64,000 nucleotides of DNA from Herbidospora galbida (GTDB lineage Bacteria; Actinomycetota; Actinomycetes; Streptosporangiales; Streptosporangiaceae), in assembly GCF_005233835.1 (NCBI RefSeq), contig NZ_SZQA01000024.1:1-64000 (forward strand). The letters run 5' to 3'. The notes under the pieces were generated by a model. That model ran no database searches. It was given only the letters and a program-made list of their open reading frames with translations, and had not been told where the DNA came from. The position numbers were made by a program, and so were the translations under genes. The first letter of the stretch is position 1; each line of letters starts with the position of its first letter. Shown here piece after piece: positions 1 through 64,000 of the stretch.

Positions 1-1998
1 GGCGGCCTGACCGCCTCCGGTGCCGCCCACGACGACGTCGACCCGCCAGCGCCCTCCGAGCACGTCACCGAGGGCGGCGGCGACGACCTCGTCCCGCTTG
101 CCCTTCAGGAAGCCCTGGACGTCGCCCGGCTTCTCGAACCCCACCGTCACCACGTTGCCCTCGGCGCCGAGAAGGCGGCCCTGGGCGTTGAGGATCATCC
201 AGGCGACCCGCTGCCGGTTCTTGACCGCCTCCAGCACCTGCGGCCACACCTGGGCCACCGCCCCCGCCCCGGCAGACGCCTGCGGCGCCTGGGGCGCCTC
301 GGCCTGCGGCGCGGACGGGACGTCGGCGGGCCGGCCCCCGGAACCGGGCTTGGCGGCCGCCGGCCAGTCATCGGCCGGGGGAGCGGCGGGCTGACCGCCC
401 GAGCCGGGCTTGACGGTCTCGGGCCAGTCGTCGGCTTGGGAGCCGGTGGCCGAGGGCGCCGCTCCGGGCTGGCCGCCGACGTGCCCGGCACCGGACTGGG
501 TATCGGGGGAGCCGGGCTGCTGAGCCGAACCGTGCTCCTGCTGCGTGCCAGGCGCGCCTTGGTGCCCCCCGGCCTGCGGCGCTTGGTCTTGGCTCTGGTT
601 GGCACCGTGCTGTGAAGTCTGCACTCCAGACGGCGTGGCCTGGCCCTGAGGGACACCGTGCCGTGAAGCCTGCCCTCGGAGAGCCCCAGGCTGGGCAGCC
701 TGCCCTTGCACGCCAAGCTGCGGAGCTTGACCTTGGTTCATGCCCGGCTGCGGAACCTTGCCGACACCTGCTGATGGGCCGCCCGCATAACTCCCCGCCT
801 GCGCATAAGACACGGGCTGCCCACCCGCACGAGGTGCCGCGACCCCGTCGCGCTCCAGCCGCTCCAGCCGGGTCAGCACCGCCGCCTCGCCGCCCTCGGC
901 CGCCGGCAGCAGGATGCGGGCGCACATCAGCTCCAGGAGGAGCCGAGGCGACGCCGCCCCCCGCATCTCCGTCAGCCCCGCGTTGAAGATCTCCCCCGCC
1001 CGCGTCAGCTCGGCGGGCCCCATCGCGGCCGCCTGCCCCTGCAGGCGCTCCAGCTCGTCGGCGGGCCGGTCGAGCAGGCCGTTGGCGGCCGCCTCGGGCA
1101 CGTTCGCCAGGATCACCAGGTCGCGGAACCGCTCCAGCAGGTCGGTCGCGAAACGGCGCGGGTCGTGGCCGCCCTCGATCACCCGGTTGACCGCCTGGAA
1201 GACCTGCCCGCCGTCACGCCGGGCGAAGGCGCCGACGATCTCGTCGAGAAGGTCGCCGTCGGTGTATCCGAGAAGGGACACCGCGCGGGAGTAGGTGATC
1301 CCGTTCTCGTCGGCGCCGGCCAGGAGCTGGTCGAGGATCGACAGCGAGTCGCGAGCCGAGCCGGCCCCGGCGCGTACGACCAGAGGAAGAGCCGCAGGCT
1401 CGTAGGGCACCGACTCCGACGCGAGGATCTCCTCCATCAGCGCTTTCAGAGTCGCCGGAGGCATCAGCCGGAACGGGTAGTGGTGCGTGCGCGACTTGAT
1501 CGTCCCGATGACCTTCTCGGGCTCCGTGGTCGCGAAGACGAATTTCAGGTGCGGCGGCGGCTCCTCGACGAGTTTCAGCAGCGCGTTGAAACCCTCGCGG
1601 GTCACCATGTGCGCCTCGTCGATGATGTAGATCTTGAACCGCGCCGACACGGGCGCGAAGAAGGCCCGTTCACGCAGGTCACGCGCGTCGTCGACACCAC
1701 CGTGCGAGGCGGCGTCGATCTCGATCACGTCGAGGTGGCCGGGCCCGGTCGGGGCCAGCGCGACACACGACTCACACACGCCACAGGGATCGGGCGTCGG
1801 CCCCTGCTCGCAGTTGAGGCTCCGGGCGAGGATCCGCGCGCTCGACGTCTTGCCGCATCCGCGGGGCCCGCTGAAGAGGTAGGCATGGTTCACGCGCCCG
1901 CTTCTGAGGGCCTGGCGGAGCGGGTCGGTGACGTGCTCCTGCCCTTTGACCTCTGCAAACGTCCCAGGACGGTATTTGCGGTAGAGCGCGAGACTCAT
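1..1998 (-). CDS. dnaX: DNA polymerase III subunit gamma/tau (partial, 3' end outside window)
   Basis: Clamp-loader ATPase that opens the sliding clamp and couples polymerase to helicase. Translating the minus strand from ATG at 1998 gives MSLALYRKYRP, a Walker A GPRGCGKT at residues 44-51, the zinc-module cysteines C63, C72, C75 and C78, and the family sequence IYIIDEAHMVT. After the AAA+ and collar region there is a long Gln/Gly/Pro-rich linker (roughly 720 down to 270) containing a duplicated ADDWP...KPGSGG motif, then a folded C-terminal part that runs off the left edge. The SRP RNA gene lies directly upstream on the same strand, a common actinobacterial arrangement. Identity is clear; only the far C terminus is missing. 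Confidence 0.97.
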   Translation of the reverse strand, partial: MSLALYRKYRPGTFAEVKGQEHVTDPLRQALRSGRVNHAYLFSGPRGCGKTSSARILARSLNCEQGPTPDPCGVCESCVALAPTGPGHLDVIEIDAASHGGVDDARDLRERAFFAPVSARFKIYIIDEAHMVTREGFNALLKLVEEPPPHLKFVFATTEPEKVIGTIKSRTHHYPFRLMPPATLKALMEEILASESVPYEPAALPLVVRAGAGSARDSLSILDQLLAGADENGITYSRAVSLLGYTDGDLLDEIVGAFARRDGGQVFQAVNRVIEGGHDPRRFATDLLERFRDLVILANVPEAAANGLLDRPADELERLQGQAAAMGPAELTRAGEIFNAGLTEMRGAASPRLLLELMCARILLPAAEGGEAAVLTRLERLERDGVAAPRAGGQPVSYAQAGSYAGGPSAGVGKVPQPGMNQGQAPQLGVQGQAAQPGALRGQASRHGVPQGQATPSGVQTSQHGANQSQDQAPQAGGHQGAPGTQQEHGSAQQPGSPDTQSGAGHVGGQPGAAPSATGSQADDWPETVKPGSGGQPAAPPADDWPAAAKPGSGGRPADVPSAPQAEAPQAPQASAGAGAVAQVWPQVLEAVKNRQRVAWMILNAQGRLLGAEGNVVTVGFEKPGDVQGFLKGKRDEVVAAALGDVLGGRWRVDVVVGGTGGGQAA

Positions 1999-2037
1999 GA
2001 ACGGTCTCCTCGGGGAGAGCAGAACCGGAAGCAAAGA

Positions 2038-2137
2038 ACCCCCCGCACACCCGCCAGAGCCCGCTTATCCTTGCTGCCTTCCGGCCCTGGGGAGGTTCAC
2101 AGGATGACGCCGCGCGAGGGGTCCGAGGACAGTCTAG
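2038..2137 (-). ncRNA. ffs: Signal recognition particle RNA (4.5S / small SRP RNA)
   Basis: On the minus strand the core GGAAGGCAGCAAGG (2069-2082) is the conserved SRP RNA apical domain that binds Ffh. The flanks pair (CTGTGAACC...CAGGGCC and the CCCGCAC/GTGCGGG-type arms), forming the expected long hairpin. It lies between dnaX and tRNA-Ser, its usual neighbours in actinobacteria. The ends are estimated to within about 5 nt. Confidence 0.93.
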
Positions 2138-2214
2138 CCGCCACCCGCACCACCTGTGCCCAGCCCTCCGAACAGAAGGACGGCGCATGCGCCAAGTCAT
2201 GTAAACTTCTCGGC

Positions 2215-2303
2215 GGAGGATTCGCCTAGTTGGCCTAGGGCGCACGATTGGAAATCGTGTTTCGGGAGACCGATCAGGGGTTCAAATCCCCTATCCTCCG
2301 CCA
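2215..2303 (+). tRNA. tRNA-Ser (anticodon GGA)
   Basis: Acceptor arms GGAGGAT (2215-2221) and ATCCTCC (2293-2299) pair. The anticodon loop TTGGAAA has GGA at 2250-2252. A long variable arm typical of class II tRNA-Ser follows, with T-loop GTTCAAAT and an encoded CCA (2301-2303). It reads UCC/UCU codons. Confidence 0.97.
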
Positions 2304-2305
2304 CC

Positions 2306-2343
2306 AGAAGGGGCAGGTCATATCCGACCTGCCCCTTCTTTTT
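2306..2343 (+). terminator. Intrinsic terminator after tRNA-Ser
   Basis: A 14-bp perfect stem (2306-2319 with 2326-2339) built around GGGGCAGGTC/GACCTGCCCC is followed by a T run (2338-2344). It begins 3 nt after the tRNA CCA end. Confidence 0.9.
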
Positions 2344-2451
2344 TCCGTTACGGCTCCGCCGCACCGGGCCGAGCCCCGCAACCGGCGCCAACCGGCCGCG
2401 CAGCCCGAGCCGGCAACGACGAACGCCGAGAAACCCGGGACCGAAGCCGCA

Positions 2452-2898
2452 CTACCGCGCCGGACGATCCCCCCGTGGCCCTCCGCCCCAACCGCCGGCG
2501 ATCCAGACCCCGCCCGGATCCGGCCAGTCGTCAGGCGCCTGCCGGGCTTCCCACCGGTCCACATACGCCGAGATTCCGGCCTCCGTCTTCGGCGTGGCCA
2601 GCCATTCCTCGACCGCCAGCCGGACTTCGCGCATCGCGATGGCGTCCGTCTCGTCGCCGTAGTCGACGGGCCAGGCGTCGAAGATGTCGTCGATGTTCAT
2701 CCAGACGCGGTAGAGCCCGCCTGCGGCTCCCACGTCCACGTATTCCGTGACCGTCCCGGCCGCGCTCAGGAAGGGGTCGCGCATCTGTTCCGGGTCGTCA
2801 TGGGCGAGCGCGGCGGTCAGGAACTGGTCGAGTTCGGCCACGAGCTCGGCCAGCCGTGCGGCTTCTTCCAAGGGGGTCATCCCCGCATGATCGCTCAT
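2452..2898 (-). CDS. Conserved hypothetical protein
   Basis: A 148-residue acidic soluble protein, beginning MSDHAG at 2898 or MTPLEE at 2880. No signal peptide or membrane segment is visible. A Trp-rich C-terminal part (VWMNIDD, VEEWLATP, DRWEARQAPDDWPDP, GGVW) gives it protein-like composition. I do not recognise the family. It is divergent from the metallopeptidase gene at 2920, with only about 21 bp between starts if 2898 is used. Neither start has a convincing ribosome binding site. Confidence 0.6.
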   Translation of the reverse strand: MSDHAGMTPLEEAARLAELVAELDQFLTAALAHDDPEQMRDPFLSAAGTVTEYVDVGAAGGLYRVWMNIDDIFDAWPVDYGDETDAIAMREVRLAVEEWLATPKTEAGISAYVDRWEARQAPDDWPDPGGVWIAGGWGGGPRGDRPAR

Positions 2899-2919
2899 CA
2901 GAAGGGCAGTAGCGCGCCC

Positions 2920-3777
2920 ATGGATTTCGATGACCAAGCGCAACTCGACTCGTCTCAGGTCGAGAACCGTGGCCGGGGCGGGATCCCCGGTGGCGGGCTT
3001 GCGATCGGCGGTGGCGCGGCCGGCATCATCGCGCTGATCGTCGCCCTCGTCTTCGGCATCAACCCCGGTGACATCACCGGAGGGGGAGGCGCGGAGAACC
3101 CCGGCGTCCAGCCGTCGAGTGATCTCGGCGAGAAGTGCAAGACCGGCGCGGACGCCGACCAGGACGAGCAGTGCCGGGTCGTCGGTGTCGTCAACAGCTT
3201 GCAGGACTACTGGTCCACGCAGGTCGACGGCTACCAGAAGGCCAAGACTGCGCTCTTCGAGCAGGGCGTCCAGACCGAGTGCGGCGCGGCCGACTCGGCC
3301 GTGGGGCCCTTCTACTGCCCGGTCGACCGCTACATCTATCTGGACCTGAGCTTCTTCAACCAGTTGGAATCCCAGCTGGGCGCGGCGAACACCCCGTTCG
3401 CCCAGTCCTACGTGATCGCGCACGAGTACGGCCACCACGTCCAGAATCTCACCGGCACGCTCGAACAGAGCGGTGGCGAGGGCGCCGACAGCGGATCGGT
3501 CCGGGTGGAGCTCCAGGCGGACTGCTACGCGGGGGTCTGGGCCAAGAACGCCGTCGACACCGGCTTCTTCGCCAAGCCCTTCACCGACGCCGACATCCAG
3601 GAGGCGCTCGACGCCGCAGCCGCGGTCGGCGACGACTCGATCCAGCAGAAGAGCGGCGGCCAGGTGAACCCCGACGCGTTCACCCACGGCACCTCGGAGC
3701 AGCGGGTGACCTGGTTCACGAACGGCTATAAATCAGGAGATCCCGCACGATGTGACACGTTCTCCGGGTCGATCTGA
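2920..3777 (+). CDS. Putative neutral zinc metallopeptidase, YpfJ family, membrane-anchored
   Basis: A 285-residue protein with a short charged N terminus, a Gly-rich stretch, one transmembrane helix (about residues 26-46) and an extracytoplasmic domain. The zinc site is HEYGHH, with H168 and H172 as ligands and E169 as catalytic base, preceded by SYVIA and followed by QNLTG as in the YpfJ/neutral-zinc-metallopeptidase family. The downstream ELQADCYAGVW segment supplies the further acidic ligand region. The reading frame stays open upstream through the tRNA, but homology begins at MDFDDQ. GTG/ATG alternatives at about 2888 are possible. Physiological substrates of this family are not well defined. 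Confidence 0.88.
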   Translation: MDFDDQAQLDSSQVENRGRGGIPGGGLAIGGGAAGIIALIVALVFGINPGDITGGGGAENPGVQPSSDLGEKCKTGADADQDEQCRVVGVVNSLQDYWSTQVDGYQKAKTALFEQGVQTECGAADSAVGPFYCPVDRYIYLDLSFFNQLESQLGAANTPFAQSYVIAHEYGHHVQNLTGTLEQSGGEGADSGSVRVELQADCYAGVWAKNAVDTGFFAKPFTDADIQEALDAAAAVGDDSIQQKSGGQVNPDAFTHGTSEQRVTWFTNGYKSGDPARCDTFSGSI

Positions 3778-3803
3778 CCCGGGCCACCTTCGTCTCATAA
3801 ACT
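3774..3803 (+). promoter_or_regulatory. Promoter of the 3811 gene, leaderless type
   Basis: CTGACC (3774-3779), 18-bp spacer, TAAACT (3798-3803), then exactly 7 nt to the GTG start codon at 3811. This geometry puts the transcript start at or beside the initiation codon. The -35 overlaps the stop of the metallopeptidase gene. Confidence 0.6.
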
Positions 3804-3810
3804 ACATAGC

Positions 3811-4101
3811 GTGATCTTTAAGTTGGTCGGCGACGAACGCCCTTATCCCGAGCACGGTCTCGGACACCGCGAGTGGGCGCAGATTCCGCCCCGCCAGGTC
3901 AGACTGGACGCGCTCATCACCACCAAGGCCAACCTCGACCTGCACTCGCTGCTGGCCAAGGACTCCACCTTCTACGGTGACCTCTTCCCACACGTCGTGC
4001 AGTGGGAGGGCGATCTCTACCTGGAAGACGGGCTCCACCGGGCCCTGCGCGCGGCGCTCCACCAGCGCTCGGTGCTGCACGCGCGGGTGCTCGAACTCTA
4101 G
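3811..4101 (+). CDS. Small conserved actinobacterial protein (often annotated VapB-like antitoxin)
   Basis: A 96-residue protein from GTG 3811. The pattern MIFKLVGDERPYPEHG...REWAQIPPRQVRLDALITTKANLDL...LLAKDSTFYGDLFPHVVQW then DLYLEDGLHRALRAAL matches a family widespread in actinobacteria that databases often label VapB-family antitoxin. No toxin gene is adjacent, so a toxin-antitoxin role is not supported by context. It has its own promoter and is followed by a terminator, so it is probably monocistronic. Confidence 0.85.
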   Translation: MIFKLVGDERPYPEHGLGHREWAQIPPRQVRLDALITTKANLDLHSLLAKDSTFYGDLFPHVVQWEGDLYLEDGLHRALRAALHQRSVLHARVLEL

Positions 4102-4114
4102 AGACGAAAAACGA

Positions 4115-4145
4115 AAGACCCGGTGTGATGATCACACCGGGTCTT
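4115..4145. terminator. Hairpin between the 3811 gene and tRNA-Ser(CGA)
   Basis: A 14-bp stem: AAGACCCGGTGTGA (4115-4128) pairs with TCACACCGGGTCTT (4132-4145), with a 3-nt loop. It can act for the plus-strand gene and, read backwards, for the minus-strand tRNA. Confidence 0.8.
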
Positions 4146-4153
4146 CGTATGCG

Positions 4154-4241
4154 TGGCGGTGGTGGTGGGATTTGAACCCACGGTAGGTTGCCCTACACGC
4201 GCTTTCGAGGCGCGCTCCATCGGCCACTAGGAGACACCACC
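4154..4241 (-). tRNA. tRNA-Ser (anticodon CGA)
   Basis: Minus-strand cloverleaf with acceptor GGTGGTG pairing with CACCACC, anticodon loop CTCGAAA (CGA at 4207-4205), long variable arm, T-loop GTTCAAAT and encoded CCA (4156-4154). It reads UCG. Confidence 0.96.
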
Positions 4242-4265
4242 GCAGAGCAGCTTACCGGAGAATGG

Positions 4266-4703
4266 TCACTGCTCGCGCCTCGCGGCGAAGAAGGCCGAAA
4301 GCAGTGCAGAACATTCTTCTTCGCGTACGCCCATGACCACCTCCGGCCGATGGTTCAGCCGCCGGTCACGCACCACGTCCCAGAGCGACCCGACGGCCCC
4401 GCCCTTCTCGTCGACGGCCCCGTAGACGATCCGGTCGACCCGCGACAGCACGGCGGCCCCCGCGCACATCGTGCAGGGCTCCAGCGTCACGATGAGGGTG
4501 CACCCGGACAGCCGCCATTCGCCCAGCGCCGCAGCTGCGGCCCGGAGCGCCAGGATCTCGGCGTGCGCGGTCGGATCGCCGGAGGACTCCCGCGCGTTCG
4601 AGGCCCGCGCCAAGATCCGGTCACCGGACACGACGACGGCGCCCACGGGCACCTCACCCCGCTGCGACGCCTCCAGCGCCTCGGCGAGGGCCAGGCCCAT
4701 CAC
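4266..4703 (-). CDS. tadA: tRNA adenosine(34) deaminase
   Basis: Converts A34 to inosine in tRNA-Arg(ACG), allowing decoding of CGU/CGC/CGA. A 145-residue cytidine-deaminase fold protein with zinc ligand H47 and catalytic E49 in HAE, and C77/C80 in PCTMCAGA. Length is normal for TadA. The start is GTG 4703 directly followed by ATG 4700; no strong Shine-Dalgarno is visible. It lies 18 nt downstream of the stop of the adjacent deaminase-associated gene, so the three minus-strand genes 5713-4266 look like one operon. Confidence 0.96.
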   Translation of the reverse strand: MMGLALAEALEASQRGEVPVGAVVVSGDRILARASNARESSGDPTAHAEILALRAAAAALGEWRLSGCTLIVTLEPCTMCAGAAVLSRVDRIVYGAVDEKGGAVGSLWDVVRDRRLNHRPEVVMGVREEECSALLSAFFAARREQ

Positions 4704-4721
4704 CTGGTCGTACAGAGAAGA

Positions 4722-5204
4722 TCACCTGAGCCGGTCGAGTTCTTCGCCGAACGCGAGGCGCTCGGCGACGACCGACAGGACGTCGGCGGGCAGCATGCCC
4801 TCCTCGACGCTCAGCTCCAGCAGCTCCTCGGCGCGCAGCCCGAAGTCGGCCAGCAGCTCGAAGTCGCCGCCGGGACGGACCCCGAGGTCGGGCGTCTCCT
4901 TGTCGACCGCGATGCCGGCCAGCTCGGCGAACAGCTCGCCGAGCGGGTCGGTCACCCCGGCCTGGGCGTCGGACAGGAACACCCTGGGGTCGAGGTCGCC
5001 CTCGTAGCGCACGAGGGCGAACCATTCGTCTTCGACCTCGACGCAGAGCAGCACGAGCTCGTCACCGGACAGGCCGAGAGCCTCGCCGACCGCGTCGCCG
5101 ACGTCGTCGGCGATCTCGGCCTCGGACAGGTCGACCTCGGCCCCCGACCAGCGGCCGTTGGTGCGCAGGAAAGCGGCGGCGAAGAGATTGGTTCGCGTGG
5201 GCAT
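4722..5204 (-). CDS. tRNA adenosine deaminase-associated protein (TIGR03941-like), copy 1
   Basis: A 160-residue acidic protein starting MPTRTNLFAAAFLRTNG. Shared family features are the N-terminal strand, the FALVRYEGDLDPRVFLSD block, and the C-terminal PGGDFELLADFGL...PADVLSVVAERLAFG block. Members occur next to tadA in actinobacteria; the biochemical role is unknown and association is inferred from gene neighbourhood. It is a paralogue of the gene just upstream (5225-5713). Confidence 0.85.
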   Translation of the reverse strand: MPTRTNLFAAAFLRTNGRWSGAEVDLSEAEIADDVGDAVGEALGLSGDELVLLCVEVEDEWFALVRYEGDLDPRVFLSDAQAGVTDPLGELFAELAGIAVDKETPDLGVRPGGDFELLADFGLRAEELLELSVEEGMLPADVLSVVAERLAFGEELDRLR

Positions 5205-5224
5205 GGCGAGGTCCCGAGGTTTTC

Positions 5225-5713
5225 TCAGCCGATGATGGCGTCGACGGCGCGTTCGAAGGGGTCGCGGAATCCGAGTCGGGCGGCGATGCTGAACAGCACC
5301 TCGTCGGGGTAGAGGTCGCGGTCGCCCGACAGGGCACCCAGCTCCATCTCGTCGAGGCCGAGGTCGGCGAAGACCGACAGGTCGCCTGCGGGCAACACGC
5401 TGTCGAGCTCCTCCTCCTCGGGGACCGGGACGTCGATGAAGTCGAGCACCTGCCGCGCCAGCGGCCACTCCCACGACGCGGTGATGTCTGACAAGAAGAC
5501 ACTCACCCGCTCGCCGAAGACCCGTAATGCCACGAAGAAGTCATCCCCAACAGCGACCAGGCCAATCGTTCCGGCGTTGCTGGGCTGCTGGCGCAGCGCC
5601 TGGAGCAGGCCCCGGAGGTCAGAGGTGAGGGCCACCGGGAGCATTTCGGCCTCCCAGTGGTCGTCTTCGCGGTAGACGACGATGGCGAAGTCAAGTACGT
5701 CTTCGTCTGTCAT
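5225..5713 (-). CDS. tRNA adenosine deaminase-associated protein, copy 2
   Basis: A 162-residue protein from ATG 5713. It aligns with its neighbour through VFLSD, then [17 protein letters not shown] and [18 protein letters not shown], and the N-terminal strand ([16 protein letters not shown]). It is the first gene of the 5713-4266 operon. The two copies have diverged strongly, suggesting an old duplication. Confidence 0.8.
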
Positions 5714-5837
5714 CTGATCTCCACCGACACGGTCATCACGGCCGTAATGGTTTCAGACGCGCGACACCCCCGTCCGGTTGTCGCGCAAATTGTGATCAAA
5801 ACCGCCGGGCGGGTTCGGATGTCTGTTCCGCTAGCGA

Positions 5838-5843
5838 TACCTT
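5838..5843 (+). promoter_or_regulatory. -10 element for leaderless upp
   Basis: TACCTT at 5838-5843 stands exactly 7 nt before the upp ATG at 5851, and no Shine-Dalgarno is present. The 137-bp gap to the divergent gene at 5713 holds no other clear element. Confidence 0.5.
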
Positions 5844-5850
5844 TTGTCCC

Positions 5851-6489
5851 ATGGAGACCCATGTCGTTGACCACCCGCTCGTTTCGCACAAGCTCACGAC
5901 CCTTCGTGACGTGCGGACCGACTCGCCGACCTTCCGGCGGCTGGCCGACGAACTGGTGACCCTCCTCGCCTACGAGGCAACCCGGGACGTACGCGTCACC
6001 GAGGTGACCGTGGAGACGCCCCTCACTCCCACTCAGGGGGTACGTCTGTCCCGCCCCACACCTTTGGTAGTGCCGATCCTGCGGGCGGGCCTCGGCATGC
6101 TCGACGGGATGATGCGGCTGCTCCCCACGGCCGAGGTCGGCTTCCTCGGGATGATCCGCAACGAGCAGACCCTCGAGGCCTCCACCTACGCCACCCGGCT
6201 GCCCGACGACCTGTCGGGCCGGCAGTGCTTCGTGCTCGACCCGATGCTCGCGACCGGCGGCACCCTGGCCGCCGCGATCCAGTTCCTCTTCGCCCGGGGC
6301 GCCGTCGACGTGACCGCGCTCTGTCTCCTGGCGGCCCCCGAGGGCATCGCCCACCTCGACTCGGTCTTCAAGGACTCCGGCCACCCCATCAAGCTCGTCA
6401 CCGCGGGTCTCGACGAGCGGCTCAACGAGCAGGGCTACATCCTCCCCGGCCTCGGCGACGCCGGAGACCGGCTCTACGGAGTCGCCTGA
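5851..6489 (+). CDS. upp: Uracil phosphoribosyltransferase
   Basis: Pyrimidine salvage enzyme: uracil + PRPP gives UMP + PPi. A 212-residue protein with PILRAGLGM, the PRPP-binding loop DPMLATGGT and the C-terminal uracil-binding GDAGDRLYG. Length is typical. Start [15 protein letters not shown] at 5851 is the first plausible codon and probably leaderless. tadA and upp are close together in many actinobacteria. Confidence 0.97.
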
Positions 6490-6525
6490 TTAGTTACACT
6501 TGGTGACTGCTCGGGTACGTACAGT

Positions 6526-6551
6526 AGTGACGACGTCTCTTTAGCGTCACT
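6526..6551. repeat. Inverted repeat upstream of the 6585 gene
   Basis: AGTGACG (6526-6532) and CGTCACT (6545-6551) are 7-bp inverted arms with a 12-bp spacer. A TACAGT -10-like hexamer ends at 6525, so this may be a regulator site just downstream of a promoter. Confidence 0.35.
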
Positions 6552-6584
6552 CGGTGTTACGTGGGGCGCGCACCAGGGAGAGCC

Positions 6585-6779
6585 ATGAGTCAGTATGAGC
6601 AGGTCGAGGCCGTGCTCCGTGACGAGTTCGCCGGAATTCACCCGGCCTCCACTGTCACGCGCTGTATTCAGGCCGCCCACCATGGGGCCGTGGAAGTGAC
6701 GGGTCACGCCTATCCCGGGCTGGTGGAGCGCATCGCGCGCCGGCACCTCCAGGTTCTCGCTACCGCGACGGAGTCATAG
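6585..6779 (+). CDS. Small protein with three-helix-bundle domain
   Basis: A 64-residue protein from ATG 6585, preceded by AGGGAGAG (6575-6582). The pattern VEAVLRDEF..IHPASTVTRCIQAAHHG...YPGLVERIARRHL matches small actinobacterial proteins annotated as having a three-helix-bundle dimerisation domain (DUF3562-like); this assignment is from the pattern only. Function unknown. Confidence 0.6.
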   Translation: MSQYEQVEAVLRDEFAGIHPASTVTRCIQAAHHGAVEVTGHAYPGLVERIARRHLQVLATATES

Positions 6780-6861
6780 CGAGGCCGGTAGTTCCGGCTT
6801 TATGCGCTTTACCGAACCAGGTGCCTGGGTAATCTATGACTCAGTGGGAGTGGTGACCGCA

Positions 6862-7020
6862 GTGCAGGTCAAGAAGATTCTCAAGTGGGGAGCTGTTGCT
6901 CTGGTGGCTTTCTACCTGTTGTCGCGGCCGCATGACGCCGCCGACACCGTGACCGGCGCGGTCACCGGGGTCGTCAACGGCGCCAACTCAGTCGCCCAAT
7001 TCTTCGCGCGACTGTCATGA
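6862..7020 (+). CDS. Small single-pass membrane protein
   Basis: About 52 residues from GTG 6862 (GTGGGAG upstream; GTG 6853 is an alternative). It has VKKILKWGAVALVAFYLLSRP, i.e. one transmembrane helix with a basic N-terminal flank, followed by an amphipathic Val/Gly/Ala tail. Its stop overlaps the ATG of the next gene as ATGA, indicating translational coupling with the PH-domain protein. Unknown function. Confidence 0.6.
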   Translation: MQVKKILKWGAVALVAFYLLSRPHDAADTVTGAVTGVVNGANSVAQFFARLS

Positions 7021-7547
7021 GACTAGTCACCCACGGGGACTCCGCCCCGTCCTCCGTCAACCGCTACTTACTTCCCCACGAGCATCAGGTCATCATGGTT
7101 CGCCGCCATCCGGCCGTGCTGCTCAGACCGGTCGCCGAGATCTTCGGCGGCCTGATCATCGCGGGGCTCGCCAGCCAGTGGCTCGGCCCCGCGAGCGGTG
7201 GCCAGGCCCTTGTCATCATCTGGTGGGCCTGGCTCCTGCTGTTGATCCGCTTCGTGTGGAAGGTGGCGGAGTGGTCTGTCGACTACTTCGTCGTCACCTC
7301 TCAGCGCATGATGCTGGCCACCGGGCTGATCACTCGCAAGGTGGCGATGATGCCCCTCGGCAAGGTCACCGACATGAGCTTCCAGCGTGACCTCATGGGC
7401 AGGATTCTCGGTTACGGCGAATTCGTCATGGAATCGGCCGGTCAAGACCAGGCGTTGCGGACGGTCCCTTACATTCCGTATCCCGAGACGCTATACCTCG
7501 AGGTCTGCCAGATGATCTTCCCGAACAAGGACGACTCGGACGACTAA
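7017..7547 (+). CDS. Bacterial PH domain (YdbS-like) membrane protein
   Basis: A 176-residue protein with two hydrophobic helices (about residues 40-80: AEIFGGLIIAGLASQWLG and ALVIIWWAWLLLLIRFVW) followed by the bPH_2 signature DYFVVTSQRMMLATGLITRKVAMMPLGKVTDMSFQRDLMGRILGYG. Location is the membrane with the PH domain cytoplasmic; role unknown. Coupled to the small membrane protein upstream through a 4-nt overlap and followed by a hairpin terminator. Confidence 0.85.
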   Translation: MRLVTHGDSAPSSVNRYLLPHEHQVIMVRRHPAVLLRPVAEIFGGLIIAGLASQWLGPASGGQALVIIWWAWLLLLIRFVWKVAEWSVDYFVVTSQRMMLATGLITRKVAMMPLGKVTDMSFQRDLMGRILGYGEFVMESAGQDQALRTVPYIPYPETLYLEVCQMIFPNKDDSDD

Positions 7548-7571
7548 CGTCCGTTATGCCGCTTTCCAGCG

Positions 7572-7613
7572 AGGATTCCCGAGGCGCGAACATAGTTCGC
7601 CCTCGGGATTCTT
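7572..7613 (+). terminator. Hairpin terminator after the PH-domain gene
   Basis: GATTCCCGAGG-CGCGAAC and GTTCG-CCCTCGGGATTC (about 7574-7591 and 7595-7611) form a long near-perfect stem with a 3-nt loop, 25 nt after the stop codon. T run is short, as is common in high-GC actinobacteria. Confidence 0.7.
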
Positions 7614-7692
7614 GACGGGAGGGTTACCCGATTCGACAGCTTCGTGCCATCATGGCGGGACCATTGACCAATCCCCTGCCCTGAGAGAACAG

Positions 7693-9021
7693 ATGCCGAG
7701 TCAGGGAACCATAGGCGACCGCGTCCGAGCGCTGCGACTGAGCAGGCGCATGTCCCAGGCCCAGCTCGCTGGGCCCGATCTGTCCGACAGCTACGTCTCT
7801 CTCATCGAATCGGGGAAGCGAACGCCGACGCCCGTCGTCGCCCGCCTTCTCGCCGAGCGACTCGGCTGCACGACGGAGTTCCTCCTTCATGGAATCGAGC
7901 CGCGTCAGCGGATCGACACCGAGCTTGGCCTCCGGCACGCCGAACTCGAGCTGCACCACGGCGACCCGGCCATGGCGGCCGACCGATTCAGCGACATCGT
8001 CAAGGCGGCCGGCGAGGACAACGCCATGCTCGCCGCCCACGCCCGTCTCGGCCGGGCCCGCGCGCTTGAGGCGCAGGGCCGCATCGGCCGGGCCGTCGAA
8101 GCATACGAACGACTCCGGCGGGAGGCCGGCGCCCACCCCGAGCGCCTGGCCGCACTGCCGCTCACCGTCGCCCTCTGCCGGTGTTACCACCGGGCCGGCG
8201 ACCTTGCCCGCGCCCGCGACCTGGGTGCACACGCGCTGAGCCGCGTCGAGGCCCTCGGGGTGACCCAGGGCGAACTCGCCGTCGAGCTCGCCGCGGCGCT
8301 CGCCGAGACCGAGACCGGACTTCCGTTCGTCGACCGCGTCCTTGTGGCCAATGGGCTGCCGCAGGTCGAAGACCGAACGACCGAGATCCTCGCGCTCTGG
8401 CAGGCCAGCGTGACCGCCGCAGAAGGGGAGGACTCGGCGCTCGCGGTGCAGCTCGCGGAGGACGCGATCGCGGCCGGACGGCCGTCGCGCATGGCGGTCC
8501 GGATGGCCCGCATCGCGATGACCTGGGCAAAGATCACAGCCACCCACCCCGAAGACGCCGATCTGGACCGCGCCAACGCCCTCGCGGCGTCCGCCGGCTC
8601 AGTGCTCGGCGCCTTCCCGGCCGAACACCTCGACCACGCTCGCAGCCTGATCGTGATGTCGTCGGTACGGCTGCGCTCCGGCGACACCGAAGGGGCGGCC
8701 GAACTGGCCAACCGCGCGCTCGACCAGCTGGTCGGCATCCGGGGCACGATTCCGGCGACGGCCTACCTCGTGCTCGCGGAAGTCCATTTGGCACGGTCCC
8801 AAAGCGCGACCGCCGAGCTGCGCAAGGCGCAGGACCTGCTCTCCGCGACCGGGCCCGCGCCCGACCGCGAGGCGGCCCGCACCTGGCGTGAGCTGGGTGA
8901 CCTGTGGGGTCAGGCCGGTTCCCGTGAAGATCAGTCGAAGGCGTATCGTAGGGCGCTCGAAGCGGTGGGCGTCCACGCGAACATGCCGGGGGTCGTCGCG
9001 CCGGCCGTTCTCACCCGGTAG
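7693..9021 (+). CDS. XRE-family regulator with TPR-like C-terminal repeats
   Basis: A 442-residue protein from ATG 7693 (MPSQGTIGDRVRALR); the frame is open further upstream but homology begins here. Residues about 5-65 form an HTH_XRE domain (LSRRMSQAQLAGPDLSDSYVSLIESGKRTP...VVARLLAERLG). The remainder is all-alpha with repeated A-x-A-A motifs (LGRARALEAQGRIGRAVEAYERL, CRCYHRAGDLARARDLG, ELANRALDQL), typical of TPR sensor regions that bind peptides or proteins in actinomycetes. No cognate small peptide gene was seen next to it. Confidence 0.85.
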   Translation: MPSQGTIGDRVRALRLSRRMSQAQLAGPDLSDSYVSLIESGKRTPTPVVARLLAERLGCTTEFLLHGIEPRQRIDTELGLRHAELELHHGDPAMAADRFSDIVKAAGEDNAMLAAHARLGRARALEAQGRIGRAVEAYERLRREAGAHPERLAALPLTVALCRCYHRAGDLARARDLGAHALSRVEALGVTQGELAVELAAALAETETGLPFVDRVLVANGLPQVEDRTTEILALWQASVTAAEGEDSALAVQLAEDAIAAGRPSRMAVRMARIAMTWAKITATHPEDADLDRANALAASAGSVLGAFPAEHLDHARSLIVMSSVRLRSGDTEGAAELANRALDQLVGIRGTIPATAYLVLAEVHLARSQSATAELRKAQDLLSATGPAPDREAARTWRELGDLWGQAGSREDQSKAYRRALEAVGVHANMPGVVAPAVLTR

Positions 9022-9025
9022 GACG

Positions 9026-9080
9026 ACGCGAGACGCGGGCAGCCGAGGGCCGTCCGCGGGCCCGTACTCAGAAATCCGCC
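9026..9080. repeat. Possible degenerate copy of the dispersed ~58-bp hairpin repeat
   Basis: GCGAGACGCGG...GCCGAGGGCCG...CAGAAATCCGCC aligns in order with the copies at 23805, 25315 and 31146, but with more mismatches. It lies in the intergenic region after the XRE-TPR gene. Confidence 0.35.
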
Positions 9081-9130
9081 TCAAGACAAGCACCGGATTT
9101 GTGCCGGAAGCTCTGGAATAATTAGGGTCG

Positions 9131-9159
9131 ACCAGTCATTGACTCATGGGATGACTGGT
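9131..9159. promoter_or_regulatory. Candidate operator for the FadR/GntR regulator
   Basis: Perfect 9-bp inverted repeat ACCAGTCAT (9131-9139) and ATGACTGGT (9151-9159), centres 20 bp apart (two helical turns), 23 bp upstream of the GTG start. An AT-rich -10-like stretch (ATAATTA, 9118-9124) precedes it, so a bound repressor would block transcription. Autoregulation is inferred. Confidence 0.55.
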
Positions 9160-9182
9160 TTCCCCTTAGGAGGCGGACTGTT

Positions 9183-9869
9183 GTGAGTCTGCGTACGGCG
9201 CAGCGGGCGTCTCTCGTGGACCAGGTGATCGATCAGCTCAAGGAGCAGATCACTTCGGGCTCGTGGAAGCTGAACGCCAAGATCCCGACCGAGACCGTTC
9301 TGGCCGAGCAGCTCGGAGTGGGGCGCAACACGGTTCGTGAAGCCGTGCGGGCGCTGACCCACGCCGGGCTGCTCGACTGCCGTCAGGGCGACGGCACCTA
9401 TGTCAGGGCCATCAGTGAGCTGTCCGGCGCGATGGCGCGGCGGCTCCGGGCGGCCGAGCAGCTGGAGATCCTGGAAGTCAGGCGAGCCCTCGAGGTCGAG
9501 GCGGCCCGGCTGGCGGCGACCCGGCGGAGCGACGGCGACATCGTCAACATCCAGGCGGCGCTGACCCAGCGCGAGCAGGCCTGGGCCTCCGGCGACGTCG
9601 ACGCGTTCGTCGAAGCCGACCTGGCATTCCACGTCGCGGTCGTGCAGGCCACCCACAACCGGGTGCTGATCGACCTCTACGTCGACTTCTCGGCGGCGCT
9701 GCGCACGAGCATCGCGGCGGCCGGCGGGTCACTGGAGCAGAACTACATCCCCCACGACGGCATTCTGCGGGCGATCGCCTCGGGCGACGCCACGGCGGCC
9801 GAGCACGCGGGGCACGCGTGCATGGAGCACATCCTGATCGCCCTCACCGAGACGGGCGAGCTCGACTAG
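9183..9869 (+). CDS. FadR-subfamily GntR transcriptional regulator
   Basis: A 228-residue protein from GTG 9183 with a strong AGGAGG (9168-9173). N-terminal winged helix about residues 10-75 (VIDQLKEQITSGSWKLNAKIPTE...LAEQLGVGRNTVREAVRALTHAGLL). C-terminal FCD domain about 90-215, with a likely metal site D..H (ADLAFHVAVVQATHN) and H near GHACMEHI. Effector unknown. It converges on the clamp paralogue; the two stop codons overlap (9866-9869). Confidence 0.92.
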   Translation: MSLRTAQRASLVDQVIDQLKEQITSGSWKLNAKIPTETVLAEQLGVGRNTVREAVRALTHAGLLDCRQGDGTYVRAISELSGAMARRLRAAEQLEILEVRRALEVEAARLAATRRSDGDIVNIQAALTQREQAWASGDVDAFVEADLAFHVAVVQATHNRVLIDLYVDFSAALRTSIAAAGGSLEQNYIPHDGILRAIASGDATAAEHAGHACMEHILIALTETGELD

Positions 9870-10960
9870 TTGATCCGCAGCGACATCACGAGGTAGCGGA
9901 AGGCCGGGTCGTCGCCCGCGTCGGTGATCAGCGCCGGGCGGGTGGGCGAGTCGAGGTGGATGACCGCCTGCTCGGTCTCCACCCCGGCCAGGCCTTCGAG
10001 CAGGAAATGCGGCTGGAAGGCGATGAGGATGTCGTCGCCGTCGAGGTCGGCCTCCATCATCTCGGCGCCCCGGCCGATCTCGTCACCTGCGGCCTGGATC
10101 AGCACCTGGCCCTGGGAGAACGACAGACGTACGGCCGAATTGGAGCCGGAGACCAGGGCCACCCGGCGGATCGCCTCGAGGAACGGCTGCACGCTGACCG
10201 TGGCCCTGATGCCCCAGTCGCCGCTCAGCCGTGAGCGGTAGTCGATGAACTGCTCGTCGAGCAGGCGGACCGTCGTCGACCTGCCGGCGCTCTCGAAGCC
10301 GGCGACGTTGCCGCCGAGGCAGATGCTCACCTCGCCGACGCGGAGCGACTTGGCGACGTCGACCAGCACCTTCGCCGGGATCATCGCGCCGTATTGCTGC
10401 TGGGCCTCGCCCTCGGGGTGCCACAGGAAGTCGCGGGCGGCCATGCGGTAGCGGTCGGTCGCCGCCATCGTCATGTTGACGCCGTCGGTGTCGACGCGGA
10501 TCGCGGTCAGCATCGGCAGTGTGTTGTCGCGGCTGGCGGCCACCGCCACCTGGGCCACCGCCGAGGCGAACAGGGCGCCGCCGACCGCGCCGACCTTGGC
10601 GGGCATCGGCGGCAGCGTGGGGAAGTCGTCGGCCGGCATGGTCAGCAGGCCGAACTCGGCGCTGCCGCAGGTCAGCACCGCTTCGGTGCCGCTGGTGGTG
10701 ATGTCGACCACCTCGCCCGGCAGGCTGCGGACGATCTCGGCCAGCACCCGGCCGGGCAGCAGCACCTGCCCCGGCTCGGCGACCGCTGCGTCGACGTCGG
10801 CCCTGGCCGACACGTCGTAGTCGAAAGCGGAGATGCGCAGGTCGCCAGAGGCGTCGAGGAGCAGGCCCGTGAGCACCGGCAGCGCCGGACGGGTCGGCAG
10901 GATGCGGGCGCACCAGCCCACGGCCTCAGCCAGCACATCGCGGTTGACCTGGACTTTCAC
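9866..10960 (-). CDS. DNA polymerase III beta-clamp paralogue (second sliding clamp)
   Basis: A 364-residue full-length DnaN-family protein from GTG 10960 (GGAGG 6 nt upstream). All three clamp domains are present: VQVNRDVLAEAVGWCARILPTRP, then FASAVAQVAVAASRDNTLPMLTAIRV...ATDRYRMAARDF, then FLEAIRRVALVSGSNSAVRLSF. It is clearly homologous to the canonical dnaN at 62771, but the C terminus reads YLVMSLRIN instead of YLIMPIRLSS, so the Pro of the MPxR pocket motif is Ser. It stands alone, convergent with the GntR gene. Possibly a specialised or stress clamp; role inferred only. Confidence 0.93.
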   Translation of the reverse strand: MKVQVNRDVLAEAVGWCARILPTRPALPVLTGLLLDASGDLRISAFDYDVSARADVDAAVAEPGQVLLPGRVLAEIVRSLPGEVVDITTSGTEAVLTCGSAEFGLLTMPADDFPTLPPMPAKVGAVGGALFASAVAQVAVAASRDNTLPMLTAIRVDTDGVNMTMAATDRYRMAARDFLWHPEGEAQQQYGAMIPAKVLVDVAKSLRVGEVSICLGGNVAGFESAGRSTTVRLLDEQFIDYRSRLSGDWGIRATVSVQPFLEAIRRVALVSGSNSAVRLSFSQGQVLIQAAGDEIGRGAEMMEADLDGDDILIAFQPHFLLEGLAGVETEQAVIHLDSPTRPALITDAGDDPAFRYLVMSLRIN

Positions 10961-11028
10961 CGTTGACCTCCGACCTCACCACTGGCAGTGACGACACGCT
11001 ACCCATCACTACCGACAAAACCCGACCA

Positions 11029-11676
11029 TCACCGCCCGTTCAGGTATGCCAGAACCGCCAATACCCGCCGATTGTCGTCATCACTCGGGGACAGGTCGAG
11101 TTTGCCGAAGATGCTGGCCGTGTGTTTGCCCACGGCGCTCTCGCTGAGGAAGAGGCGCTGGCCGATCGCGGCGTTCGAGCGGCCTTCGGCCATCAGTTCC
11201 AGGACCTCGCGTTCGCGAGGGGTCAGGCGGCCGATCGGCTCGTTGCGGGCGTTGCTGACCATGAGCTTGGCGATCACGTCGGGGTCCATCGCGGTGCCGC
11301 CGGCCGCCACCCTCCGGACCGCGTCGATGAACTGCTCGGTGTTGAAGACGCGGTCTTTCAGCAGGTAGCCGATGCCGCCGGTGCCGTCGGCGAGCAGTTC
11401 GCGGGCGTAGAGCTGCTGGACGTGCTGCGAGAGGACCAGCACCGGTAATCCGGGGACCTGTTTGCGGGCGGCCAGCGCGGCCTGGAGCCCTTCGTCGGTG
11501 AAGGTGGGCGGGAGCCGTACATCGACGACCGCGACGTCGGGGCGGTGGGTGACCAGGGCCTTCAGGAGTTCGGGGCCCGATTCCACGGCGGCGACCACGT
11601 CGAACTCATGGGCGCGGAGCAGGTGGACGAGGCCCTCGCGCAACAAGTGGAGGTCTTCGGCCAGTACGACCCTCAT
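11029..11676 (-). CDS. NarL/LuxR-type response regulator
   Basis: A 215-residue protein: receiver domain with acidic residues E7/D8 (LAEDLHLL), phosphoacceptor D52 (VVDVRLPPT), conserved Ser/Lys (VLVLSQH and YLLKD), and a C-terminal LuxR HTH (LTPREREVLELMAEGRSNAAIGQRLFLSESAVGKHTASIFGKLDL). Transcribed from the same strand directly after the histidine kinase (6-nt gap), so they form a two-component pair, probably controlling the divergent ABC exporter. Confidence 0.95.
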   Translation of the reverse strand: MRVVLAEDLHLLREGLVHLLRAHEFDVVAAVESGPELLKALVTHRPDVAVVDVRLPPTFTDEGLQAALAARKQVPGLPVLVLSQHVQQLYARELLADGTGGIGYLLKDRVFNTEQFIDAVRRVAAGGTAMDPDVIAKLMVSNARNEPIGRLTPREREVLELMAEGRSNAAIGQRLFLSESAVGKHTASIFGKLDLSPSDDDNRRVLAVLAYLNGR

Positions 11677-11682
11677 GATCGG

Positions 11683-13176
11683 TCAGCATACGCCGCCCGG
11701 AACGCGGTTGGACGCCGGGTTGAGCCGGATCCCGGTGGCCAGCATGATGGCGCCGAGCGCGATCATGAACGCGACCGTGGGCCACTGGAACGGCGGCGGC
11801 ATGTACAGGGCCAGGAACCACGACCGCTCCTCCGGCTGGAAGATCAGCATGAACGTCGCCACCAGTCCCTGCGGGAACAGCGGCAGCCAGCACAGGCTCC
11901 AGCAGACTCCGTAGAGCAGGCCGCGCCAGCCCTTCGGCAGTGCGTTGACCGGCTCGACGTCCTCGCCGCCGGGAAGCGCGTCGAGCACCTCGATGGTCGC
12001 GGTGGTGCCGCCGCCGGGCGGGCTCGACAGGGCCAGCACCCCGTCGAAGGCCGCCAGCCGCCGCTCGATGCCGGCCAGTCCCCCTCCCGGTACGGCCTTC
12101 GCCCCGCCCGGCCCGTCGTCGGTCACCGTCACCCGCAGCGCCCGGCCGCGCCTGCTGATGTCGATGGCGACCTTGGACGCGTACCGGGAGGCGTTGGCCA
12201 GCAGCTCGCTGACGGCGAAGTAGACCGCCGACTCGACCGGCGACTCGGGCCGTTCCAGGAGGTCGGCCTGGACCTTGACCTTGAGCGGGCTGTCGAGGGC
12301 GAGCGCCCGGATGGCGTCGCCGAGACCACGTTCGGCCAGCACGGGCGGGTGGATGCCCCTGACGAGCTGCCGGAGCTCCTGGAGGGCGGTCGCCGACGAC
12401 TCCCTGGCCTTCGCCAGGAGCGCCTTCGCGGCGGCCGGGTCGGTGTCGACGAGCTGTTCGGCGGCGCCGATCGTCATGCCGACGGCCACCATGCGGGCCT
12501 GGGCGCCGTCGTGGAGGTCGCGTTCGATCCGGCGGAGCTCGGCGGCCTGGAGGTCGAGCTGGTCGGCCCTGACCTGGTTGAGCCTGTTGACCTGCCCGAC
12601 GAGCTGTGTGTTCGCGGTGGGGCCGAGCAGCGCCAGGGCGTACAGCGCGTAGTTCTTCAGTGCCGCCGGGGCAAGGAAGAAGGCGACGACGGAGAGGGCC
12701 AGGCCCCAGTACAGGCCCTCGACCACCGTCAGGTAGACGCCCCAGCCGATGACGAATGTGGGGCCGAACGTGAGCACCGACCGGGTCCACGGGTCGAGGA
12801 TGATCCACACCAGCTCGCGCCAGGTCGCCGGATCGGTGATCACCCAGGCGAGCATCCGGTCGATGTGCGGCGAGGTCGCCGTGCGGTAGCGCTTGCCCTT
12901 GTGGTGGTAGTAGCCGTCGCGGGCCCGCACCAGCGCGGGCGGGCGCGGCCGGTAGGGGGTGGGGATGTCCACCCCCACCCAGCGCCGCATCAGGCGCCGG
13001 TCGATGCCGGCCATGAAGCGGATCAGCCGAACGGACGGCTCCAGCAGGAACACCATGCCCGCGACCGTCGACACCAGCACGCCGAGGATCGCCACCAGCG
13101 CGACCGGGATCTGGACGACCACCAGCGCCGCCAGCGCGAGGCCGTGGCCGAGCGCTCTGATCTGCTTCATGCGCAT
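11683..13176 (-). CDS. Sensor histidine kinase (HisKA_3 type)
   Basis: A 497-residue protein from ATG 13176 (MRMKQIRALGHGL); the frame is open further upstream. Two N-terminal transmembrane helices with a sensor-like segment, further hydrophobic helices around residues 130-185, the HisKA_3 dimerisation box ERDLHDGAQARM with His222, and an HATPase domain (ELLANASRYA, VTDDGPGGA, GGGLAGIERRLAAFDG). Unusually, additional hydrophobic helices follow the ATPase domain at the C terminus (GLLYGVCWSLCWLPLFP and TVAFMIALGAIMLATGI). Cognate to the response regulator at 11029. Confidence 0.92.
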   Translation of the reverse strand: MRMKQIRALGHGLALAALVVVQIPVALVAILGVLVSTVAGMVFLLEPSVRLIRFMAGIDRRLMRRWVGVDIPTPYRPRPPALVRARDGYYHHKGKRYRTATSPHIDRMLAWVITDPATWRELVWIILDPWTRSVLTFGPTFVIGWGVYLTVVEGLYWGLALSVVAFFLAPAALKNYALYALALLGPTANTQLVGQVNRLNQVRADQLDLQAAELRRIERDLHDGAQARMVAVGMTIGAAEQLVDTDPAAAKALLAKARESSATALQELRQLVRGIHPPVLAERGLGDAIRALALDSPLKVKVQADLLERPESPVESAVYFAVSELLANASRYASKVAIDISRRGRALRVTVTDDGPGGAKAVPGGGLAGIERRLAAFDGVLALSSPPGGGTTATIEVLDALPGGEDVEPVNALPKGWRGLLYGVCWSLCWLPLFPQGLVATFMLIFQPEERSWFLALYMPPPFQWPTVAFMIALGAIMLATGIRLNPASNRVPGGVC

Positions 13177-13267
13177 CAGTCTGACCGCGCGCGGCCTCCG
13201 AGGGGAGTGCACGAAGCCGCCCGAGGGGGGTGGGGTTTCCTCCACCCCGGATGGGTCACCAGACGCA

Positions 13268-13296
13268 TTACCTCCGACCTCGCGAATTTCTACCGT
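13268..13296 (+). promoter_or_regulatory. Promoter of the ABC exporter operon, leaderless type
   Basis: TTACCT (13268-13273), 17-bp spacer, TACCGT (13291-13296), then 7 nt to ATG 13304. It lies in the 127-bp divergent gap between the kinase and the ABC gene, where the response regulator would be expected to bind. Confidence 0.5.
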
Positions 13297-13303
13297 TCTG
13301 GCC

Positions 13304-14158
13304 ATGGCAATCATCACGGTGCAGAACCTGCGGAAGCAGTACGGCGACAAGGTCGCCGTCAAGGATGTCTCGTTCTCCGTGGAGGAGGGCGAGATCTACG
13401 GGATCGTCGGCCGCAACGGCGCCGGCAAGACCACGACCGTCGAGTGTGTGGCGGGCCTGCGCAAGCCCGACGGCGGGAGCATCCGCGTCGACGCCGACCT
13501 CAAGCAGCAGGTGGGGGTGCAGCTCCAGGAGAGCATGATGCCCGACAAGCTGCGGGTCCGCGAGGCGCTCGACCTGTACGCGTCCTTCTACGCCAACCCC
13601 GCGCCGGTGCAGGCGCTCCTCGACGAGGTGGGGCTCGACCCGAACGTCGCCTTCGCGAAACTGTCGGGCGGTCAGCGCCAGCGGCTCTCGATCGCGCTGG
13701 CCCTGGTGGGCAACCCCAAGGTCGCGATCCTGGACGAACTGACCACCGGCCTCGACCCGCAGGCCCGGCGCGAGACGTGGGAACTGATCACCCGGATCCG
13801 CGACCGCGGCGTGACGGTGCTGCTGGTCACCCACTTCATGGAAGAGGTCGAGCGGCTCTGCGACCGGGTCGCGGTCATCTCCAAGGGCACCGTCCTCACC
13901 GTCGACACCCCCGCCGGGCTGATCTCGCGCTCGGGCGGCGTCCAGCGCGTCACCTTCAAGTCGACGGTCCCCGTCGACAGCCTCAAGGACCTGCCCGAGG
14001 TCCACTCGGTCACCGTCGAGGCCGGCCAGGTGATCGTCACCGGCGACGACAACGTCCTGCGCGCCGTCGTCACGGCCCTGCCGAGCACGGCCGTCTCCAA
14101 CATCAAGACCGAGACCAGCACGATGGACGACGCCTTCCTCGCCCTGACCGGCGAATGA
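13304..14158 (+). CDS. ABC transporter ATP-binding protein (drug-exporter type)
   Basis: A 284-residue nucleotide-binding subunit: Walker A GRNGAGKTT, Q-loop VQLQES, signature LSGGQRQRLS, Walker B VAILDELTTGLD and H-loop VTHFMEE. The C-terminal extension (VTFKSTVPVDSLKDLPEVHSV...DDAFLALTGE) is typical of CcmA/DrrA-type exporters. Its TGA overlaps an ATG at 14155 of the permease frame, so the two subunits are translated together. Confidence 0.95.
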   Translation: MAIITVQNLRKQYGDKVAVKDVSFSVEEGEIYGIVGRNGAGKTTTVECVAGLRKPDGGSIRVDADLKQQVGVQLQESMMPDKLRVREALDLYASFYANPAPVQALLDEVGLDPNVAFAKLSGGQRQRLSIALALVGNPKVAILDELTTGLDPQARRETWELITRIRDRGVTVLLVTHFMEEVERLCDRVAVISKGTVLTVDTPAGLISRSGGVQRVTFKSTVPVDSLKDLPEVHSVTVEAGQVIVTGDDNVLRAVVTALPSTAVSNIKTETSTMDDAFLALTGE

Positions 14159-14193
14159 CCACCCCTCAGAACGAATCAAGGAGCTCTGCCATC

Positions 14194-14952
14194 ATGGCCA
14201 TCACCGCCCCCCAGGTCCGCCGGCTCACCTCCGTCGAGACCAAGCTCTACCTCCGCGAACCGGCGGCGATCTTCTTCGCGATCGGCCTGCCGATCGGCCT
14301 GTTCCTCATCCTCGGCGGGACCATCCCCGACTTCATGAAAGCCGACCCCGAGCTCGGCGGGTTACGCCCCATCGACACGCACCTGCCCGGAATGATGATC
14401 CTGCTATGTGTCCTGACCTGCGCGTTCTCGCTGCTCCCGACCGTGCTGGTCACCTACCGGGAGCGCGGCATCCTGCGCCGGATGTCGACCACCCCGGTCA
14501 GCCCCGTCACCGTCCTCGGGGTGCAGCTCGTCCTCAACGTCGCCACGACGCTGGTGACCACCCTGCTCATGCTCGTCATCGGCAATCTCGTGTACGACGT
14601 CCCGTTCCCCCGCGCGCCGCTCGCCTTCACCGGGGTGCTGCTGCTGGGCATGGTGTCGTCGTTCGCCATCGGGCTGCTGCTGGCCGCGCTCAGCCGTAAC
14701 TCGCGGGTCGCCCAGGGTCTCGGCATGGCGGTGTTCTTCCCCAACCTGTTCTTCGCCGGCATGTGGGTGCCCCGGGCCCTGATGCCCGAGGCGGTGCGGG
14801 TCGTCGCCGACTTCACCCCGTCGGGGGCGTTCGGCGCCGCGATCGTCCAGGTGCTGACCGACGGCACCGCGCAGTGGCTGCACATCGGCGTGATGGCCGC
14901 GTGGGCCGTGGGCGCCGGGGTCGTGGCCGTCCGGTTCTTCCGCTGGTCGTGA
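14194..14952 (+). CDS. ABC-2 type transporter permease
   Basis: A 252-residue permease from ATG 14194 (AAGGAG at 14178-14183); an in-frame ATG at 14155 overlapping the previous stop is the alternative and adds 13 residues. About six transmembrane helices, with the conserved cytoplasmic-loop sequence YRERGILRRMSTTPVSP and FFAGMWVPRALMPEAVR. It forms an exporter with the ATPase at 13304. Substrate unknown; the neighbouring two-component system suggests response to an envelope-active compound (inference). Confidence 0.92.
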   Translation: MAITAPQVRRLTSVETKLYLREPAAIFFAIGLPIGLFLILGGTIPDFMKADPELGGLRPIDTHLPGMMILLCVLTCAFSLLPTVLVTYRERGILRRMSTTPVSPVTVLGVQLVLNVATTLVTTLLMLVIGNLVYDVPFPRAPLAFTGVLLLGMVSSFAIGLLLAALSRNSRVAQGLGMAVFFPNLFFAGMWVPRALMPEAVRVVADFTPSGAFGAAIVQVLTDGTAQWLHIGVMAAWAVGAGVVAVRFFRWS

Positions 14953-14969
14953 TTACCCGCCGGGTAATC
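14951..14969. promoter_or_regulatory. 19-bp perfect palindrome, candidate operator or terminator
   Basis: GATTACCCG (14951-14959), one central base, CGGGTAATC (14961-14969). It begins inside the permease stop codon and ends 35 nt before the GTG of the next regulator, over the expected -35. No T run follows, which favours a protein-binding site. Confidence 0.5.
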
Positions 14970-15004
14970 GCCCACATGACCTGCCAGTGCTTAGGTTCGG
15001 AGAC

Positions 15005-15781
15005 GTGACGATGACCTCAGTCGGCCCCCTGCTCCGCGGATGGCGGGAGAACCGCCGGCTCAGCCAGCTCGACCTGTCCGTCGCCGCCGACATCTCCACC
15101 CGGCACATCAGCTTCCTGGAGACCGGCCGGGCCCGGCCCAGCCGCGAGATGATCCTGCGCATCGCCGACTGCCTCGACCTGCCGCTCCGGGAGCGCAACC
15201 GCCTGCTGCTCTCGGCCGGTTTCGCCCCGGTCTACGGCGAGACCTCCCTGTCCAACCCCCGGATGGCCGCCATTCAGGCGGCCATCCGGCAGGTCCTCAC
15301 CGGCCACGAGCCCTACCCCGCGGTCGTCGTCGACCAGCGCTGGAACCTCGTGGACGCCAATGCCGGCCTCGCCCTCCTCGCCGACGGCATCGACCCCGAC
15401 CTGACCGCCAACGTGCTGCGCGCCTCCCTCCACCCGGAGGGCCTGGCCCCGCGCATCGTCAACCACGGCGAGTGGCGGGCCCACCTGCTCCACCGCCTGC
15501 GCCGCCAGATCGCCTTCACCGCCGATCCCGAGCTCACATCCCTGTACGAGGAGCTCCGCGGCTACCCCTGCGACCAGCCCGAACCCGAGATCGAGTTCCC
15601 CGGGCCCGGCGACATCTTCGTCCCGATGCGGCTGCGCCACGACGAGGGCGAACTCCGCTTCTTCAGCATCATGGCGACCTTCGGCACGCCCCTTGACGTG
15701 ACCGTGGCCGAGTTGGCCATCGAATCGTTCTTTCCCGCCGACGATCACACTCGCCGGGTGATGACAGAATTCGCGAGATAA
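15005..15781 (+). CDS. XRE-family regulator with MmyB-like ligand-binding domain
   Basis: A 258-residue protein from GTG 15005, which follows TAGGTT (14992-14997) by exactly 7 nt and so is probably leaderless; ATG 15011 is the alternative. N-terminal HTH (LRGWRENRRLSQLDLSVAADISTRHISFLETGRARPSREMI) and C-terminal MmyB-like PAS-related domain (PYPAVVVDQRWNLVDANAGL...). This class often controls an adjacent enzyme or exporter gene; ligands are possibly fatty acids (family knowledge, not shown here). Confidence 0.9.
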   Translation: MTMTSVGPLLRGWRENRRLSQLDLSVAADISTRHISFLETGRARPSREMILRIADCLDLPLRERNRLLLSAGFAPVYGETSLSNPRMAAIQAAIRQVLTGHEPYPAVVVDQRWNLVDANAGLALLADGIDPDLTANVLRASLHPEGLAPRIVNHGEWRAHLLHRLRRQIAFTADPELTSLYEELRGYPCDQPEPEIEFPGPGDIFVPMRLRHDEGELRFFSIMATFGTPLDVTVAELAIESFFPADDHTRRVMTEFAR

Positions 15782-15808
15782 GATCACGTTCTACCCCGGA
15801 GGCCCAGC

Positions 15809-16243
15809 GTGCCGGACCAGGTGTTGAAGAACACGTTCCACATCGGCGTCGAGCCCAAGGTGGTCTTGGACCATCTGACGACCCCGGAGAACTACATCGG
15901 GCTCTCCCCGATCGTGGTCGCCGTCAAGGATGTGGACAAGTCAACTCCGGGAGTCGTCCGCTACACCGCCACCGAGCGGTTCCGGTTCTTCGGGTTCATC
16001 AAGTGGGACAACCCCATCGCGGTCGAGCTGTTCACCGACGACAGCGCGGTGTGGGGAGACGTGAAGAGCCCGGGCGGGGTGCGGATGGCGTACAGATTCG
16101 ACCTCAGCGCCGAAGGAACCGGGACCCGCATGGACGACGTCCTCAACCTGTCGGCACCTTCACTGATCATCAAGTACGCCGCCTCCGAGGCCCGCAAGGT
16201 GCAGCTGGCACGGGCGCGTATCCTCGTCGAACGGCTCGCCTAG
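15809..16243 (+). CDS. SRPBCC (START/Bet v1-fold) family protein
   Basis: A 144-residue protein from GTG 15809 with GGAGG 6 nt upstream. Pattern: FHIGVEPKVVLDHLTTPENYIGLSPIVVAVKDV...GVVRYTATERF and a long C-terminal helix (APSLIIKYAASEARKVQLARARILVERLA). The fold binds hydrophobic ligands in a deep cavity; no substrate can be assigned. It lies 28 nt after the MmyB-like regulator and 9 nt before the phosphoesterase, so the three are likely co-transcribed. Confidence 0.82.
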   Translation: MPDQVLKNTFHIGVEPKVVLDHLTTPENYIGLSPIVVAVKDVDKSTPGVVRYTATERFRFFGFIKWDNPIAVELFTDDSAVWGDVKSPGGVRMAYRFDLSAEGTGTRMDDVLNLSAPSLIIKYAASEARKVQLARARILVERLA

Positions 16244-16252
16244 GAGGTCCAG

Positions 16253-16981
16253 ATGATCGTCGTGGCCCACGTCAGCGACACCCACATCGACGGCGGTCCC
16301 CGCGCCGGCGAACGGACCGAACGGGTCATGCGCCACGTCGACGGCCTCGCGGTCGACGCCGTGATCGTGACCGGCGACATCGCCGACAACGGCGCGCCGG
16401 CCGAATACGAGATCGCCCGCAAGCTCCTGACGACCCGGCACCCGACGCTCATCTGCCCCGGCAACCACGACTCGCGAGGCCCGTTCCGCGAGGTGCTGCT
16501 CGGCTCCTCCGGCTCAGAACCGGTCGATCAGGTGCTGTCGGTCGGATCGTTCAGCATCGTCCTGGTCGATTCGAGCATCCCGGGCCGCGCCGAGGGCCGC
16601 CTGGAGGCCTCGACCTTGGCGTGGCTCGACGAGACGCTCTCGGGCCTGCCCGGCAAGGCGTTCGTGGGCATGCACCACCAGGCGTCGTCGCTGCACAGCC
16701 CCTATGTCGACGGGATCGGGCTACGGAACCCGGGCGACCTGGCCGAGGTGCTGGGACGGCACTCCAACGTGGTGGCGGTGCTCTCGGGCCACGCCCACAC
16801 GGCGGCCGCCACGACGTTCGCCGGGCTGCCGCTGCTGGTCGGACCGGGGGTGGTCAGCACGGGGCTGACGCCGTACGAGAGCGAGGCCCGGCCCCCGGTG
16901 TCGCTGGAACAGCCGCCGGGGTTCGCGCTGCACGTGTTCGACGGGGAGCACCTGGTCACCCACTATCGGGTGGTTCCGTGA
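16253..16981 (+). CDS. Metallophosphoesterase, class III cyclic-nucleotide phosphodiesterase-like
   Basis: A 242-residue calcineurin-fold enzyme with the full dinuclear metal site: D9-x-H11 (VSDTHID), D42 (TGDIADN), N71-H72 (PGNHD), His in GMHHQ and GHAH. Order and length fit CpdA/Rv0805-like phosphodiesterases, but other phosphoester substrates are possible. AGGAGG-type RBS (TAGGAGGTCC) precedes ATG 16253. Its 3' end overlaps the convergent LuxR gene by 26 nt. Confidence 0.9.
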   Translation: MIVVAHVSDTHIDGGPRAGERTERVMRHVDGLAVDAVIVTGDIADNGAPAEYEIARKLLTTRHPTLICPGNHDSRGPFREVLLGSSGSEPVDQVLSVGSFSIVLVDSSIPGRAEGRLEASTLAWLDETLSGLPGKAFVGMHHQASSLHSPYVDGIGLRNPGDLAEVLGRHSNVVAVLSGHAHTAAATTFAGLPLLVGPGVVSTGLTPYESEARPPVSLEQPPGFALHVFDGEHLVTHYRVVP

Positions 16982-17693
16982 GCAGGCCGAGACGACGGGC
17001 CTTTCCAATGGCGGTGACCCGGTCATTCGCAGATAGTTTGCGATAGACGTTCTCTTTGTGCTTGACGACCGTTCTTTCTTTTATGCCCAGTCGGCTGCCG
17101 ATGGCGCGGGCGGTCAGTCCTTCGGCCAGGAGCACCAATACGGCCATCTCCCTCGGCGTGATGTCGGAATCGACGGTCCGCATCATCGCGGCGTGCACGT
17201 CGACCGTGTCGAGCAGCGACCGCGCCAGGGCGGCGTACTCCAGATCGGCCGACGCGTAGCCGACGCCCTCCCGGCTCATGATCACGCCTCGGAAGCGCCC
17301 CGGCTCCGACCGCAACGGCAACGCGATCTGCCGGTCGATCCCGATGGCCTCCTTGCCCGCCCAATAGGCCTCGCTGTCCCACCAGTCGTCGCTGGCGACA
17401 TCGTCCAAGGTCAGGGGCGTGCGGTCGGCGGTCTGCGCGTAGTGGCGCAGCAATGGGTGGACCCGCATGTGGGAGTGGATCAGCGCGTCGAGCGGGGCCT
17501 CGTGCAACCAGTCGGGAGCGCCGGTGAGCGCACGGCCCGTCCCCGCCTCCCAGTCGAGGTCGATGAGCACGGCCAGGTCTCCCGGCAGATCGGCGGTCAG
17601 CCGCTCCATGAGCAGAGGCCAGACCCGCACCGGCTCCCTCGCGGTCAGGATGTCCATGGCAAGATCGTGAATTCGTTTGGCCATTTCCCCCAT
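16956..17693 (-). CDS. LuxR-family transcriptional regulator with GAF-like N-terminal domain
   Basis: A 245-residue protein from ATG 17693 (MGEMAKRIHDL) or 17684. N-terminal roughly 170 residues look like an autoinducer/GAF-type sensory domain; C-terminal LuxR HTH is ITPREMAVLVLLAEGLTARAIGSRLGIKERTVVKHKENVYRKLSANDRVTAIGKARRLGLL. No receiver domain, so it is not a response regulator. It is divergent from the secreted protease gene 61 bp away and may control it (inference). Confidence 0.88.
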   Translation of the reverse strand: MGEMAKRIHDLAMDILTAREPVRVWPLLMERLTADLPGDLAVLIDLDWEAGTGRALTGAPDWLHEAPLDALIHSHMRVHPLLRHYAQTADRTPLTLDDVASDDWWDSEAYWAGKEAIGIDRQIALPLRSEPGRFRGVIMSREGVGYASADLEYAALARSLLDTVDVHAAMMRTVDSDITPREMAVLVLLAEGLTARAIGSRLGIKERTVVKHKENVYRKLSANDRVTAIGKARRLGLLTEPPDSG

Positions 17694-17717
17694 ACCTGAA
17701 TGGTGAACTACGAAGTT

Positions 17718-17735
17718 CTCCGTATTCTCCGAATC
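17718..17735. repeat. Short direct repeat in the luxR/protease divergent promoter
   Basis: GTTCTCCGTATTCTCCGA contains TTCTCCG twice with a 9-bp period, in the 61-bp gap between the divergent genes. A possible binding site; weak evidence. Confidence 0.25.
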
Positions 17736-17754
17736 CGGAAAACCACCGCACGGT

Positions 17755-18975
17755 ATGGCCATGAGCAGAAAACTCCTCCCCCTGGTCCTGGCCGCCACCA
17801 CCCTGTGGCTCCCCCAGGACGCCGGCGCCGACCCGGCCCGCCCACCCGGCCCCGACGGCCTGGCCGAGGTCATCAAGGCCATGTCCCGCGACCTGAACAT
17901 CGACGAGGCCACCGCGCGGCGCCGGCTCGTACAGGAAGAGGCCGCCGCGACCGCGGAAGCCGCTCTCGTGCCGGCCCTCGGCACCGCCTACGGCGGCTCG
18001 TGGTTCGACGCCCGCACCGGCAAGCTCGTCGTCAACATCACCGACCAGGCCAAGGCCGCGGTGGTGAGCGCACGGGGCGCCACCCCGAGGCTGCTCAAGA
18101 ACGGCTACAGCATGGCGCGGCTGACCGCCGTCAAGGCCAAGCTCGACAAGCTGGCCCTGACCTCCCCGTCGTCGGTCAAGGGCGTGCACTCCTGGTCGAT
18201 CGACCCCGTCGCCAACCGCGTCGTCGTCACCGAGCTCGCCGGAGACGAACGCGGCGCCCTCGCCGAGACCGCCCTCGCTTTGGGAGACGCGGTGCGCTTC
18301 GAGACCACCACCCAACCCGCCGTCTCCAGCGCCGACTACCTCGACGGCGGTGAAGGCATCAACTCCGGCAAGGACTGCTCGCTCGGCTTCAACGCGCGGC
18401 TGACCTACTCAGACCTGCCCGGCGTCAGCGACCCGGTGGTCCTCTCCGCCGGCCACTGCGCGAACCTGCCCACGGTCACCGGCTACGGCAACACCCGCAG
18501 CGACCAGCCGACCAGAACCTCCTATCCCCTCGGACGCTGGTGGCTCGTCAACCGCGACTACGACTGGGGCGTGATCGGTTCCCTCGACCTGCAGAGGTGG
18601 ATCCAGGGGCCGTACATCGCACTCCACACCCCCGACGACCGTTTCCTGCAGGTCCGGGGCACCCAGCAGCGACCCGAGGGCAGCTCGATCTGCAAGTCGG
18701 GCTTCATGACCAGAATCACCTGCGGCGTCATCGACAGACGCGGCCAGGCGGTCTGGATCTTCAACGCCGGACGCACCGTCTTCAACCTGACCGGCCACAC
18801 GGCGTGCAGCGACCCGGGCGACTCCGGCGGCCCGGTCTACACCGCCGACGGCCAGGCCCAGGGCATCATCAGCGCCAGCAGGGTCGGCTGCTCGGGGACC
18901 GGCGACAAATACGGCTGGTACGTCGAGATCAACCACATCCAGGGGGTCACCGGGGCGCGGGTGCTGACCCTGTGA
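17755..18975 (+). CDS. Secreted S1-family serine protease (alpha-lytic/streptogrisin type)
   Basis: A 406-residue pre-pro-enzyme. Signal peptide about residues 1-25 (RKLLPLVLAATTLWLPQDAGA), a pro-region of about 165 residues with the alpha-lytic-protease propeptide pattern (YGGSWFDARTGKLVVNITD), then the catalytic domain with H234 (LSAGHC), D270 (RDYDWGV) and S357 (GDSGGP). Cysteine pairs fit disulfides of the family. Exported extracellular peptidase; the propeptide acts as folding chaperone (family knowledge). Confidence 0.94.
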   Translation: MAMSRKLLPLVLAATTLWLPQDAGADPARPPGPDGLAEVIKAMSRDLNIDEATARRRLVQEEAAATAEAALVPALGTAYGGSWFDARTGKLVVNITDQAKAAVVSARGATPRLLKNGYSMARLTAVKAKLDKLALTSPSSVKGVHSWSIDPVANRVVVTELAGDERGALAETALALGDAVRFETTTQPAVSSADYLDGGEGINSGKDCSLGFNARLTYSDLPGVSDPVVLSAGHCANLPTVTGYGNTRSDQPTRTSYPLGRWWLVNRDYDWGVIGSLDLQRWIQGPYIALHTPDDRFLQVRGTQQRPEGSSICKSGFMTRITCGVIDRRGQAVWIFNAGRTVFNLTGHTACSDPGDSGGPVYTADGQAQGIISASRVGCSGTGDKYGWYVEINHIQGVTGARVLTL

Positions 18976-18982
18976 CGACCGG

Positions 18983-20344
18983 TCAGTGGCTGGCCATGTC
19001 GACGAAGCGGGAGTAGTGGCCCTGGAAGGCCACCGTGACCGTGGCGGTGGGGCCGTTTCGGTGCTTGGCCACGATCAGGTCGGCCTCACCGGCGCGGGGG
19101 GACTCGCGCTCGTAGGCGTCTTCGCGGTGGAGCAGGATGACCATGTCGGCGTCCTGCTCGATCGAGCCCGACTCACGAAGGTCGCTGACCTGCGGCCGCT
19201 TGTCGGTTCGCTGCTCGGGGCCACGGTTGAGCTGGGAGATCGCGATGACCGGGACTTCCAGCTCCTTCGCCAGCAGCTTCAGCGCACGTGACAGCTCCGA
19301 CACTTCCTGCTGGCGGCTCTCGGTCTTCTTCGGGGAGCTCATCAGCTGGAGGTAGTCGACGATCACGAACTTGAGGTCGTTGCGCTGCTTCAGCCGGCGG
19401 CACTTGGCCCGGATCTCCATCATCGACATGTTGGGGGAGTCGTCGATGAACAGCGGGGCCTGGGCGACCTCGCCCATGCGGCGGGCCATGCGGGTCCAGT
19501 CGTCGTCGTTCATCATGCCGGAGCGCATGGCGTGGAGGGCGACCCTGGCCTCGGCGGACAGCAGACGCATGGTGATCTCGTTGCGCGACATTTCCAGCGA
19601 GAAGATCGCGGTGGTCATGCCGTGCTTAATCGCCGCAGAACGGGCGAAATCTAGACCCAACGTCGACTTGCCGATGGCCGGGCGGGCCGCGACGACGATC
19701 ATCTGGCCCGGGTGGAGGCCGTTCGTCAGCGCGTCGAGGTCTTGGAAGCCCGTGGGGACGCCGACCATCTGGCCGCCCCGGCTGCCGATCGCCTCGATCT
19801 CGTCGAGGGCGCCCGGCATGATCTCGGAGAGCGGCAGATAGTCTTCGGACGTGCGGCGCTCGGTGACCTTGTAGATCTCGGCCTGGGCGCGGTCGACCAG
19901 GTCGTCGACCTCTTCGTTCTGGCCGCCGTAGCCGTAGGAGACGATGCGGGTGCCGGCCTCGATCAGGCGGCGGAGCACCGCCTGTTCGCGCACGATCTTC
20001 GCGTAGTAGCCCGCGTTGGCGGCGGTGGGGACGACGGCGGTCAGCGTGTGGAGATAGGCGCCGCCGCCCACGCGGCCGACCTCGCCGCGGCGCTGCAGGT
20101 CGTTGAAGACCGTGACGGCGTCGGCGGGTTCGCCCCGGCCGTAGAGGTCGGTGATGATCTCGTAGATGATCTGGTGGGCCGGTCGGTAGAAGTCGTCGGC
20201 GCGGAGGACCTCGACGACGTCGGCGATCGCGTCTTTGGAGAGGATCATGCCGCCGAGGACGGACTGCTCGGCTTCGATGTTGTGCGGCGGGGTCCGTTCG
20301 AAGGACGGCTCGGAAGGCCCTCCGGAGAAGTCGATGACGCTCAC
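18983..20344 (-). CDS. dnaB: Replicative DNA helicase
   Basis: A 453-residue hexameric helicase from GTG 20344 (GGGAGG just upstream). N-terminal DnaB domain (PPHNIEAEQSVLGGMILS), RecA-like core with Walker A ARPAIGKST, the conserved SLEMSRNEITMRLLS, FVIVDYLQLM and the C-terminal DLRESGSIEQDADMVILLHRE. There is no intein, unlike several actinobacterial dnaB genes. A DnaA-box-like cluster (20436-20575) lies upstream, and the dnaB and protease genes converge with 7 nt between stops. Confidence 0.97.
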   Translation of the reverse strand: MSVIDFSGGPSEPSFERTPPHNIEAEQSVLGGMILSKDAIADVVEVLRADDFYRPAHQIIYEIITDLYGRGEPADAVTVFNDLQRRGEVGRVGGGAYLHTLTAVVPTAANAGYYAKIVREQAVLRRLIEAGTRIVSYGYGGQNEEVDDLVDRAQAEIYKVTERRTSEDYLPLSEIMPGALDEIEAIGSRGGQMVGVPTGFQDLDALTNGLHPGQMIVVAARPAIGKSTLGLDFARSAAIKHGMTTAIFSLEMSRNEITMRLLSAEARVALHAMRSGMMNDDDWTRMARRMGEVAQAPLFIDDSPNMSMMEIRAKCRRLKQRNDLKFVIVDYLQLMSSPKKTESRQQEVSELSRALKLLAKELEVPVIAISQLNRGPEQRTDKRPQVSDLRESGSIEQDADMVILLHREDAYERESPRAGEADLIVAKHRNGPTATVTVAFQGHYSRFVDMASH

Positions 20345-20435
20345 TTGGCCCTCCCCCCTCGCTCGCACCCACCCCCAGTTGTAGATGACGCCTCCGACAG
20401 TTTCCCGCCACCTCACGCCATCAGCAACGTAGGCC

Positions 20436-20575
20436 TGTGGATAACCCTGTGGACAACCTGTGGACGACGGCCTCCAGGGTGTGGGCAGCTTGGGGATTAG
20501 CCTGTGTATAACCTTTCCACATGTCTGTGGATAACGCTCTGAGCTGCGGAGATGTTATCCACCCCCTGTGGATAG
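20436..20575. promoter_or_regulatory. Cluster of seven DnaA-box-like sites between dnaB and the MATE gene
   Basis: TGTGGATAA (20436 and 20526), TGTGGACAA (20448), TGTGGACGA (20459), TGTGTATAA (20503), TTATCCACC (20555) and TGTGGATAG (20567) occur in 140 bp of the divergent intergenic region. The density resembles the oriC sites in this same window. Likely DnaA binding region controlling dnaB and/or titrating DnaA (inference). Confidence 0.65.
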
Positions 20576-20597
20576 AAGTTTTTTCTGCACCGGCAGA

Positions 20598-21917
20598 ATG
20601 AGTTCCATGTCCCCCGACGATCGCGAGATCCTCCGGCTCGCCGTCCCCGCGTTCGCGGCGCTCGTCGCCGAGCCTCTCTTTCTGCTGGCCGACTACGCCA
20701 TCGTCGGGCGTCTGGGCACCGGTGCGCTCGGCGCGCTGAGTGTCGCGGGCACGATTCTGGCGACGATCGTCAACCTGTGCGTGTTCCTCGCCTATGGAAC
20801 CACCGCCGCCGTCGCGCGGCGCATCGGGGCGGGGGCGCGGCGGGAGGCCGTGCAGGGCGGGATGGACGGCCTGTGGCTGGCGGCGGCCATCGGGCTCGCC
20901 GTGGTCGTGGTCTGCTGGCCGCTGGCGCCCTGGCTGGTCGGCCTCGTGGGGGCCGAGCCGGGCATCGTCGACGACGCGGTGACCTATCTGCGCGTCAGTC
21001 TGCTCGGCGCTCCTGGGATGCTGCTCGTGCTCGCCGGTACGGGGGTGCTGCGCGGCCTCCAGGACACGCTGACTCCCCTAATCGTCTCCGTTGGCGGGTT
21101 CGCCCTGAACGCGGCGCTGAACGCCTGGTTCGTCCTGGGCCTCGACTGGGGGCTGGCCGGCTCCGCGTCCGGCACGGCCGCCGCGCAGACCCTCATGGCG
21201 GTGACCTATCTGGTCATGGTGGTCCGCGGCGCCCGGCGGGAGGGCGCGTCGCTGCGGCCCGACATCTCGGGCATCAAGGCCTCGGGCCTGGCCGGGGTCG
21301 CGATCCTCATCCGCACGCTCTGCCTGCGCGTCGTGCTCATCGTGGCCACCGTGATGGCGGCCCGGATGGGCACCGCCCAGGTGGCCGCGCACGGGATCAT
21401 GTTCCAGATCTGGACCCTGCTCGCCTTCGCCCTGGACGCCATCGCGATCGCCGGCCAGGCCATCATCGGCCGCCAGCTGGGGGCCGGCGCGCTGGCGGCC
21501 GCCCGGCGGGCGACCTGGCGGATGATCCTGTGGGGCATCGGCTCGGGCGTGGTCCTCGGCCTCGGGCTGCTGGCCGCCGGGCCGTTCGTCCCCGCCCTGT
21601 TCGACGCCGACGCCTCCGTCACGGCCGCGCTCGCGTCGATCGTCTGGATCGCGGCCGTGCTCCAGCCGGCGGCGGGCGTGGTCTTCGTCCTGGACGGCGT
21701 GCTGATCGGCGCCGGAGACCAGCGTTACCTGGCGTGGGCGGCGGTGGCCACCACGATCGCCTTCCTCCCCTTCGCCCTGGTGGCCGGCAGCCTGGCCGGG
21801 CTGTGGCTGGCCATCGGCGTCTGGGTGGCGGCCCGCCTGATCACCCTGGGCACCCGCGCCTACGGTTCGAAGTGGCTGGTCGCGGGCCCGACCGTGGCCA
21901 AACCGCCCGCCCCATGA
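20598..21917 (+). CDS. MATE-family efflux transporter (DinF-like)
   Basis: A 439-residue membrane protein with about twelve transmembrane helices. Features: LAVPAFAALVAEPLFLLADYAIVGRLGTGALGALSVAGTI at the N terminus, a long hydrophobic body, and the second-half pseudo-repeat (AAHGIMFQIWTLLAFALDAIAIAGQAIIG). Cation/drug antiport is the family role; substrate unknown. Start ATG 20598 or ATG 20607; no clear Shine-Dalgarno. A 59-bp internal piece (20873-20931) is duplicated exactly at 52229-52287. Confidence 0.93.
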   Translation: MSSMSPDDREILRLAVPAFAALVAEPLFLLADYAIVGRLGTGALGALSVAGTILATIVNLCVFLAYGTTAAVARRIGAGARREAVQGGMDGLWLAAAIGLAVVVVCWPLAPWLVGLVGAEPGIVDDAVTYLRVSLLGAPGMLLVLAGTGVLRGLQDTLTPLIVSVGGFALNAALNAWFVLGLDWGLAGSASGTAAAQTLMAVTYLVMVVRGARREGASLRPDISGIKASGLAGVAILIRTLCLRVVLIVATVMAARMGTAQVAAHGIMFQIWTLLAFALDAIAIAGQAIIGRQLGAGALAAARRATWRMILWGIGSGVVLGLGLLAAGPFVPALFDADASVTAALASIVWIAAVLQPAAGVVFVLDGVLIGAGDQRYLAWAAVATTIAFLPFALVAGSLAGLWLAIGVWVAARLITLGTRAYGSKWLVAGPTVAKPPAP

Positions 21918-21942
21918 CCACGGCCGAACAGCCACATGACAC

Positions 21943-21981
21943 AACGAAGCCCCCTCCGGCCGGGCCGGAAGGGGCTTGTCG
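21943..21981. terminator. Bidirectional terminator between the MATE gene and rplI
   Basis: AAGCCCCCTCCGGCC (21947-21961) and GGCCGGAAGGGGCTT (21963-21977) form a GC-rich stem between two convergent genes. Confidence 0.8.
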
Positions 21982-21992
21982 TGCAGGCCGGA

Positions 21993-22439
21993 CTAGCTGG
22001 CCAGGACCTCGATGTCGACCGGGGCGGCGACCTCGGGGTGCAGCTTGACGCTGACCCGGTGGGTGCCGGTGGTCTTGATCGCGTTGTCGATGACGATGCG
22101 ACGACGGTCGAGGGTCGGGCCGCCGGCCGCCTTGACGGCGTCGGCGATGTCGCCCGTGGTGATCGAGCCGAAGAGGCGGCCCGAAGCGCCGGCCTTGGTC
22201 TTCAGCTTGACCTTGAGGGCGCCGAGCTGGCCGGCGACCTCCTTGGCGGTGCCCAGGTCGCGGATCTCGCGGGCGTCGCGCGCCTTCTTGATCGAGGCGA
22301 TCTGGGTCTCGGCGCCGCGGGTCCACAGAATCGCGTACTGGCGCGGGATGAGGTAGTTGCGGCCGTAGCCGTTCTTGACCTCGACGATGTCGCCAGGGGC
22401 GCCGAGGCCGGAGACCTCAGTGGTCAGAATGAGCTTCAT
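21993..22439 (-). CDS. rplI: 50S ribosomal protein L9
   Basis: A 148-residue L9: MKLILTTEVSGLGAPGDIVEVKNGYGRNYLIPRQYAI at the N terminus (rRNA-binding domain), connecting helix, C-terminal domain with KLFGSIT-like GRLFGSITTGDIADAV. Last gene of the rpsF-ssb-rpsR-rplI operon, 18 nt after rpsR. Confidence 0.98.
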   Translation of the reverse strand: MKLILTTEVSGLGAPGDIVEVKNGYGRNYLIPRQYAILWTRGAETQIASIKKARDAREIRDLGTAKEVAGQLGALKVKLKTKAGASGRLFGSITTGDIADAVKAAGGPTLDRRRIVIDNAIKTTGTHRVSVKLHPEVAAPVDIEVLAS

Positions 22440-22457
22440 TTTCCCAAGGCTCCTTTC

Positions 22458-22694
22458 TTAGCGCGCGGTGGAGGTGTAGGGCAGCAGCGCCATTTCGCGA
22501 GCGTTCTTGATCGCGGTGGCGACGTCGCGCTGGTGCTGGGTGCAGTTTCCCGTCACCCGGCGGGCGCGGATCTTGCCGCGGTCGGAAATGAACTTCCGCA
22601 GCAGGCCCGTGTCCTTGTAGTCGACGTAGGAAATCTTGTCGTGGCAGAACAGGCAAACCTTCTTCTTGGGCTTGCGCAGTGCCGGCTTGGCCAT
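22458..22694 (-). CDS. rpsR: 30S ribosomal protein S18
   Basis: A 78-residue S18: [19 protein letters not shown] and [36 protein letters not shown]. It keeps the CxxC plus NCTQH cysteine, i.e. the zinc-binding (C+) form rather than the zinc-free paralogue induced by Zur in actinobacteria. Operon with ssb upstream. Confidence 0.98.
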
Positions 22695-22754
22695 CGTGGT
22701 GCTCCTTTCAGAGCCCCGCGCGAGGCGGGAATGGTCGCTCGGTGTTTACATGGA

Positions 22755-23312
22755 TTAGAAAGGCGGTTCGTCGCTGTAGTCGCCGCCGAAGCCGCCGCCC
22801 TGCGGGCTGCCGCCGCCGAAGCCGCCACCACCGCTGTTGCCGCCGCCCTGGAAGCCGCCGCCTCCGGACGGGGCCGGGGACGCGGTGGCCCACGGGTCGT
22901 TGGCGGGGCCGCCGAAGCCGCCTCCGCCGCCTCCGCCGCCCTGACGGGCGGTCTTGTTGACCTTGGCGGTGGCGTTGCGCAGCGAGGGGCCGACTTCGTC
23001 GACCTCGACCTCGTAGACGGTGCGCTTCTCGCCTTCCTTGGTTTCGTACGACCGCTGGCGCAGCCGGCCCTGCACGATCACCCGCATGCCGCGCTGGAGG
23101 CTCTCGGCGACGTTCTCCGCCGCCTGACGCCAGACGTTGCAGGTGAGGAACAGGCCCTCGCCGTCTTTCCACTCGTTGGTCTGCTTGTCGAGGAACCGCG
23201 GAGTGGACGCGATGCGGAACCGGGCCACCGCCTGCCCCGTGGGCGTGAAGCGGAGCTCGGGGTCGTCGACAAGGTTGCCGACGATGGTGATTGTGGTGTC
23301 GCCTGCTGCCAT
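22755..23312 (-). CDS. ssb: Single-stranded DNA-binding protein
   Basis: A 185-residue SSB: OB fold ([31 protein letters not shown]...[31 protein letters not shown]), Gly-rich flexible linker with long poly-Gly runs (about residues 125-175), and the acidic tip DEPPF that recruits replication and repair proteins. Position between rpsF and rpsR is the standard arrangement. Confidence 0.98.
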
Positions 23313-23380
23313 CGGTCGTAGCCTTTCGTATCCCGCCGACGTATTAGTCGCCCAGCGTAAAGCCAGGCTCCGACAAAACG

Positions 23381-23671
23381 TCAGTGAAGTTCGGGACGCA
23401 GCACCTTCGTACGAAGAATGCCCTCATTGAGGTTGAGCTGACGGTCCAGCTCCTTGACCGTGGCCGGCTCGGCCGAGAGGTCGACGACGGCGTAGATGCC
23501 TTCGGACTTCTTGTCGATGTCGTAGGACAGCCGGCGACGGCCCCAGACTTCGACCTTCTCCACGGTGCCACCGTCGTTGCGGACGACGGCGAGGAACTGG
23601 TCGAGTGAGGGCTGCACGGTGCGCTCATCGAGGGACGGGTCGAGGATGACCATCATCTCGTATCGACGCAT
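23381..23671 (-). CDS. rpsF: 30S ribosomal protein S6
   Basis: A 96-residue S6 starting [26 protein letters not shown], with [23 protein letters not shown]. First gene of the operon; AGGAGG 9 nt upstream of the start. An upstream TTGACA on the minus strand (23758-23753) is the only -35-like element seen, but no well-spaced -10 was found. Confidence 0.98.
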
Positions 23672-23804
23672 GCGGAATCCAACCTCCTCTGGACTCTGCG
23701 GCCACGACGCCTTGCCGTGACAGGAGGACGCGCGTCCTTAGCAGACGCAGCCTGTCAAGGCTACCAGGGCGGCGGTTGTGTCCGGGCCGGTCCGGGAATC
23801 AACG

Positions 23805-23861
23805 GTGGAAGCGAGAGGCGGACGGCCGAAGGCCGGTCGTGGCTCGCGTTCTGAATCTGCC
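23805..23861. repeat. Dispersed ~58-bp hairpin repeat, copy A (inverted relative to B and C)
   Basis: Contains GCGAGAGGCGGACGGCC-GAA-GGCCGGTCGTGGCTCGC and ends near AATCTGCC. It is the reverse complement of copies at 25315-25375 and 31146-31204 with few differences. It ends 28 nt before ATG 23889, so it forms part of that gene's leader. Confidence 0.7.
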
Positions 23862-23888
23862 TGAAAGACAGGAGAAGGGGTGGCGCTC

Positions 23889-24197
23889 ATGCCACACATC
23901 TTGGATCCCGTCGGGGGCCAGCCGCGAAAACTCACGCTCAACACCGACGGCCGGCCCCACCGGCTGCAGAACACCCTGTGTCTGTCGGTGTTCACGATCG
24001 GCGTCTTCGCCTTCATCTTCGGGTTCATCGTGGTGCTCCACGTGCCCGCGTCGTGGCTGGGCGCCATCGGCTTCTTCACTGGGTTGTTCTCCCAGTTCAT
24101 CTCGGTGACCACGCCCCAGCGGGTGTTCAACATCATGGGCATCGTCGGGTCGTTCGTCGGCGCCGGGCTGGGCATCGCCCACGGCGGATTCGTCTAG
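23889..24197 (+). CDS. Small membrane protein, three hydrophobic segments
   Basis: A 102-residue protein from ATG 23889 (GTG 23880 possible; AGGAGAAGGGG precedes both). Hydrophobic segments: LCLSVFTIGVFAFIFGFIVVLHV, WLGAIGFFTGLFSQFISV and IMGIVGSFVGAGLGIAHGG. The soluble N terminus (HILDPVGGQPRKLTLNTDGRPHRLQN) is Pro/Gly rich. No family recognised; a terminator follows. Confidence 0.7.
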   Translation: MPHILDPVGGQPRKLTLNTDGRPHRLQNTLCLSVFTIGVFAFIFGFIVVLHVPASWLGAIGFFTGLFSQFISVTTPQRVFNIMGIVGSFVGAGLGIAHGGFV

Positions 24198-24214
24198 ACA
24201 CCACGTACAGAGAG

Positions 24215-24243
24215 AAAGGCCGCAGCACGCGCTGCGGCCTTTT
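24215..24243. terminator. Terminator after the 23889 gene
   Basis: AAAGGCCGCAGC (24215-24226) pairs with GCTGCGGCCTTT (24231-24242), then T residues; it also terminates the convergent small gene at 24253. Confidence 0.85.
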
Positions 24244-24252
24244 CCATGGAAA

Positions 24253-24429
24253 TCACTTGCCGATATGCAGGTCAACGCCGAGAAGGACGAGGAACCACAG
24301 GAAGATCGAAAGAAGTGCCTCGGCGATGTCACGAAGAATGCCGGGCGTGAGGTAGTCGTAGACCCACGCCACATAAATGCCGACCAGGATGTAGATCAGC
24401 AGGATGAAACTCCCGACCCGGTAGCGCAT
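24253..24429 (-). CDS. Small membrane protein (58 residues)
   Basis: ATG 24429 with AAGGAG 8 nt upstream. Sequence MRYRVGSFILLIYILVGIYVAWVYDYLTPG... then ...ALLSIFLWFLVLLGVDLHIGK, two transmembrane helices joined by a short loop. Small proteins of this kind recur in actinobacteria; function unknown. Confidence 0.65.
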   Translation of the reverse strand: MRYRVGSFILLIYILVGIYVAWVYDYLTPGILRDIAEALLSIFLWFLVLLGVDLHIGK

Positions 24430-24503
24430 GTCATCTCCTTTTGTCGTGACGCGCGAGACGCAGGGCGCGTCAACCGCCATCGCGACTGCCCGGACGATCA
24501 CCT

Positions 24504-24533
24504 TTGAAACGCTCACGAAAAGCCCGTTAGGCT
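24504..24533 (+). promoter_or_regulatory. Promoter of the TIM-barrel gene, leaderless type
   Basis: TTGAAA (24504-24509), 18-bp spacer, TAGGCT (24528-24533), then 7 nt to ATG 24541. One of the best housekeeping promoters in the window and it decides the start codon. Confidence 0.7.
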
Positions 24534-24540
24534 CGTGTCC

Positions 24541-25314
24541 ATGGTGCGAATCGGAGCTCATGTCGACCAGGACGACCCGCTGGCCCACGCCGCCGCTCGC
24601 GAGGCCGAGGTGGTGCAGTTCTTCCTCGGTGATCCGCAGGGGTTCAAGGGGCCGGTCATGCCCGCGAGCGCCGACGCGATCCGCGAGTCCGACGTTCAGG
24701 TCTTCGTCCACGCGCCCTATCTGATCAACGTCGCCACGACGAACAACCGCATCCGCATCCCCAGCCGCAAGCTGCTGGAGGGCCAGCTCAAGGCCGCCGC
24801 CGAGCTCGGCGCGACCGGGCTGATCGTGCACGGCGGCCACCTGAACAAGGGCGAGGATCCGCAGAAGGGGTTCGACAACTGGGGCAAGGTGTTCGAGCGG
24901 ATGGACTGCCCGATCCCCGTCCTGATCGAGAACACGGCCGGGGGCGACAACGCCATGACCCGCCACCTCGACACGATCGCCCGTCTCTGGGACGCGGTGA
25001 CCGCGAAGGCCCGCGAGCCCGAGAAGATCGGCTTCTGCCTCGACACCTGTCACGCCCATGCCGCCGGGGAGAACCTGGAGGGCATCGTCGACCGGGTCAT
25101 GGCGATCACCGGCCGCATCGACCTGGTCCACTGCAACGACTCGCGCGACGCGTTCGACTCAGGCGCCGACCGTCACACGAACCTGGGCCACGGGCAGATC
25201 GATCCGGAGATCATCCTGGAGATCTGCCGTCAGGCCGGCGCCCCGATCGTGGTGGAGACGCCGGGCGGCGGCCAGGCCGACGACATCGCCTTCCTCAGGA
25301 AGAACCTGTCATAG
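24541..25314 (+). CDS. Xylose-isomerase-like TIM-barrel protein, endonuclease IV family
   Basis: A 257-residue protein from ATG 24541. Matches AP-endonuclease-2/Nfo-type barrels: RIGAHVDQDDPLAHA at strand 1, VFVHAPYLINVAT, LIVHGGH, IPVLIENTAGG, GFCLDTCHAHAAG, DLVHCNDSRDAFDSGADRHTNLGHGQID and PIVVETPGG. These hold the His/Glu/Asp residues of the trinuclear zinc site of deoxyribonuclease IV. AP-site cleavage is therefore likely, though a sugar isomerase cannot be ruled out. Upstream GTG 24535 would overlap the -10 spacer. Confidence 0.85.
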   Translation: MVRIGAHVDQDDPLAHAAAREAEVVQFFLGDPQGFKGPVMPASADAIRESDVQVFVHAPYLINVATTNNRIRIPSRKLLEGQLKAAAELGATGLIVHGGHLNKGEDPQKGFDNWGKVFERMDCPIPVLIENTAGGDNAMTRHLDTIARLWDAVTAKAREPEKIGFCLDTCHAHAAGENLEGIVDRVMAITGRIDLVHCNDSRDAFDSGADRHTNLGHGQIDPEIILEICRQAGAPIVVETPGGGQADDIAFLRKNLS

Positions 25315-25375
25315 GGCAGATTTCCAGCGGCGCGAGCCACGACCGGCCTTCGGCCGTCCGCGTCTCGCTTTCCAC
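25315..25375. repeat. Dispersed ~58-bp hairpin repeat, copy B
   Basis: GGCAGATTTCC...GGCGCGAGCCACGACCGGCC-TTC-GGCCGTCCGCGTCTCGC. Outer arms GCGAG/CTCGC and inner arms CGGCC/GGCCG can pair. It starts at the stop of the TIM-barrel gene and is followed at once by an inverted DnaA-box-like pair (CTTTCCACA 25368, TGTGGATAA 25380). Confidence 0.7.
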
Positions 25376-25407
25376 AGCCTGTGGATAAAGTCTGCGGATT
25401 CCCGCGC

Positions 25408-26619
25408 TCAAGAAGTGGGTACGGTCTGGAGCTCCCGCTCGCCGGCGTCGTCTTCGGCCGGGGGGCGCCGGGTGCTCGTCCACAACCTTCTGAACGACAG
25501 CACCGCGGCCATCAGCAGCAGCAGGTTGCGGGCGGCCAAGATCAGGGTGCCGGGGAGCTCGCCCTTCCACGAGTAGTGCTCCTCGACCCACGGATAGGCG
25601 ATCCCGGTCAGCAGCGTGGCCGCCAGCAGCAGCCACGCGACCGGCTTCTGGCTCGACCTCGGCACCGAGAACACCACGGCGGCCAGGCCGATGAGCCAGA
25701 TCAGGTACTGGGGTGAGAGCACCCGGCTGGTCACCACGAGCAGCAGCACGGTCGTCAGCGCCGCGTCGTAGAAGGTGGCCTCGGTCGGGTGGGCCCGCAG
25801 CCACCACACGACGAGCAGCACGGCCGCGACCGGGGTGGCCAGCACGGCGATCCTGATGGCGGTGTCGACCCCCGTGCCGGCGAGTTCCATCGCGCCGTGC
25901 TGGTAGGTGGAGAAGCCGTCCCACAGGCCGAGGGCGCGCAGCAGCACGAACGGCGTCGCGGCCATCGACTCCACCTGGAGGCCGCGTTCCTGCTGGGCGG
26001 TCAGGAAGTCGAGCGCGTTGGGCATGACCAGCGCGGTCGCGCCGCAGGCGACCACGGTGGCGGCCACCGCCGAGGCGCCGCCGGTGAGCAGTTCGCGCCA
26101 GCGGCGCAGCCCGGCCAGCAGCGCGATCGGCCACACCTTGATCGAGAACCCGATGCCGATGAGCGCGCCCCGGACCGCCGGGTCGGTGGACGCCGTCAGC
26201 GCCGCCACCGCGAAGATCGCCACCATCAGGTCGTAGCGGGCGATCAGCAGCGGCCCGAGCAGGACCGGCCCGACCACCCAGGCCCAGACGGCCCCGTTCC
26301 CGCCGCCGGTACGCCGGCAGAACCGCCAGATCAGCAGCAGGATCCCCAGGTCGCACAGGATCGCGATGAGGAAGAAGGACACCAGGTAGTCGAAGAACGG
26401 CAGCAGGTGCGGCGCCAGCATCGGGATCGCCGCGAACGGCGGATACTGCCACTTGTCGTCGTTGTCCGGGAACTGCCCGGTGAGCAGCACGTTCGACCAG
26501 TCGGAGTAGAGGCGGATGTCGTTCTCGAACGACATCGAGAAGCCCACCGGAATGATTTGCATCGCCGCCATGAAGAGCAGGGCGCGGGTCAGCAGCCACA
26601 CCGGCACGGCGTATCGCAT
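25408..26619 (-). CDS. GT87-type membrane glycosyltransferase
   Basis: A 403-residue polytopic protein with about ten transmembrane helices. Typical DUF2029/GT87 features are the extracytoplasmic loop after TM1 (FENDIRLYSDWSNVLLTGQFPDNDDKWQYPPFAA), ARYDLMVAIFAVAAL and VTSRVLSPQYLIWLIGL. These enzymes use polyprenyl-phosphate sugars such as mannose (family knowledge). Start ATG 26619 is 1 nt past the stop of the upstream paralogue, so the pair is translationally coupled. Confidence 0.88.
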   Translation of the reverse strand: MRYAVPVWLLTRALLFMAAMQIIPVGFSMSFENDIRLYSDWSNVLLTGQFPDNDDKWQYPPFAAIPMLAPHLLPFFDYLVSFFLIAILCDLGILLLIWRFCRRTGGGNGAVWAWVVGPVLLGPLLIARYDLMVAIFAVAALTASTDPAVRGALIGIGFSIKVWPIALLAGLRRWRELLTGGASAVAATVVACGATALVMPNALDFLTAQQERGLQVESMAATPFVLLRALGLWDGFSTYQHGAMELAGTGVDTAIRIAVLATPVAAVLLVVWWLRAHPTEATFYDAALTTVLLLVVTSRVLSPQYLIWLIGLAAVVFSVPRSSQKPVAWLLLAATLLTGIAYPWVEEHYSWKGELPGTLILAARNLLLLMAAVLSFRRLWTSTRRPPAEDDAGERELQTVPTS

Positions 26620-26620
26620 C

Positions 26621-27943
26621 TCAGCTCGCTTCGGTCTTGGCGGCCCGGCGGAAGAGCACGAACCGATCTGGCGCTCGGTCGAACACCCCGCCGGCTTGGT
26701 CGTCGATCCCGGCCACTCTGACGACGTCGCGGTCGGGCATCAGGATGTCGAGCACGACCAGCACCATCAGCGCGATGACCGCCAGCGCCCGCGCCCAGAC
26801 GGCCAGGAAGTAGGGCCCGTCGCCGATGCCCTGCGCCGAGTGGTTGGGGTCCATCCCGACGAAGTAGAGCCAGATGGCGAAGAAGTACCAGACCTCGGTG
26901 ACCTGCCACACCGCGAGCGAGGGCCACTTCGGCCGGGCCAGCACCGCGAAGGGCATCAGCCACAGCACGTACTGGGGCGACCAGACCTTGTTGGTCACCA
27001 TGAACGCGGCCAGCGCCAGGAAGCAGATCTGCATCAGCCGGGGGCGGGTGGGCGCCGCGAGGGTGAGGATCGTGATGCCGAGCAGGAGCACGCCGACCGC
27101 GATCATCGCCATCAGGTTCAGGTGCTCGCCGTCGGCCAGGACGCCCCATTGGTACTTCTGGAAGAAGAACCACAGGCCGCCCCAGTCGACCCCGCGCTCA
27201 CTGCTGAAGGTGTAGAAGCGCTTCCAGCCGTCGAAGCTGGCCAGCATGACCGGCCCGTTGGCCAGCAGCCACACGCCGACCGCCGCGCCGAGCATCTTGA
27301 GGAACGGCATCCACTTGGCGGTCCGCACGGTCAGCAGGAACAGCGCCCCGAGGAACATCAGCGGGTAGAACTTGGTCGCCACCGCCAGGGCCAGCAGCGC
27401 CCCGGCGAGATAGTGGCGCTCGCGCGCCCAGGCCAGCAGCCCGCCGAGCGCGAGCGCTCCGGCGGCCAGGTCCCAGTTGATGTACGCCGACAGGATGACC
27501 GCCGGCGCCAGTGCGTACCAGAGGGCGTCCCACTTGCGGGTGGGCCCGGCCAGCGCGGCCATGCACAGGACGCCGATCACCAGGCTCACGCCCATGATGA
27601 TCACGGTGATGTCGTAGAAGCGGACCGCGTCGCCGAACGACAGCCGGCGCACCAGCTCCATGATCCCGCCGATGCCGACGGGATATTCGACCTCGCCCTG
27701 AATGTAAGGGATCTTTCCTTCATTCAGACCGCGGGCGAACCAGAGCGGATAGATGTCGGTGTAGCAGAAGTTCGTGTACTGATCGATGCCGGAGTTCCAC
27801 GCGCCGCCGAACCGGCAGGCGGACTTCCAGTAATAGGCCAGGATCGCGCCCAACGAGGCCAGCAGCCCCAACGGCACGTAGGGAATGAGTCCGTTCACGA
27901 CCGCCGCGCGCGGGCCGGGGGCTTCTGTCGTCCGGGTCATCAT
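26621..27943 (-). CDS. GT87-like membrane glycosyltransferase
   Basis: A 440-residue polytopic protein from ATG 27943 (or 27940). It shares GT87 signatures with its neighbour: QYTNFCYTDIYPLWFARGLNEGKIPYIQGEVEYPVG in the first outside loop, INWDLAAGALALGGLLAWARER, VATKFYPLMFLGA and VTNKVWSPQYVLWLMPF. It lies 68 bp downstream of the class A PBP gene on the same strand, suggesting a cell-envelope role such as lipomannan or polysaccharide assembly (inference). Confidence 0.87.
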   Translation of the reverse strand: MMTRTTEAPGPRAAVVNGLIPYVPLGLLASLGAILAYYWKSACRFGGAWNSGIDQYTNFCYTDIYPLWFARGLNEGKIPYIQGEVEYPVGIGGIMELVRRLSFGDAVRFYDITVIIMGVSLVIGVLCMAALAGPTRKWDALWYALAPAVILSAYINWDLAAGALALGGLLAWARERHYLAGALLALAVATKFYPLMFLGALFLLTVRTAKWMPFLKMLGAAVGVWLLANGPVMLASFDGWKRFYTFSSERGVDWGGLWFFFQKYQWGVLADGEHLNLMAMIAVGVLLLGITILTLAAPTRPRLMQICFLALAAFMVTNKVWSPQYVLWLMPFAVLARPKWPSLAVWQVTEVWYFFAIWLYFVGMDPNHSAQGIGDGPYFLAVWARALAVIALMVLVVLDILMPDRDVVRVAGIDDQAGGVFDRAPDRFVLFRRAAKTEAS

Positions 27944-27961
27944 GAGGCCATTCGATCAGGT

Positions 27962-27996
27962 GTCGGGGTGTCGCACTGTACCTGCGACACCCCGAC
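27962..27996. terminator. 13-bp perfect inverted repeat between the PBP and GT87 genes
   Basis: GTCGGGGTGTCGC (27962-27974) and GCGACACCCCGAC (27984-27996) with a 9-nt loop. Lies 15 nt beyond the PBP stop and 18 nt before the glycosyltransferase start. No T run, so it may attenuate rather than stop transcription, or bind a protein. Confidence 0.55.
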
Positions 27997-28011
27997 CTGG
28001 ACGAGTCGAAC

Positions 28012-30849
28012 TTACGGCCGGCGCCCCTGGGACGCCTGGGTGGAGGACTGCTTGGCCGGTGTGGCCGGTGAGCTGAACGGGTCTTCGAACGGCACCTCGG
28101 CGCCGCCGTCGGGGATGTCGACCTCACACTCGGGCGCCCCGGGGAAGCACTCGGACTCGCCGGGGCCCTGGCCGCCGTCGTCCTCCCAGGGGAGGGTCGG
28201 CTCCTCGACGATCTCGTCTTCCGGCTTGGGCGTCGGGGTCGGGCTGGGCACGATGTCCTGCGGAGCGCCGACCCCGGCCTTCGGCGGGAACTGCGCGACC
28301 GGTTTGTTCTTGTGGGCCTCCAGCATGAACTCCCGCCAGATGCGGGTGGGGAAGCTGGCACCGGCGAAGCCGAGCGACACCTCGAAGGGGGTGCTGTACG
28401 GGTTGGTCATCGTGAACTTGGGGTCGCCCTTCTCCGGCGACTTGCCCTTCCAATAGGGGCAGCGGGCGTTCACCGGGGGCACGACCTTGCCGGATTTGGT
28501 GCGGCACTCTTCGCGGTACATGCCGACGGCGGTGGAGACCTGGGGGGTGAACCCGACGAACCAGGCCTCCTTCTCCTCGTTGTTGGTGCCGGTCTTGCCG
28601 CCGGCCGGACGGCCGATGCCCTGGCCCCCGGCCGTACCGGACTTGAGGACCTCTTCGAGGGCGACGACCGCGTCGGCCGACGCCTCGGGCGAGATGACCT
28701 GCTTGACCGGCTTGCGCTCGGGCAGCTTGAGCGTCTTGCCGAGGTACACGCCCTTCACCACGTGGTAGTTCACGTGCTTGCCGGCGTTGGCGAAGATCGA
28801 GTAACCGGCGGCCTGCTCGACCGCGGTGACCGGGGCCGAACCGATCGAGAACTGGTAGTGGTGCTCGTCGATGTCCTTGGTCATCCGGTCTTCGGAGAAC
28901 CCGGCGTCGAGCACGATCTGCTTGACGGGGTCGAGTTCGCCGATCTTCCCGGCGTCCTGGTCGAGCTTGTAGGCCATCGAGACGTACGCGGTGTTGACCG
29001 ACGCCGAGGTCGCGGTGATCGCGTTGACGGCCGCCGGGCCGCCGTGGTCGTTCTTGAAGCCGTTCGCGGCCTGGCCGGGGATGACCTTCGGCACGGTCTC
29101 GTTGCCCGGCAGCCAGCTGTTGAGGCTGTAGCCGGCGTCCAGCCAGGCGGCCAGCACGTAGGGCTTGAACGCCGACGCGGCCTGCTTGGCGGAGTCGAAG
29201 GGCTCGTTCCAGTTGTCCTTGGTGTAGTCGTCGCCGCCGTAGAAGGCGATCACCCGGCCGTTGGTCGGGTCGACCGCCGCCAGGCTGGCGTGCACCTCAC
29301 GGTTGTTCGGCACACTCGACATGACGTTCTTGACGACCTTCTGGGCCGTCTTCATCAGCCTCTGGTCGAAGGTCGAGACGATCTTGTAGCCGCCGCTCTG
29401 GACCTCCTCCTCCTTCAGGCCGCGCTCGCTGAGCTCGTGCATGACCACCGAGACCATGTAGCCCCGCAGACCGGTCATCTGGTCGAGGTTGGGGTCTTTG
29501 ACGGTCTTGGGGAACTTGGCGGTCTGCGGGAGGGTGCCGTACTTCTCCGGGTTGAGCCGGGCCATCGCGTTGAGGACGTCCTTGAAGCGCGCCTGCAGGC
29601 CGGGGGCGTCGGGCGACCAACTGGGCGTCTGGATGCGGGCGGCCAGGTAGGCGGCCTGGTCGGGGGTGAGCTTGGCGGCGGTCATCCGCTTGCCGAAGTA
29701 GGCCTGCGTGGCGGCCTCGATGCCGTAGGCCCGGCCGAAGTTGATCGTGTTCAGGTACTGCTCGAGGATCTCGTTCTTCTCCATGGTCTTGTTGATCTTC
29801 ACCGCGACGAAGATCTCCATGACCTTTCGCTTGACGGAGACGTCCTGGCTCAGCCCGTCGTAGTAGTTACGGGCCATCTGCTGGGTGATCGTCGAGGCGC
29901 CCTGGAGCTGCTGGCCGGTGGCGGTCATCCACACCGACCGGAACATGGCGGGGATGGAGATGCCCGAGTCCTCGCGGAAGGTGTCGTTCTCGATCGCGAT
30001 GACCGCGTCCTGGAACACCTCGGGGATCTTGGAGATGTCGACGATGATCCGCTTGGTGCCCAGGTGGGCGATCGGGGTCTTGCCGTCGGAGTAGTAGATG
30101 GTGGAGCCCTGGGCCAGCGCCTCGGCCTGGGCGTCGTTCTTGTCGGGGACGGGAGTGTTCGCGTACGCGATCGCGATCATCCCGAACACCCCGGCGACGA
30201 CCACCGTGACACCGGCCACGACGATCTTCCAGCTCGGCACGAAGCGGCGCCAGCCGGTGCGGCGGCGCGGCTCGTCATCGTCGTCGTCGAAGTCGTCGGG
30301 CCCCTTCGGCCCGCTCGGGCCGCCGGGCCCGCCTCCGGGCAGGGGCTGCGGCGGGCCGCCACGGCGGCGGCGACCGCCATTGGCGCCCATCATCTGGGTC
30401 GACTCACCCTCGGCAGGGCGCTGGAAGCCACCGGTCGCGCCGGCCGGCGCGACGGGCCGCGGACCCTGCGGAAAGGGCAGGTTTCCGCCAGGTCCGCCAA
30501 GTCCGCCAGGTCCGCCGGGGCCACCCGGCCCGCCGGGTGGGCGGCCTATGCGAGTGGGCTGCCCCGGGCCCGGCTGACCGGGGCCCGCGGGCGGGGGAAC
30601 GGCGCCCATGGAGGCGGTGTCCTCGAATGCGGCCTCCTGGCGGCGGCCCGGCTGGCCGGGCCGCGGGGCGGGGGGCTGCGCGGGTGGCGCGCCCCAGCCG
30701 CCGGTCACCGGCTGTTGCGGCGGTGCCTGCGGTGCCTGAGGGGGACCCGATTCTGCGGGCGAGCGACGGCGCCGCCCAGGTCGGGGCCCACGACCGGCAC
30801 CCTCCGAGGGGCCGCCCGTCTGTCCCGGGCCATAGCTGCTGTTACTCAC
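28012..30849 (-). CDS. Class A penicillin-binding protein (transglycosylase/transpeptidase)
   Basis: A 945-residue bifunctional peptidoglycan synthase from GTG 30849 (GAGGACGC upstream). Cytoplasmic N terminus of about 190 residues is Pro/Gly/Gln rich with a collagen-like GGPGGPGG stretch and an acidic DFDDDDDE run, then one TM helix (VVAGVTVVVAGVFGMIAIAYA). GT51 domain: VIAIENDTFRE...GASTITQQMARNYY. Transpeptidase: SAFK (Ser nucleophile), SVN and GGKTGT motifs. Ends in a Pro/Glu-rich extracellular tail. It heads the gene set containing the two glycosyltransferases. Confidence 0.95.
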   Translation of the reverse strand: MSNSSYGPGQTGGPSEGAGRGPRPGRRRRSPAESGPPQAPQAPPQQPVTGGWGAPPAQPPAPRPGQPGRRQEAAFEDTASMGAVPPPAGPGQPGPGQPTRIGRPPGGPGGPGGPGGLGGPGGNLPFPQGPRPVAPAGATGGFQRPAEGESTQMMGANGGRRRRGGPPQPLPGGGPGGPSGPKGPDDFDDDDDEPRRRTGWRRFVPSWKIVVAGVTVVVAGVFGMIAIAYANTPVPDKNDAQAEALAQGSTIYYSDGKTPIAHLGTKRIIVDISKIPEVFQDAVIAIENDTFREDSGISIPAMFRSVWMTATGQQLQGASTITQQMARNYYDGLSQDVSVKRKVMEIFVAVKINKTMEKNEILEQYLNTINFGRAYGIEAATQAYFGKRMTAAKLTPDQAAYLAARIQTPSWSPDAPGLQARFKDVLNAMARLNPEKYGTLPQTAKFPKTVKDPNLDQMTGLRGYMVSVVMHELSERGLKEEEVQSGGYKIVSTFDQRLMKTAQKVVKNVMSSVPNNREVHASLAAVDPTNGRVIAFYGGDDYTKDNWNEPFDSAKQAASAFKPYVLAAWLDAGYSLNSWLPGNETVPKVIPGQAANGFKNDHGGPAAVNAITATSASVNTAYVSMAYKLDQDAGKIGELDPVKQIVLDAGFSEDRMTKDIDEHHYQFSIGSAPVTAVEQAAGYSIFANAGKHVNYHVVKGVYLGKTLKLPERKPVKQVISPEASADAVVALEEVLKSGTAGGQGIGRPAGGKTGTNNEEKEAWFVGFTPQVSTAVGMYREECRTKSGKVVPPVNARCPYWKGKSPEKGDPKFTMTNPYSTPFEVSLGFAGASFPTRIWREFMLEAHKNKPVAQFPPKAGVGAPQDIVPSPTPTPKPEDEIVEEPTLPWEDDGGQGPGESECFPGAPECEVDIPDGGAEVPFEDPFSSPATPAKQSSTQASQGRRP

Positions 30850-31145
30850 GCGTCCTCGTCAAAGTTCGTGGGGAATGCTCGTCGACGTCTACTCGGCGTC
30901 TGTCCCGAGGACGTACGAGACCACCAGACGGTTCCGGTCACAACCTTGACAGGTCTCCGGCGCCCCGTCGGGGTATTCGCCGGATTCATGGGCCATCGGG
31001 GCCCTTGCTGACCGGGCTTTTACCCAGCGTGCGGGCATGGCGCCGGGCCGCATCGGCCCTCCTGCCACTCCCGTCCGCTGTGACCACATGTGGGCAAGAT
31101 TACGTCCCTTTGCCAAATCGTGCCCAACCGTTGGCTCTCACCCCA

Positions 31146-31204
31146 GGCAGATTCCGGGGCGCGAGCCACGGTCGGCCTTCGGCCGCCCGCATCTCGCGTT
31201 GCAC
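31146..31204. repeat. Dispersed ~58-bp hairpin repeat, copy C
   Basis: GGCAGATTCC...GGCGCGAGCCACGGTCGGCC-TTC-GGCCGCCCGCATCTCGCGTTGCAC. Same orientation as copy B. Its last six bases are the TTGCAC -35 of the padR promoter. The rest of the 30850-31289 intergenic region (440 bp) shows no gene. Confidence 0.7.
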
Positions 31205-31227
31205 GCTATAACGAGCCGACGTATCCT
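31199..31227 (+). promoter_or_regulatory. Promoter of padR-ino1
   Basis: TTGCAC (31199-31204), 17-bp spacer, TATCCT (31222-31227). The transcript would start near 31234, inside the palindrome at 31231-31251. Confidence 0.6.
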
Positions 31228-31230
31228 GCA

Positions 31231-31251
31231 GATGTATCAGCTCGATACATC
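31231..31251. promoter_or_regulatory. PadR-type operator
   Basis: GATGTATC (31231-31238), AGCTC, GATACATC (31244-31251): perfect 8-bp arms containing ATGT...ACAT, the known core of PadR-family operators. It covers the predicted transcription start of padR, so autorepression is expected. Confidence 0.7.
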
Positions 31252-31289
31252 AGCCATCAATAGTCCGGAGCACGCGGGAGGTGGTTGCA

Positions 31290-31886
31290 GTGACCGGGTC
31301 CAGAAGCGGGGTCTTGGAGCTCGCCGTCCTCGGCTCACTCCACGAGAACCCGCTGCACGGCTACGAGCTGCGCAAGCGCCTCAACACCCTGCTCGGGATG
31401 TTCCGCGCGTTCTCCTACGGCTCGCTCTACCCGTGTTTGAAGGGTTTGCTCACCGACGGCCTGATCGTCGAGGAGGAGCCGCCGGACGACGTGGTCCTCG
31501 GCCGCCGGTCCAAGATCGTCTACAAACTCACCGCCGAGGGCAAGGAACGACTCCAGGAGCTGCTGACCCAGGCGGGTCCCTCTTCCTGGGAGGACGAGAG
31601 CTTCGGCATCCACTTCGCGTTCTTCCGCCACACGGAAGCCGAAGTACGCCTGCGGATCCTCGAAGGGCGGCGCAGCCGCCTGGAGGAACGAATGGAAAAC
31701 GTCCGCACGGCCCTGGCCCGAACCCGTGAGCGGCTCGACAGCTACACCCTTGAGCTGCAGCGGCACGGGCTGGAGTCGGTGGAACGTGAGGTCCGCTGGC
31801 TCAACGAGTTGATCAACACTGAACGGGCGCAAGCCGCCGATAAAAACCAATCAGAACGGGGCGAACGCCCCGATTCCGGTGAATAA
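31290..31886 (+). CDS. PadR-family transcriptional regulator
   Basis: A 198-residue protein from GTG 31290 (GGGAGG 8 nt upstream; GTG 31281 overlaps the RBS). Winged helix about residues 8-90: LELAVLGSLHENPLHGYELRKRLNTL...FSYGSLYPCLKGLLTDGLI...RRSKIVYKLTAEGKERL. The long C-terminal helical domain (Vir_act_alpha type) mediates dimerisation. It lies 21 nt upstream of ino1, an arrangement conserved in actinobacteria, so it likely controls inositol synthesis together with itself. Confidence 0.93.
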   Translation: MTGSRSGVLELAVLGSLHENPLHGYELRKRLNTLLGMFRAFSYGSLYPCLKGLLTDGLIVEEEPPDDVVLGRRSKIVYKLTAEGKERLQELLTQAGPSSWEDESFGIHFAFFRHTEAEVRLRILEGRRSRLEERMENVRTALARTRERLDSYTLELQRHGLESVEREVRWLNELINTERAQAADKNQSERGERPDSGE

Positions 31887-31907
31887 CGATCCAAAGGAGC
31901 GAGTGCG

Positions 31908-32987
31908 ATGGGTTCGGTGCGCGTAGCCATCGTAGGTGTGGGGAACTGCGCCGCCTCACTGGTGCAGGGCGTCCACTACTACAAGGACGCCGACCCGGCC
32001 ATGCGTGTGCCGGGCCTCATGCACGTCCAGTTCGGCGACTACCACGTCGGCGATGTCGAGTTCGTGGCGGCGTTCGACGTCGACGCCAAGAAGGTCGGGC
32101 GCGACCTCTCCGAGGCGATCCTGGCTTCCGAGAACAACACCATCCAGTTCTGCGACGTGCCGCCGCTCGGCGTGAACGTTCAGCGTGGCCCGACCCTCGA
32201 CGGTCTCGGCGAGTACTACCGCGAGATCATCCAGGAGTCCGACGACCACGCGGTCGACGTGGTCCAGGTGCTCAAGGACGCCCGCGTCGACGTGCTCGTC
32301 TCCTACCTGCCGGTGGGCTCGGAAGAGGCCGACCGGTTCTACGCGCAGTGCGCGATCGACGCCAAGGTCGCCTTCGTCAACGCGCTGCCCGTCTTCATCG
32401 CCTCCGACCCCGAGTGGGCCCAGAAGTTCACCGACGCCGGGGTCCCGATCGTCGGCGACGACATCAAGTCGCAGGTCGGCGCGACCATCACCCACCGGGT
32501 GATGGCCAAGCTGTTCGAAGACCGCGGTGTGGAGCTGCTGCGCACCTACCAGCTCAACTTCGGCGGCAACATGGACTTCATGAACATGCTGGAGCGCAAG
32601 CGGCTCCAGTCGAAGAAGATCTCCAAGACGCAGTCGGTGACCTCGCAGATCCCGCACGAGATGGCCAAGGCCGACGTCCACATCGGCCCGTCCGACCACG
32701 TGCCGTGGCTCGACGACCGCAAGTGGGCCTACGTCCGCCTCGAGGGCCGCTCGTTCGGCGACACGCCCCTCAACCTCGAATACAAGCTCGAGGTGTGGGA
32801 CTCGCCCAACTCCGCCGGCGTCATCATCGACGCGGTCAGGGCCGCCAAGATCGCCCTCGACCGGGGCATCGGCGGGCCGATCCTGTCGGCGTCCTCCTAC
32901 TTCATGAAGTCGCCGCCGGAGCAGTACTCCGACGACGACGCCCGCGACGCGGTGGAGGCCTTCATCCGCGGCGAGGTCGAGCGCTAG
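31908..32987 (+). CDS. ino1: Inositol-3-phosphate synthase
   Basis: NAD-dependent conversion of glucose-6-phosphate to inositol-1-phosphate (L-myo-inositol-3-phosphate), precursor of phosphatidylinositol and mycothiol. A 359-residue protein with [16 protein letters not shown] (NAD loop), the catalytic region [29 protein letters not shown], and [24 protein letters not shown]. Length fits the actinobacterial short form. AAAGGAGC precedes the ATG; a strong terminator follows. Confidence 0.97.
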
Positions 32988-32992
32988 ACCAC

Positions 32993-33033
32993 AGCCGAGG
33001 GGCCCCGGGAGATCTCCCGGGGCCCCTCGGCTT
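32993..33033. terminator. Strong terminator between ino1 and idi
   Basis: Perfect 20-bp arms (32993-33012 and 33013-33032, AGCCGAGGGGCC.../...GGCCCCTCGGCT), followed by TTCTCT. It serves both convergent genes; idi ends at 33037. Confidence 0.9.
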
Positions 33034-33036
33034 TCT

Positions 33037-33624
33037 CTACAGATCGCGTACGGCCGGAGGAAGCTCCCCCGGGTCGGCCACCGGCCACGTGAGGGGATCG
33101 GGGCCGAGCGCGACCAGCTGGGGGAGCTGCTCGGTGGCCCACGGGGAGATCGCCAGCTCACCCGCCAGCACCCGGTCGGAGAACTCCTTCCAGGGCATCC
33201 ACAGGACGCTGCCGACCTCTTCGGGGTTGGCGGACGGCTCCTCGCCCACCAGGGCGCGGTAGACCGGGCACAGTTCGTGCTCGACGGTGCCGTCGGGCAT
33301 GACCGCGCGGTAGGAGAAGCGGGGCAGCAGCAGGTCGACCGAGGAAACGGTCAGCGAAAGCTCGTGGGACAGCCGGCGAATCACAGCCGACGGGAGGCCC
33401 TCACCGGGCAGGGGGTGACCACAGCAGCTGTTGGTCAGCACCCCTGGCCAGGTGATCTTGTGGTCGGCGCGGCGGGTGAGCAGCACGTTGCCCGACGCGT
33501 CGAAGACGTAGCTGGAGAAGGCCATGTGCAGGGGGGTGGCCGTGCCGTGGACCGTGGACTTGGGGGCGGTGCCCACCGCGTTGCCCGCAGGGTCAACAAG
33601 CACGACGTGTTCATCGTTCGTCAC
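33037..33624 (-). CDS. idi: Isopentenyl-diphosphate delta-isomerase, type I
   Basis: Interconverts IPP and DMAPP. A 195-residue Nudix-fold enzyme with the catalytic-Cys motif TNSCCGHP, metal-binding His residues (HGTATPLHMAFSSYVF), the modified Nudix box GEGLPSAVIRRLSHEL, and the VEHELCPVY glutamates. Typical length. It stands as a single gene, with ino1 convergent and the MFS gene divergent. Confidence 0.96.
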   Translation of the reverse strand: MTNDEHVVLVDPAGNAVGTAPKSTVHGTATPLHMAFSSYVFDASGNVLLTRRADHKITWPGVLTNSCCGHPLPGEGLPSAVIRRLSHELSLTVSSVDLLLPRFSYRAVMPDGTVEHELCPVYRALVGEEPSANPEEVGSVLWMPWKEFSDRVLAGELAISPWATEQLPQLVALGPDPLTWPVADPGELPPAVRDL

Positions 33625-33702
33625 GCAATGAGACTACGGTCTCTTCCGTTCCGGTTCTGCCCTATCCGGGATGACCCTGATGTCCCAGGCTCGGGCCACG
33701 CG

Positions 33703-33708
33703 TAGGCT
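33703..33708 (+). promoter_or_regulatory. -10 element of the MFS gene, leaderless type
   Basis: TAGGCT at 33703-33708, 6 nt before GTG 33715; no Shine-Dalgarno fits. The -35 is not clear. Confidence 0.4.
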
Positions 33709-33714
33709 GGCCGC

Positions 33715-35016
33715 GTGTCCTACGTCTCAGATCTTCGCGTCGTGCTGCGGGGCAGGGACTTCCGACGGCTCTTCGGCACCCGCCTGGTCTCGCAGTTCTC
33801 CGACGGGATCTTCACCCTCGCGGTCGCCGGATACGCCTTCTTCAGTCCCGAGAAGCACACGTCGGTCGCCGACGTCGCGGCCGCGTTCGCGGTGCTTCTG
33901 CTGCCCTACTCGATCGTCGGCCCCTTCGCCGGGGTGTTCATCGACCGATGGTCGCGCCGGCAGATCCTGGTCATCGGCCCGCTGGTCAGAGCCGCCCTCC
34001 TGTTCCTGTCCGCGATCGTGGTCGCGGTGCAGGCGCCCGACTGGATCTTCTACGCCACGGCCTTCGGGGTGCTGGGCGTCAACCGGTTCTTCCTCTCGGC
34101 GCTGGGGGCCTCCCTGCCCCACGTCGTGCCCAAGGACACGCTCATGATCGCGAACGCGGTCACGCCGACGTCCGGGACCGTCCTGACGTTCGTGGGCGCG
34201 GGTTTCGGCTTCGTGCTCCGGTGGGCCTTGGGGCCCGATCCCTCCGACACGGCCGCGATCCTGGTCATCTCCGGTGTGATCTTCGCGTCCAGTGCGCTGA
34301 TCGCCCGCCGGATGGGACGGGAACTGCTCGGCCCCTCCTACGACTCCGACCGGCCCCAGGCCCGCGACGCCGTGCGCCACGTCCTCAGCGGGCTGGTCGA
34401 CGGCGTCCGCTACATCGCGCACCGGCGCGGTCCCGCTGCGGCCCTCGGGAGCATGGCCGCCCACCGGGTCCTCTACGGCATGTCGCTCGGCATGGTGCTG
34501 ATGCTCTACCGCTACTACTTCACGACCGACGCCGAGGTCGGGCTCACCGCCCTCAGCGGCGTGGTGGCCACCTCGGGGCTGGGCTACTTCGCGGCCGCGT
34601 TCCTCACGCCGTGGGCCACCCAGCGCTTTCGGATCGAGTCGTGGATCCCGATCAGCCTGGGCCTGTGCGGCGCGCTGGAGTTCGTGCTGTGCGCGCCGTT
34701 CCAGCAGTGGGGGTTCCTGGTCACCGGGTTCGTGACCGGCGTCCTGGGCCAGAGCGGCAAGATCTGCACCGACGTCGTCGTCCAGCGCGGCATCGCCGAC
34801 GCCTACCGGGGGCGGGTCTTCTCGATCTACGACCTGCTGTTCAACGGCATGATGGTGGCCGGCGTCTCGATCTCGGCGCTGCTGCTGCCGCCCAACGGCC
34901 GGTCGTTCTTCGTGCTGACGCTGATCACCGTGCTCTACTTCGTGGCGGCGGGCGCCTACCGGCTGGCCGTGCTTCCGGTCGTCCGGCAGGCGGAGCCGCT
35001 CACCGTCAAGCCGTAG
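33715..35016 (+). CDS. MFS transporter
   Basis: A 433-residue polytopic protein with about twelve transmembrane helices. The MFS loop 2-3 motif appears as [16 protein letters not shown]. Full sequence begins [41 protein letters not shown], a pattern typical of MFS_3/enterobactin-exporter-like members. Substrate unknown. Its 3' end overlaps the convergent bioA gene by 11 nt. Confidence 0.88.
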
Positions 35017-36223
35017 CCGCCGCGACCATCGCCTTGGCGATGGTCGCCACCTCCGCCTCGGTGCAGGAATAGGGCGGCATCGCGTAGACGAGCTTTCCGA
35101 AGGGGCGCAGCCAGACACCGTGGTCGAGCGCGGTGTCCTGCGCCTTCTTCATGTCGACCGGCTCGTGACACTCGATGACGCCGATGGCGCCGAGGACGCG
35201 TACATCGGCCACCGAGGCCTGCGCCGGAGCCAGGCCCTTGCGCAGGGTCTCCTCGATGAGGCCGACCTCCGCGCGCCACGGCCGCCCGGCCAGCAGGTCG
35301 AGTGACGCGCCGGCCGCGGCGGCGGCCAGCGGGTTGCCCATGTACGTCGGCCCGTGCATCAGCAGCCCGATGCGCTCGGCGATCTCGGGAGTGGTCAGCG
35401 TGGCGGCCATGGTCATGTAGCCGCCGGTCATCGCCTTGCCGAGGGTGACGATGTCGGCCCTGATCCCGGCGTGGTCGCAGCCGAACAGCTCGCCCGAACG
35501 GCCGAAGCCGGTGGCGATCTCGTCGGCGATCAGCAGCAGCCCGTGGCGGTCGCAGATCTCGCGGAAGGCCCGCAGGTAGGCCGGGTTGTAGAACCGCATC
35601 CCCCCGGCGCCCTGGACGACCGGCTCCAGGATCACCGCGCCGACCGCCGGATCGCCCGCCAGCCGGTCGACCTCGTCGACGTAGGCCTGGTCGACCGGGG
35701 CGTCGTAGCCCAGCGGCGGCACCGGCGCGAAGACCTGCTCGGCCACCGCGCCGGAGAAGATGTGGTGCATCCCGTTGACCGGGTCGCAGACCGACATGCA
35801 GCCGAAGGTGTCACCGTGGTAGCCGCCCCGGACCGTCAGCAGCCGCCGCTTCCCGGTCGCCTGGACGGCCATCTTGATCGCGACCTCGACCGCGACGCTG
35901 CCCGAGTCGGCCAGGAAGACCTTCTCGTAGCCGGTCATCGCGGCCAGCCGCTCGGCCAGCAGGATCGCCGGCTCGTGGGTGAGCCCGCCGAACATCACGT
36001 GGGCCATCCGGCCGAGCTGGCCCGTGATCGCGGCGTCGATCTCCGGCACCCGGTAGCCGTGGATGGCCGCCCACCACGACGACATGCCGTCGATGACCTC
36101 GCGGCCGTCGGCGAGCCTGAGCCGCACACCTTCCGCGCTCTCCACCACGTGGGTGGGCACGGCCGGGGGCACGGTCGCGTAGGGATGCCAGACGTGCCGC
36201 GCGTCGAGCTCCGCGAGGTTCAC
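35006..36223 (-). CDS. bioA: Adenosylmethionine-8-amino-7-oxononanoate aminotransferase
   Basis: Biotin synthesis: transfers the SAM amino group to KAPA giving DAPA. A 405-residue fold-type I PLP enzyme with [11 protein letters not shown] at the N terminus, [37 protein letters not shown], and the PLP lysine in [14 protein letters not shown] 36223 overlaps the cca stop as GTGA, so the gene is translationally coupled to cca. No other biotin gene is in the window. Confidence 0.95.
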
Positions 36224-37635
36224 TGGGTGGCCGCCCATTCGAGCAGGCGGGCGCGGGCGACGTCCTTGCCGAGAATGCCCTCGTCCATCCGCAGGTCGAG
36301 CAGGAACTTGTAGGCCCGGCCGATCATCGGGCCCGGCGGGATGCCGAGGATCTCCTGGATCTCGTTGCCGTCGAGCTCGGGCCGGATCTTGGCCAGTTCC
36401 TCCTCTTCGGCCAGCTTCGCGATGCGCTCTTCGAGCTGGTCGTAGGTGCGGGCCAGGGCGGCGGCCTTGCGCTTGTTGCGGGTGGTGCAGTCGGCCCGGG
36501 TCAGCTTGTGGAGCCGGTCGAGCAGGTGGTCGGCGTCGCGGACGTAGCGGCGCACCGCGCTGTCGGTCCACTCGCCGGTGCCGTAGCCGTGGAAGCGCAG
36601 GTGCAGTTCGACCAGGCGGGCGACGTCGGAGGTCACCTCTTTGGGGAACCGCAGCGCGGTCAGGCGACGCTTGGTCATCTGGGCGCCGACGACCTCGTGG
36701 TGGTGGAAGGAGACCCGGTTGCCGGGCTCGTTCCTGCGGGTCTTGGGCTTGCCGATGTCGTGCAGCAGCGCCGCCCAGCGCAGCACCCGGTCGGGGCCGC
36801 CGACCTCCTGCGCGATGGCCTGGTCGAGCACGATCAGCGTGTGCTCGTAGACGTCCTTGTGACGGTGGTGCTCGTCGATCTCCAGCCGCAGCTTGGGCAG
36901 CTCGGGCAGGACGTGGTCGGCCAGGCCCGTCTCGACCAGGATCGTCAGGCCCTCGCGCGGGTGGGCGCCGCAGATCAGCTTGTCGAGCTCGGCCTGGATG
37001 CGCTCGGCCGAGACGATCTCGATGCGGCCGGCCATCTCGGTCATCGCCCTGACGGCGTCGGGGTCGACGGTGAACCCGAGCTGCGAGGCGAACCGGGCCG
37101 CGCGCAGCATGCGCAGCGGGTCGTCGTCGAACGACTGCTCCGGCGTGCCGGGCGTGCGCAGCACCTTGCGGGCCAGGTCGGCCAGGCCGCCGTAAGGGTC
37201 GACGAACTCCCGGCCCGGCAGCCGGACCGCCATCGCGTTGACCGCGAAGTCACGCCGGGCCAGGTCGGCTTCGAGCGTGTCGCCGTAGGCGACCTCGGGC
37301 TTGCGCGACTTGGGGTCGTACGACTCGCTGCGGTAGGTCGTGATCTCGAGCTGCCAGTCGCCCTTGCGTACGCCGACCGTGCCGAAGTCGATGCCGATCG
37401 TCCAGATCGCGTCGCCCCAATCGCGCACGATCTCCAGAACGCGTTCGGGATGGGCGTCGGTGGTGAAATCGAGGTCGGCCCCCGACCGGCCGAGCAGCAC
37501 GTCGCGCACCGGCCCGCCCACGAGGGCCAGCTCGTGGCCGTGTTTGGCGAACAGGTCGCCCAGTTCGTGGGCGACGGGTTCGATCCGGCGGAGCAGGTCG
37601 GCCAGAGCGTTCTCTATCGGGTTTGTAGGGGACAA
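36220..37635 (-). CDS. cca: CCA tRNA nucleotidyltransferase
   Basis: Adds or repairs tRNA 3' CCA. A 471-residue protein: class II nucleotidyltransferase head ([24 protein letters not shown] with the catalytic DxD), [10 protein letters not shown], the neck ([17 protein letters not shown]), and a C-terminal HD domain ([18 protein letters not shown]) as in actinobacterial members. Start is TTG 37635 (GAAGGACC 12 nt upstream). Coupled to bioA. Note that both tRNA-Ser genes here already encode CCA, so repair may dominate for those. Confidence 0.94.
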
Positions 37636-37749
37636 GCTGGGTAGGTCCTTCGGTTACGGAACAGGTGCCACTGGGCTAATACACCTATGGCGATCAGCAG
37701 GCTACGTTCAGTGCAGATCTGTCGGGGGCCGGGAGAAGGAGCACACCAC

Positions 37750-38253
37750 ATGCAGGACGCCCTCGCGATCCATCGCTGGCTCCTCGCCCGTCAAATCCAC
37801 CATGAAATCGTACGGCTTCCGCGCGTCCTGACTTCCGCCGACGAGCTGCCCGAGGTGCTGGGAGTTCCGCCCGAGACCTGCGTGACCGTCACCGTGTTCG
37901 AGGTGACCACCCGCGGCTGCCGCGAACCCGTCGCGGTCATCAGCTCGGTGGCCCGCAAACCACGGCCGAGCGTGATCGCCGCCGCGTTAGGCGCCGAACG
38001 GGTCAGGCCCGCCTCCTCCTACACGGTCAACGCGGTCACCGACTACGCGGCCGGGCTGGTGTCCCCGCTGCTGCTGCCCGAGAAGCTCACCCTGCTGATC
38101 GACCGGCGGCTGGTCGACGCCACCGATCCCGACGCGTTCGTGCACACCGCGACGGGCGAACGCATGACAGCGCTGCGACTACGCGCTGTGCATCTGTTCC
38201 CTCTGGCCTCGGGAAAGCCGGTGGAGCTCGCCGGTCACGGCCTGGCAAGCTGA
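37750..38253 (+). CDS. YbaK/ProX-type aminoacyl-tRNA deacylase-like protein
   Basis: A 167-residue protein from ATG 37750 with AAGGAG 8 nt upstream; the frame is open earlier. Sequence ALAIHRWLLARQIHHEIVRLPRVLTSADELPEVLGVPPETCVTVTVFEV... fits the YbaK/EbsC editing fold. The usual catalytic Lys (here within SVARKPRPSVIAAAL) appears kept. It may trans-edit mischarged tRNA; proximity to cca is consistent but not proof. Confidence 0.8.
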   Translation: MQDALAIHRWLLARQIHHEIVRLPRVLTSADELPEVLGVPPETCVTVTVFEVTTRGCREPVAVISSVARKPRPSVIAAALGAERVRPASSYTVNAVTDYAAGLVSPLLLPEKLTLLIDRRLVDATDPDAFVHTATGERMTALRLRAVHLFPLASGKPVELAGHGLAS

Positions 38254-38256
38254 CAT

Positions 38257-38270
38257 CGGCCATATGGCCG
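38257..38270. promoter_or_regulatory. 14-bp perfect palindrome before the DUF6049 gene
   Basis: CGGCCATATGGCCG lies just upstream of the TAGCAT (38278-38283) -10-like hexamer that stands 7 nt before GTG 38291. Candidate operator or a short hairpin after the YbaK gene. Confidence 0.4.
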
Positions 38271-38290
38271 GGGCCTATAGCATTCAGGGC

Positions 38291-40351
38291 GTGCGTCGCC
38301 TCGGTCCCGTCTTGTTCGCCTTTCTGCTCGCCGGTGCGGGCCTGGCGATCCCGGCGGCCCCCACAGCGTCGGCGGCCACCGCGCGGGCGGCCGACCCGGT
38401 CACGCTGAGTGAGTTCAGCCCCGAAACCCCCACCCGGGCCGACCAGACGATCACCATCGCCGGCGCCGTCACGGGCATCCCGCAGAGCTTCGTCCGCGTC
38501 CAGGTGAGATACGCCGCCGGACGCCCCTTCGCCTCCCGCGCCGACATCGCCGCCTACGTCACCGGCCAGACGATCTTCACGAACTCGTGGCGGACGAAGG
38601 TGCAGTCGACCCAGCTCGACGGGACGGGCAAGCTGCCGTTCACCATCTCGGTGTCTCCGGCCGAGCTCAGCATCACCCAGCCCGGCGTCTACCCGCTGGA
38701 GGTGGAGGCCGTCGACGGCGCCACCGGCCAGGTCGTCGGCGTCGAGCGCACCTTCCTCACGTACGTCCCCAAGGGCACCGCCGTGAAGCCGACCCGGCTG
38801 GCGCTGGCCCTCCCGCTGACCGCGCAGCCGAAGCGGGCCGACGACCAGACGTTCCTCGACGACGACCTGTTCGGCGACGGCCGCCTCAACAACCTGCTCG
38901 CGCTGGCCACCGCGACCGACGAGACCGCCACCTGGTTCGTCGACGGCTCGGTGCTCGACGACGCCCAGCGGGTGTCGCGGCCCTACTACCTCGAGGGCAC
39001 CGCGAAAGACGGCCTGGCCCAGGGCGCCGAGTGGGTGACCTCCCTGCGGTCGGCGCTGGCCGACAACCCCGTCATGGCGATGCCCTACGCCGACGCCGAC
39101 CTCGGCGCGATCGTCCACAACGGGCTCGACACGACCACCCCCACGGCGCTCCTCGTCGGCTCGTTCGCCACCAACCAGCTGCTCAAGGTGGGGTCGGCGA
39201 CGACGTCCACCGTCTGGCCGGTCGGCGGGGTGATCGACCGCGACACCCTCGACGCGCTGGCCGTCAACGGCGTCGACACGGTGCTGCTGGCCCAGGCCGC
39301 GGTGCCGCCCGAGGCGACCGCGGCACGGGCCGGGTCGGCCGGGGTGGTCGACACGGTGAGCGGGCCGGTGATCGTGCAGACGGCCGATCCGGTGCTCAGT
39401 GGGCTGCTCGGCACCGACGGCCGCGCGGCCGGTGCGACCGTGGCGGCCCGGCAGCGCTACATCGCCGAGACCGCCATGAACGGGCTCACCGCCAACCGGG
39501 CGGCGCCGCTGATCGCGATGCCGTCGAACCACCTGTGGAACCCCGATCCGACGTTCATGACGGCCCTGCTCAAGCCGCTGCCGTGGGTGCGCGACGTGCC
39601 GCTGGCCTCGATCAGGCCGGCCAAGAACGCCCCGGTGGGCGACCTGGTCTATCCGGCGCAGGCGCGGCAGCAGGAGTTGCGCAAGTCGTACATGAACGGG
39701 GTTCGCCGGCTGGCCCGCACGGCCGAGGTCGCGATGGCGCTGCCGACGAGCGGGCAGCGGACCTACGACCGGGCGGTGCTGCGGCTGACCTCGGCGTCGT
39801 GGCGGGGCGGCAAGAAGGCCCCCGAGTTCGCCAAGCAGGTCAACTCGTCGATCGTGAAGCAGATGGACCGGGTCTTCATCGTCGGCGCCGACGACCCGTT
39901 CGCGGTGGCCGGCACCAACGGGCGCATCCTGGTGACGGTGCGCAACACGCTCCGCGAGAACGTGAACTTCAACCTCGAGGTCCGGTCGCGCGACCCCGAC
40001 CAGCTCCAGGTCGACGCGGCCGGCGGCGTGTTCGTCGAGAAGCAGGCCGAGGTGCAGGCCGGGAAGGCCGGCACCTACGAGATCCCCGTCGTGGTGCCCG
40101 CCGACCACGGCCAGGCCAAGTTCGACGTGCAGCTGCTGACCGCCGACGGCCGCAAGTACGGCAAGCCGACCGAGATCGTCATCTCCGCCACCGGATACAC
40201 CGGCATCGCCCTGGTGATCGTCGGCGTCGCGGTGACGATCATGCTGGCCGCCGTCGTCCTGCGGCTGCTCCGCCGCCATCAGCGCAAGGACCCGGTCTTC
40301 CCGGCGCCCGTGCAGATGCCCATGGAGCAGGAGGAGCCCCAGGGGGCGTAG
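38291..40351 (+). CDS. DUF6049 family secreted, membrane-anchored protein
   Basis: A 686-residue protein from GTG 38291, probably leaderless. Signal peptide residues 1-30 (RRLGPVLFAFLLAGAGLAIPAAPTASAA), a large Ig-like and mixed extracellular region, and a C-terminal TM helix (TGIALVIVGVAVTIMLAAVVLRLL) with a short basic cytoplasmic tail. It lies between cca and murJ as in many actinobacteria, hence probably an envelope function; mechanism unknown. GTG at 38291 is preferred to ATG 38264 since the latter would precede the signal peptide with extra residues. Confidence 0.88.
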   Translation: MRRLGPVLFAFLLAGAGLAIPAAPTASAATARAADPVTLSEFSPETPTRADQTITIAGAVTGIPQSFVRVQVRYAAGRPFASRADIAAYVTGQTIFTNSWRTKVQSTQLDGTGKLPFTISVSPAELSITQPGVYPLEVEAVDGATGQVVGVERTFLTYVPKGTAVKPTRLALALPLTAQPKRADDQTFLDDDLFGDGRLNNLLALATATDETATWFVDGSVLDDAQRVSRPYYLEGTAKDGLAQGAEWVTSLRSALADNPVMAMPYADADLGAIVHNGLDTTTPTALLVGSFATNQLLKVGSATTSTVWPVGGVIDRDTLDALAVNGVDTVLLAQAAVPPEATAARAGSAGVVDTVSGPVIVQTADPVLSGLLGTDGRAAGATVAARQRYIAETAMNGLTANRAAPLIAMPSNHLWNPDPTFMTALLKPLPWVRDVPLASIRPAKNAPVGDLVYPAQARQQELRKSYMNGVRRLARTAEVAMALPTSGQRTYDRAVLRLTSASWRGGKKAPEFAKQVNSSIVKQMDRVFIVGADDPFAVAGTNGRILVTVRNTLRENVNFNLEVRSRDPDQLQVDAAGGVFVEKQAEVQAGKAGTYEIPVVVPADHGQAKFDVQLLTADGRKYGKPTEIVISATGYTGIALVIVGVAVTIMLAAVVLRLLRRHQRKDPVFPAPVQMPMEQEEPQGA

Positions 40352-40392
40352 CCTCGTCTCGCTGTAGGCCGGGTGGATCAAGGAGCTGATCG

Positions 40393-42006
40393 ATGAGCCG
40401 GATGCTGCGCGCGAGCGCGATCATGGCGGCGGGCACGCTGGTGTCCCGTGTGACCGGTTTCCTCCGGACCGCCATCCTGGCCTCGGCCATCGGCACGGCG
40501 ATCCTCGGCGACGCCTACAACGTGGCCTACACGATCCCCTTCGTGCTGCTCGACCTGCTGATCACCGGCGTGCTGAGCAGCGTGGTGGTGCCGGCGATCG
40601 TGCGGCGGCAGAAGATCGACGCCGACGGGGGAGCCGCCTACGAACAACGGCTCCTGACCATCGCCGCGCTCGGCCTCACCGCCGTCGCGATCATCGCCGT
40701 CGTGCTGGCCCGCCCCCTCGTGCTCCTGTACGCCGACAAGCTGCCCCCCGAAGGCGTCACGGCGGCCGTGACGATGGCGCAGTTCATCCTCCCCCAGATC
40801 GCCTTCTTCGGCGTGGGCGCCGTGGCCGGGGCCATCCTCAACGCCCGCGACCGGTTCGCCGCCCCCATGTGGGCCCCGGTGCTGAACAACCTCGTGGTCA
40901 TCGGCGTCGCGGCGGCGTACCTGCTGAGCGACGGCCCCTCGAACATCGATCAGGTCACCCATGCCGACCTGGTGCTGCTCGGCCTCGGCACCACGGCCGG
41001 CATCGTGGCCCAGGCGTTCGTGCTGGTCGTCTCGCTGCTGCGGGCCGGGGTGCGGTTCCGGCCGAGGTTCGACCTGCGCAACGCGGGGCTGGGGGAGATG
41101 GCCCGGCTCGGCGCGGGCGCGCTGGCCTTCACGGTGATCAACCAGATCGGCTTCGTGATCACCACCAACCTGGCCGTCGGAGCCGGCGCCGCCGCCGCGG
41201 AGGAGGGCGTGCACGGCCGGGGCCTGACGCCCTACTCCTACGCCTTCCAGCTCTTCCAGCTGCCGTACGGGATCATCGCGGTCTCGGTGATCACGGCGCT
41301 GCTCCCCCGGCTGAGCCGGTTCGTCCACGACAAGGACTTCGCGTCGGCCCGTGAGGAGTTCGCGGGCGGGGTCAGGACCGTCAGCGCCCTGATCGTGCCC
41401 GCCGGGCTGCTGCTGATGGTGCTCGGCCCCTCGGTGACCGTGCTGATCTTCGGCCGTGGGGCGGTCACGGTCGAGCAGGCCGTCTACATCGGCAACGTGC
41501 TCCAGGTGTTCGGCCTCGCGCTGGTGCCGTTCTCGGTCTTCCAGCTGCTGCTGCGGGTTTTCTACAGCTTCGGCGACACCCGCACCCCGGCCGTGATCGC
41601 CGGGGCGAACGTGCTGGTCAACGCGGCGATCGGTCTTACTTTGTACTTCACTATCCCGCCCGACCTGGTTGTCATGGGTTTGGCGGGTTCGTTTACTGTG
41701 ACGTACGTTCTGGCGTGCGTCCTCACGTGGGTGCTGGCGTCGCGGCGGGTCGGCGGACTCGGCGGGCGGGCCGTCGCCTCGGGGCTGATGCGCATGTACC
41801 TCGCGGCGATCCCGGCCGCCCTCGTGGCGCTGGCGGTGCTGTGGGCGAGCGTGCGGATCACCGAGGTGACCGTGCTCAGCTCGCTGGTCGTGCTCGTCGT
41901 CGGCGGCGGCCTCGCGCTCGGCGTCTACCTCGCGCTCGCGCACCGGCTGGGCATCCAGGAAGTGCGGTCCATCATTGGAATGGTGACGAGACGGGTAGGA
42001 CGCTAA
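40393..42006 (+). CDS. murJ: Lipid II flippase
   Basis: Moves lipid II across the membrane for peptidoglycan synthesis. A 537-residue protein of 14-helix MOP fold: SRVTGFLRTAILASAIGT at the N terminus (conserved Arg residues of TM1), AYNVAYTIPFVL, LLRVFYSFGDTRTP, and basic C-terminal tail. AAGGAGCTGATCG precedes ATG 40393. In mycobacteria MviN/MurJ is fused to a pseudokinase; here the kinase-like protein is the next gene. Confidence 0.95.
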   Translation: MSRMLRASAIMAAGTLVSRVTGFLRTAILASAIGTAILGDAYNVAYTIPFVLLDLLITGVLSSVVVPAIVRRQKIDADGGAAYEQRLLTIAALGLTAVAIIAVVLARPLVLLYADKLPPEGVTAAVTMAQFILPQIAFFGVGAVAGAILNARDRFAAPMWAPVLNNLVVIGVAAAYLLSDGPSNIDQVTHADLVLLGLGTTAGIVAQAFVLVVSLLRAGVRFRPRFDLRNAGLGEMARLGAGALAFTVINQIGFVITTNLAVGAGAAAAEEGVHGRGLTPYSYAFQLFQLPYGIIAVSVITALLPRLSRFVHDKDFASAREEFAGGVRTVSALIVPAGLLLMVLGPSVTVLIFGRGAVTVEQAVYIGNVLQVFGLALVPFSVFQLLLRVFYSFGDTRTPAVIAGANVLVNAAIGLTLYFTIPPDLVVMGLAGSFTVTYVLACVLTWVLASRRVGGLGGRAVASGLMRMYLAAIPAALVALAVLWASVRITEVTVLSSLVVLVVGGGLALGVYLALAHRLGIQEVRSIIGMVTRRVGR

Positions 42007-42118
42007 CGGTTTCCGTGCCAACGGGGCTTAAGGTCCGGTTGATGCGACTCCGAAGGGGAAGGCGGGCAAGACCGGCGCGGCACTAGCATGGTGCGCCACA
42101 GAGGGCCCTCAGTGGGCG

Positions 42119-42137
42119 CGGTGTAGACGGTGTAGAC
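42119..42137. repeat. Tandem 9-bp direct repeat upstream of the pseudokinase gene
   Basis: GGTGTAGAC occurs twice in direct succession, with GTGTAGACAAGG at the second copy, in the 202-bp gap after murJ. No other clear element is seen. Confidence 0.35.
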
Positions 42138-42208
42138 AAGGTCGAGCGGAAGCGAGCAGGTGTGGGCGGATCCACCCGGAGTCGGCTGCCGTTCTTGGGA
42201 GCGGCGGC

Positions 42209-43699
42209 GTGAGTATGTCCACTGTCGAACCCGGAACCCGCCTCGCTGATCGATTCCGGTTGGAAGACCGGGTGAACGAGTCGTCCGGGGCCACCTTCTG
42301 GAAGGCCATCGACGAGGTGCTGGCCCGGCCCGTGGCCGTGCACACGTTCGCTCCCGACTTCGAGCGCCAGCACGAGGTGGTCACCGCCGCCCGCGCCGCC
42401 TCCCGGCTCACCGACCCCCGGCTCACCCAAGTCTTCGACGCCGCCGACGAAGACGGCGTCGCCTATGTCGTCAGCGAGTGGGTCTCCGGAGAGTCGCTGC
42501 TCGATCTGCTGTCGGCCGGCCCGCTCGAGGCCGAGCGCGGCGCCGCCCTGGTCGCCGAGGCCGCCGAGGCCATCGCCCACGCCCACGAGCACGGCCTGGC
42601 CCACCTGAACCTCACCCCCAACCGGCTGATGTGGACCTCCGGCAACACCGTGAAGGTCCTCGGGGTCGGCGTCGACGCCGCGATCCTCGACATCGCCGAC
42701 AGCCTGACCGAAGAAGAACGGGCCCAGGCCGACGCCGAGGGTCTCGGCCGTCTCCTGTACGCCGCCCTCACCGGCCACTGGCCTTCGCCCGACGACGACT
42801 GCGGCCTGCCCGAGGCCCCGCTCGACGACGACCACTACTGCACCCCGCGCCAGGTCACCGCAGGTGTGCCGGGCTACCTCGACACGATCGCCTCGCGCAT
42901 CCTCGGGCTGCGCAAGTCGGTCGAGCCGATGGACTCCCCGATGGAGGTCGCCGAGGCCCTGGCCGAGGTGCCCCGCCCGGCCCCCGCCTCCGTCTCGACC
43001 CTGCCCCCGTCCGTCGAGCTGCGCTCCGAGCCGGTCGACACGATCGGCCGGGTGCCGATGCCGCCGATGATCCACCGCCCGGCGCCGCGCCGCTCCCCCA
43101 TGCTGTCGCGCTTCGTGCTGACCGTGGTGGTGCTGCTGGCCATGGTCGTGGTCGGCGTCGGCGCCTGGACGCTCGGCAAGAGCCTGGGCACCGAGCCCGC
43201 CGTCCCCAGCGCCGCCCCGAGCGCCACGGCCGAAGAGGGCCAGGCGGCCGGCAAGCCCGTCGAGGTGAAGATCGCCGGGGCCACGGGCTTCGACCCGCTC
43301 GGCGACGGCGAGGAGCGCAACGAACTGGCCGCCCTGGCCATCGACGGCTCGGCCACCACCGACTGGCACTCCGAGACCTACGGCGGCCCCGACTTCGGCC
43401 GCCTGAAAGACGGTGTCGGCCTGCTGCTCGACCTGGGCAAAGAGACCCGGCTGACCCAGGCGGTGATCGACTTCGGCGCCTCCGGCGGGACGGTCGAGCT
43501 GCGTACCGGCGCCTCTCCCGAGCCTGACAGCCTGAAGACCTTCCTCACTCGCGAGAACGTCAGCGGCAAGGTGACCTTCGACCTGAACGGCTCGTCGGCC
43601 ACCCGCTACCTGCTCGTCTGGTTCACCGAGTTGCCCCCGCACAACAGCGGCTACCGGACCATGATCCGCGACGTCAAGCTGATGGGGTCCAAGGATTGA
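42209..43699 (+). CDS. Membrane-anchored protein kinase-like protein (predicted pseudokinase)
   Basis: A 496-residue protein from GTG 42209 (ATG 42215 possible). Residues about 10-260 have a kinase-like fold, but the active-site motifs are degenerate: the glycine loop is NESSGATF, the VAIK lysine is replaced (VAVHTF), HRD/N is HLNLTPN without the catalytic Asp, and DFG reads GVGVD. One TM helix (LSRFVLTVVVLLAMVVVGVGAWTLG) is followed by an extracellular discoidin-like beta domain (DGSATTDWHSETYGGPDF...TRYLLVWFTELP). Position after murJ matches MviN-pseudokinase systems, where it recruits regulators of wall synthesis (inference). Confidence 0.85.
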   Translation: MSMSTVEPGTRLADRFRLEDRVNESSGATFWKAIDEVLARPVAVHTFAPDFERQHEVVTAARAASRLTDPRLTQVFDAADEDGVAYVVSEWVSGESLLDLLSAGPLEAERGAALVAEAAEAIAHAHEHGLAHLNLTPNRLMWTSGNTVKVLGVGVDAAILDIADSLTEEERAQADAEGLGRLLYAALTGHWPSPDDDCGLPEAPLDDDHYCTPRQVTAGVPGYLDTIASRILGLRKSVEPMDSPMEVAEALAEVPRPAPASVSTLPPSVELRSEPVDTIGRVPMPPMIHRPAPRRSPMLSRFVLTVVVLLAMVVVGVGAWTLGKSLGTEPAVPSAAPSATAEEGQAAGKPVEVKIAGATGFDPLGDGEERNELAALAIDGSATTDWHSETYGGPDFGRLKDGVGLLLDLGKETRLTQAVIDFGASGGTVELRTGASPEPDSLKTFLTRENVSGKVTFDLNGSSATRYLLVWFTELPPHNSGYRTMIRDVKLMGSKD

Positions 43700-43822
43700 C
43701 GCGAGCCGGGAATCCGCCTGATAGAAGCAGGCCGGTTTGATCTGGTTTACGCGCTTTGCCGTTCGCAGAGGGAAGTATGGTGGCACCATCGTGCACGTGA
43801 ACCCCTCGGGATCGGCAGACCA

Positions 43823-44467
43823 GTGACCTCGCCGCCAGACATTCCCCCACCGGCCGACCTCTCCGGTCGGACGGCGCTGAGTGATGCCGATTTGCTGACC
43901 CGTCACATCGAGGGCGACTCCACGGCGTTCAGCGAGATCGTCAAGCGCCATCGCGACCGCATGTGGGCCGTCGCCCTGCGCACGCTCGGCGACCCCGACG
44001 AAGCCGCCGACGCGGTCCAGGACGCCTTCGTGTCCGCCTACCGCAAGGCCGAGAGCTTCCGGGGCGACGCCGCCGTCACGACCTGGCTGCACCGCATCGT
44101 GGTGAACGCCTGTCTTGACCGTATGCGCCGGAAATCGGTCCGCCCGGTCGCCGACGACGAGCTCATCGAGGCCGCCGAGCGCGACATGCCGCTGCCCGAC
44201 CAGACCGCCGAGCGCGAGGTGTCTCTCGAGGTCACGGCCGCGCTCAAGCTGTTGCCGGCCGACCAGCGGGCCGCTCTGGTGCTCGTCGACATGATGGGCT
44301 ACTCGGTCGAGGACGCCGCCGCCGTACTGGACGTTCCGGCCGGAACGGTGAAGAGTCGATGTGCGCGGGGGCGCGCGAAACTTGCCCCGATTCTTTCGCA
44401 TCTGCGGAACCGATCCGACCTCACTCGCGTCTCATCCCCGAAGGGAGCACAACTTCGTGACGGGTGA
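43823..44467 (+). CDS. sigM: ECF RNA polymerase sigma factor, SigM type
   Basis: A 214-residue ECF factor: region 2 (FSEIVKRHRDRMWAVALRTLGDPDEAADAVQDAFVSAYRKAESFRGDAAVTTWLHRIVVNACLDRMR) and region 4 (ALKLLPADQRAALVLVDMMGYSVEDAAAVLDVPAGTVKSRCARGRAKL). Start GTG 43823; a TATGGT -10-like element at 43776-43781 could drive it. It overlaps the anti-sigma gene by 11 nt. Neighbourhood (pseudokinase, anti-sigma, trxB, trxA) is the classical actinobacterial sigM locus. Confidence 0.93.
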   Translation: MTSPPDIPPPADLSGRTALSDADLLTRHIEGDSTAFSEIVKRHRDRMWAVALRTLGDPDEAADAVQDAFVSAYRKAESFRGDAAVTTWLHRIVVNACLDRMRRKSVRPVADDELIEAAERDMPLPDQTAEREVSLEVTAALKLLPADQRAALVLVDMMGYSVEDAAAVLDVPAGTVKSRCARGRAKLAPILSHLRNRSDLTRVSSPKGAQLRDG

Positions 44468-45302
44468 CACGCACTACGACCTGGAGATCCTGGCCGAGCT
44501 CGCCGAGGGCCTCCTCGACGACGTGACGGCCCTGGAGGTCCGGTCGCATCTCGCGATCTGCGACGCCTGCGGGGAAAGCCTCGCCGGTCTGGCCGCGGTT
44601 CGCGAACTCCTCTCGGCGGTCCCGGTGACCGCGATGCCGCTGGGCGTCGCGATGCGCATCGACCGCGCCCTTGAGGCAGAGGCGGAGCGGGGTGGCCTCC
44701 GCCTCGTCGAGACGCCTGACTGGGACGAGATCATGAAGGACTCGCCCTGGGAGCAGCCCACCGCCGCGCCGGCCCCCGAGCCGCTGCCCGCGCCGGTGGT
44801 GCCGCTGGCCGCCCGGCGGAGGAAGCCGCGCCGCGCCTGGGGCATGCCGATCGCGGCCGCCGCCGCGGCGGCCGTGGTGTTCGGCGGAGTCGGCCTGGCC
44901 ACGCAGTTCGTGGCGTCCGGATCGGGTGACGGCGGAGTCACCGTGGCCGGACCCGCCGCCTCGCCCGAGAAGTCGCCGCTGAAGACCGCGGAGTCGGCCT
45001 GGGCCGTGCGGGCCAGCGGTCACAACTACACCTCGCGCGAGCTGAACGGGCCGCTGCTCGGCTACTTCGGTCCCGAGCCCGGCACCGGCAGCAACAGCGA
45101 CGAGCAGACCGACAAGTGCGTGGCCCGCAAGGCCAACGAGCTCGACCGCCAGCCGATAGCCGTCGACCGGGCCTTCTACAACGGCCAGGACGCCACGATC
45201 ATGGCCTTCTGGGAGGACAAGACGATCAACGCGGTCCGCGTGGTCGTGGTCGGTCCCAATTGCCACAGTCTGCGTCCCGAGGGTCTCGCGACCTGGAACT
45301 GA
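44457..45302 (+). CDS. Anti-sigma factor, zinc-finger type (SigM regulator)
   Basis: A 281-residue protein from GTG 44457 (AAGGGAG upstream). Cytoplasmic anti-sigma domain with the ZAS-like HLAICDACGESLAG (His-x3-Cys-x2-Cys), one TM helix (WGMPIAAAAAAAVVFGGVGLATQFV) and an extracytoplasmic domain. Overlap with sigM couples their synthesis, keeping sigma in check. The zinc motif suggests redox or zinc sensing (family inference). A terminator follows. Confidence 0.9.
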   Translation: MTGDTHYDLEILAELAEGLLDDVTALEVRSHLAICDACGESLAGLAAVRELLSAVPVTAMPLGVAMRIDRALEAEAERGGLRLVETPDWDEIMKDSPWEQPTAAPAPEPLPAPVVPLAARRRKPRRAWGMPIAAAAAAAVVFGGVGLATQFVASGSGDGGVTVAGPAASPEKSPLKTAESAWAVRASGHNYTSRELNGPLLGYFGPEPGTGSNSDEQTDKCVARKANELDRQPIAVDRAFYNGQDATIMAFWEDKTINAVRVVVVGPNCHSLRPEGLATWN

Positions 45303-45315
45303 GTTTCAACTGATC

Positions 45316-45343
45316 AAGGCCCCGTAGAACACCGCGGGGCCTT
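45316..45343 (+). terminator. Terminator after the anti-sigma gene
   Basis: AAGGCCCCG (45316-45324) pairs with CGGGGCCTT (45335-45343), 14 nt after the stop. It isolates trxBA from sigM. Confidence 0.8.
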
Positions 45344-45356
45344 CGTCATGTGTGGC

Positions 45357-45383
45357 GGGAATCGCCGACGCCTAGGATCTGTT
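45357..45383 (+). promoter_or_regulatory. SigR-type promoter for trxBA
   Basis: GGGAAT (45357-45362), exactly 18 bp, GTT (45381-45383). This is the consensus of the thiol-oxidative-stress sigma factor SigR/SigH of actinobacteria, which controls trxBA in Streptomyces. Confidence 0.8.
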
Positions 45384-45418
45384 GACGCCCGTGCAGAGCT
45401 TGAAGGAGAGGCAGAGCG

Positions 45419-46348
45419 TTGAGCGACGTCCGTAACGTGATCATCATCGGGTCGGGCCCGGCCGGCTACACGGCGGCCGTCTATTCCGCCCGAGCCGATC
45501 TACGTCCCCTGGTCTTCGAGGGCTCGGTGACCGCCGGTGGCGCCCTCATGAACACCACCGACGTGGAGAACTTCCCCGGTTTCCCCGACGGCATCATGGG
45601 CCCCGACCTCATGGACAACCTGCGCAAGCAGGCCGAGCGGTTCGGCGCCGAACTGGTCGCCGACGACGTCGTCGAGGTCGACCTGAACGCCAACCCCAAG
45701 GTGGTCAAGACCTACACCGACACCTACTACGCCAAGTCCGTCATCCTGGCGACCGGCTCCGGCTACCGCGAGCTCGGCCTGACCAACGAGAAGCGGCTGT
45801 CCGGCAAGGGCGTGTCCTGGTGTGCCACCTGCGACGGCTTCTTCTTCCGCGACCAGGACATCGTGGTCGTCGGCGGTGGCGACACCGCCATGGAGGAGGC
45901 CACCTTCCTGACCCGCTTCGCCCGGTCGGTCACCGTCGTGCACCGCCGCGACGAGCTGCGCGCCAGCAAGATCATGCAGGAGCGGGCGTTCAACAACGAG
46001 AAGATCCGCTTCCTCTGGGACAGCGAGGTCGTCGACGTGCTGGGCGAGGCCAAGGTCTCCGGCGTGCGGGTCCGCAACGTCAAGACGGGCGAGGAGTCGA
46101 CCGTCGATGCGACCGGCCTGTTCCTGGCGATCGGCCACGACCCGCGCAGCACGATCGTGGCGGGCCAGATCGACCTCGACGACGAGGGCTACATCAAGGT
46201 CGAGGCGCCCACCACCAAGACCAACATCCCCGGCGTGTTCGCCTGTGGCGACGTCGTCGACCACACCTACCGCCAGGCCATCACCGCAGCGGGCACCGGC
46301 TGCGCCGCGTCGCTCGACGCGGAGCGCTGGCTCACCGACCAGGAATAG
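45419..46348 (+). CDS. trxB: Thioredoxin reductase
   Basis: NADPH-dependent FAD flavoenzyme reducing thioredoxin. A 309-residue protein from TTG 45419 (AGGAGAGG upstream): FAD motif [16 protein letters not shown], redox pair C135-A-T-C138, NADPH motif [10 protein letters not shown] and [10 protein letters not shown], and the C-terminal [21 protein letters not shown]. Followed 27 nt later by trxA; driven by the SigR-type promoter. Confidence 0.98.
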
Positions 46349-46375
46349 TTCCCACCCAACACAAGGAGAGCCATC

Positions 46376-46699
46376 GTGGGCACCGTCAAGAACGTCACCA
46401 CCCAGGACTTCGCGTCCGAGGTCCTGCAGAGCGACAAGCCCGTCATCGTCGACTTCTGGGCCGAGTGGTGCGGGCCGTGCCGCCAGGTCGCGCCGATCCT
46501 CCAGGAGATCGCCAACGAGCACGCCGACAAGCTGACCGTCGTGAAGCTCAACATCGACGAGAACCCCGACATCGCGCGTGACTACGGCATCCTGCAGATC
46601 CCGACGATGAACGTCTACAAGGGTGGCGAGGTCGTCAAGCAGATCATCGGCGCCAAGCCGAAGGCCATGCTGCTGCGCGAACTCGACGGCGTGATTTAG
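46376..46699 (+). CDS. trxA: Thioredoxin
   Basis: A 107-residue thioredoxin from GTG 46376 (AAGGAGAG upstream), active site W31-C32-G33-P34-C35, cis-Pro in IPTMNVYKGG. Co-transcribed with trxB; terminator after it. Confidence 0.98.
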   Translation: MGTVKNVTTQDFASEVLQSDKPVIVDFWAEWCGPCRQVAPILQEIANEHADKLTVVKLNIDENPDIARDYGILQIPTMNVYKGGEVVKQIIGAKPKAMLLRELDGVI

Positions 46700-46705
46700 T
46701 TTCGG

Positions 46706-46737
46706 AAGCCCTCCCTCCGGGGAGGGCTTTCTTTTTG
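46706..46737 (+). terminator. Terminator after trxA
   Basis: AAGCCCTCC (46706-46714) pairs with GGAGGGCTT (46721-46729), followed by TTTCTTTTT. Confidence 0.92.
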
Positions 46738-46759
46738 CCTGTACGGCTCTCAGATCGTT

Positions 46760-47380
46760 TCAGACGGGCCGAAGGGCCCTTTCGGGGCTCATGGAGCCGA
46801 GGAGCCGTTCGAGGGCCACCTCGACGTCCTCACGCCACGAGACGGCGGTCTTCAGCTCCAGCCGCAGGCGGGGGAACCGCAGATGGGGCCGGACGGTCTT
46901 GAACCCCACCGACAGCAGGTAGTCGGCCGGCATCACGCACGCCCCCGGCTGCTCCCATTTCAGGTCGCCGAAGGCCTCGATCGCGCGTACACCCCTGCGG
47001 GTGAGATCTTTCGCCACGCCCTGCACGAGCATGCGCCCGAGCCCGCCGCCGGAGAACTCCGGGATGATGTGGGCCGTCATCAGCAGCACCGCGTCGGAAC
47101 TCACGGGTGACGTGGGAAAAGCGACTGATCGCGGTACGTAGAGCGGCGGCGCGTACAGGACGAATCCGGCGGCCACTCCGTCGACATATGCGATCTTGCC
47201 GCAGGAACCCCATTCGAGCAGCGTGGCGGAGACCCAGGCCTCCTTCTCGAGGCTCGGCTCCCCGGCCTGCACGGCCCGCTCGGCCCCCATGGGGTCAAGC
47301 TCCCAGAACACGCAATTGCGACACCTGCGCGGCAGGTCATCGAGATTGTCGAGCGTGATGCTGGCCAGCCGACGCGACAC
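46760..47380 (-). CDS. GNAT-family N-acetyltransferase
   Basis: A 206-residue protein from GTG 47380. It has an N-terminal CRNCVFWE cysteine motif, a GNAT core with the acetyl-CoA loop of type QxxGxG (SGGGLGRMLVQGVAKDLTRRGVRAIEAFG), and a basic C-terminal extension. Such proteins occur near trxA/parB in actinobacteria; acceptor unknown. Confidence 0.82.
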   Translation of the reverse strand: MSRRLASITLDNLDDLPRRCRNCVFWELDPMGAERAVQAGEPSLEKEAWVSATLLEWGSCGKIAYVDGVAAGFVLYAPPLYVPRSVAFPTSPVSSDAVLLMTAHIIPEFSGGGLGRMLVQGVAKDLTRRGVRAIEAFGDLKWEQPGACVMPADYLLSVGFKTVRPHLRFPRLRLELKTAVSWREDVEVALERLLGSMSPERALRPV

Positions 47381-47561
47381 GTGACGCCCCTATTCCCGGC
47401 ATTGGTCCCGGCAGTTTTGCTGGAATAGTAGCCGGTGCTCCCGGTCCGAACAGGAATTCGGCGCGCAGCACACGGCGCTTCTCTCATGCTGATACCGATT
47501 GCGGACCGTTCACCCCGCTGCCTTACCCTCTGAATTAACGCCTATGAAACGGAGGTGGACC

Positions 47562-48887
47562 GTGACGAATGAGACGGATCACGGTCGGACACCCGCGACC
47601 CACGGGTCACGCATCGATGCCTACGTCGATCGGTACGCCGCACGAGCTACCGGGATGGTCGCCTCCGAGATCCGAGCTCTGTTCGCCGTCGCCTCGCGTC
47701 CCGAAGTGGTCTCGCTGGCCGGCGGCATGCCCTACGTCACGGCGCTCCCCCTCGACGTGGTCGGCGAACTGGTCGCCGACCTCGTCAACCGCCGAGGCCC
47801 CGAAGCCCTCCAATACGGCTCGGGCCAGGGTGACCCCGCACTGCGCGAGCAGATCTGCGAGGTCATGCGCATGGAGGGCATCGACGCGGGCGCCGACGAC
47901 GTCGTCGTCACGGTGGGCTCGCAGCAGGCGCTCGATCTGATCACCCGCATCTTCGTCGACCCCGGCGACATCGTCCTCGCCGAAGGTCCGTCCTACGTCG
48001 GCGCCCTGGGCACCTTCTCGGCCTACCAGGCCAAGGTCGTCCACATCGCCATGGACGACCAGGGCCTCATTCCCGAGTCCCTGGCCCAGACGATCTACGC
48101 GCTCCAGGCCTCCGGCCAGCGCATCAAGTTCCTCTACACGATCCCGACCTTCCAGAACCCGGCCGGCGTGACCCTGAACCTGGTCCGCCGCCGTCAGGTC
48201 CTGGAGATCTGCCAGAGGGCCGGGATCCTCGTGGTGGAAGACAACCCCTACGGCCTGCTGGGCTTCGACGGAGAGCCGCTCCGCGCCCTGCGCGCCGACG
48301 ACCCCGACGGGGTGGTCTACCTGGGGTCGTTCTCCAAGACCCTGGCACCGGGCTTCCGGGTCGGCTGGGCCCTCGCGCCCCACGCGATCCGCCAGAAGCT
48401 CGTGCTGGCCATGGAGTCCGCGGTCCTGTCGCACTCGACCTTCACGCAGCTGGCCGTCGGGCAATACCTGGCGACGCAGCCGTGGCGGGAGCAGATCAAG
48501 ACCTTCCGCGAGCTCTACCGCGAACGCCGCGACGCCCTGCTCGGCGCACTCGAGACACTGATGCCCGAGGGCTGCACCTGGACCAAACCCGCCGGCGGCT
48601 TCTTCGTGTGGATGACCCTGCCGGAGGGCCTCAACTCGAAGGCCATGCTGCCTCAGGCCGTGGACAAGCGCGTCGCGTTCGTCCCCGGCACAGGCTTCTA
48701 CGCCGACGGGTCGGGCTCCAGGCACATGCGGCTGTCCTACTGCTACCCGCAGCCCGACCGCATCCGCGAGGGCGTCCGGCGGCTCGCCGGCGTCATCGAA
48801 GAAGAGCTCCGGACCGTCGAGATGTTCGGCACCAGGTCCCGGGGTGGTCACTCCGGGGTGGACACCCCCGGTCCAGACCTCGCCTGA
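47562..48887 (+). CDS. PLP-dependent class I/II aminotransferase (ARO8/LysN-like)
   Basis: A 441-residue protein from GTG 47562 (GGAGG at 47551-47555). Fold-type I aminotransferase: SLAGGMPYVTALPLD, LQYGSGQGDPALREQI, VTVGSQQALDLI, FQNPAGVTL, VEDNPYGLLGF, and the PLP lysine in YLGSFSKTLAPGFRVGW. No N-terminal HTH, so it is an enzyme rather than a MocR regulator. Substrate (2-aminoadipate, branched-chain or aromatic) cannot be set from sequence. Confidence 0.93.
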   Translation: MTNETDHGRTPATHGSRIDAYVDRYAARATGMVASEIRALFAVASRPEVVSLAGGMPYVTALPLDVVGELVADLVNRRGPEALQYGSGQGDPALREQICEVMRMEGIDAGADDVVVTVGSQQALDLITRIFVDPGDIVLAEGPSYVGALGTFSAYQAKVVHIAMDDQGLIPESLAQTIYALQASGQRIKFLYTIPTFQNPAGVTLNLVRRRQVLEICQRAGILVVEDNPYGLLGFDGEPLRALRADDPDGVVYLGSFSKTLAPGFRVGWALAPHAIRQKLVLAMESAVLSHSTFTQLAVGQYLATQPWREQIKTFRELYRERRDALLGALETLMPEGCTWTKPAGGFFVWMTLPEGLNSKAMLPQAVDKRVAFVPGTGFYADGSGSRHMRLSYCYPQPDRIREGVRRLAGVIEEELRTVEMFGTRSRGGHSGVDTPGPDLA

Positions 48888-48891
48888 TCCT

Positions 48892-48925
48892 CTGTACGGC
48901 TAGCCTGTTCGGGCTAGCCGTACAG
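48892..48925. repeat. Perfect 14-bp inverted repeat between the aminotransferase and ligase genes
   Basis: CTGTACGGCTAGCC (48892-48905) and GGCTAGCCGTACAG (48912-48925), 6-nt loop. It starts 4 nt after the aminotransferase stop and ends 21 nt before the next ATG. No T run; could be an operator or an RNA hairpin. Confidence 0.6.
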
Positions 48926-48946
48926 GAATCGGAGAAAGGCCGGGCT

Positions 48947-49897
48947 ATGAGCGATCTCGGGCACGTGCTCGTACTGGCAGGAGGACTGTCCTACGAGCGG
49001 GAGGTCTCCATCCGGTCCGGACGACGGGTGGCCGAAGTCCTGCGTGCCCAAGGTGTCGACGTGGAGACCCGCGACACCGACTCCTCCCTGGTTCCCTCGG
49101 TCCTAGCCGACCGGCCCACGGCGGTGTTCGTGACCCTGCACGGCGGAGCCGGCGAGGACGGCGCGATCCGGACCGTCCTGGAGCTTCTCGGGGTGCCTTA
49201 CGTGGGGGCGGCGCCCGACGCCTGCCGGGTGGCCTTCGACAAGCCGACGGCGAAGGCCGTGGTGCGGTCGTGGGGGTTGAACACGCCCGACTCGGTTTCG
49301 CTGCCGAAGGAGACTTTTCACGACCTGGGCGCTTCCGCGGTGCTTTCGCGGATCGTCGACTCACTTGGGTTGCCCCTGTTCGTCAAGCCTTCTCGTGGGG
49401 GGTCGGCGTTGGGGGCCTCGATCGTGAGGTCGGCCGAGGAACTGCCGGCGGCGATGGTGGGGTGTTTCGCGTACGGGGACACCGCGCTGATCGAGACCTA
49501 CATCGAGGGTGTCGAGGTCGCCGTGTCGGTGGTTGACCTGGGGGAGGGGCCAGTGGCGTTGCCTCCTGTGGAGATCGTGCCCGACGGTGGGGCTTACGAC
49601 TACGCGGCTCGGTATACGGCGGGGCGGACTGAGTTCTTCGCGCCTGCTCGGCTGGGGGATGAGGCCATGGCGGCTTGTGAGGCCATGGCTGTGGCGGCGC
49701 ATTCGGCGTTGGGGTTGCGGGATGTGTCGCGGACCGACCTGATCGTGGATGGGGATGGGAAGCCCTGGTTCCTTGAGGTGAACGTGGCTCCTGGGATGAC
49801 GGAGACGTCGTTGCTGCCTATGGCTGCTGAGGCGGCTGGGAAGGATCTGGGGGCGCTTTGTCGGGGGTTGCTGGAGATTGCGGCTGGGCGGGGTTGA
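48947..49897 (+). CDS. D-alanine-D-alanine ligase-like ATP-grasp protein
   Basis: A 316-residue ATP-grasp enzyme from ATG 48947: VLAGGLSYEREVSIRSGRRVAEVL (substrate domain), VFVTLHGGAGEDGAIRTVLELLGVPYVGA, LFVKPSRGGSALGASIV (ATP-binding), and DLIVDGDGKPWFLEVNVAPGMTETSLLPMAA (metal and D-Ala site). Somewhat shorter than canonical Ddl; ligation of D-Ala or a related amino acid is likely. The 3' half (from about 49300) uses unusually many codons ending in G or T. Confidence 0.88.
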   Translation: MSDLGHVLVLAGGLSYEREVSIRSGRRVAEVLRAQGVDVETRDTDSSLVPSVLADRPTAVFVTLHGGAGEDGAIRTVLELLGVPYVGAAPDACRVAFDKPTAKAVVRSWGLNTPDSVSLPKETFHDLGASAVLSRIVDSLGLPLFVKPSRGGSALGASIVRSAEELPAAMVGCFAYGDTALIETYIEGVEVAVSVVDLGEGPVALPPVEIVPDGGAYDYAARYTAGRTEFFAPARLGDEAMAACEAMAVAAHSALGLRDVSRTDLIVDGDGKPWFLEVNVAPGMTETSLLPMAAEAAGKDLGALCRGLLEIAAGRG

Positions 49898-50688
49898 TCG
49901 CGGCCTGGGGGCGCGTTGGGGGCTTCGTAGCGGGGAGCTGGCGGAGCCTCTGTGGCCTTGCCTTAGCCGCGGCGGCTTGAGCGGCCTATCCACGGCTGCG
50001 CCGGGAAAGTGAGTTTCCCGTGTGTGTAGGAGCGCGCTGGGCGCTGTCGGGACGTTGTGGCGCGGCCGCAGTTCTTACGCAGCTTGCGGGGCACCGGGAT
50101 CTCGGCGACAACGGTTTGCCCGGGCCTTATCCACACGCGGCTTGGAAAGCGGGTTCCAGAGAGTTGCCGAGATCGCGGGTGGGAGCTGCCGTGAGAAGAC
50201 AGGTAGCTCGGCAGATTTGCTGCGCCAAGCGGGAGCACGCTCGACGATATAGGCCTACGTAGCGCGGCCCAGCTCTTGCGCGGCCCAGCTACGCGCCAGG
50301 CCCGGCAAGGATGGCGCGAAGCCAAGGACAGCACAAAGTGGCCGTGCGGACCGAGTAGGCAATCTTCCTGATCCGCGGTGAGACCGGCATGGGCTAAGAA
50401 CGAGATATCACGTGCAGAGAGACGTCGCGGCACGGAGACGTCGCGGGCTCGACGCCCGACGGCCACTCGATCCACATGGCGTCCGATCATCTTGGGCCTT
50501 CGCTCACATCCACATCGGAACCGCCTACTCCCCCCTCAATGGATGGAAGCGCTGACTCCGGGACCTCCGAACCGGTCGGTTTCGATTGCTCCGGCCGGTC
50601 CACGGGCGTTGCGTGGCTTTGAGCACGGGGTCGCGGCCAGGTCTGACCTGGGGATCGGGGTGGGAGAGCGCTGACCTAGGCTTGGCGG
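49898..50688. other. 791-bp intergenic region, no supported gene
   Basis: Open frames here (for example minus 49963-50490 and plus 50020-50262) have low-complexity Arg/Ser-rich translations without family features. A direct repeat of GCGCGGCCCAGCT is present twice at 50264-50292. Nothing else is supported. Confidence 0.5.
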
Positions 50689-51720
50689 GTGGTTCATGCG
50701 AAAAGCTTTGGTAGTGACAATCATGCGGGTGTTCATCCCGAGGTGATGGCAGCGGTCGTGGCGGCCAACGACGGTGACACGCTCCCCTATGGCAGCGATC
50801 CCTGGACGGCCGACATGGAGAGCGCCGTCAGGGAGGTCTTCGGGGAGCAGGCGCAGGGTTACGCCATGTTCAACGGGACCGGTGCCAACGTGGTGGGGCT
50901 GGGGTTGATGCTCCGGCCGTACGACGGGGTGGTCTGCCCGGCCAGTGCGCACATCAACGGCAACGAGGCCGGCGCCGCCGAGCGCGTTCTCGGGACGAAA
51001 CTGCTCACCGTGGCGACCGATGACGGGAAGCTCCGCCCGGCCGACGTGCTCGCCCAACTCGGCGCCGTGGGCAACGAGCACCTGTCGCAGCCCCGGGTGG
51101 TGTCCATCTCCCAGGTGACCGAGTGCGGGACGGTCTACACGCCTGAGGAGATCACGGCGCTGGCGGAGGTCGTCCATGAGAACGGCCTCTTCCTCCACAT
51201 GGACGGAGCCAGACTGGCCAACGCGGCCGCCGAGCTCGGCTGCGGCCTGGCCGACATCACGACCGCGGTCGGCGTGGACGTCCTCAGCTACGGCGCGACC
51301 AAGAACGGCGCCCTGGGGGCCGAGGCGCTGATCGTCCTGCGGCCGGAACTCGCGCCTGGGGCGCTCTTCCTCCGCAAGCAGGGCATGCAGCTGGCTTCGA
51401 AGATGCGGTACGTCTCCCCCCAGATCACCGCCCTGCTGCGTGGCGACCTGTGGCTGCGGAACGCCTCGCACGCCAACGCGATGGCACACCGGCTGGCTGA
51501 CGGCGTGGCTTCGGTGGTGAAGTTCCGGTACGAGGTGCAGTCGAACGCGGTGTTTCCGGTGCTGCCGGAGAAGGCGATCGCGTACCTGATGGAGAGGTTC
51601 ACCTTCGGGCATTGGGACCGGGCCGGGGGAGTCGTGCGGTGGGTGACCGCCTTCGACACGACCGAGGATGACGTCGACGCGCTGATCGCGGCTACGCATG
51701 AGGCGCTTAGTTTCACGTGA
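50689..51720 (+). CDS. Threonine aldolase family protein (beta-eliminating lyase)
   Basis: A 343-residue PLP enzyme from GTG 50689, which follows a TAGGCT (50677-50682) by 6 nt and is probably leaderless. SFGSDNHAGVHPEVMAAV, YGSDPWTADME, NGTGANVVGL, LFLHMDGARLANAAAELG and the PLP lysine in SYGATKNGALGAEA match low-specificity L-threonine aldolases. The stop codon is inside a parS site (51710-51723). Confidence 0.92.
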   Translation: MVHAKSFGSDNHAGVHPEVMAAVVAANDGDTLPYGSDPWTADMESAVREVFGEQAQGYAMFNGTGANVVGLGLMLRPYDGVVCPASAHINGNEAGAAERVLGTKLLTVATDDGKLRPADVLAQLGAVGNEHLSQPRVVSISQVTECGTVYTPEEITALAEVVHENGLFLHMDGARLANAAAELGCGLADITTAVGVDVLSYGATKNGALGAEALIVLRPELAPGALFLRKQGMQLASKMRYVSPQITALLRGDLWLRNASHANAMAHRLADGVASVVKFRYEVQSNAVFPVLPEKAIAYLMERFTFGHWDRAGGVVRWVTAFDTTEDDVDALIAATHEALSFT

Positions 51721-51723
51721 AAC
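51710..51723. other. parS site 1
   Basis: GTTTCACGTGAAAC, perfect match to the bacterial ParB-binding palindrome, overlapping the last codons and stop of the threonine aldolase gene. Confidence 0.93.
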
Positions 51724-52228
51724 ATCGCGATGGGGTCGGCTGGAGTCCTGGCTGGCCCCATCTGATGCCCGCCAGAGGTTGATGCATCCCCGCCTATGCG
51801 CGGTGGTTGTTTGGTCGCGCAGAGCTTAGGCACCCGGTTGATGATGGCACCGTGATCCGCTGGCTTCTCCCCGATGGGTAGCCGGGCGATCCTCGCGCTC
51901 ACACCGTTTCCTGAGCTTCCTAAGCGCACTCGCGTCTCGGCCGGTGAACCCAACGTTGCACCCCGCCACAGAGCAACTAGGCTCACCGCCAGCCCTACAC
52001 AGCATGGATGCTCGGATGGCGGCATGCGCCTCGACTTGAGCACTTGAGGCGCGACCTGAACGGACCTCTCAGAGTTCCGTCCGTTGGCGTCCTTTCCGGT
52101 GGGTGAGCAGTACTGATGGCCAGGCCCTCCTCACGCCCCAAGCAAACGATCGCGAACAGAAGGTTGCCGGCTCAGCCTGTTGATTAGCGCGTGAGCTGAG
52201 CACGATCGAGGTGCGGTTGCGACGAGCT

Positions 52229-52287
52229 AGGGCGCCAGCGGCCAGCAGACCACGACCACGGCGAGCCCGATGGCCGCCGCCAGCCAC
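52229..52287 (-). repeat. 59-bp exact copy of an internal part of the MATE gene
   Basis: The reverse complement of 52229-52287 is identical to 20873-20931 (GTGGCTGGCGGCGG... to ...CTGGCGCCCT). Similarity stops sharply at both ends. It encodes only a short MATE fragment and cannot be functional as protein. Confidence 0.9.
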
Positions 52288-52489
52288 CGCGATTAGGTCG
52301 CTTCTCTGGGAGAGAGAACCGCCTATCCCGGTTGACTGTCGATGAGTGACCTCAAGTCGAGCGGTGTTGGCGTCTGGCTGCGGATGCCGTTGCTCTGAGA
52401 GGTGAGGGTCAAGTAGTCCTCGCCGACGTCTGCACCGAGTCGCGAGCACGTCCGCGATTCCTGTCGAGGGAGGCGTGGTTCAGCGCGAT

Positions 52490-52503
52490 GTTTCACGTGA
52501 AAC
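52490..52503. other. parS site 2
   Basis: GTTTCACGTGAAAC in the noncoding region upstream of the kinase-like gene. Confidence 0.93.
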
Positions 52504-52662
52504 GCTGCGACTGAACGGCGGCGCGTCAGCGATGTCGCCGAGGAGGGGGCAGGGGCGCGTCCGCTCCGGAGCCCGTTTCTAACCAGGCGTCCCGTGTCAA
52601 GGCGAACTGGCACCGGAGCCTGACGGGTGGTGCTGTGCAGAGACACCGTGAGAGAGGCAGCT

Positions 52663-53367
52663 ATGAACCAAGGCACCCGCGGCGAGCTCATCAGCCGGCT
52701 GGCGGAGGCGATCAGCTCTGTCACCACGGCGCACCCGCTGCGAATCGCCATCGATGGGCCGCCTGCCGCCGGCAAGACCACGCTGGCCGACGAACTCGCC
52801 GTCGTCCTGCGCGGGCAGGACCGCGACGTCATCCGTGCGACCATCGACGACTTCCTCTTTCCCCGTGCCCAGCGCTACCGACGCGGGCGGTACTCGGCCG
52901 AAGGCTGTTACTTCGACGCCCACGACCACGCCGCGCTGTGCCGAGTCCTGCTCGATCCGCTGGGTCCAGGCGGAGACCGAAGGTTCCAACACACCATCTA
53001 CGACAGAGACACCGACACCTCATCGTCCCCGCCGGCCATGACCGCCGCGGCAGATGCCGTACTGCTCTTTGACGGCGTCTTCCTCCTGCGCCCAGAACTC
53101 GTCGATCGGTGGGACCTACGCATCTTCGTGTCCGTCCCGTTCGAGCAGACGGTAGATCGCGCCCAGGATCGAGGCTCAGCACTGACCGAATCCACTGCTG
53201 ACACCGCCGAGATCGAACGGTCCTGGCGCCATCGCTATATCCCGGCCCAACAGCTCTACTTCGCCACAGCCCGACCAACCGAGCACGCCGACATCCTCGT
53301 GTACAACGATCAGCTCCACCGGCCGACTTGGGAAGTCCGACCACGCTCATCGATACGCAGGATTTAG
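52663..53367 (+). CDS. Uridine-kinase-like P-loop NTPase
   Basis: A 234-residue protein from ATG 52663 (AGAGAGG upstream). P-loop GPPAAGKTT near the N terminus, DDFLFPRAQRYRRGRYSAEGCYFDAHDH matching the uridine kinase/phosphoribulokinase substrate region, VLLFDGVFLLRPEL (Walker B) and RDRGSALTES-like lid. Phosphorylation of a small molecule is likely; the substrate is unknown. It is the only intact gene between the threonine aldolase and parB, and its codon use is less extreme than its neighbours, so recent acquisition is possible. Confidence 0.85.
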   Translation: MNQGTRGELISRLAEAISSVTTAHPLRIAIDGPPAAGKTTLADELAVVLRGQDRDVIRATIDDFLFPRAQRYRRGRYSAEGCYFDAHDHAALCRVLLDPLGPGGDRRFQHTIYDRDTDTSSSPPAMTAAADAVLLFDGVFLLRPELVDRWDLRIFVSVPFEQTVDRAQDRGSALTESTADTAEIERSWRHRYIPAQQLYFATARPTEHADILVYNDQLHRPTWEVRPRSSIRRI

Positions 53368-53601
53368 CGATTGCTCTCCTCGCTGCCTCTCAATCTCCTG
53401 GGCCTACGTGCCGTCTCCAGCGGGCGGCCGGCCGAGAAGCAGCGTCCTGCCCGCGCTCGCGCACACTCAGGCGTAGCCCGATCGTGCCCTTCCCGCAGCA
53501 GCACGGTCGAACCTCACCATCGGACAGACGAGTCGCGCCGATGTCTGTGCGAGCGTCACCGCCGGGGCGATGTTGAGCCCGGCATGCCCTTGGCGAAGAA
53601 G

Positions 53602-53838
53602 CTACGAAGCACCCCGAGATCCCCCCAGCGGGAGGCTGCGGTGGAAGTGCGGGGCGGGTCCGCTGGGTTGGCGCCCATGTCCCAGCTGGTAGAGGGTGAA
53701 CATGCCGTCGGTGGTGGCACCGGTTGTGAAGTAGGTGCAGCTGCCGCCGTTCTGGTAGGTGATGTAGGGCGGGGCGCCGTGCGGGAGGTAGGTGGCGTTG
53801 ATCTCCTCCTGCACCACACGAAAGGGCTGGGATCCCAC
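53602..53838 (-). pseudogene. Truncated cupin-domain protein remnant
   Basis: The minus-strand frame from 53838 reads about 78 residues ending shortly after the cupin metal motif: ...PPYITYQNGGSCTYFTTGATTDGMFTLYQLG...GPAPHFHRS, then LPLGGSRGAS and stop. Cupin-domain proteins continue for about 70 further residues after HFHR, which are absent. A 234-bp stretch (53368-53601) beyond it holds nothing recognisable. Likely a decayed gene. Confidence 0.65.
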
Positions 53839-53952
53839 GGCCGAGCTTCAGGTGAGACGAAGTCCGTCGCTGCTGGCCGGGCTCCCGATCTCAAGGACCC
53901 TCGATTGTCGCCGCATACGCAATGACCCCCAGGCCTTGGTTTGAAGGAGCCT

Positions 53953-53966
53953 GTCTCACATGAGAC
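53953..53966. other. Degenerate parS in the array
   Basis: GTCTCACATGAGAC, three mismatches from the consensus, two of them symmetric so that much of the palindrome is kept. Confidence 0.6.
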
Positions 53967-54378
53967 CAAGTCCCTCCCCCTGGCTAGGCCCCACCCCCTG
54001 AGAAAGGCTTCGAGGGGTTCTCGCCACGTAACAACTTTTGCGCCCATGCCTGACAGAGCTGCTTTCGTGGAGACACCATGTGCTCCTCCTGACGGCTGGG
54101 CTCCCTACCCCAAGAGACTGCAAGTGTCGGCGCGTACGCCAAGCTCTCGGGCTCACCTTCGAAGGAGCTCGTCTCAGGAGAAACCGAGTCCGGGGCTACG
54201 GCTACGCCCCACCTTCGAGAGGCCCTTAGACGGCCCCGCAACGCAAAGCTGCCCGGGCCACGCTCGACGTGCTCGCAGACGTGAAAGGAATCCGTCCCTG
54301 ATGGCCGGGCTTCCCATTCCGAATCGGGCTCACAGCCGTCCCTGCAGCCGCAAGCTCCCGGCCCAGGCCTGGGCACTC

Positions 54379-54392
54379 GTTTCACGTGAAAC
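54379..54392. other. parS site 3
   Basis: GTTTCACGTGAAAC, perfect, within the tandem array. Confidence 0.93.
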
Positions 54393-54481
54393 CAGGCCCG
54401 CCGCGGCTCGGTGCCCATCCCCGAAGAGGCCCTGAGAGGTCCCCGCCGTGCCAGCTCCCCCGACCCCACGCTCACGGAACT

Positions 54482-54495
54482 TGTTCACGTGAGAC
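54482..54495. other. Degenerate parS in the array
   Basis: TGTTCACGTGAGAC, three mismatches, keeps the central TTCACGTGA. Confidence 0.6.
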
Positions 54496-54560
54496 GAAGT
54501 CCGGCCCCTAGTCGTCCCCGCCGCCACATGCTGCCGGGGCCCAGGTCGGGGGAGCAGCTC

Positions 54561-54574
54561 GTTTCACGTGAAAC
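54561..54574. other. parS site 4
   Basis: GTTTCACGTGAAAC, perfect, within the tandem array. Confidence 0.93.
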
Positions 54575-54672
54575 CGAGTCCCTCCACGGGCCAGGCTCTC
54601 AACCCCGAATAAGCACCCCGGTGACCCCCACCACGCAAAAGCTCCCCCGAATCCACGTCCGAGGGAGCCTGT

Positions 54673-54686
54673 GTTTCACGTGAAAC
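54673..54686. other. parS site 5
   Basis: GTTTCACGTGAAAC, perfect; it abuts the parB stop codon (54687-54689). Confidence 0.93.
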
Positions 54687-55661
54687 CTAGTCGTTCTCCT
54701 GGTCTCGCATCTGGTTAGCCGCGTCCGGTGCCATCGTCCCAATGATGCGCTCAAGGTCGTCGATCGTGGAGAACTCCACCACGATCCGCCCTTTCCGACG
54801 CCCTAAATCGACCTTCACCTTGGTCTCGAAGTGGTCCGACAGCCGATCCGCCAGCGTCCGCAGCGCCGGCGCCACCGGCTGCTTCGTCCGCGGCTTCCGG
54901 GGAGCGGGGCCAGCCGTCGCCTCCCCCAGCGACACGATCTCCTCTACCGTCCGGACCGTCATGCCTTCCTTCACGATCCGGGTAGCCAGGTGCTCCTGCG
55001 CCTCCGGGCTGTCCAGGGACAGCAGGGCCCTCGCGTGGCCGGGAGTGATGGAGCCGGCGGCCAGGCGGCGCTGGACGTTCGGGGGGAGGTTCAGCAGGCG
55101 CAGGGTGTTGGTGATGTGGGAGCGGGAGCGGCCGATCTTCTTGGCCAGTTGCTCGTGGGTGGCGCCGAAGTCGTCGAGGAGCTGGCGGTAGGCGGCGCCT
55201 TCTTCGAGGGAGTTGAGCTGCTCTCGCTGGAGGTTCTCGATCAGGGCCTCGCGCAGCATCTCGTCGTCGCCCGTGCTGCGGACGATCGCGGGGATGCGTT
55301 CCAGGGCGGCCAGGCGACTGGCACGGAGCCGGCGCTCGCCCATGATCAGTTCGAACTGGTCCTTGCCGTATTCGTCTACTCCGGCTGCGCGGACGACGAT
55401 CGGCTGGAGGAGGCCGACTTCCAGGATCGAGTCGGCCAGTTCGCGGATGCGGTCGTCGTCGAAGACCGATCGGGGCTGGCGGCGGTTCGGGATGATCTGG
55501 GTGACGGCGATCTCGTGGAAGTAGGCCCCGGCCACCGGGATCAGGTCCCGGTCACCCGGTGGAGTAGGGGCCGGCACGCCGACGACCGATGGGTCGACGA
55601 TGGGGCCGGTGGGGATGAGGGCTCCCAAACCCTTGCCGAGCCCCCGACGCTGCTGACTCAC
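54687..55661 (-). CDS. parB: Chromosome partitioning protein ParB
   Basis: CTP-dependent clamp that loads at parS and spreads to organise the origin. A 324-residue protein from GTG 55661: N-terminal RGLGKGLGALIP (ParA-stimulating motif), CTPase motifs QPRSVFDDDRI and LIMGERRLRASRLA with ENLQREQLN, HTH (THEQLAKKIGRSRSHITNTLRLLNLP) and C-terminal dimerisation domain rich in Lys/Arg (KVKVDLGRRKGRIVVEFSTIDDLERI). Downstream of parA with 112 nt between. Surrounded by parS sites. Confidence 0.97.
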   Translation of the reverse strand: MSQQRRGLGKGLGALIPTGPIVDPSVVGVPAPTPPGDRDLIPVAGAYFHEIAVTQIIPNRRQPRSVFDDDRIRELADSILEVGLLQPIVVRAAGVDEYGKDQFELIMGERRLRASRLAALERIPAIVRSTGDDEMLREALIENLQREQLNSLEEGAAYRQLLDDFGATHEQLAKKIGRSRSHITNTLRLLNLPPNVQRRLAAGSITPGHARALLSLDSPEAQEHLATRIVKEGMTVRTVEEIVSLGEATAGPAPRKPRTKQPVAPALRTLADRLSDHFETKVKVDLGRRKGRIVVEFSTIDDLERIIGTMAPDAANQMRDQEND

Positions 55662-55682
55662 CCTTGCTCCTCACCCGCACCG

Positions 55683-55749
55683 AAACGCCGCATGGCTGAT
55701 CTCCGTCAGCCCGTCGTACCGAAACGCCGCGTCGTTTCTCAAACGCCGC
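55683..55749. repeat. Triple 9-bp direct repeat between parA and parB
   Basis: AAACGCCGC occurs at 55683, 55722 and 55741 in the 112-bp parA-parB gap, twice preceded by CCG. Unknown function; possibly a regulator site. Confidence 0.4.
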
Positions 55750-55773
55750 GCACGATTGTAAGAGGCTACAGGT

Positions 55774-56715
55774 TCACGCTTCCGCGACAGCGGCACCGCG
55801 ATAGGCGATCTCTCGTGCCGCGTCCATGTAGGCCATCGCGCCGCTCGAACCCGGGTCGTAGGTCATGACCGACTGGCCATAACTGGGCGCCTCGGACACC
55901 CGAACGCTTCGGGGGATGACCGCGTCGACCACGGTGGCGCCGAAGTGGGAGCGGACCTCTTCCGCCACCTGGGAGGCCAGGCGGGTGCGGCCGTCGTACA
56001 TCGTCAGCAGGATGGTCGACACGTTCAGGGTCTGGTTCAGGTGGACGCGGACCAGCTCGACGTTCTGGAGGAGCTGGGTCAGGCCTTCCAGGGCGTAGTA
56101 CTCGCACTGGATGGGGATCAAGACTTCCTGCGCCGCGGCCAGGGCGTTGACCGTCAGCAGGCCCAGCGACGGCGGGCAGTCGATCAGGATGTAGTCCATC
56201 TGCGCCGACTCGTATGCCGCGAACGCGCGCCGCAACCGGGTCTCACGGCCCACCATCGGCACCAGTTCGATCTCCGCGCCGGCCAGGTCGAGGGTGGCGG
56301 GAGCGCAGAACAGGCCCGGCATGTCCGGGACCTGGGTCACGATCGACTCCATCGGGAGGTCTTCCACGAGGACCTGATAAATGGAAGGTGTCCCGGCTCG
56401 GTGTTCGGTGGCCAAAGCCGTCGAGGCGTTGCCCTGCGGGTCGAGGTCGACCACGAGGACCCGCAGCCCGTGCATCGAGAGGGCCGCGGCCAGGTTGACG
56501 GCGCTGGTCGTCTTGCCCACCCCGCCCTTCTGGTTGCAAATGCAGATCACTCGGGTCTTGGGCGGGCGTGGCCAGTCGCCGTCGCGGCGAGCGGAGTATC
56601 CGACGGGGCCGTCGGCGGCCGGCTTGCCGGGCGCGGCTGTTTCACGTGAAACCACAGAACTCAGTGCCTCTCGAACCAGCGGGGAATCACCGGGGCTTAG
56701 CGGGGGCTGGGACAC
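55774..56715 (-). CDS. parA: Chromosome partitioning ATPase ParA
   Basis: A 313-residue deviant-Walker ATPase from GTG 56715. About 50 N-terminal residues precede the core, with VVSRETAAPG coded by a parS site. Core: ICICNQKGGVGKTTSAVNLAAALS, VVDLDPQGNASTAL, YILIDCPPSLGLLTVNALAAA, IPIQCEYYALEGL, and the DNA-binding Arg region. Partner of ParB in origin movement. Confidence 0.97.
   Translation of the reverse strand: MSQPPLSPGDSPLVREALSSVVSRETAAPGKPAADGPVGYSARRDGDWPRPPKTRVICICNQKGGVGKTTSAVNLAAALSMHGLRVLVVDLDPQGNASTALATEHRAGTPSIYQVLVEDLPMESIVTQVPDMPGLFCAPATLDLAGAEIELVPMVGRETRLRRAFAAYESAQMDYILIDCPPSLGLLTVNALAAAQEVLIPIQCEYYALEGLTQLLQNVELVRVHLNQTLNVSTILLTMYDGRTRLASQVAEEVRSHFGATVVDAVIPRSVRVSEAPSYGQSVMTYDPGSSGAMAYMDAAREIAYRGAAVAEA
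56639..56652. other. parS site 6, inside the parA coding sequence
   Basis: GTTTCACGTGAAAC encodes V-S-R-E-T in the N-terminal extension of ParA, so the site is conserved in both DNA and protein senses. Confidence 0.93.
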
Positions 56716-56869
56716 CTTGGTCGTCCTTTCGACCGGCCTTGGCCGGTGGTTCGGAGCGGGAGTGCGGCCCCACCCCCATCAGGCCGCGCTCGTCGCGTCG
56801 CCGCGAGTCTTTCGGGTCGTCCCGGGTTGATTCAACAGGGTCGTTCGATCGTTCCCGGCCCGACCGCGA

Positions 56870-57547
56870 TTACCTCTTACGTCGGCGCTGTGCAGCTCGT
56901 GAACCGGCGCCGGCGATGACGCGGACAAGAGTTGCAGGCGGATCGACTTTACCGCGCCCGACCGTGACAAGCTCGGCCGTCTTTGCCCCGTGAGCGGACA
57001 ATTGGGTGTCGGCGCCCGCCAATTCTTCGGCAGCTCGTTCACCCTTCATCGCCAGCAGCTCTCCGCCCTCGCGGAGCAGGGGGAGCGACCAGGCGAGCAG
57101 GCGATCGAGCGGGGCGACGGCCCTGGCGGTGGCGACGTCGAAGGTGCGTTTGCCCTTCAGCTCCTCGGCCCGGCCGCGGAGCACCTCGACGTTCTGCAAC
57201 TTGAGGGTCTCCACGCACTCTTCGAGGAAGACGGTGCGCCTGAGCAACGGTTCGAGCAGCGTCACCGTCACATCGGGGCGGACGATCGCCAGGACGATGC
57301 CCGGCAGGCCCGCGCCCGAGCCGATGTCGACGAGTTTCACGTCTGGCGGCACCGCTTCGGCGATCACGGCACAGTTCAACAGGTGGCGATCCCAGATCCG
57401 GGGAACTTCCCGAGGGCCGAGCAGCCCACGCACCACCCCCGGCCCGGCCAGCAGGGAGGCGTAGGTTTCCGCCTGGGCCAAGGCCTCGCCCGCGAACACC
57501 GCGTTGGCGGCTTCGGGGGGCTGCTGGTTGCTCATTTCTTCGGTCAT
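56870..57547 (-). CDS. rsmG: 16S rRNA (guanine(527)-N7)-methyltransferase
   Basis: A 225-residue SAM methyltransferase (GidB) modifying G527 of 16S rRNA; loss gives low-level streptomycin resistance. Start ATG 57547 follows TACCCT (57560-57555 on the minus strand) by 7 nt, so it may be leaderless, though GAGGG is also next to the start. Motifs: WDRHLLNCAVIAEAVP, LVDIGSGAGLPGIVLAI, VEVLRGRAEEL, FDVATARAVAPL. Standard place between jag and parA. Confidence 0.96.
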   Translation of the reverse strand: MTEEMSNQQPPEAANAVFAGEALAQAETYASLLAGPGVVRGLLGPREVPRIWDRHLLNCAVIAEAVPPDVKLVDIGSGAGLPGIVLAIVRPDVTVTLLEPLLRRTVFLEECVETLKLQNVEVLRGRAEELKGKRTFDVATARAVAPLDRLLAWSLPLLREGGELLAMKGERAAEELAGADTQLSAHGAKTAELVTVGRGKVDPPATLVRVIAGAGSRAAQRRRKR

Positions 57548-57588
57548 CCCTCGTAGGGTATCGGGCGGCGGACGACAGCCAGGAAGCC

Positions 57589-57632
57589 TGTGGATAAACC
57601 TGTGGATACTGCGGTGTGTGTCCTGTGGACAA
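57589..57632. promoter_or_regulatory. Three DnaA-box-like sites upstream of rsmG
   Basis: TGTGGATAA (57589-57597), TGTGGATAC (57601-57609) and TGTGGACAA (57624-57632) in the 179-bp gap between jag and rsmG. Confidence 0.5.
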
Positions 57633-57726
57633 CAGTGCGCGGCTGGCCAAAAGCGCAGGCGTAAGCCGTACAGAACAAGAAAACCGCCGACCCGGGACGG
57701 GGCGGCGGTTTCCACAGGGTGGAGTA

Positions 57727-58221
57727 TCAGGCGGGCAGGACCACGACGAAACGCCGGGGCTCCTCCCCCTCTGACTCGCTGCGCAGGCCGGCGGCGGCGA
57801 CGGCGTCGTGGATGACCTTGCGCTCGAACGGCGTCATCGGCTTGAGGGCCTTCGGCTCGCCCGACGCCTTGACGTCGTCGACGGCGGCCATGCCGATCTT
57901 GGTGAGTTCCGCGCGGCGGCGCTCGCGGTAACCGGCGACGTCGAGCATCAGCCGCGAGCGCTCGCCGGTCTGCCGGTGGACGGCCAGGCGGGTCAGCTCC
58001 TGTAGCGCCTCCAGGACTTCCCCGCCGGGGCCGACCAGGTCGCCGCCCTTGAGGCCGATCACGGAGACGAGGGCGCGGTCGCCTTCGACGTCCATGTCGA
58101 TGTCGCCGTCGAGGTCGGCTATGTCGAGCAGCCCTTCGACGTAGTCGGCGGCGATCTCGCCCTCCTGCTCCAGGGCGGCGACGCTCGGAGCCGCCTTGAC
58201 GGTCTCCTCGGCTTCGGTCAC
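57727..58221 (-). CDS. jag: Jag/SpoIIIJ-associated RNA-binding protein (KH-R3H)
   Basis: A 164-residue protein from GTG 58221 (AGGGAG 7 nt upstream; GTG 58239 overlaps the yidC stop). KH-like domain with GLKGGDLVGPGGEVLEALQELTRLAVHRQ and R3H domain ending ALKPMTPFERKVIHDAVAAAGLRSESEGEEPRRFVVV. RNA-binding partner of YidC; conserved next to it in most bacteria. Confidence 0.95.
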   Translation of the reverse strand: MTEAEETVKAAPSVAALEQEGEIAADYVEGLLDIADLDGDIDMDVEGDRALVSVIGLKGGDLVGPGGEVLEALQELTRLAVHRQTGERSRLMLDVAGYRERRRAELTKIGMAAVDDVKASGEPKALKPMTPFERKVIHDAVAAAGLRSESEGEEPRRFVVVLPA

Positions 58222-58235
58222 GTGGGAACTCCCTC

Positions 58236-59183
58236 TCACGACTTCTTGCTGCCGGTCCGCTTGCTACGTGGTTGCCGCGTCGGCTGCTGACGGACGATCT
58301 TAGGCTCTGGCTCCGCCGGCTGCTCGGGCGCGGGCGGGGTCTTGCGGAAGCGCGCGAAGAAGCCCGGCTTGACCTCGACGGGGATCAGGTTGCCCTTGGC
58401 GTCGAACTGCGGCATCGGGTTGCGGCTGTAGAACCAGTGCTGCTGGCCGAGAGTCCACACGTTGGTGGTGACCCAGTAGAGGATCAGGCCCAGCGGGAAG
58501 TTCAGGGAGAACACGGCGAACAGCGGCGAGATGTACATCAGGATCTTCTGCTGCTGCGCCATGGGGTTGTCCGGCATCTGCGCCATCGAGCGGGTCACGC
58601 TCTGCCGGACGGTCAGGAACGTCGTCAGCGACGAGATCGCGACGAAGATGACCAGGACGATCTTGGCGACGACCGGGTCGGCGCCGTACTTCTCGATGTC
58701 GGCGGCGCTGGTGAAGAACGTCGCCGGGAGCGGGGCGCCGAAGATGTGGGCGGCGCGGGCGCTGTCGACAAGTTCCTGGGTCATGCCGAAGCGGGGCTGA
58801 CCGTGGGCCATCGCGTTCAGCACCGTGAACATCGAGATGAAGATCGGGAACTGCGCGATGACCGGCAGACAGCCACCGAGGGGGTTGGCGCCCGCCTCCT
58901 GGTAGACGCGCATGACCTCCTGGTTCATGCGCTGCTTGTCGTTCTTGTAACGCTTGCGCAGATCCTGAACCTTGGGCGCGAGCTCCTGCATCTTCTTCGA
59001 GGAGCGCATCTGCTTCAAGAAGAGCGGGAAGATCAGCACTCGCATCAGCACGGTCAACGTGATGATGGTCAACGCCCAGTTCAGCCCGTTGTCGGGGCTG
59101 AGGACGAGGCTGTAGAAGTTGTGAATATGGGTGATCACCCAGGCGATGGCCGTATACAGCCAGTTCAGCCAGGACAGCTCCAC
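58236..59183 (-). CDS. yidC: Membrane protein insertase YidC
   Basis: A 315-residue YidC/Oxa1 insertase from GTG 59183. Short N terminus without the large periplasmic domain of gammaproteobacteria. Core helices: ALTIITLTVLMRVLIFPLFLKQMRSSKKMQELAPKVQDLRKRYKNDKQ (with the hydrophilic-groove Arg), GGCLPVIAQFPIFISMFTVLNAM, and FPLGLILYWVTTNVWTLGQQ. Basic C-terminal tail for ribosome contact. Operon rpmH-rnpA-yidD-yidC-jag. Confidence 0.97.
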   Translation of the reverse strand: MELSWLNWLYTAIAWVITHIHNFYSLVLSPDNGLNWALTIITLTVLMRVLIFPLFLKQMRSSKKMQELAPKVQDLRKRYKNDKQRMNQEVMRVYQEAGANPLGGCLPVIAQFPIFISMFTVLNAMAHGQPRFGMTQELVDSARAAHIFGAPLPATFFTSAADIEKYGADPVVAKIVLVIFVAISSLTTFLTVRQSVTRSMAQMPDNPMAQQQKILMYISPLFAVFSLNFPLGLILYWVTTNVWTLGQQHWFYSRNPMPQFDAKGNLIPVEVKPGFFARFRKTPPAPEQPAEPEPKIVRQQPTRQPRSKRTGSKKS

Positions 59184-59187
59184 CGAG

Positions 59188-59466
59188 CTAGCTCCCTTGC
59201 TTGTCGTGGGGTCGAGGGGGCACGGGATCGAACCCGCCGGGGTGGAAGGGATGGCATCGGCCGATGCGACGGATGGTCAACCACACCCCGCGCAGCGCCC
59301 CGTGCACGGCGATCGCCTCGAGACCGTACGCGCTGCAAGAGGGGAAGAAGCGGCATCGAGGCCCCAGGAGAGGACTGATGAACGCCCGGTAGAACCTGAT
59401 CGGGACGATCAATACGCGGGCAGCAGTCGACACCGGCGTGACCGGCTGGGGCTGCTCGGTTGTCAT
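59188..59466 (-). CDS. yidD: Membrane protein insertion efficiency factor YidD
   Basis: A 92-residue protein: [65 protein letters not shown], the full family signature with conserved Cys. ATG 59466 overlaps the rnpA stop as ATGA; 4 nt separate it from yidC. Confidence 0.97.
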
Positions 59467-59819
59467 GACCGTCCATCCCGCGGCCGCCCGATCAATCGCT
59501 GGAGCGCGACATCGAGATCGGCGGCCAGGTGCTCGCTGCGCGCGGACGCGGCCGGTGGGTTGGCGCGTACCACCAGCAGGCTACCTCTCGGAAGGAGGTG
59601 CAGACGTGCCCGCATCAGGTGTCTGAGTCTCCGCTTGACCCTGTTCCTGGTGACCGCGTCACCCACGGCCTTACTGACGACGAACCCGACGATCGGGGCC
59701 TCGTCGGCCTCCACAGCGGTGAAGTGGACGACCAGGGAGGGTCTACCGGCGCGGCGCCCGCGCCGGATCGCCTCGGCGAACTCCTCGCCTTTGCGCATGC
59801 GGGAAGCGGGCGGGAGCAC
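59463..59819 (-). CDS. rnpA: Ribonuclease P protein component
   Basis: A 118-residue basic protein from GTG 59819 ([21 protein letters not shown] 7 nt upstream); the TTG at 59837 is an unlikely start. RNR signature: [26 protein letters not shown]. Partner of the RNase P RNA. Overlaps yidD by 4 nt. Confidence 0.96.
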
Positions 59820-59887
59820 CGGATACTTCCTTAACAAGTAGCCCGCCGTCAGAGATGACGGCGGGCGGGGCTGCTACGAAGTGCCGG

Positions 59888-60025
59888 TCAGACGGTGAGG
59901 TCGTGACGGCCCTTGCGGCGGCGGGCGGCCAGGATGGCGCGGCCGGCGCGGGTGCGCATGCGGAGCCGGAAACCGTGGGTCTTCGCGCGACGGCGGTTGT
60001 TCGGCTGGAAAGTACGCTTGCTCAC
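59888..60025 (-). CDS. rpmH: 50S ribosomal protein L34
   Basis: A 45-residue protein from GTG 60025, translated by hand: [18 protein letters not shown], then [21 protein letters not shown] and HDLTV. It opens the rpmH-rnpA-yidD-yidC-jag block and is divergent from dnaA. Confidence 0.97.
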
Positions 60026-60178
60026 GATGGGCTCCAGGCTAGATGTGCCCTGTCGTTAGGGCGATTAGACCAAGTTTACGGCCCACCGGGCACAGGGCAT
60101 GCGAAAGAGCCGTCCCGAGAAAGCCGACCGGGTCACGTTACGGGGTACACGCCCGAATGGTCAAACCGGCACCCCCAG

Positions 60179-60417
60179 TTTTCCACAGGCTGTGGGGTTA
60201 TCCACACGGTCCTTGGTCATCCACATCCTGTGGGCAACGGGTGCCAGTAGGCTGTGGACAACGTCTTGAACGCAGGTCGCGCACACCGCTACTGTCAGGC
60301 GTCCAGGCCTTCCCTCCACACCCAGAGCACCTGTGGATCTCCTGTGGATCTTCTGTGGAAACTCACAGCGGGGGCCGGCGCCACCGGGACCAGACCGGGC
60401 GAGGCGGGTGTGGATAA
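60179..60417. promoter_or_regulatory. DnaA-box-rich dnaA upstream region
   Basis: Within the 443-bp rpmH-dnaA gap: TTTTCCACA (60179), TTATCCACA (60198), TCATCCACA (60217), TGTGGGCAA (60230), TGTGGACAA (60253), TGTGGATCT (60332 and 60343), TGTGGAAAC (60354), TGTGGATAA (60409). DnaA autoregulation of its promoter is expected. No exact promoter was fixed. Confidence 0.75.
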
Positions 60418-60468
60418 CGACACGCGGCGAGCGACCAATGGAACCGCGTCAGGGAGGAGTGCCGAACG

Positions 60469-62172
60469 GTGGACGGCGTCGACCTCAACCAGCTGTGGGC
60501 GAGAGCGCTCACCACACTCCTCGATCAGGGAGTTTCGGGTCAGCAGCGTGCGTTCCTGCAGATGACGCAGCCGTCCGGGCTGATCAACGACACGATTCTG
60601 CTGGCCGCCCCCAACGACTTCGCCAAAGAGGTCATCGAGGTGCGGTTGCGGCCGCTCATCATGCAGGCGCTGTCACAGGAGTTCGGCCGGCCGGTCCGCA
60701 TCGCGGTGATGGTCGATCCGACCGCGACCCAGGCGGAGCCCAAGCAGCAGAACTACGGCCGTCCGGGTGGTTTTCCCCAGAGTGGCGGTCCGGCTTTTCC
60801 CCAGACCGGTACGCCCGGCTTTCCCCAGAGCACCCCGTCGGGTGGTTTTCCCCAGGGCGGCGCTCCCGGCGGTTATCCCCAGAACACCGGATCCGGTGGT
60901 TTTCCCCAGGCTGGGGATCATGGCTTTCAACAGCCTGTGCAATCTCCGCAGGGCTTCGGCCAGGGGTTTCATCAGGAGTCCCCAGAGCAGCAGGCTGATT
61001 TTCCACAGGGTCGCCCACAGGGAGTCCCAGGTGCGCCGCCGCCCGCCGAGCAGCCGTACACGCAATATCCACAGGCTGAGGAGAAGAACGACAAGGCGCC
61101 GCCCCGGCCCTCCGGCGGCAAGCAGGGGGAGCCCGCGCGGCTGAACGCCAAGTACACCTTTGAGACGTTCGTCATCGGTGCCAGCAACCGGTTCGCCCAC
61201 GCGGCGGCGGTCGCGGTGGCCGAGGCGCCGGCGAAGGCGTACAACCCACTCTTCATCTATGGGGACTCAGGGCTGGGGAAGACGCACCTTCTCCATGCGA
61301 TCGGTCACTACGCGCAGAGCCTGTATGAAGGTGCGCGGGTGCGGTACGTGAGCTCCGAGGAGTTCACCAACGACTTCATCAACAGCATCCGCGACCACAA
61401 GGCCGACGGGTTCCGGGCGCGCTTCCGGGCTGTGGACATCCTCCTCGTGGACGACATCCAGTTCCTTGAGGGCAAGGAGCAGACGCAGGAGGAGTTCTTC
61501 CACACCTTCAACACCCTCCACAACAGCAGCAAGCAGATCGTGATCAGCAGTGACCGGGCGCCGAAGCAGCTCGTCACGCTGGAGGACCGGCTCCGCAACC
61601 GCTTCGAGTGGGGGCTGATCACCGACGTGCAGCCGCCCGAGCTCGAGACGCGCATCGCGATCCTGCGGAAGAAGGCGATCCAGGAGGGCCTGGCCGCGCC
61701 GCCCGACGTGCTGGAGTACATCGCCAGCCGGATCGCCACCAACATCCGCGAGCTCGAAGGCGCACTAATAAGGGTGACGGCCTTCGCGTCGCTCAACCGG
61801 CAGTCGGTCGACATCGGGCTGACCGAGATCGTGCTGAAGGACCTCATCACCGAGGACAGCTCCAGCACCGAGATCACGATCGCGCTCATCATGTCCACGA
61901 CCGCGGAGTACTTCGGCGTCTCGCTCGACGACCTGTGCGGCGGATCGCGCTCGCGGGCCCTCGTGGTGGCCCGTCAGATCGCCATGTACCTGGCCCGGGA
62001 GCTCACCGACCTCTCGCTGCCGAAGATCGGCGCCCAGTTCGGCGGCCGTGACCACACCACTGTTATGCACAGCGAGCGGAAGATCCGCTCCCTGATGGCC
62101 GAGCGGCGCTCGATGTACAACCAGGTCAACGAGCTGACGACCCGGATCAAGCAGCGCGCGCGCACCTCTTGA
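60469..62172 (+). CDS. dnaA: Chromosomal replication initiator protein DnaA
   Basis: A 567-residue initiator from GTG 60469 (GGGAGGAG upstream). Domain I residues 1-95 ([30 protein letters not shown]); domain II is a long repetitive linker (about 98-226) of G-F-P-Q repeats; domain III AAA+ with Walker A GDSGLGKT (265-272), Walker B LLVDDIQF (D328-D329), sensor regions ([12 protein letters not shown]); domain IV with the DnaA signature starting D528 ([12 protein letters not shown]). The long linker is typical of actinomycetes, but its codon choice is unusual (see findings). Confidence 0.98.
60771..61073 (+). repeat. DnaA-box-like nonamers encoded by the dnaA linker repeats
   Basis: TTTTCCCCA at 60771, 60795, 60846 and 60900, CTTTCCCCA at 60819, TTATCCCCA at 60873, TTTTCCACA at 60999 and ATATCCACA at 61065, all in phase with F/Y-P-Q codons. 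TTATCCCCA also occurs in oriC at 62467. Confidence 0.6.
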
Positions 62173-62770
62173 TTCACAGGCTGTGGATAACTCTGTGGAT
62201 CACGGAACACAGGTGTAATTCGTCGCGCGCTGGAAACTCATAGATCAACAGGCCCCACCGGGCTGTGGACAGGTGTGTGGACAACCTGTGGAGAAGACCC
62301 CCTCCAGCGGTGGATAACCTGTGGACGCGCTGTGGATGACCTGTGGGTAGTGGAAAAAACACACTCCGTGTCGGGCGTGTCTCATGTGGAGAACCTGTGG
62401 AAAAGCTGTGGGTAACCAGTGGATAACTGGGTGCAAACCTGTGGACGGCCTGTGGGTAACTAAAAGTTATCCCCAGCACGCGCTGAGTAATCCCCAGGCT
62501 GTCCACAGGTGCTGTGGACAGAAAAAGGGCCTCTGACCTGCGGCTATAGGGGTTCTTCCACATTTCCACAGCGCCTATTAAGACGACCGATATCTCTACC
62601 TAGAGGAAAGTCAAGAGCAACCTTCGAGCTCGGGCCGGAGCAAAAAATCCTGGAGTTGACACCTCCCGGCAAGCGACGAAGATGGGCAGTCACACCTCGC
62701 GCCACCGCGTCGCCGCCCCCAGCCATCACCGCCCGACGCCGTCCCTACCCACCACAGGAGGCTGATCCAC
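62173..62770. other. Chromosomal replication origin oriC
   Basis: 598-bp dnaA-dnaN intergenic region. About 18-20 DnaA-box-like nonamers lie between 62182 and 62570, for example TGTGGATAA (62182), TGTGGACAG (62264, 62513), TGTGGACAA (62276), TGTGGATGA (62331), TGTGGGTAA (62407, 62451), AGTGGATAA (62418), TTATCCCCA (62467), CTGTCCACA (62499), ATTTCCACA (62562). Most left-half boxes share one orientation; inverted ones appear from 62467. Short A-rich stretches (62354-62360, 62461-62466, 62521-62526) are the only AT-rich DUE candidates. The right third (62580-62770) is box-free and precedes dnaN. Confidence 0.93.
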
Positions 62771-63907
62771 GTGATGTTCCGGGTCGACCGAGACGTGCTC
62801 GCCGAAGCCGTCGCGTGGACGGCACGCAGCCTCCCCGCCCGGCCTTCGGTGCCCGTTCTCGCCGGCATGCGCCTCGAGGTCACCGACGACCAGCAGCTCA
62901 AGCTCTCGGGGTTCGACTACGAGGTCTCCGCCGAGGTGACCCTCGACCTGCAGACCGGCGAGTCCGGCGTGGTGCTGGTCTCGGGCCGCCTGCTCGCCGA
63001 GATCACCCGGGCGCTTCCTGCACAGCCTGTGGATTTCGTGGTGGAAGGCGCCAAGGCGGTCGTGACCTGTGGCACCGCCCGGTTCACCCTGCTGACGATG
63101 CCGGTGGAGGACTATCCCTCGCTCCCGGCCATGCCGCCGGCCGCGGGCCGGGTCGGCAGCGACATCTTCGCCTCGGCCGTCGCCCAGGTGGCCACCGCCG
63201 CCGGCAAGGACGACACCCTGCCGATGCTGACCGGCGTCCGCATGGAGATCGACGGCGACACGGTCACGCTGGCCGCGACCGACCGCTACCGGCTGGCCGT
63301 CCGTGAGCTCAAGTGGCAGCCCGACCAGCCCGACTTCCAGGCCATCGCGATGATCCCGGGCCGGACCCTCGCCGACACCGCCAAGTCGCTGGTCACCGGC
63401 GCCGAGGTCGAGATCGCCCTGAGCTCCGTGGGCGGCACCGGCGAGGGCATGATCGGCTTCAGCAGCTCCGGCCGGCGCACCACCACGCGGCTGCTCGACC
63501 CCGAGTTCCCCAAATACCGCTCGCTGCTGCCGACCGAGTTCTCGGCCCGCGCCGAGCTGGTCACCAGCTCCTTCGTCGAAGCCGTCAAGCGCGTGGCCCT
63601 GGTCGCCGAGCGCAACACCCCGGTCCGGCTGGCCTTCCGGGGCGACGAGGTCGTGCTCGAGGCGGGCAGCGGCGACGAGGCACAGGCTGTGGAAGTCCTG
63701 CCGGTCGACTTCGACGGCGGTGAGATCAACATCGCCTTCAACCACCAGTTCCTGCTCGAAGGCCTGGGCGCGATCGATTCGGACGTCGCTCGCCTGCAGT
63801 TCACCACCTCGACGAAGCCCGCCATCCTCACCGGTGGAAAGCCTGTGGAAGATGGGGGCATACCTGACTACCGCTACCTGATCATGCCCATTCGCCTCTC
63901 AAGCTGA
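62771..63907 (+). CDS. dnaN: DNA polymerase III subunit beta (sliding clamp)
   Basis: A 378-residue clamp from GTG 62771 (AGGAGG at 62756-62761, 9 nt away; the next codon is ATG). Three domains: FRVDRDVLAEAVAWTARSLPARPSVPVLAGMRLEV, FASAVAQVATAAGKDDTLPMLTGVRMEI...AATDRYRLAVRELKW, and FVEAVKRVALVAERNTPVRLAF, ending YLIMPIRLSS with the partner-binding MPxR motif. The canonical copy by position next to dnaA; a paralogue is at 9866. Confidence 0.98.
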   Translation: MMFRVDRDVLAEAVAWTARSLPARPSVPVLAGMRLEVTDDQQLKLSGFDYEVSAEVTLDLQTGESGVVLVSGRLLAEITRALPAQPVDFVVEGAKAVVTCGTARFTLLTMPVEDYPSLPAMPPAAGRVGSDIFASAVAQVATAAGKDDTLPMLTGVRMEIDGDTVTLAATDRYRLAVRELKWQPDQPDFQAIAMIPGRTLADTAKSLVTGAEVEIALSSVGGTGEGMIGFSSSGRRTTTRLLDPEFPKYRSLLPTEFSARAELVTSSFVEAVKRVALVAERNTPVRLAFRGDEVVLEAGSGDEAQAVEVLPVDFDGGEINIAFNHQFLLEGLGAIDSDVARLQFTTSTKPAILTGGKPVEDGGIPDYRYLIMPIRLSS

Positions 63908-63984
63908 TCGAATCCGTATGATCAACCCTCGGGTCGGGTAGGCGAATCGCGTGACCGTAGATGGAACCCTGAGGGGGTGCTCTC

Positions 63985-64000
63985 ATGCAGATCGGCATGA
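63985..64000 (+). CDS. gnd: Start of a gene after dnaN, probably 6-phosphogluconate dehydrogenase (partial)
   Basis: ATG 63985 preceded by GAGGGGG; the first codons read M-Q-I-G-M, the usual beginning of the NAD(P)-binding strand of Gnd, which follows dnaN in many actinomycetes. Only 16 nt are present, so identity rests on synteny. Confidence 0.55.

What the first reader, a model, noticed from the sequence alone, without database searches (positions are those of the whole stretch)
53845..54686. Tandem array of parS-headed repeat units, intact and decayed, beside parB
Nine parS or parS-like sequences stand 79-114 bp apart, and the DNA between them is itself related from unit to unit (AGTCC after the site, a GGCCGGGCTCCC-like block, a CCCCGA-like block, a CGCAAAGCTCCC-like block before the next site). 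Three units carry the perfect palindrome; the rest carry versions with three or more changes. This suggests that parS has multiplied by tandem duplication of a ~100-bp unit and then decayed, or that graded-affinity sites are kept deliberately. parS clusters near oriC are well known; a degenerate tandem array of this form is, as far as I know, not commonly described.
Basis: partly seen in the sequence, partly recalled or inferred. Interest (0 to 1): 0.8.

Follow-up and report, generated by a model that had tools for sequence, protein, structure and literature searches.

The report
Decayed tandem array of parS sites
Next to its parB gene this actinobacterium carries eight old, diverged tandem copies of a stretch holding a chromosome-segregation site (parS); three sites are still perfect and the rest look like relics, which suggests that bacterial centromere clusters can grow by tandem duplication and then decay.

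Summary
Nine parS or parS-like sites lie at 53845-54686, 79-112 bp apart: three perfect 14-mers, four with 3 changes, two recognisable only by register. With sites removed, the intervals are still related: each of eight units beats 300 of 300 shuffles in a leave-one-out profile test. Self-similarity peaks at one, two and four unit lengths, so growth may partly have been in ~210-bp dimers.

The host is a Herbidospora species. The six congeners held have just two parS in the ~250 bp after parB and five perfect sites genome-wide; this genome has six. The unit resembles their first interval: end of parB, parS, terminator hairpin, spacer. The hairpin survives only beside parB. Perfect sites amid strongly diverged spacers suggest selection on them; the others look like relics rather than graded-affinity sites, though three of them fit the site consensus somewhat better than their spacers do.

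Other genera have unrelated parS tandem arrays downstream of parB, from 99% identical to decayed. But tandem repeats without parS are commoner there, so parS need not drive amplification. Nearest analogues: F-plasmid sopC and the Myxococcus parS cluster. ParB binding is untested.

The parts
54687..55661 (-). parB (324 aa), reads towards the array
   Evidence: Pfam ParB_N, HTH_ParB, ParB_C; the only ParB match in this genome at E<=0.001
55774..56715 (-). parA; a perfect parS lies inside it at 56639-56652
   Evidence: ORF, parS; name read from the translation, no family search was run on it
54581..54692 (-). unit u1: parB stop region, perfect parS 54673-54686, intact terminator-like hairpin, spacer
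54639..54670 (-). terminator-like hairpin after parB (40-nt fold -20.8, z -3.6); its counterpart in six congeners is an uninterrupted 13-14 bp stem (G-U allowed)
54502..54580 (-). unit u2 (short, 79 bp): perfect parS 54561-54574
54399..54501 (-). unit u3: degenerate parS 54482-54495 (3 changes, CACGTG core kept)
54294..54398 (-). unit u4: perfect parS 54379-54392
54191..54293 (-). unit u5: very degenerate site at 54274-54287 (6 changes), found by register
54080..54190 (-). unit u6: degenerate parS 54171-54184 (3 changes)
53973..54079 (-). unit u7: wrecked site near 54060-54073, placed by register only
53865..53972 (-). unit u8: degenerate parS 53953-53966 (3 changes)
53845..53864 (-). terminal degenerate parS (3 changes); the DNA beyond it is not a unit
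   Evidence: u9 spacer: 0 bits
53608..53844 (-). gene fragment abutting the array; residues 13-72 are 78% identical to part of a 197-aa open frame elsewhere in this genome
   Evidence: no Pfam match
52490..52503 (.). perfect parS outside the array
51710..51723 (.). perfect parS at the 3' end of the threonine-aldolase-like gene (50689-51720, +)
   Evidence: Pfam Beta_elim_lyase
52627..53367 (+). kinase-like gene on the far side of the array, convergent with parB
   Evidence: Pfam Cytidylate_kin2, E 1.5e-13

Best explanation
The array is a tandem amplification of the first interval after parB (end of parB, parS, terminator-like hairpin, ~45-bp spacer; ~105 bp), grown to eight units, partly perhaps in ~210-bp dimers, and since decayed; among the seven Herbidospora genomes held only this one has it. 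Shown: homology of the units, their likeness to the congeners' first interval, absence of the array in six congeners, loss of the stable hairpin in every copy but the first, and three perfect sites. Inferred: (1) the duplications arose by slippage or unequal recombination in the non-coding slot between convergent genes, on this lineage; (2) ParB loads and spreads from the three perfect sites like any parS; (3) the perfect sites are kept by selection while the other six are relics bound weakly (54482 at most) or not at all; (4) the array does not change how segregation works, only the local number of loading sites, by about one.
For: Unit homology with parS removed. The whole-unit profile hits the first interval of all six congeners: yilanensis 43.1, solisilvae 40.0, daliensis 35.9, sakaeratensis 27.0, mongoliensis 25.6, cretacea 20.6 bits, the last three over the first ~50 positions only; the best other locus gets 14.9 (listing cut at 61 rows). 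All six congeners have two perfect parS close after parB (88-121 bp apart, 251 in mongoliensis). Between 140 and 1400 bases after parB the spacer profile does not beat shuffles in five of the six; daliensis gives 5.2 bits against a 95% shuffle value of 3.7. Five perfect parS genome-wide in each of six congeners, six here. Hairpin z -4.4 to -7.0 in the congeners and -3.6 in u1, but -0.8 to 1.1 in u2-u8. In u1, u2 and u4 34% of 53 spacer columns agree, yet all 14 parS columns do: 2.7e-7 if columns were independent. Unrelated arrays downstream of parB in other genera, young to decayed.
Against: Source: with parS left out, the spacer profile recognises the first interval in only three of six congeners, weakly (E 0.00098, 0.011, 0.03). 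Age: array spacers are only 0.71 identical among themselves by a gapped measure whose shuffle floor is 0.665, while the window's first-interval spacer is 0.72-0.82 identical to that of five congeners compared (with the hairpin part left out 0.62-0.78 against 0.71 in the array). So the array looks as old as the species split or older, which sits badly with a recent gain; it may have been lost in other lines, or this DNA turns over fast. The tree leaves the order of the window's line, solisilvae-yilanensis and sakaeratensis-daliensis unresolved (support 0.076). Decay: u3, u6 and u8 fit the site consensus better than the spacer consensus. Selection: u2 and u4 are each other's closest spacers (0.75), so one perfect site may simply be a younger copy, and gene conversion is possible. 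parS as driver: 57 TRF rows with fewer than two parS-like sites against 4 with (in 33 and 4 distinct slots). Dimers: parity test 4 of 70, and lags that fit no unit multiple also rise a little (44-55 z 2.5, 272-283 z 2.7, 464-475 z 3.1).
Confidence: 0.74

Rival explanations
1. Graded-affinity array: degenerate sites are kept by selection as weak ParB sites that tune loading, spreading or SMC loading.
For: In P. aeruginosa sites with two mismatches bind ParB with ordered, lower affinity (PMC4368675, passages). 54482 keeps the CACGTG core and 53953 is changed symmetrically at two positions. u3, u6 and u8 fit the site consensus (0.71, 0.79, 0.79) better than the spacer consensus (0.63, 0.63, 0.60). 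Herbidospora genomes share one-mismatch variants tens of kb away, so weak sites may be kept in this genus.
Against: Nothing at 1 or 2 changes in the array; pairwise, degenerate sites are as diverged as their spacers (0.53 against 0.51); the cores of 53845, 53953 and 54171 are broken; the array is missing from six congeners.
Confidence: 0.12
2. The whole array is under selection as an extended ParB-loading platform or a spacer/insulator between convergent genes, so unit number matters more than each site.
For: In vitro, condensation by ParB on B. subtilis-type parS grew with parS number and needed between 5 and 7 sites (PMC8299390, passages). Arrays recur in other genera.
Against: Only one perfect site more than congeners; hairpin no longer stable in seven of eight units; arrays without parS are commoner in the slot.
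Confidence: 0.1
3. No duplication: parS sites arose or were kept independently and the interval likeness is GC-rich chance.
For: Tandem Repeats Finder sees nothing. Most parS clusters looked at in the family show no clear likeness between intervals: of 45 chains, 7 reach z 3.5 in some pair, one of them the window itself (some genomes appear twice).
Against: the parB-end bases GACT recur before 6 of 9 sites.
Confidence: 0.02
4. The array is a relic of an integrated plasmid or phage centromere.
For: Plasmid centromeres such as sopC are tandem repeats (PMC6238139, passage); a gene fragment abuts the array.
Against: The unit resembles the resident parB-proximal interval of congeners, down to the parB stop region; no second ParB match in the genome.
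Confidence: 0.02

Closest known systems
F plasmid sopC (parS_F): twelve 43-bp tandem repeats containing ten 16-bp inverted repeats (PMC6238139, passage)
   Same: Head-to-tail units carrying a ParB-site palindrome, with some repeats lacking the motif
   Different: Here on the chromosome, unit ~105 bp, a different palindrome, units strongly diverged, six of nine sites broken
Myxococcus xanthus chromosomal parS cluster: 22 repeats in 3 kb, ~4 kb upstream of parA (PMC3899335, passages)
   Same: Dense chromosomal parS cluster by parAB
   Different: In the passages seen nothing is said of related intervals or decayed units; I did not test its intervals
Caulobacter crescentus parS locus, called tandem parS sequences adjacent to parAB (PMC4368675, passage)
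   Same: Tandem chromosomal parS beside the par operon
   Different: Named in one sentence there; no decayed units mentioned; not examined here
Streptomyces coelicolor parS sites, up to 20-23 in such genomes (PMC7333895, passage)
   Same: Same phylum and same palindrome (recalled)
   Different: Six perfect sites here; the surplus is local and degenerate
Pseudomonas aeruginosa parS hierarchy (PMC4368675, abstract and passages)
   Same: Perfect and imperfect sites in one genome
   Different: Imperfect sites there are not described as tandem relics
parS tandem arrays found here in other Streptosporangiaceae: L179/G018, L194/G126, L119/G233, L127/G080, L103/G044, L048 Microtetraspora sp. NBRC 13810
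   Same: parS-headed units with related spacers, all downstream of parB, from ~30 bp to ~1.7 kb away
   Different: Unit lengths about 187, 104, 49, 70, 100 and 29 bp and unlike sequences by eye, so most simply separate events

Membership tests
Chromosomal ParABS (parS type) | parS palindrome GTTTCACGTGAAAC enriched at the par locus | tested here: met
   Six perfect copies in 8.31 Mb, all within 5 kb of each other in the window
Chromosomal ParABS (parS type) | ParB with ParB_N and HTH_ParB domains next to parA | tested here: met
   Pfam on ParB; parA read from the ORF list, no family search on it
Chromosomal ParABS (parS type) | ParB binds these sites and spreads | not testable with these tools
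   Needs ChIP-seq or EMSA
Tandem-repeat centromere (sopC-like) | Head-to-tail units with related intervals, each with a ParB palindrome | tested here: met
   Related intervals; palindromes perfect in three of nine, broken in six
Tandem-repeat centromere (sopC-like) | Carried by a plasmid with its own Sop/ParAB_F proteins | tested here: not met
   Sole ParB match in the genome lies here; neighbours read as chromosomal from the ORF list, not searched
Higher-order (multimer) satellite repeat | Stronger likeness at multiples of n monomers than at one | tested here: inconclusive
   z 5.8 at two units (176-187 and 212-223) and at four (428-439), 3.3 at one, 1.5 or less near three, but 3.1 at 464-475, which fits none; parity test 4 of 70
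Graded-affinity parS sites | Imperfect sites conserved beyond the level of their surroundings | tested here: inconclusive
   Pairwise 0.53 sites against 0.51 spacers among five degenerate units, but u3, u6 and u8 fit the site consensus better than the spacer consensus

The most novel reading that the evidence does not exclude
The chromosomal centromere of Streptosporangiaceae turns over like satellite DNA: in the slot downstream of parB, parS-bearing units are repeatedly amplified in tandem, sometimes as dimers, then purged or left to decay, and this cycle sets parS number and clustering. The window shows its old, decayed stage and G018 its young one.
Probability: 0.35. Interest if true: 0.68.

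Novelty: new variant of a known kind. Interest (0 to 1): 0.5.

Why it matters
A 2020 review asks why parS number varies when one site is often enough, and what drives parS clustering over evolutionary time (PMC7333895, passages). Here is sequence evidence that tandem duplication of a parS-bearing unit is one route, with stages from 99% identical (G018) to nearly erased (this window). It also gives a natural series of intact and broken sites in one genome for testing what ParB tolerates.

Tried and rejected
Tandem Repeats Finder on the array: nothing. Protein coding in the array: four ORFs that overlap it in whole or part give no Pfam match, and five of the eight unit lengths are not multiples of three. 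Rfam at gathering score over 44000-64000: nothing. A second class of site (GTCTCACGTGAGAC) in the genome: 23 places at up to 2 mismatches, six of them the perfect parS sites and one in the array, which leaves 16 against 4 for the reversed control; an excess I did not follow up, so a second class is not ruled out. The degenerate 14-mer of 53845 also occurs in Acrocarpospora phusangensis L030 between intact sites; unexplained, perhaps coincidence. Decayed units beyond the second parS of congeners: none convincing. parS-driven amplification: not supported. In the first 1500 bases of 128 distinct slots TRF gives 57 rows with fewer than two parS-like sites (56 with none, one with one: the G126 array) and 4 with two or more, while 16.4% of slot bases lie within 60 bp of a parS (overlapping periods make separate rows; by slot 33 against 4). 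A parS-plus-terminator fusion as a general rule: of 80 loci, 66 have a parS (up to 1 change) within 400 bp after parB; an uninterrupted stem of 12 or more pairs follows it in six Herbidospora, three Acrocarpospora (L030, L038, L040) and L024.

Census limits: the 60 unnamed slots were chosen by hand from the roughly 150 places listed (287 of 295 genomes matched), going down the list from the 72% identity level and leaving out several, among them G015, G158, G170, G233 and G277 already known to carry clusters; so one search gives no unbiased frequency. Thirteen of 141 slots were duplicates and six are shorter than 1500 bases. L085 (z 5.9) was looked at and left as unclear. The pattern searches need three perfect sites in a row and did not hit this window's own genome.

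Odds: best explanation from 0.77 to 0.74, graded affinity from 0.10 to 0.12, plasmid relic from 0.01 to 0.02.

Full report
Place. The window is contig C34 of an 8.31-Mb genome. Its ParB is 97% identical to those of Herbidospora solisilvae and H. yilanensis and 82-96% to four other Herbidospora, so it is a Herbidospora species; which one I could not tell. The array lies between parB (minus strand) and a kinase-like gene (plus strand), that is, between convergent genes. Genes beyond parA read like rsmG, an R3H protein, yidC and rnpA (names read from ORF translations, not searched), which points to oriC nearby.

The sites. Only six perfect parS 14-mers exist in the genome, all in the window and three of them in the array. 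The array adds four sites with exactly three changes, one with six, and one so wrecked that I placed it by register. Shuffles of the region give no site at 0-2 changes and 0.017 at three.

The intervals. With parS and six neighbouring bases removed, the eight intervals align far better than shuffles: 1461.5 against 931.5, sd 36.5. A profile built without the tested unit still recognises it in all eight cases (300 of 300 shuffles beaten, spacer only); the stretch beyond the last site is not recognised. With sites masked, 8-mer matches peak at lags of one unit (104-115, z 3.3), two units (176-187, z 5.8, which includes the short unit; 200-211, z 3.9; 212-223, z 5.8) and four units (428-439, z 5.8), with little near three (284-319, z -1.3 to 1.5); smaller rises at 44-55 (2.5), 272-283 (2.7) and 464-475 (3.1) fit no multiple. 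Even-lag pairs score higher than odd ones (mean z 4.1 against 2.7), and the closest spacers are u2-u4 (0.75) and u6-u8 (0.62). A parity test on aligned identities is weaker, 4 of 70. I read this as growth partly by ~210-bp dimers, with moderate confidence.

Where the unit comes from. In all six named congeners parB ends at the bases GACTAG, followed at once by a perfect parS and an uninterrupted 13-14 bp hairpin (G-U allowed), then a spacer, then a second perfect parS 88-121 bp on (251 in mongoliensis). Further parS sites follow only 1.3 kb or more beyond. A profile of whole window units finds the first interval in all six (20.6 to 43.1 bits; along most of its length in three, over the first ~50 positions in the others); the best other locus gets 14.9 bits. 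With parS left out the likeness is weaker: three of six at E 0.00098, 0.011 and 0.03. The GACT of the parB end stands before 6 of 9 array sites. The simplest reading is that the array units are copies of the parB-terminal parS-terminator interval. The hairpin is stable in u1 (z -3.6) and the congeners (z -4.4 to -7.0) but not in u2-u8 (z -0.8 to 1.1), as expected if only the copy next to parB still ends its transcript.

History. The six congeners have neither the array nor convincing remnants of it, and each has five perfect parS genome-wide against six here. In a tree of the region from parB to rnpA the window's line lies inside the genus, though its order relative to two other pairs is unresolved (support 0.076), so one gain is simpler than several losses. 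Against a recent gain: array spacers are 0.71 identical among themselves by a measure whose shuffle floor is 0.665, lower than the window's first spacer against congeners (0.72-0.82; 0.62-0.78 without the hairpin part, against 0.71 in the array). Either the array is about as old as the species, or this DNA turns over fast. parB identity at four-fold sites is 0.86 to yilanensis, so neutral change is not small.

Selection. In u1, u2 and u4 34% of 53 spacer columns agree in all three while 14 of 14 parS columns do. This fits selection, or conversion, on the perfect sites; but u2 and u4 are close to each other, so one may be a younger copy. Among five degenerate units sites are hardly better conserved than spacers (0.53 against 0.51), yet u3, u6 and u8 fit the site consensus (0.71-0.79) better than the spacer consensus (0.60-0.63), a consensus to which the perfect sites contribute. 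No site stands at one or two changes. On balance this favours decay over deliberate grading. By contrast, one-mismatch variants recur in the genus: the CATGTG-core variant occurs in all seven genomes, about 25-33 kb from parB in the six where it shares a contig with parB, and GTTTCACGTGGAAC about 52-56 kb away in four. These are better candidates for weak sites kept on purpose. I did not check whether they lie in genes.

How far it goes. In 295 family genomes, three perfect parS in a row occur at spacings of 89-119 bp in 4, 22-52 bp in 16 and 53-83 bp in 11, 28 different genomes in all. Most of the clusters examined show no clear likeness between intervals. Among 45 chains, z of 3.5 or more in some pair was seen in G044, G277, G170, G158, G233 and G080 besides the window itself; the 29-bp array of Microtetraspora sp. 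NBRC 13810 (L048, and L109 from G015, taken to be the same genome) has spacers too short for such values but nearly identical ones. All of these lie downstream of parB, adjacent or within about 1.7 kb. In a second set of 141 parB-downstream slots (128 distinct) the strongest were G018 (187 bp x 3.9 copies, 99% match, four perfect sites, the first about 80 bp after the ParB match), the window, G126 (decayed, like the window) and the 29-bp array. G233 has a 49-bp array beside parB with sites at 0, 1 and 4 changes. Unit lengths differ and the sequences look unlike by eye, so I take these as separate events; I did not test them against each other.

A caution. In the same slots TRF gives 57 rows with fewer than two parS-like sites and 4 with two or more, or 33 slots against 4. 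The slot tolerates tandem repeats in general, and parS is carried along when it lies inside. The claim that parS multiplies itself is not supported; the claim that tandem duplication is one source of parS clusters is.

Known work. Tandem centromeres are known from F plasmid sopC (PMC6238139, passage), a 22-site parS cluster from M. xanthus (PMC3899335, passages), a tandem parS locus is mentioned for C. crescentus, and a hierarchy of imperfect sites is described for P. aeruginosa, where any one of four oriC-proximal sites suffices (PMC4368675, abstract and passages). A review leaves open what drives parS clustering (PMC7333895, passages). My ten literature searches listed no paper on a degenerate tandem parS array on a chromosome; three of them listed only part of what they found, the library is open-access only, and a main survey of parS distribution (Livny 2007) is not held.

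Verdict.

Noticed in passing
L179 (G018:C2:1609367-1612967), 28-763 bases after the ParB match: 187-bp unit repeated 3.9 times at 99% match, with four perfect parS: a young parS array in another genus.
   Followed up: partly
G000:C34:83832 and G000:C34:107898, with counterparts in congeners: One-mismatch parS variants: the CATGTG-core one occurs in all seven Herbidospora genomes, 25-33 kb from parB in six; GTTTCACGTGGAAC lies about 52-56 kb away in four. Candidate conserved weak sites; coding overlap not checked.
   Followed up: no
54639-54686 and congeners; L030, L038, L040, L024: The parS after parB is flush or nearly flush with a strong terminator-like hairpin in Herbidospora, three Acrocarpospora and Microbispora oryzae.
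   Followed up: partly
53608-53844: Fragment of a gene whose intact-looking relative (197-aa open frame, 78% identical over 60 residues) lies elsewhere in the same genome, at G000:C1:9150-9329.
   Followed up: partly
L119 (G233) 1501-2078; L127 (G080) 1501-1918; L194 (G126): Other parS arrays with mixed intact and decayed sites at about 49, 70 and 104 bp periods.
   Followed up: partly
L043 (Thermocatellispora tengchongensis), first 1.5 kb after parB: Several large tandem repeats without parS (periods 65, 98, 128 and 174 bp) in the parB-downstream slot.
   Followed up: no
L153, L151 (G221, G242), first 250 bases after parB: Clusters of six and five parS-like sites of GTTCCACGTG or GTTTCACGTGGAAC type, all one or two changes from the window's palindrome; perhaps a different preferred parS in that lineage.
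   Followed up: no
whole genome G000: GTCTCACGTGAGAC at up to 2 mismatches: 16 places outside the perfect parS sites and the array, against 4 for the reversed control.
   Followed up: no
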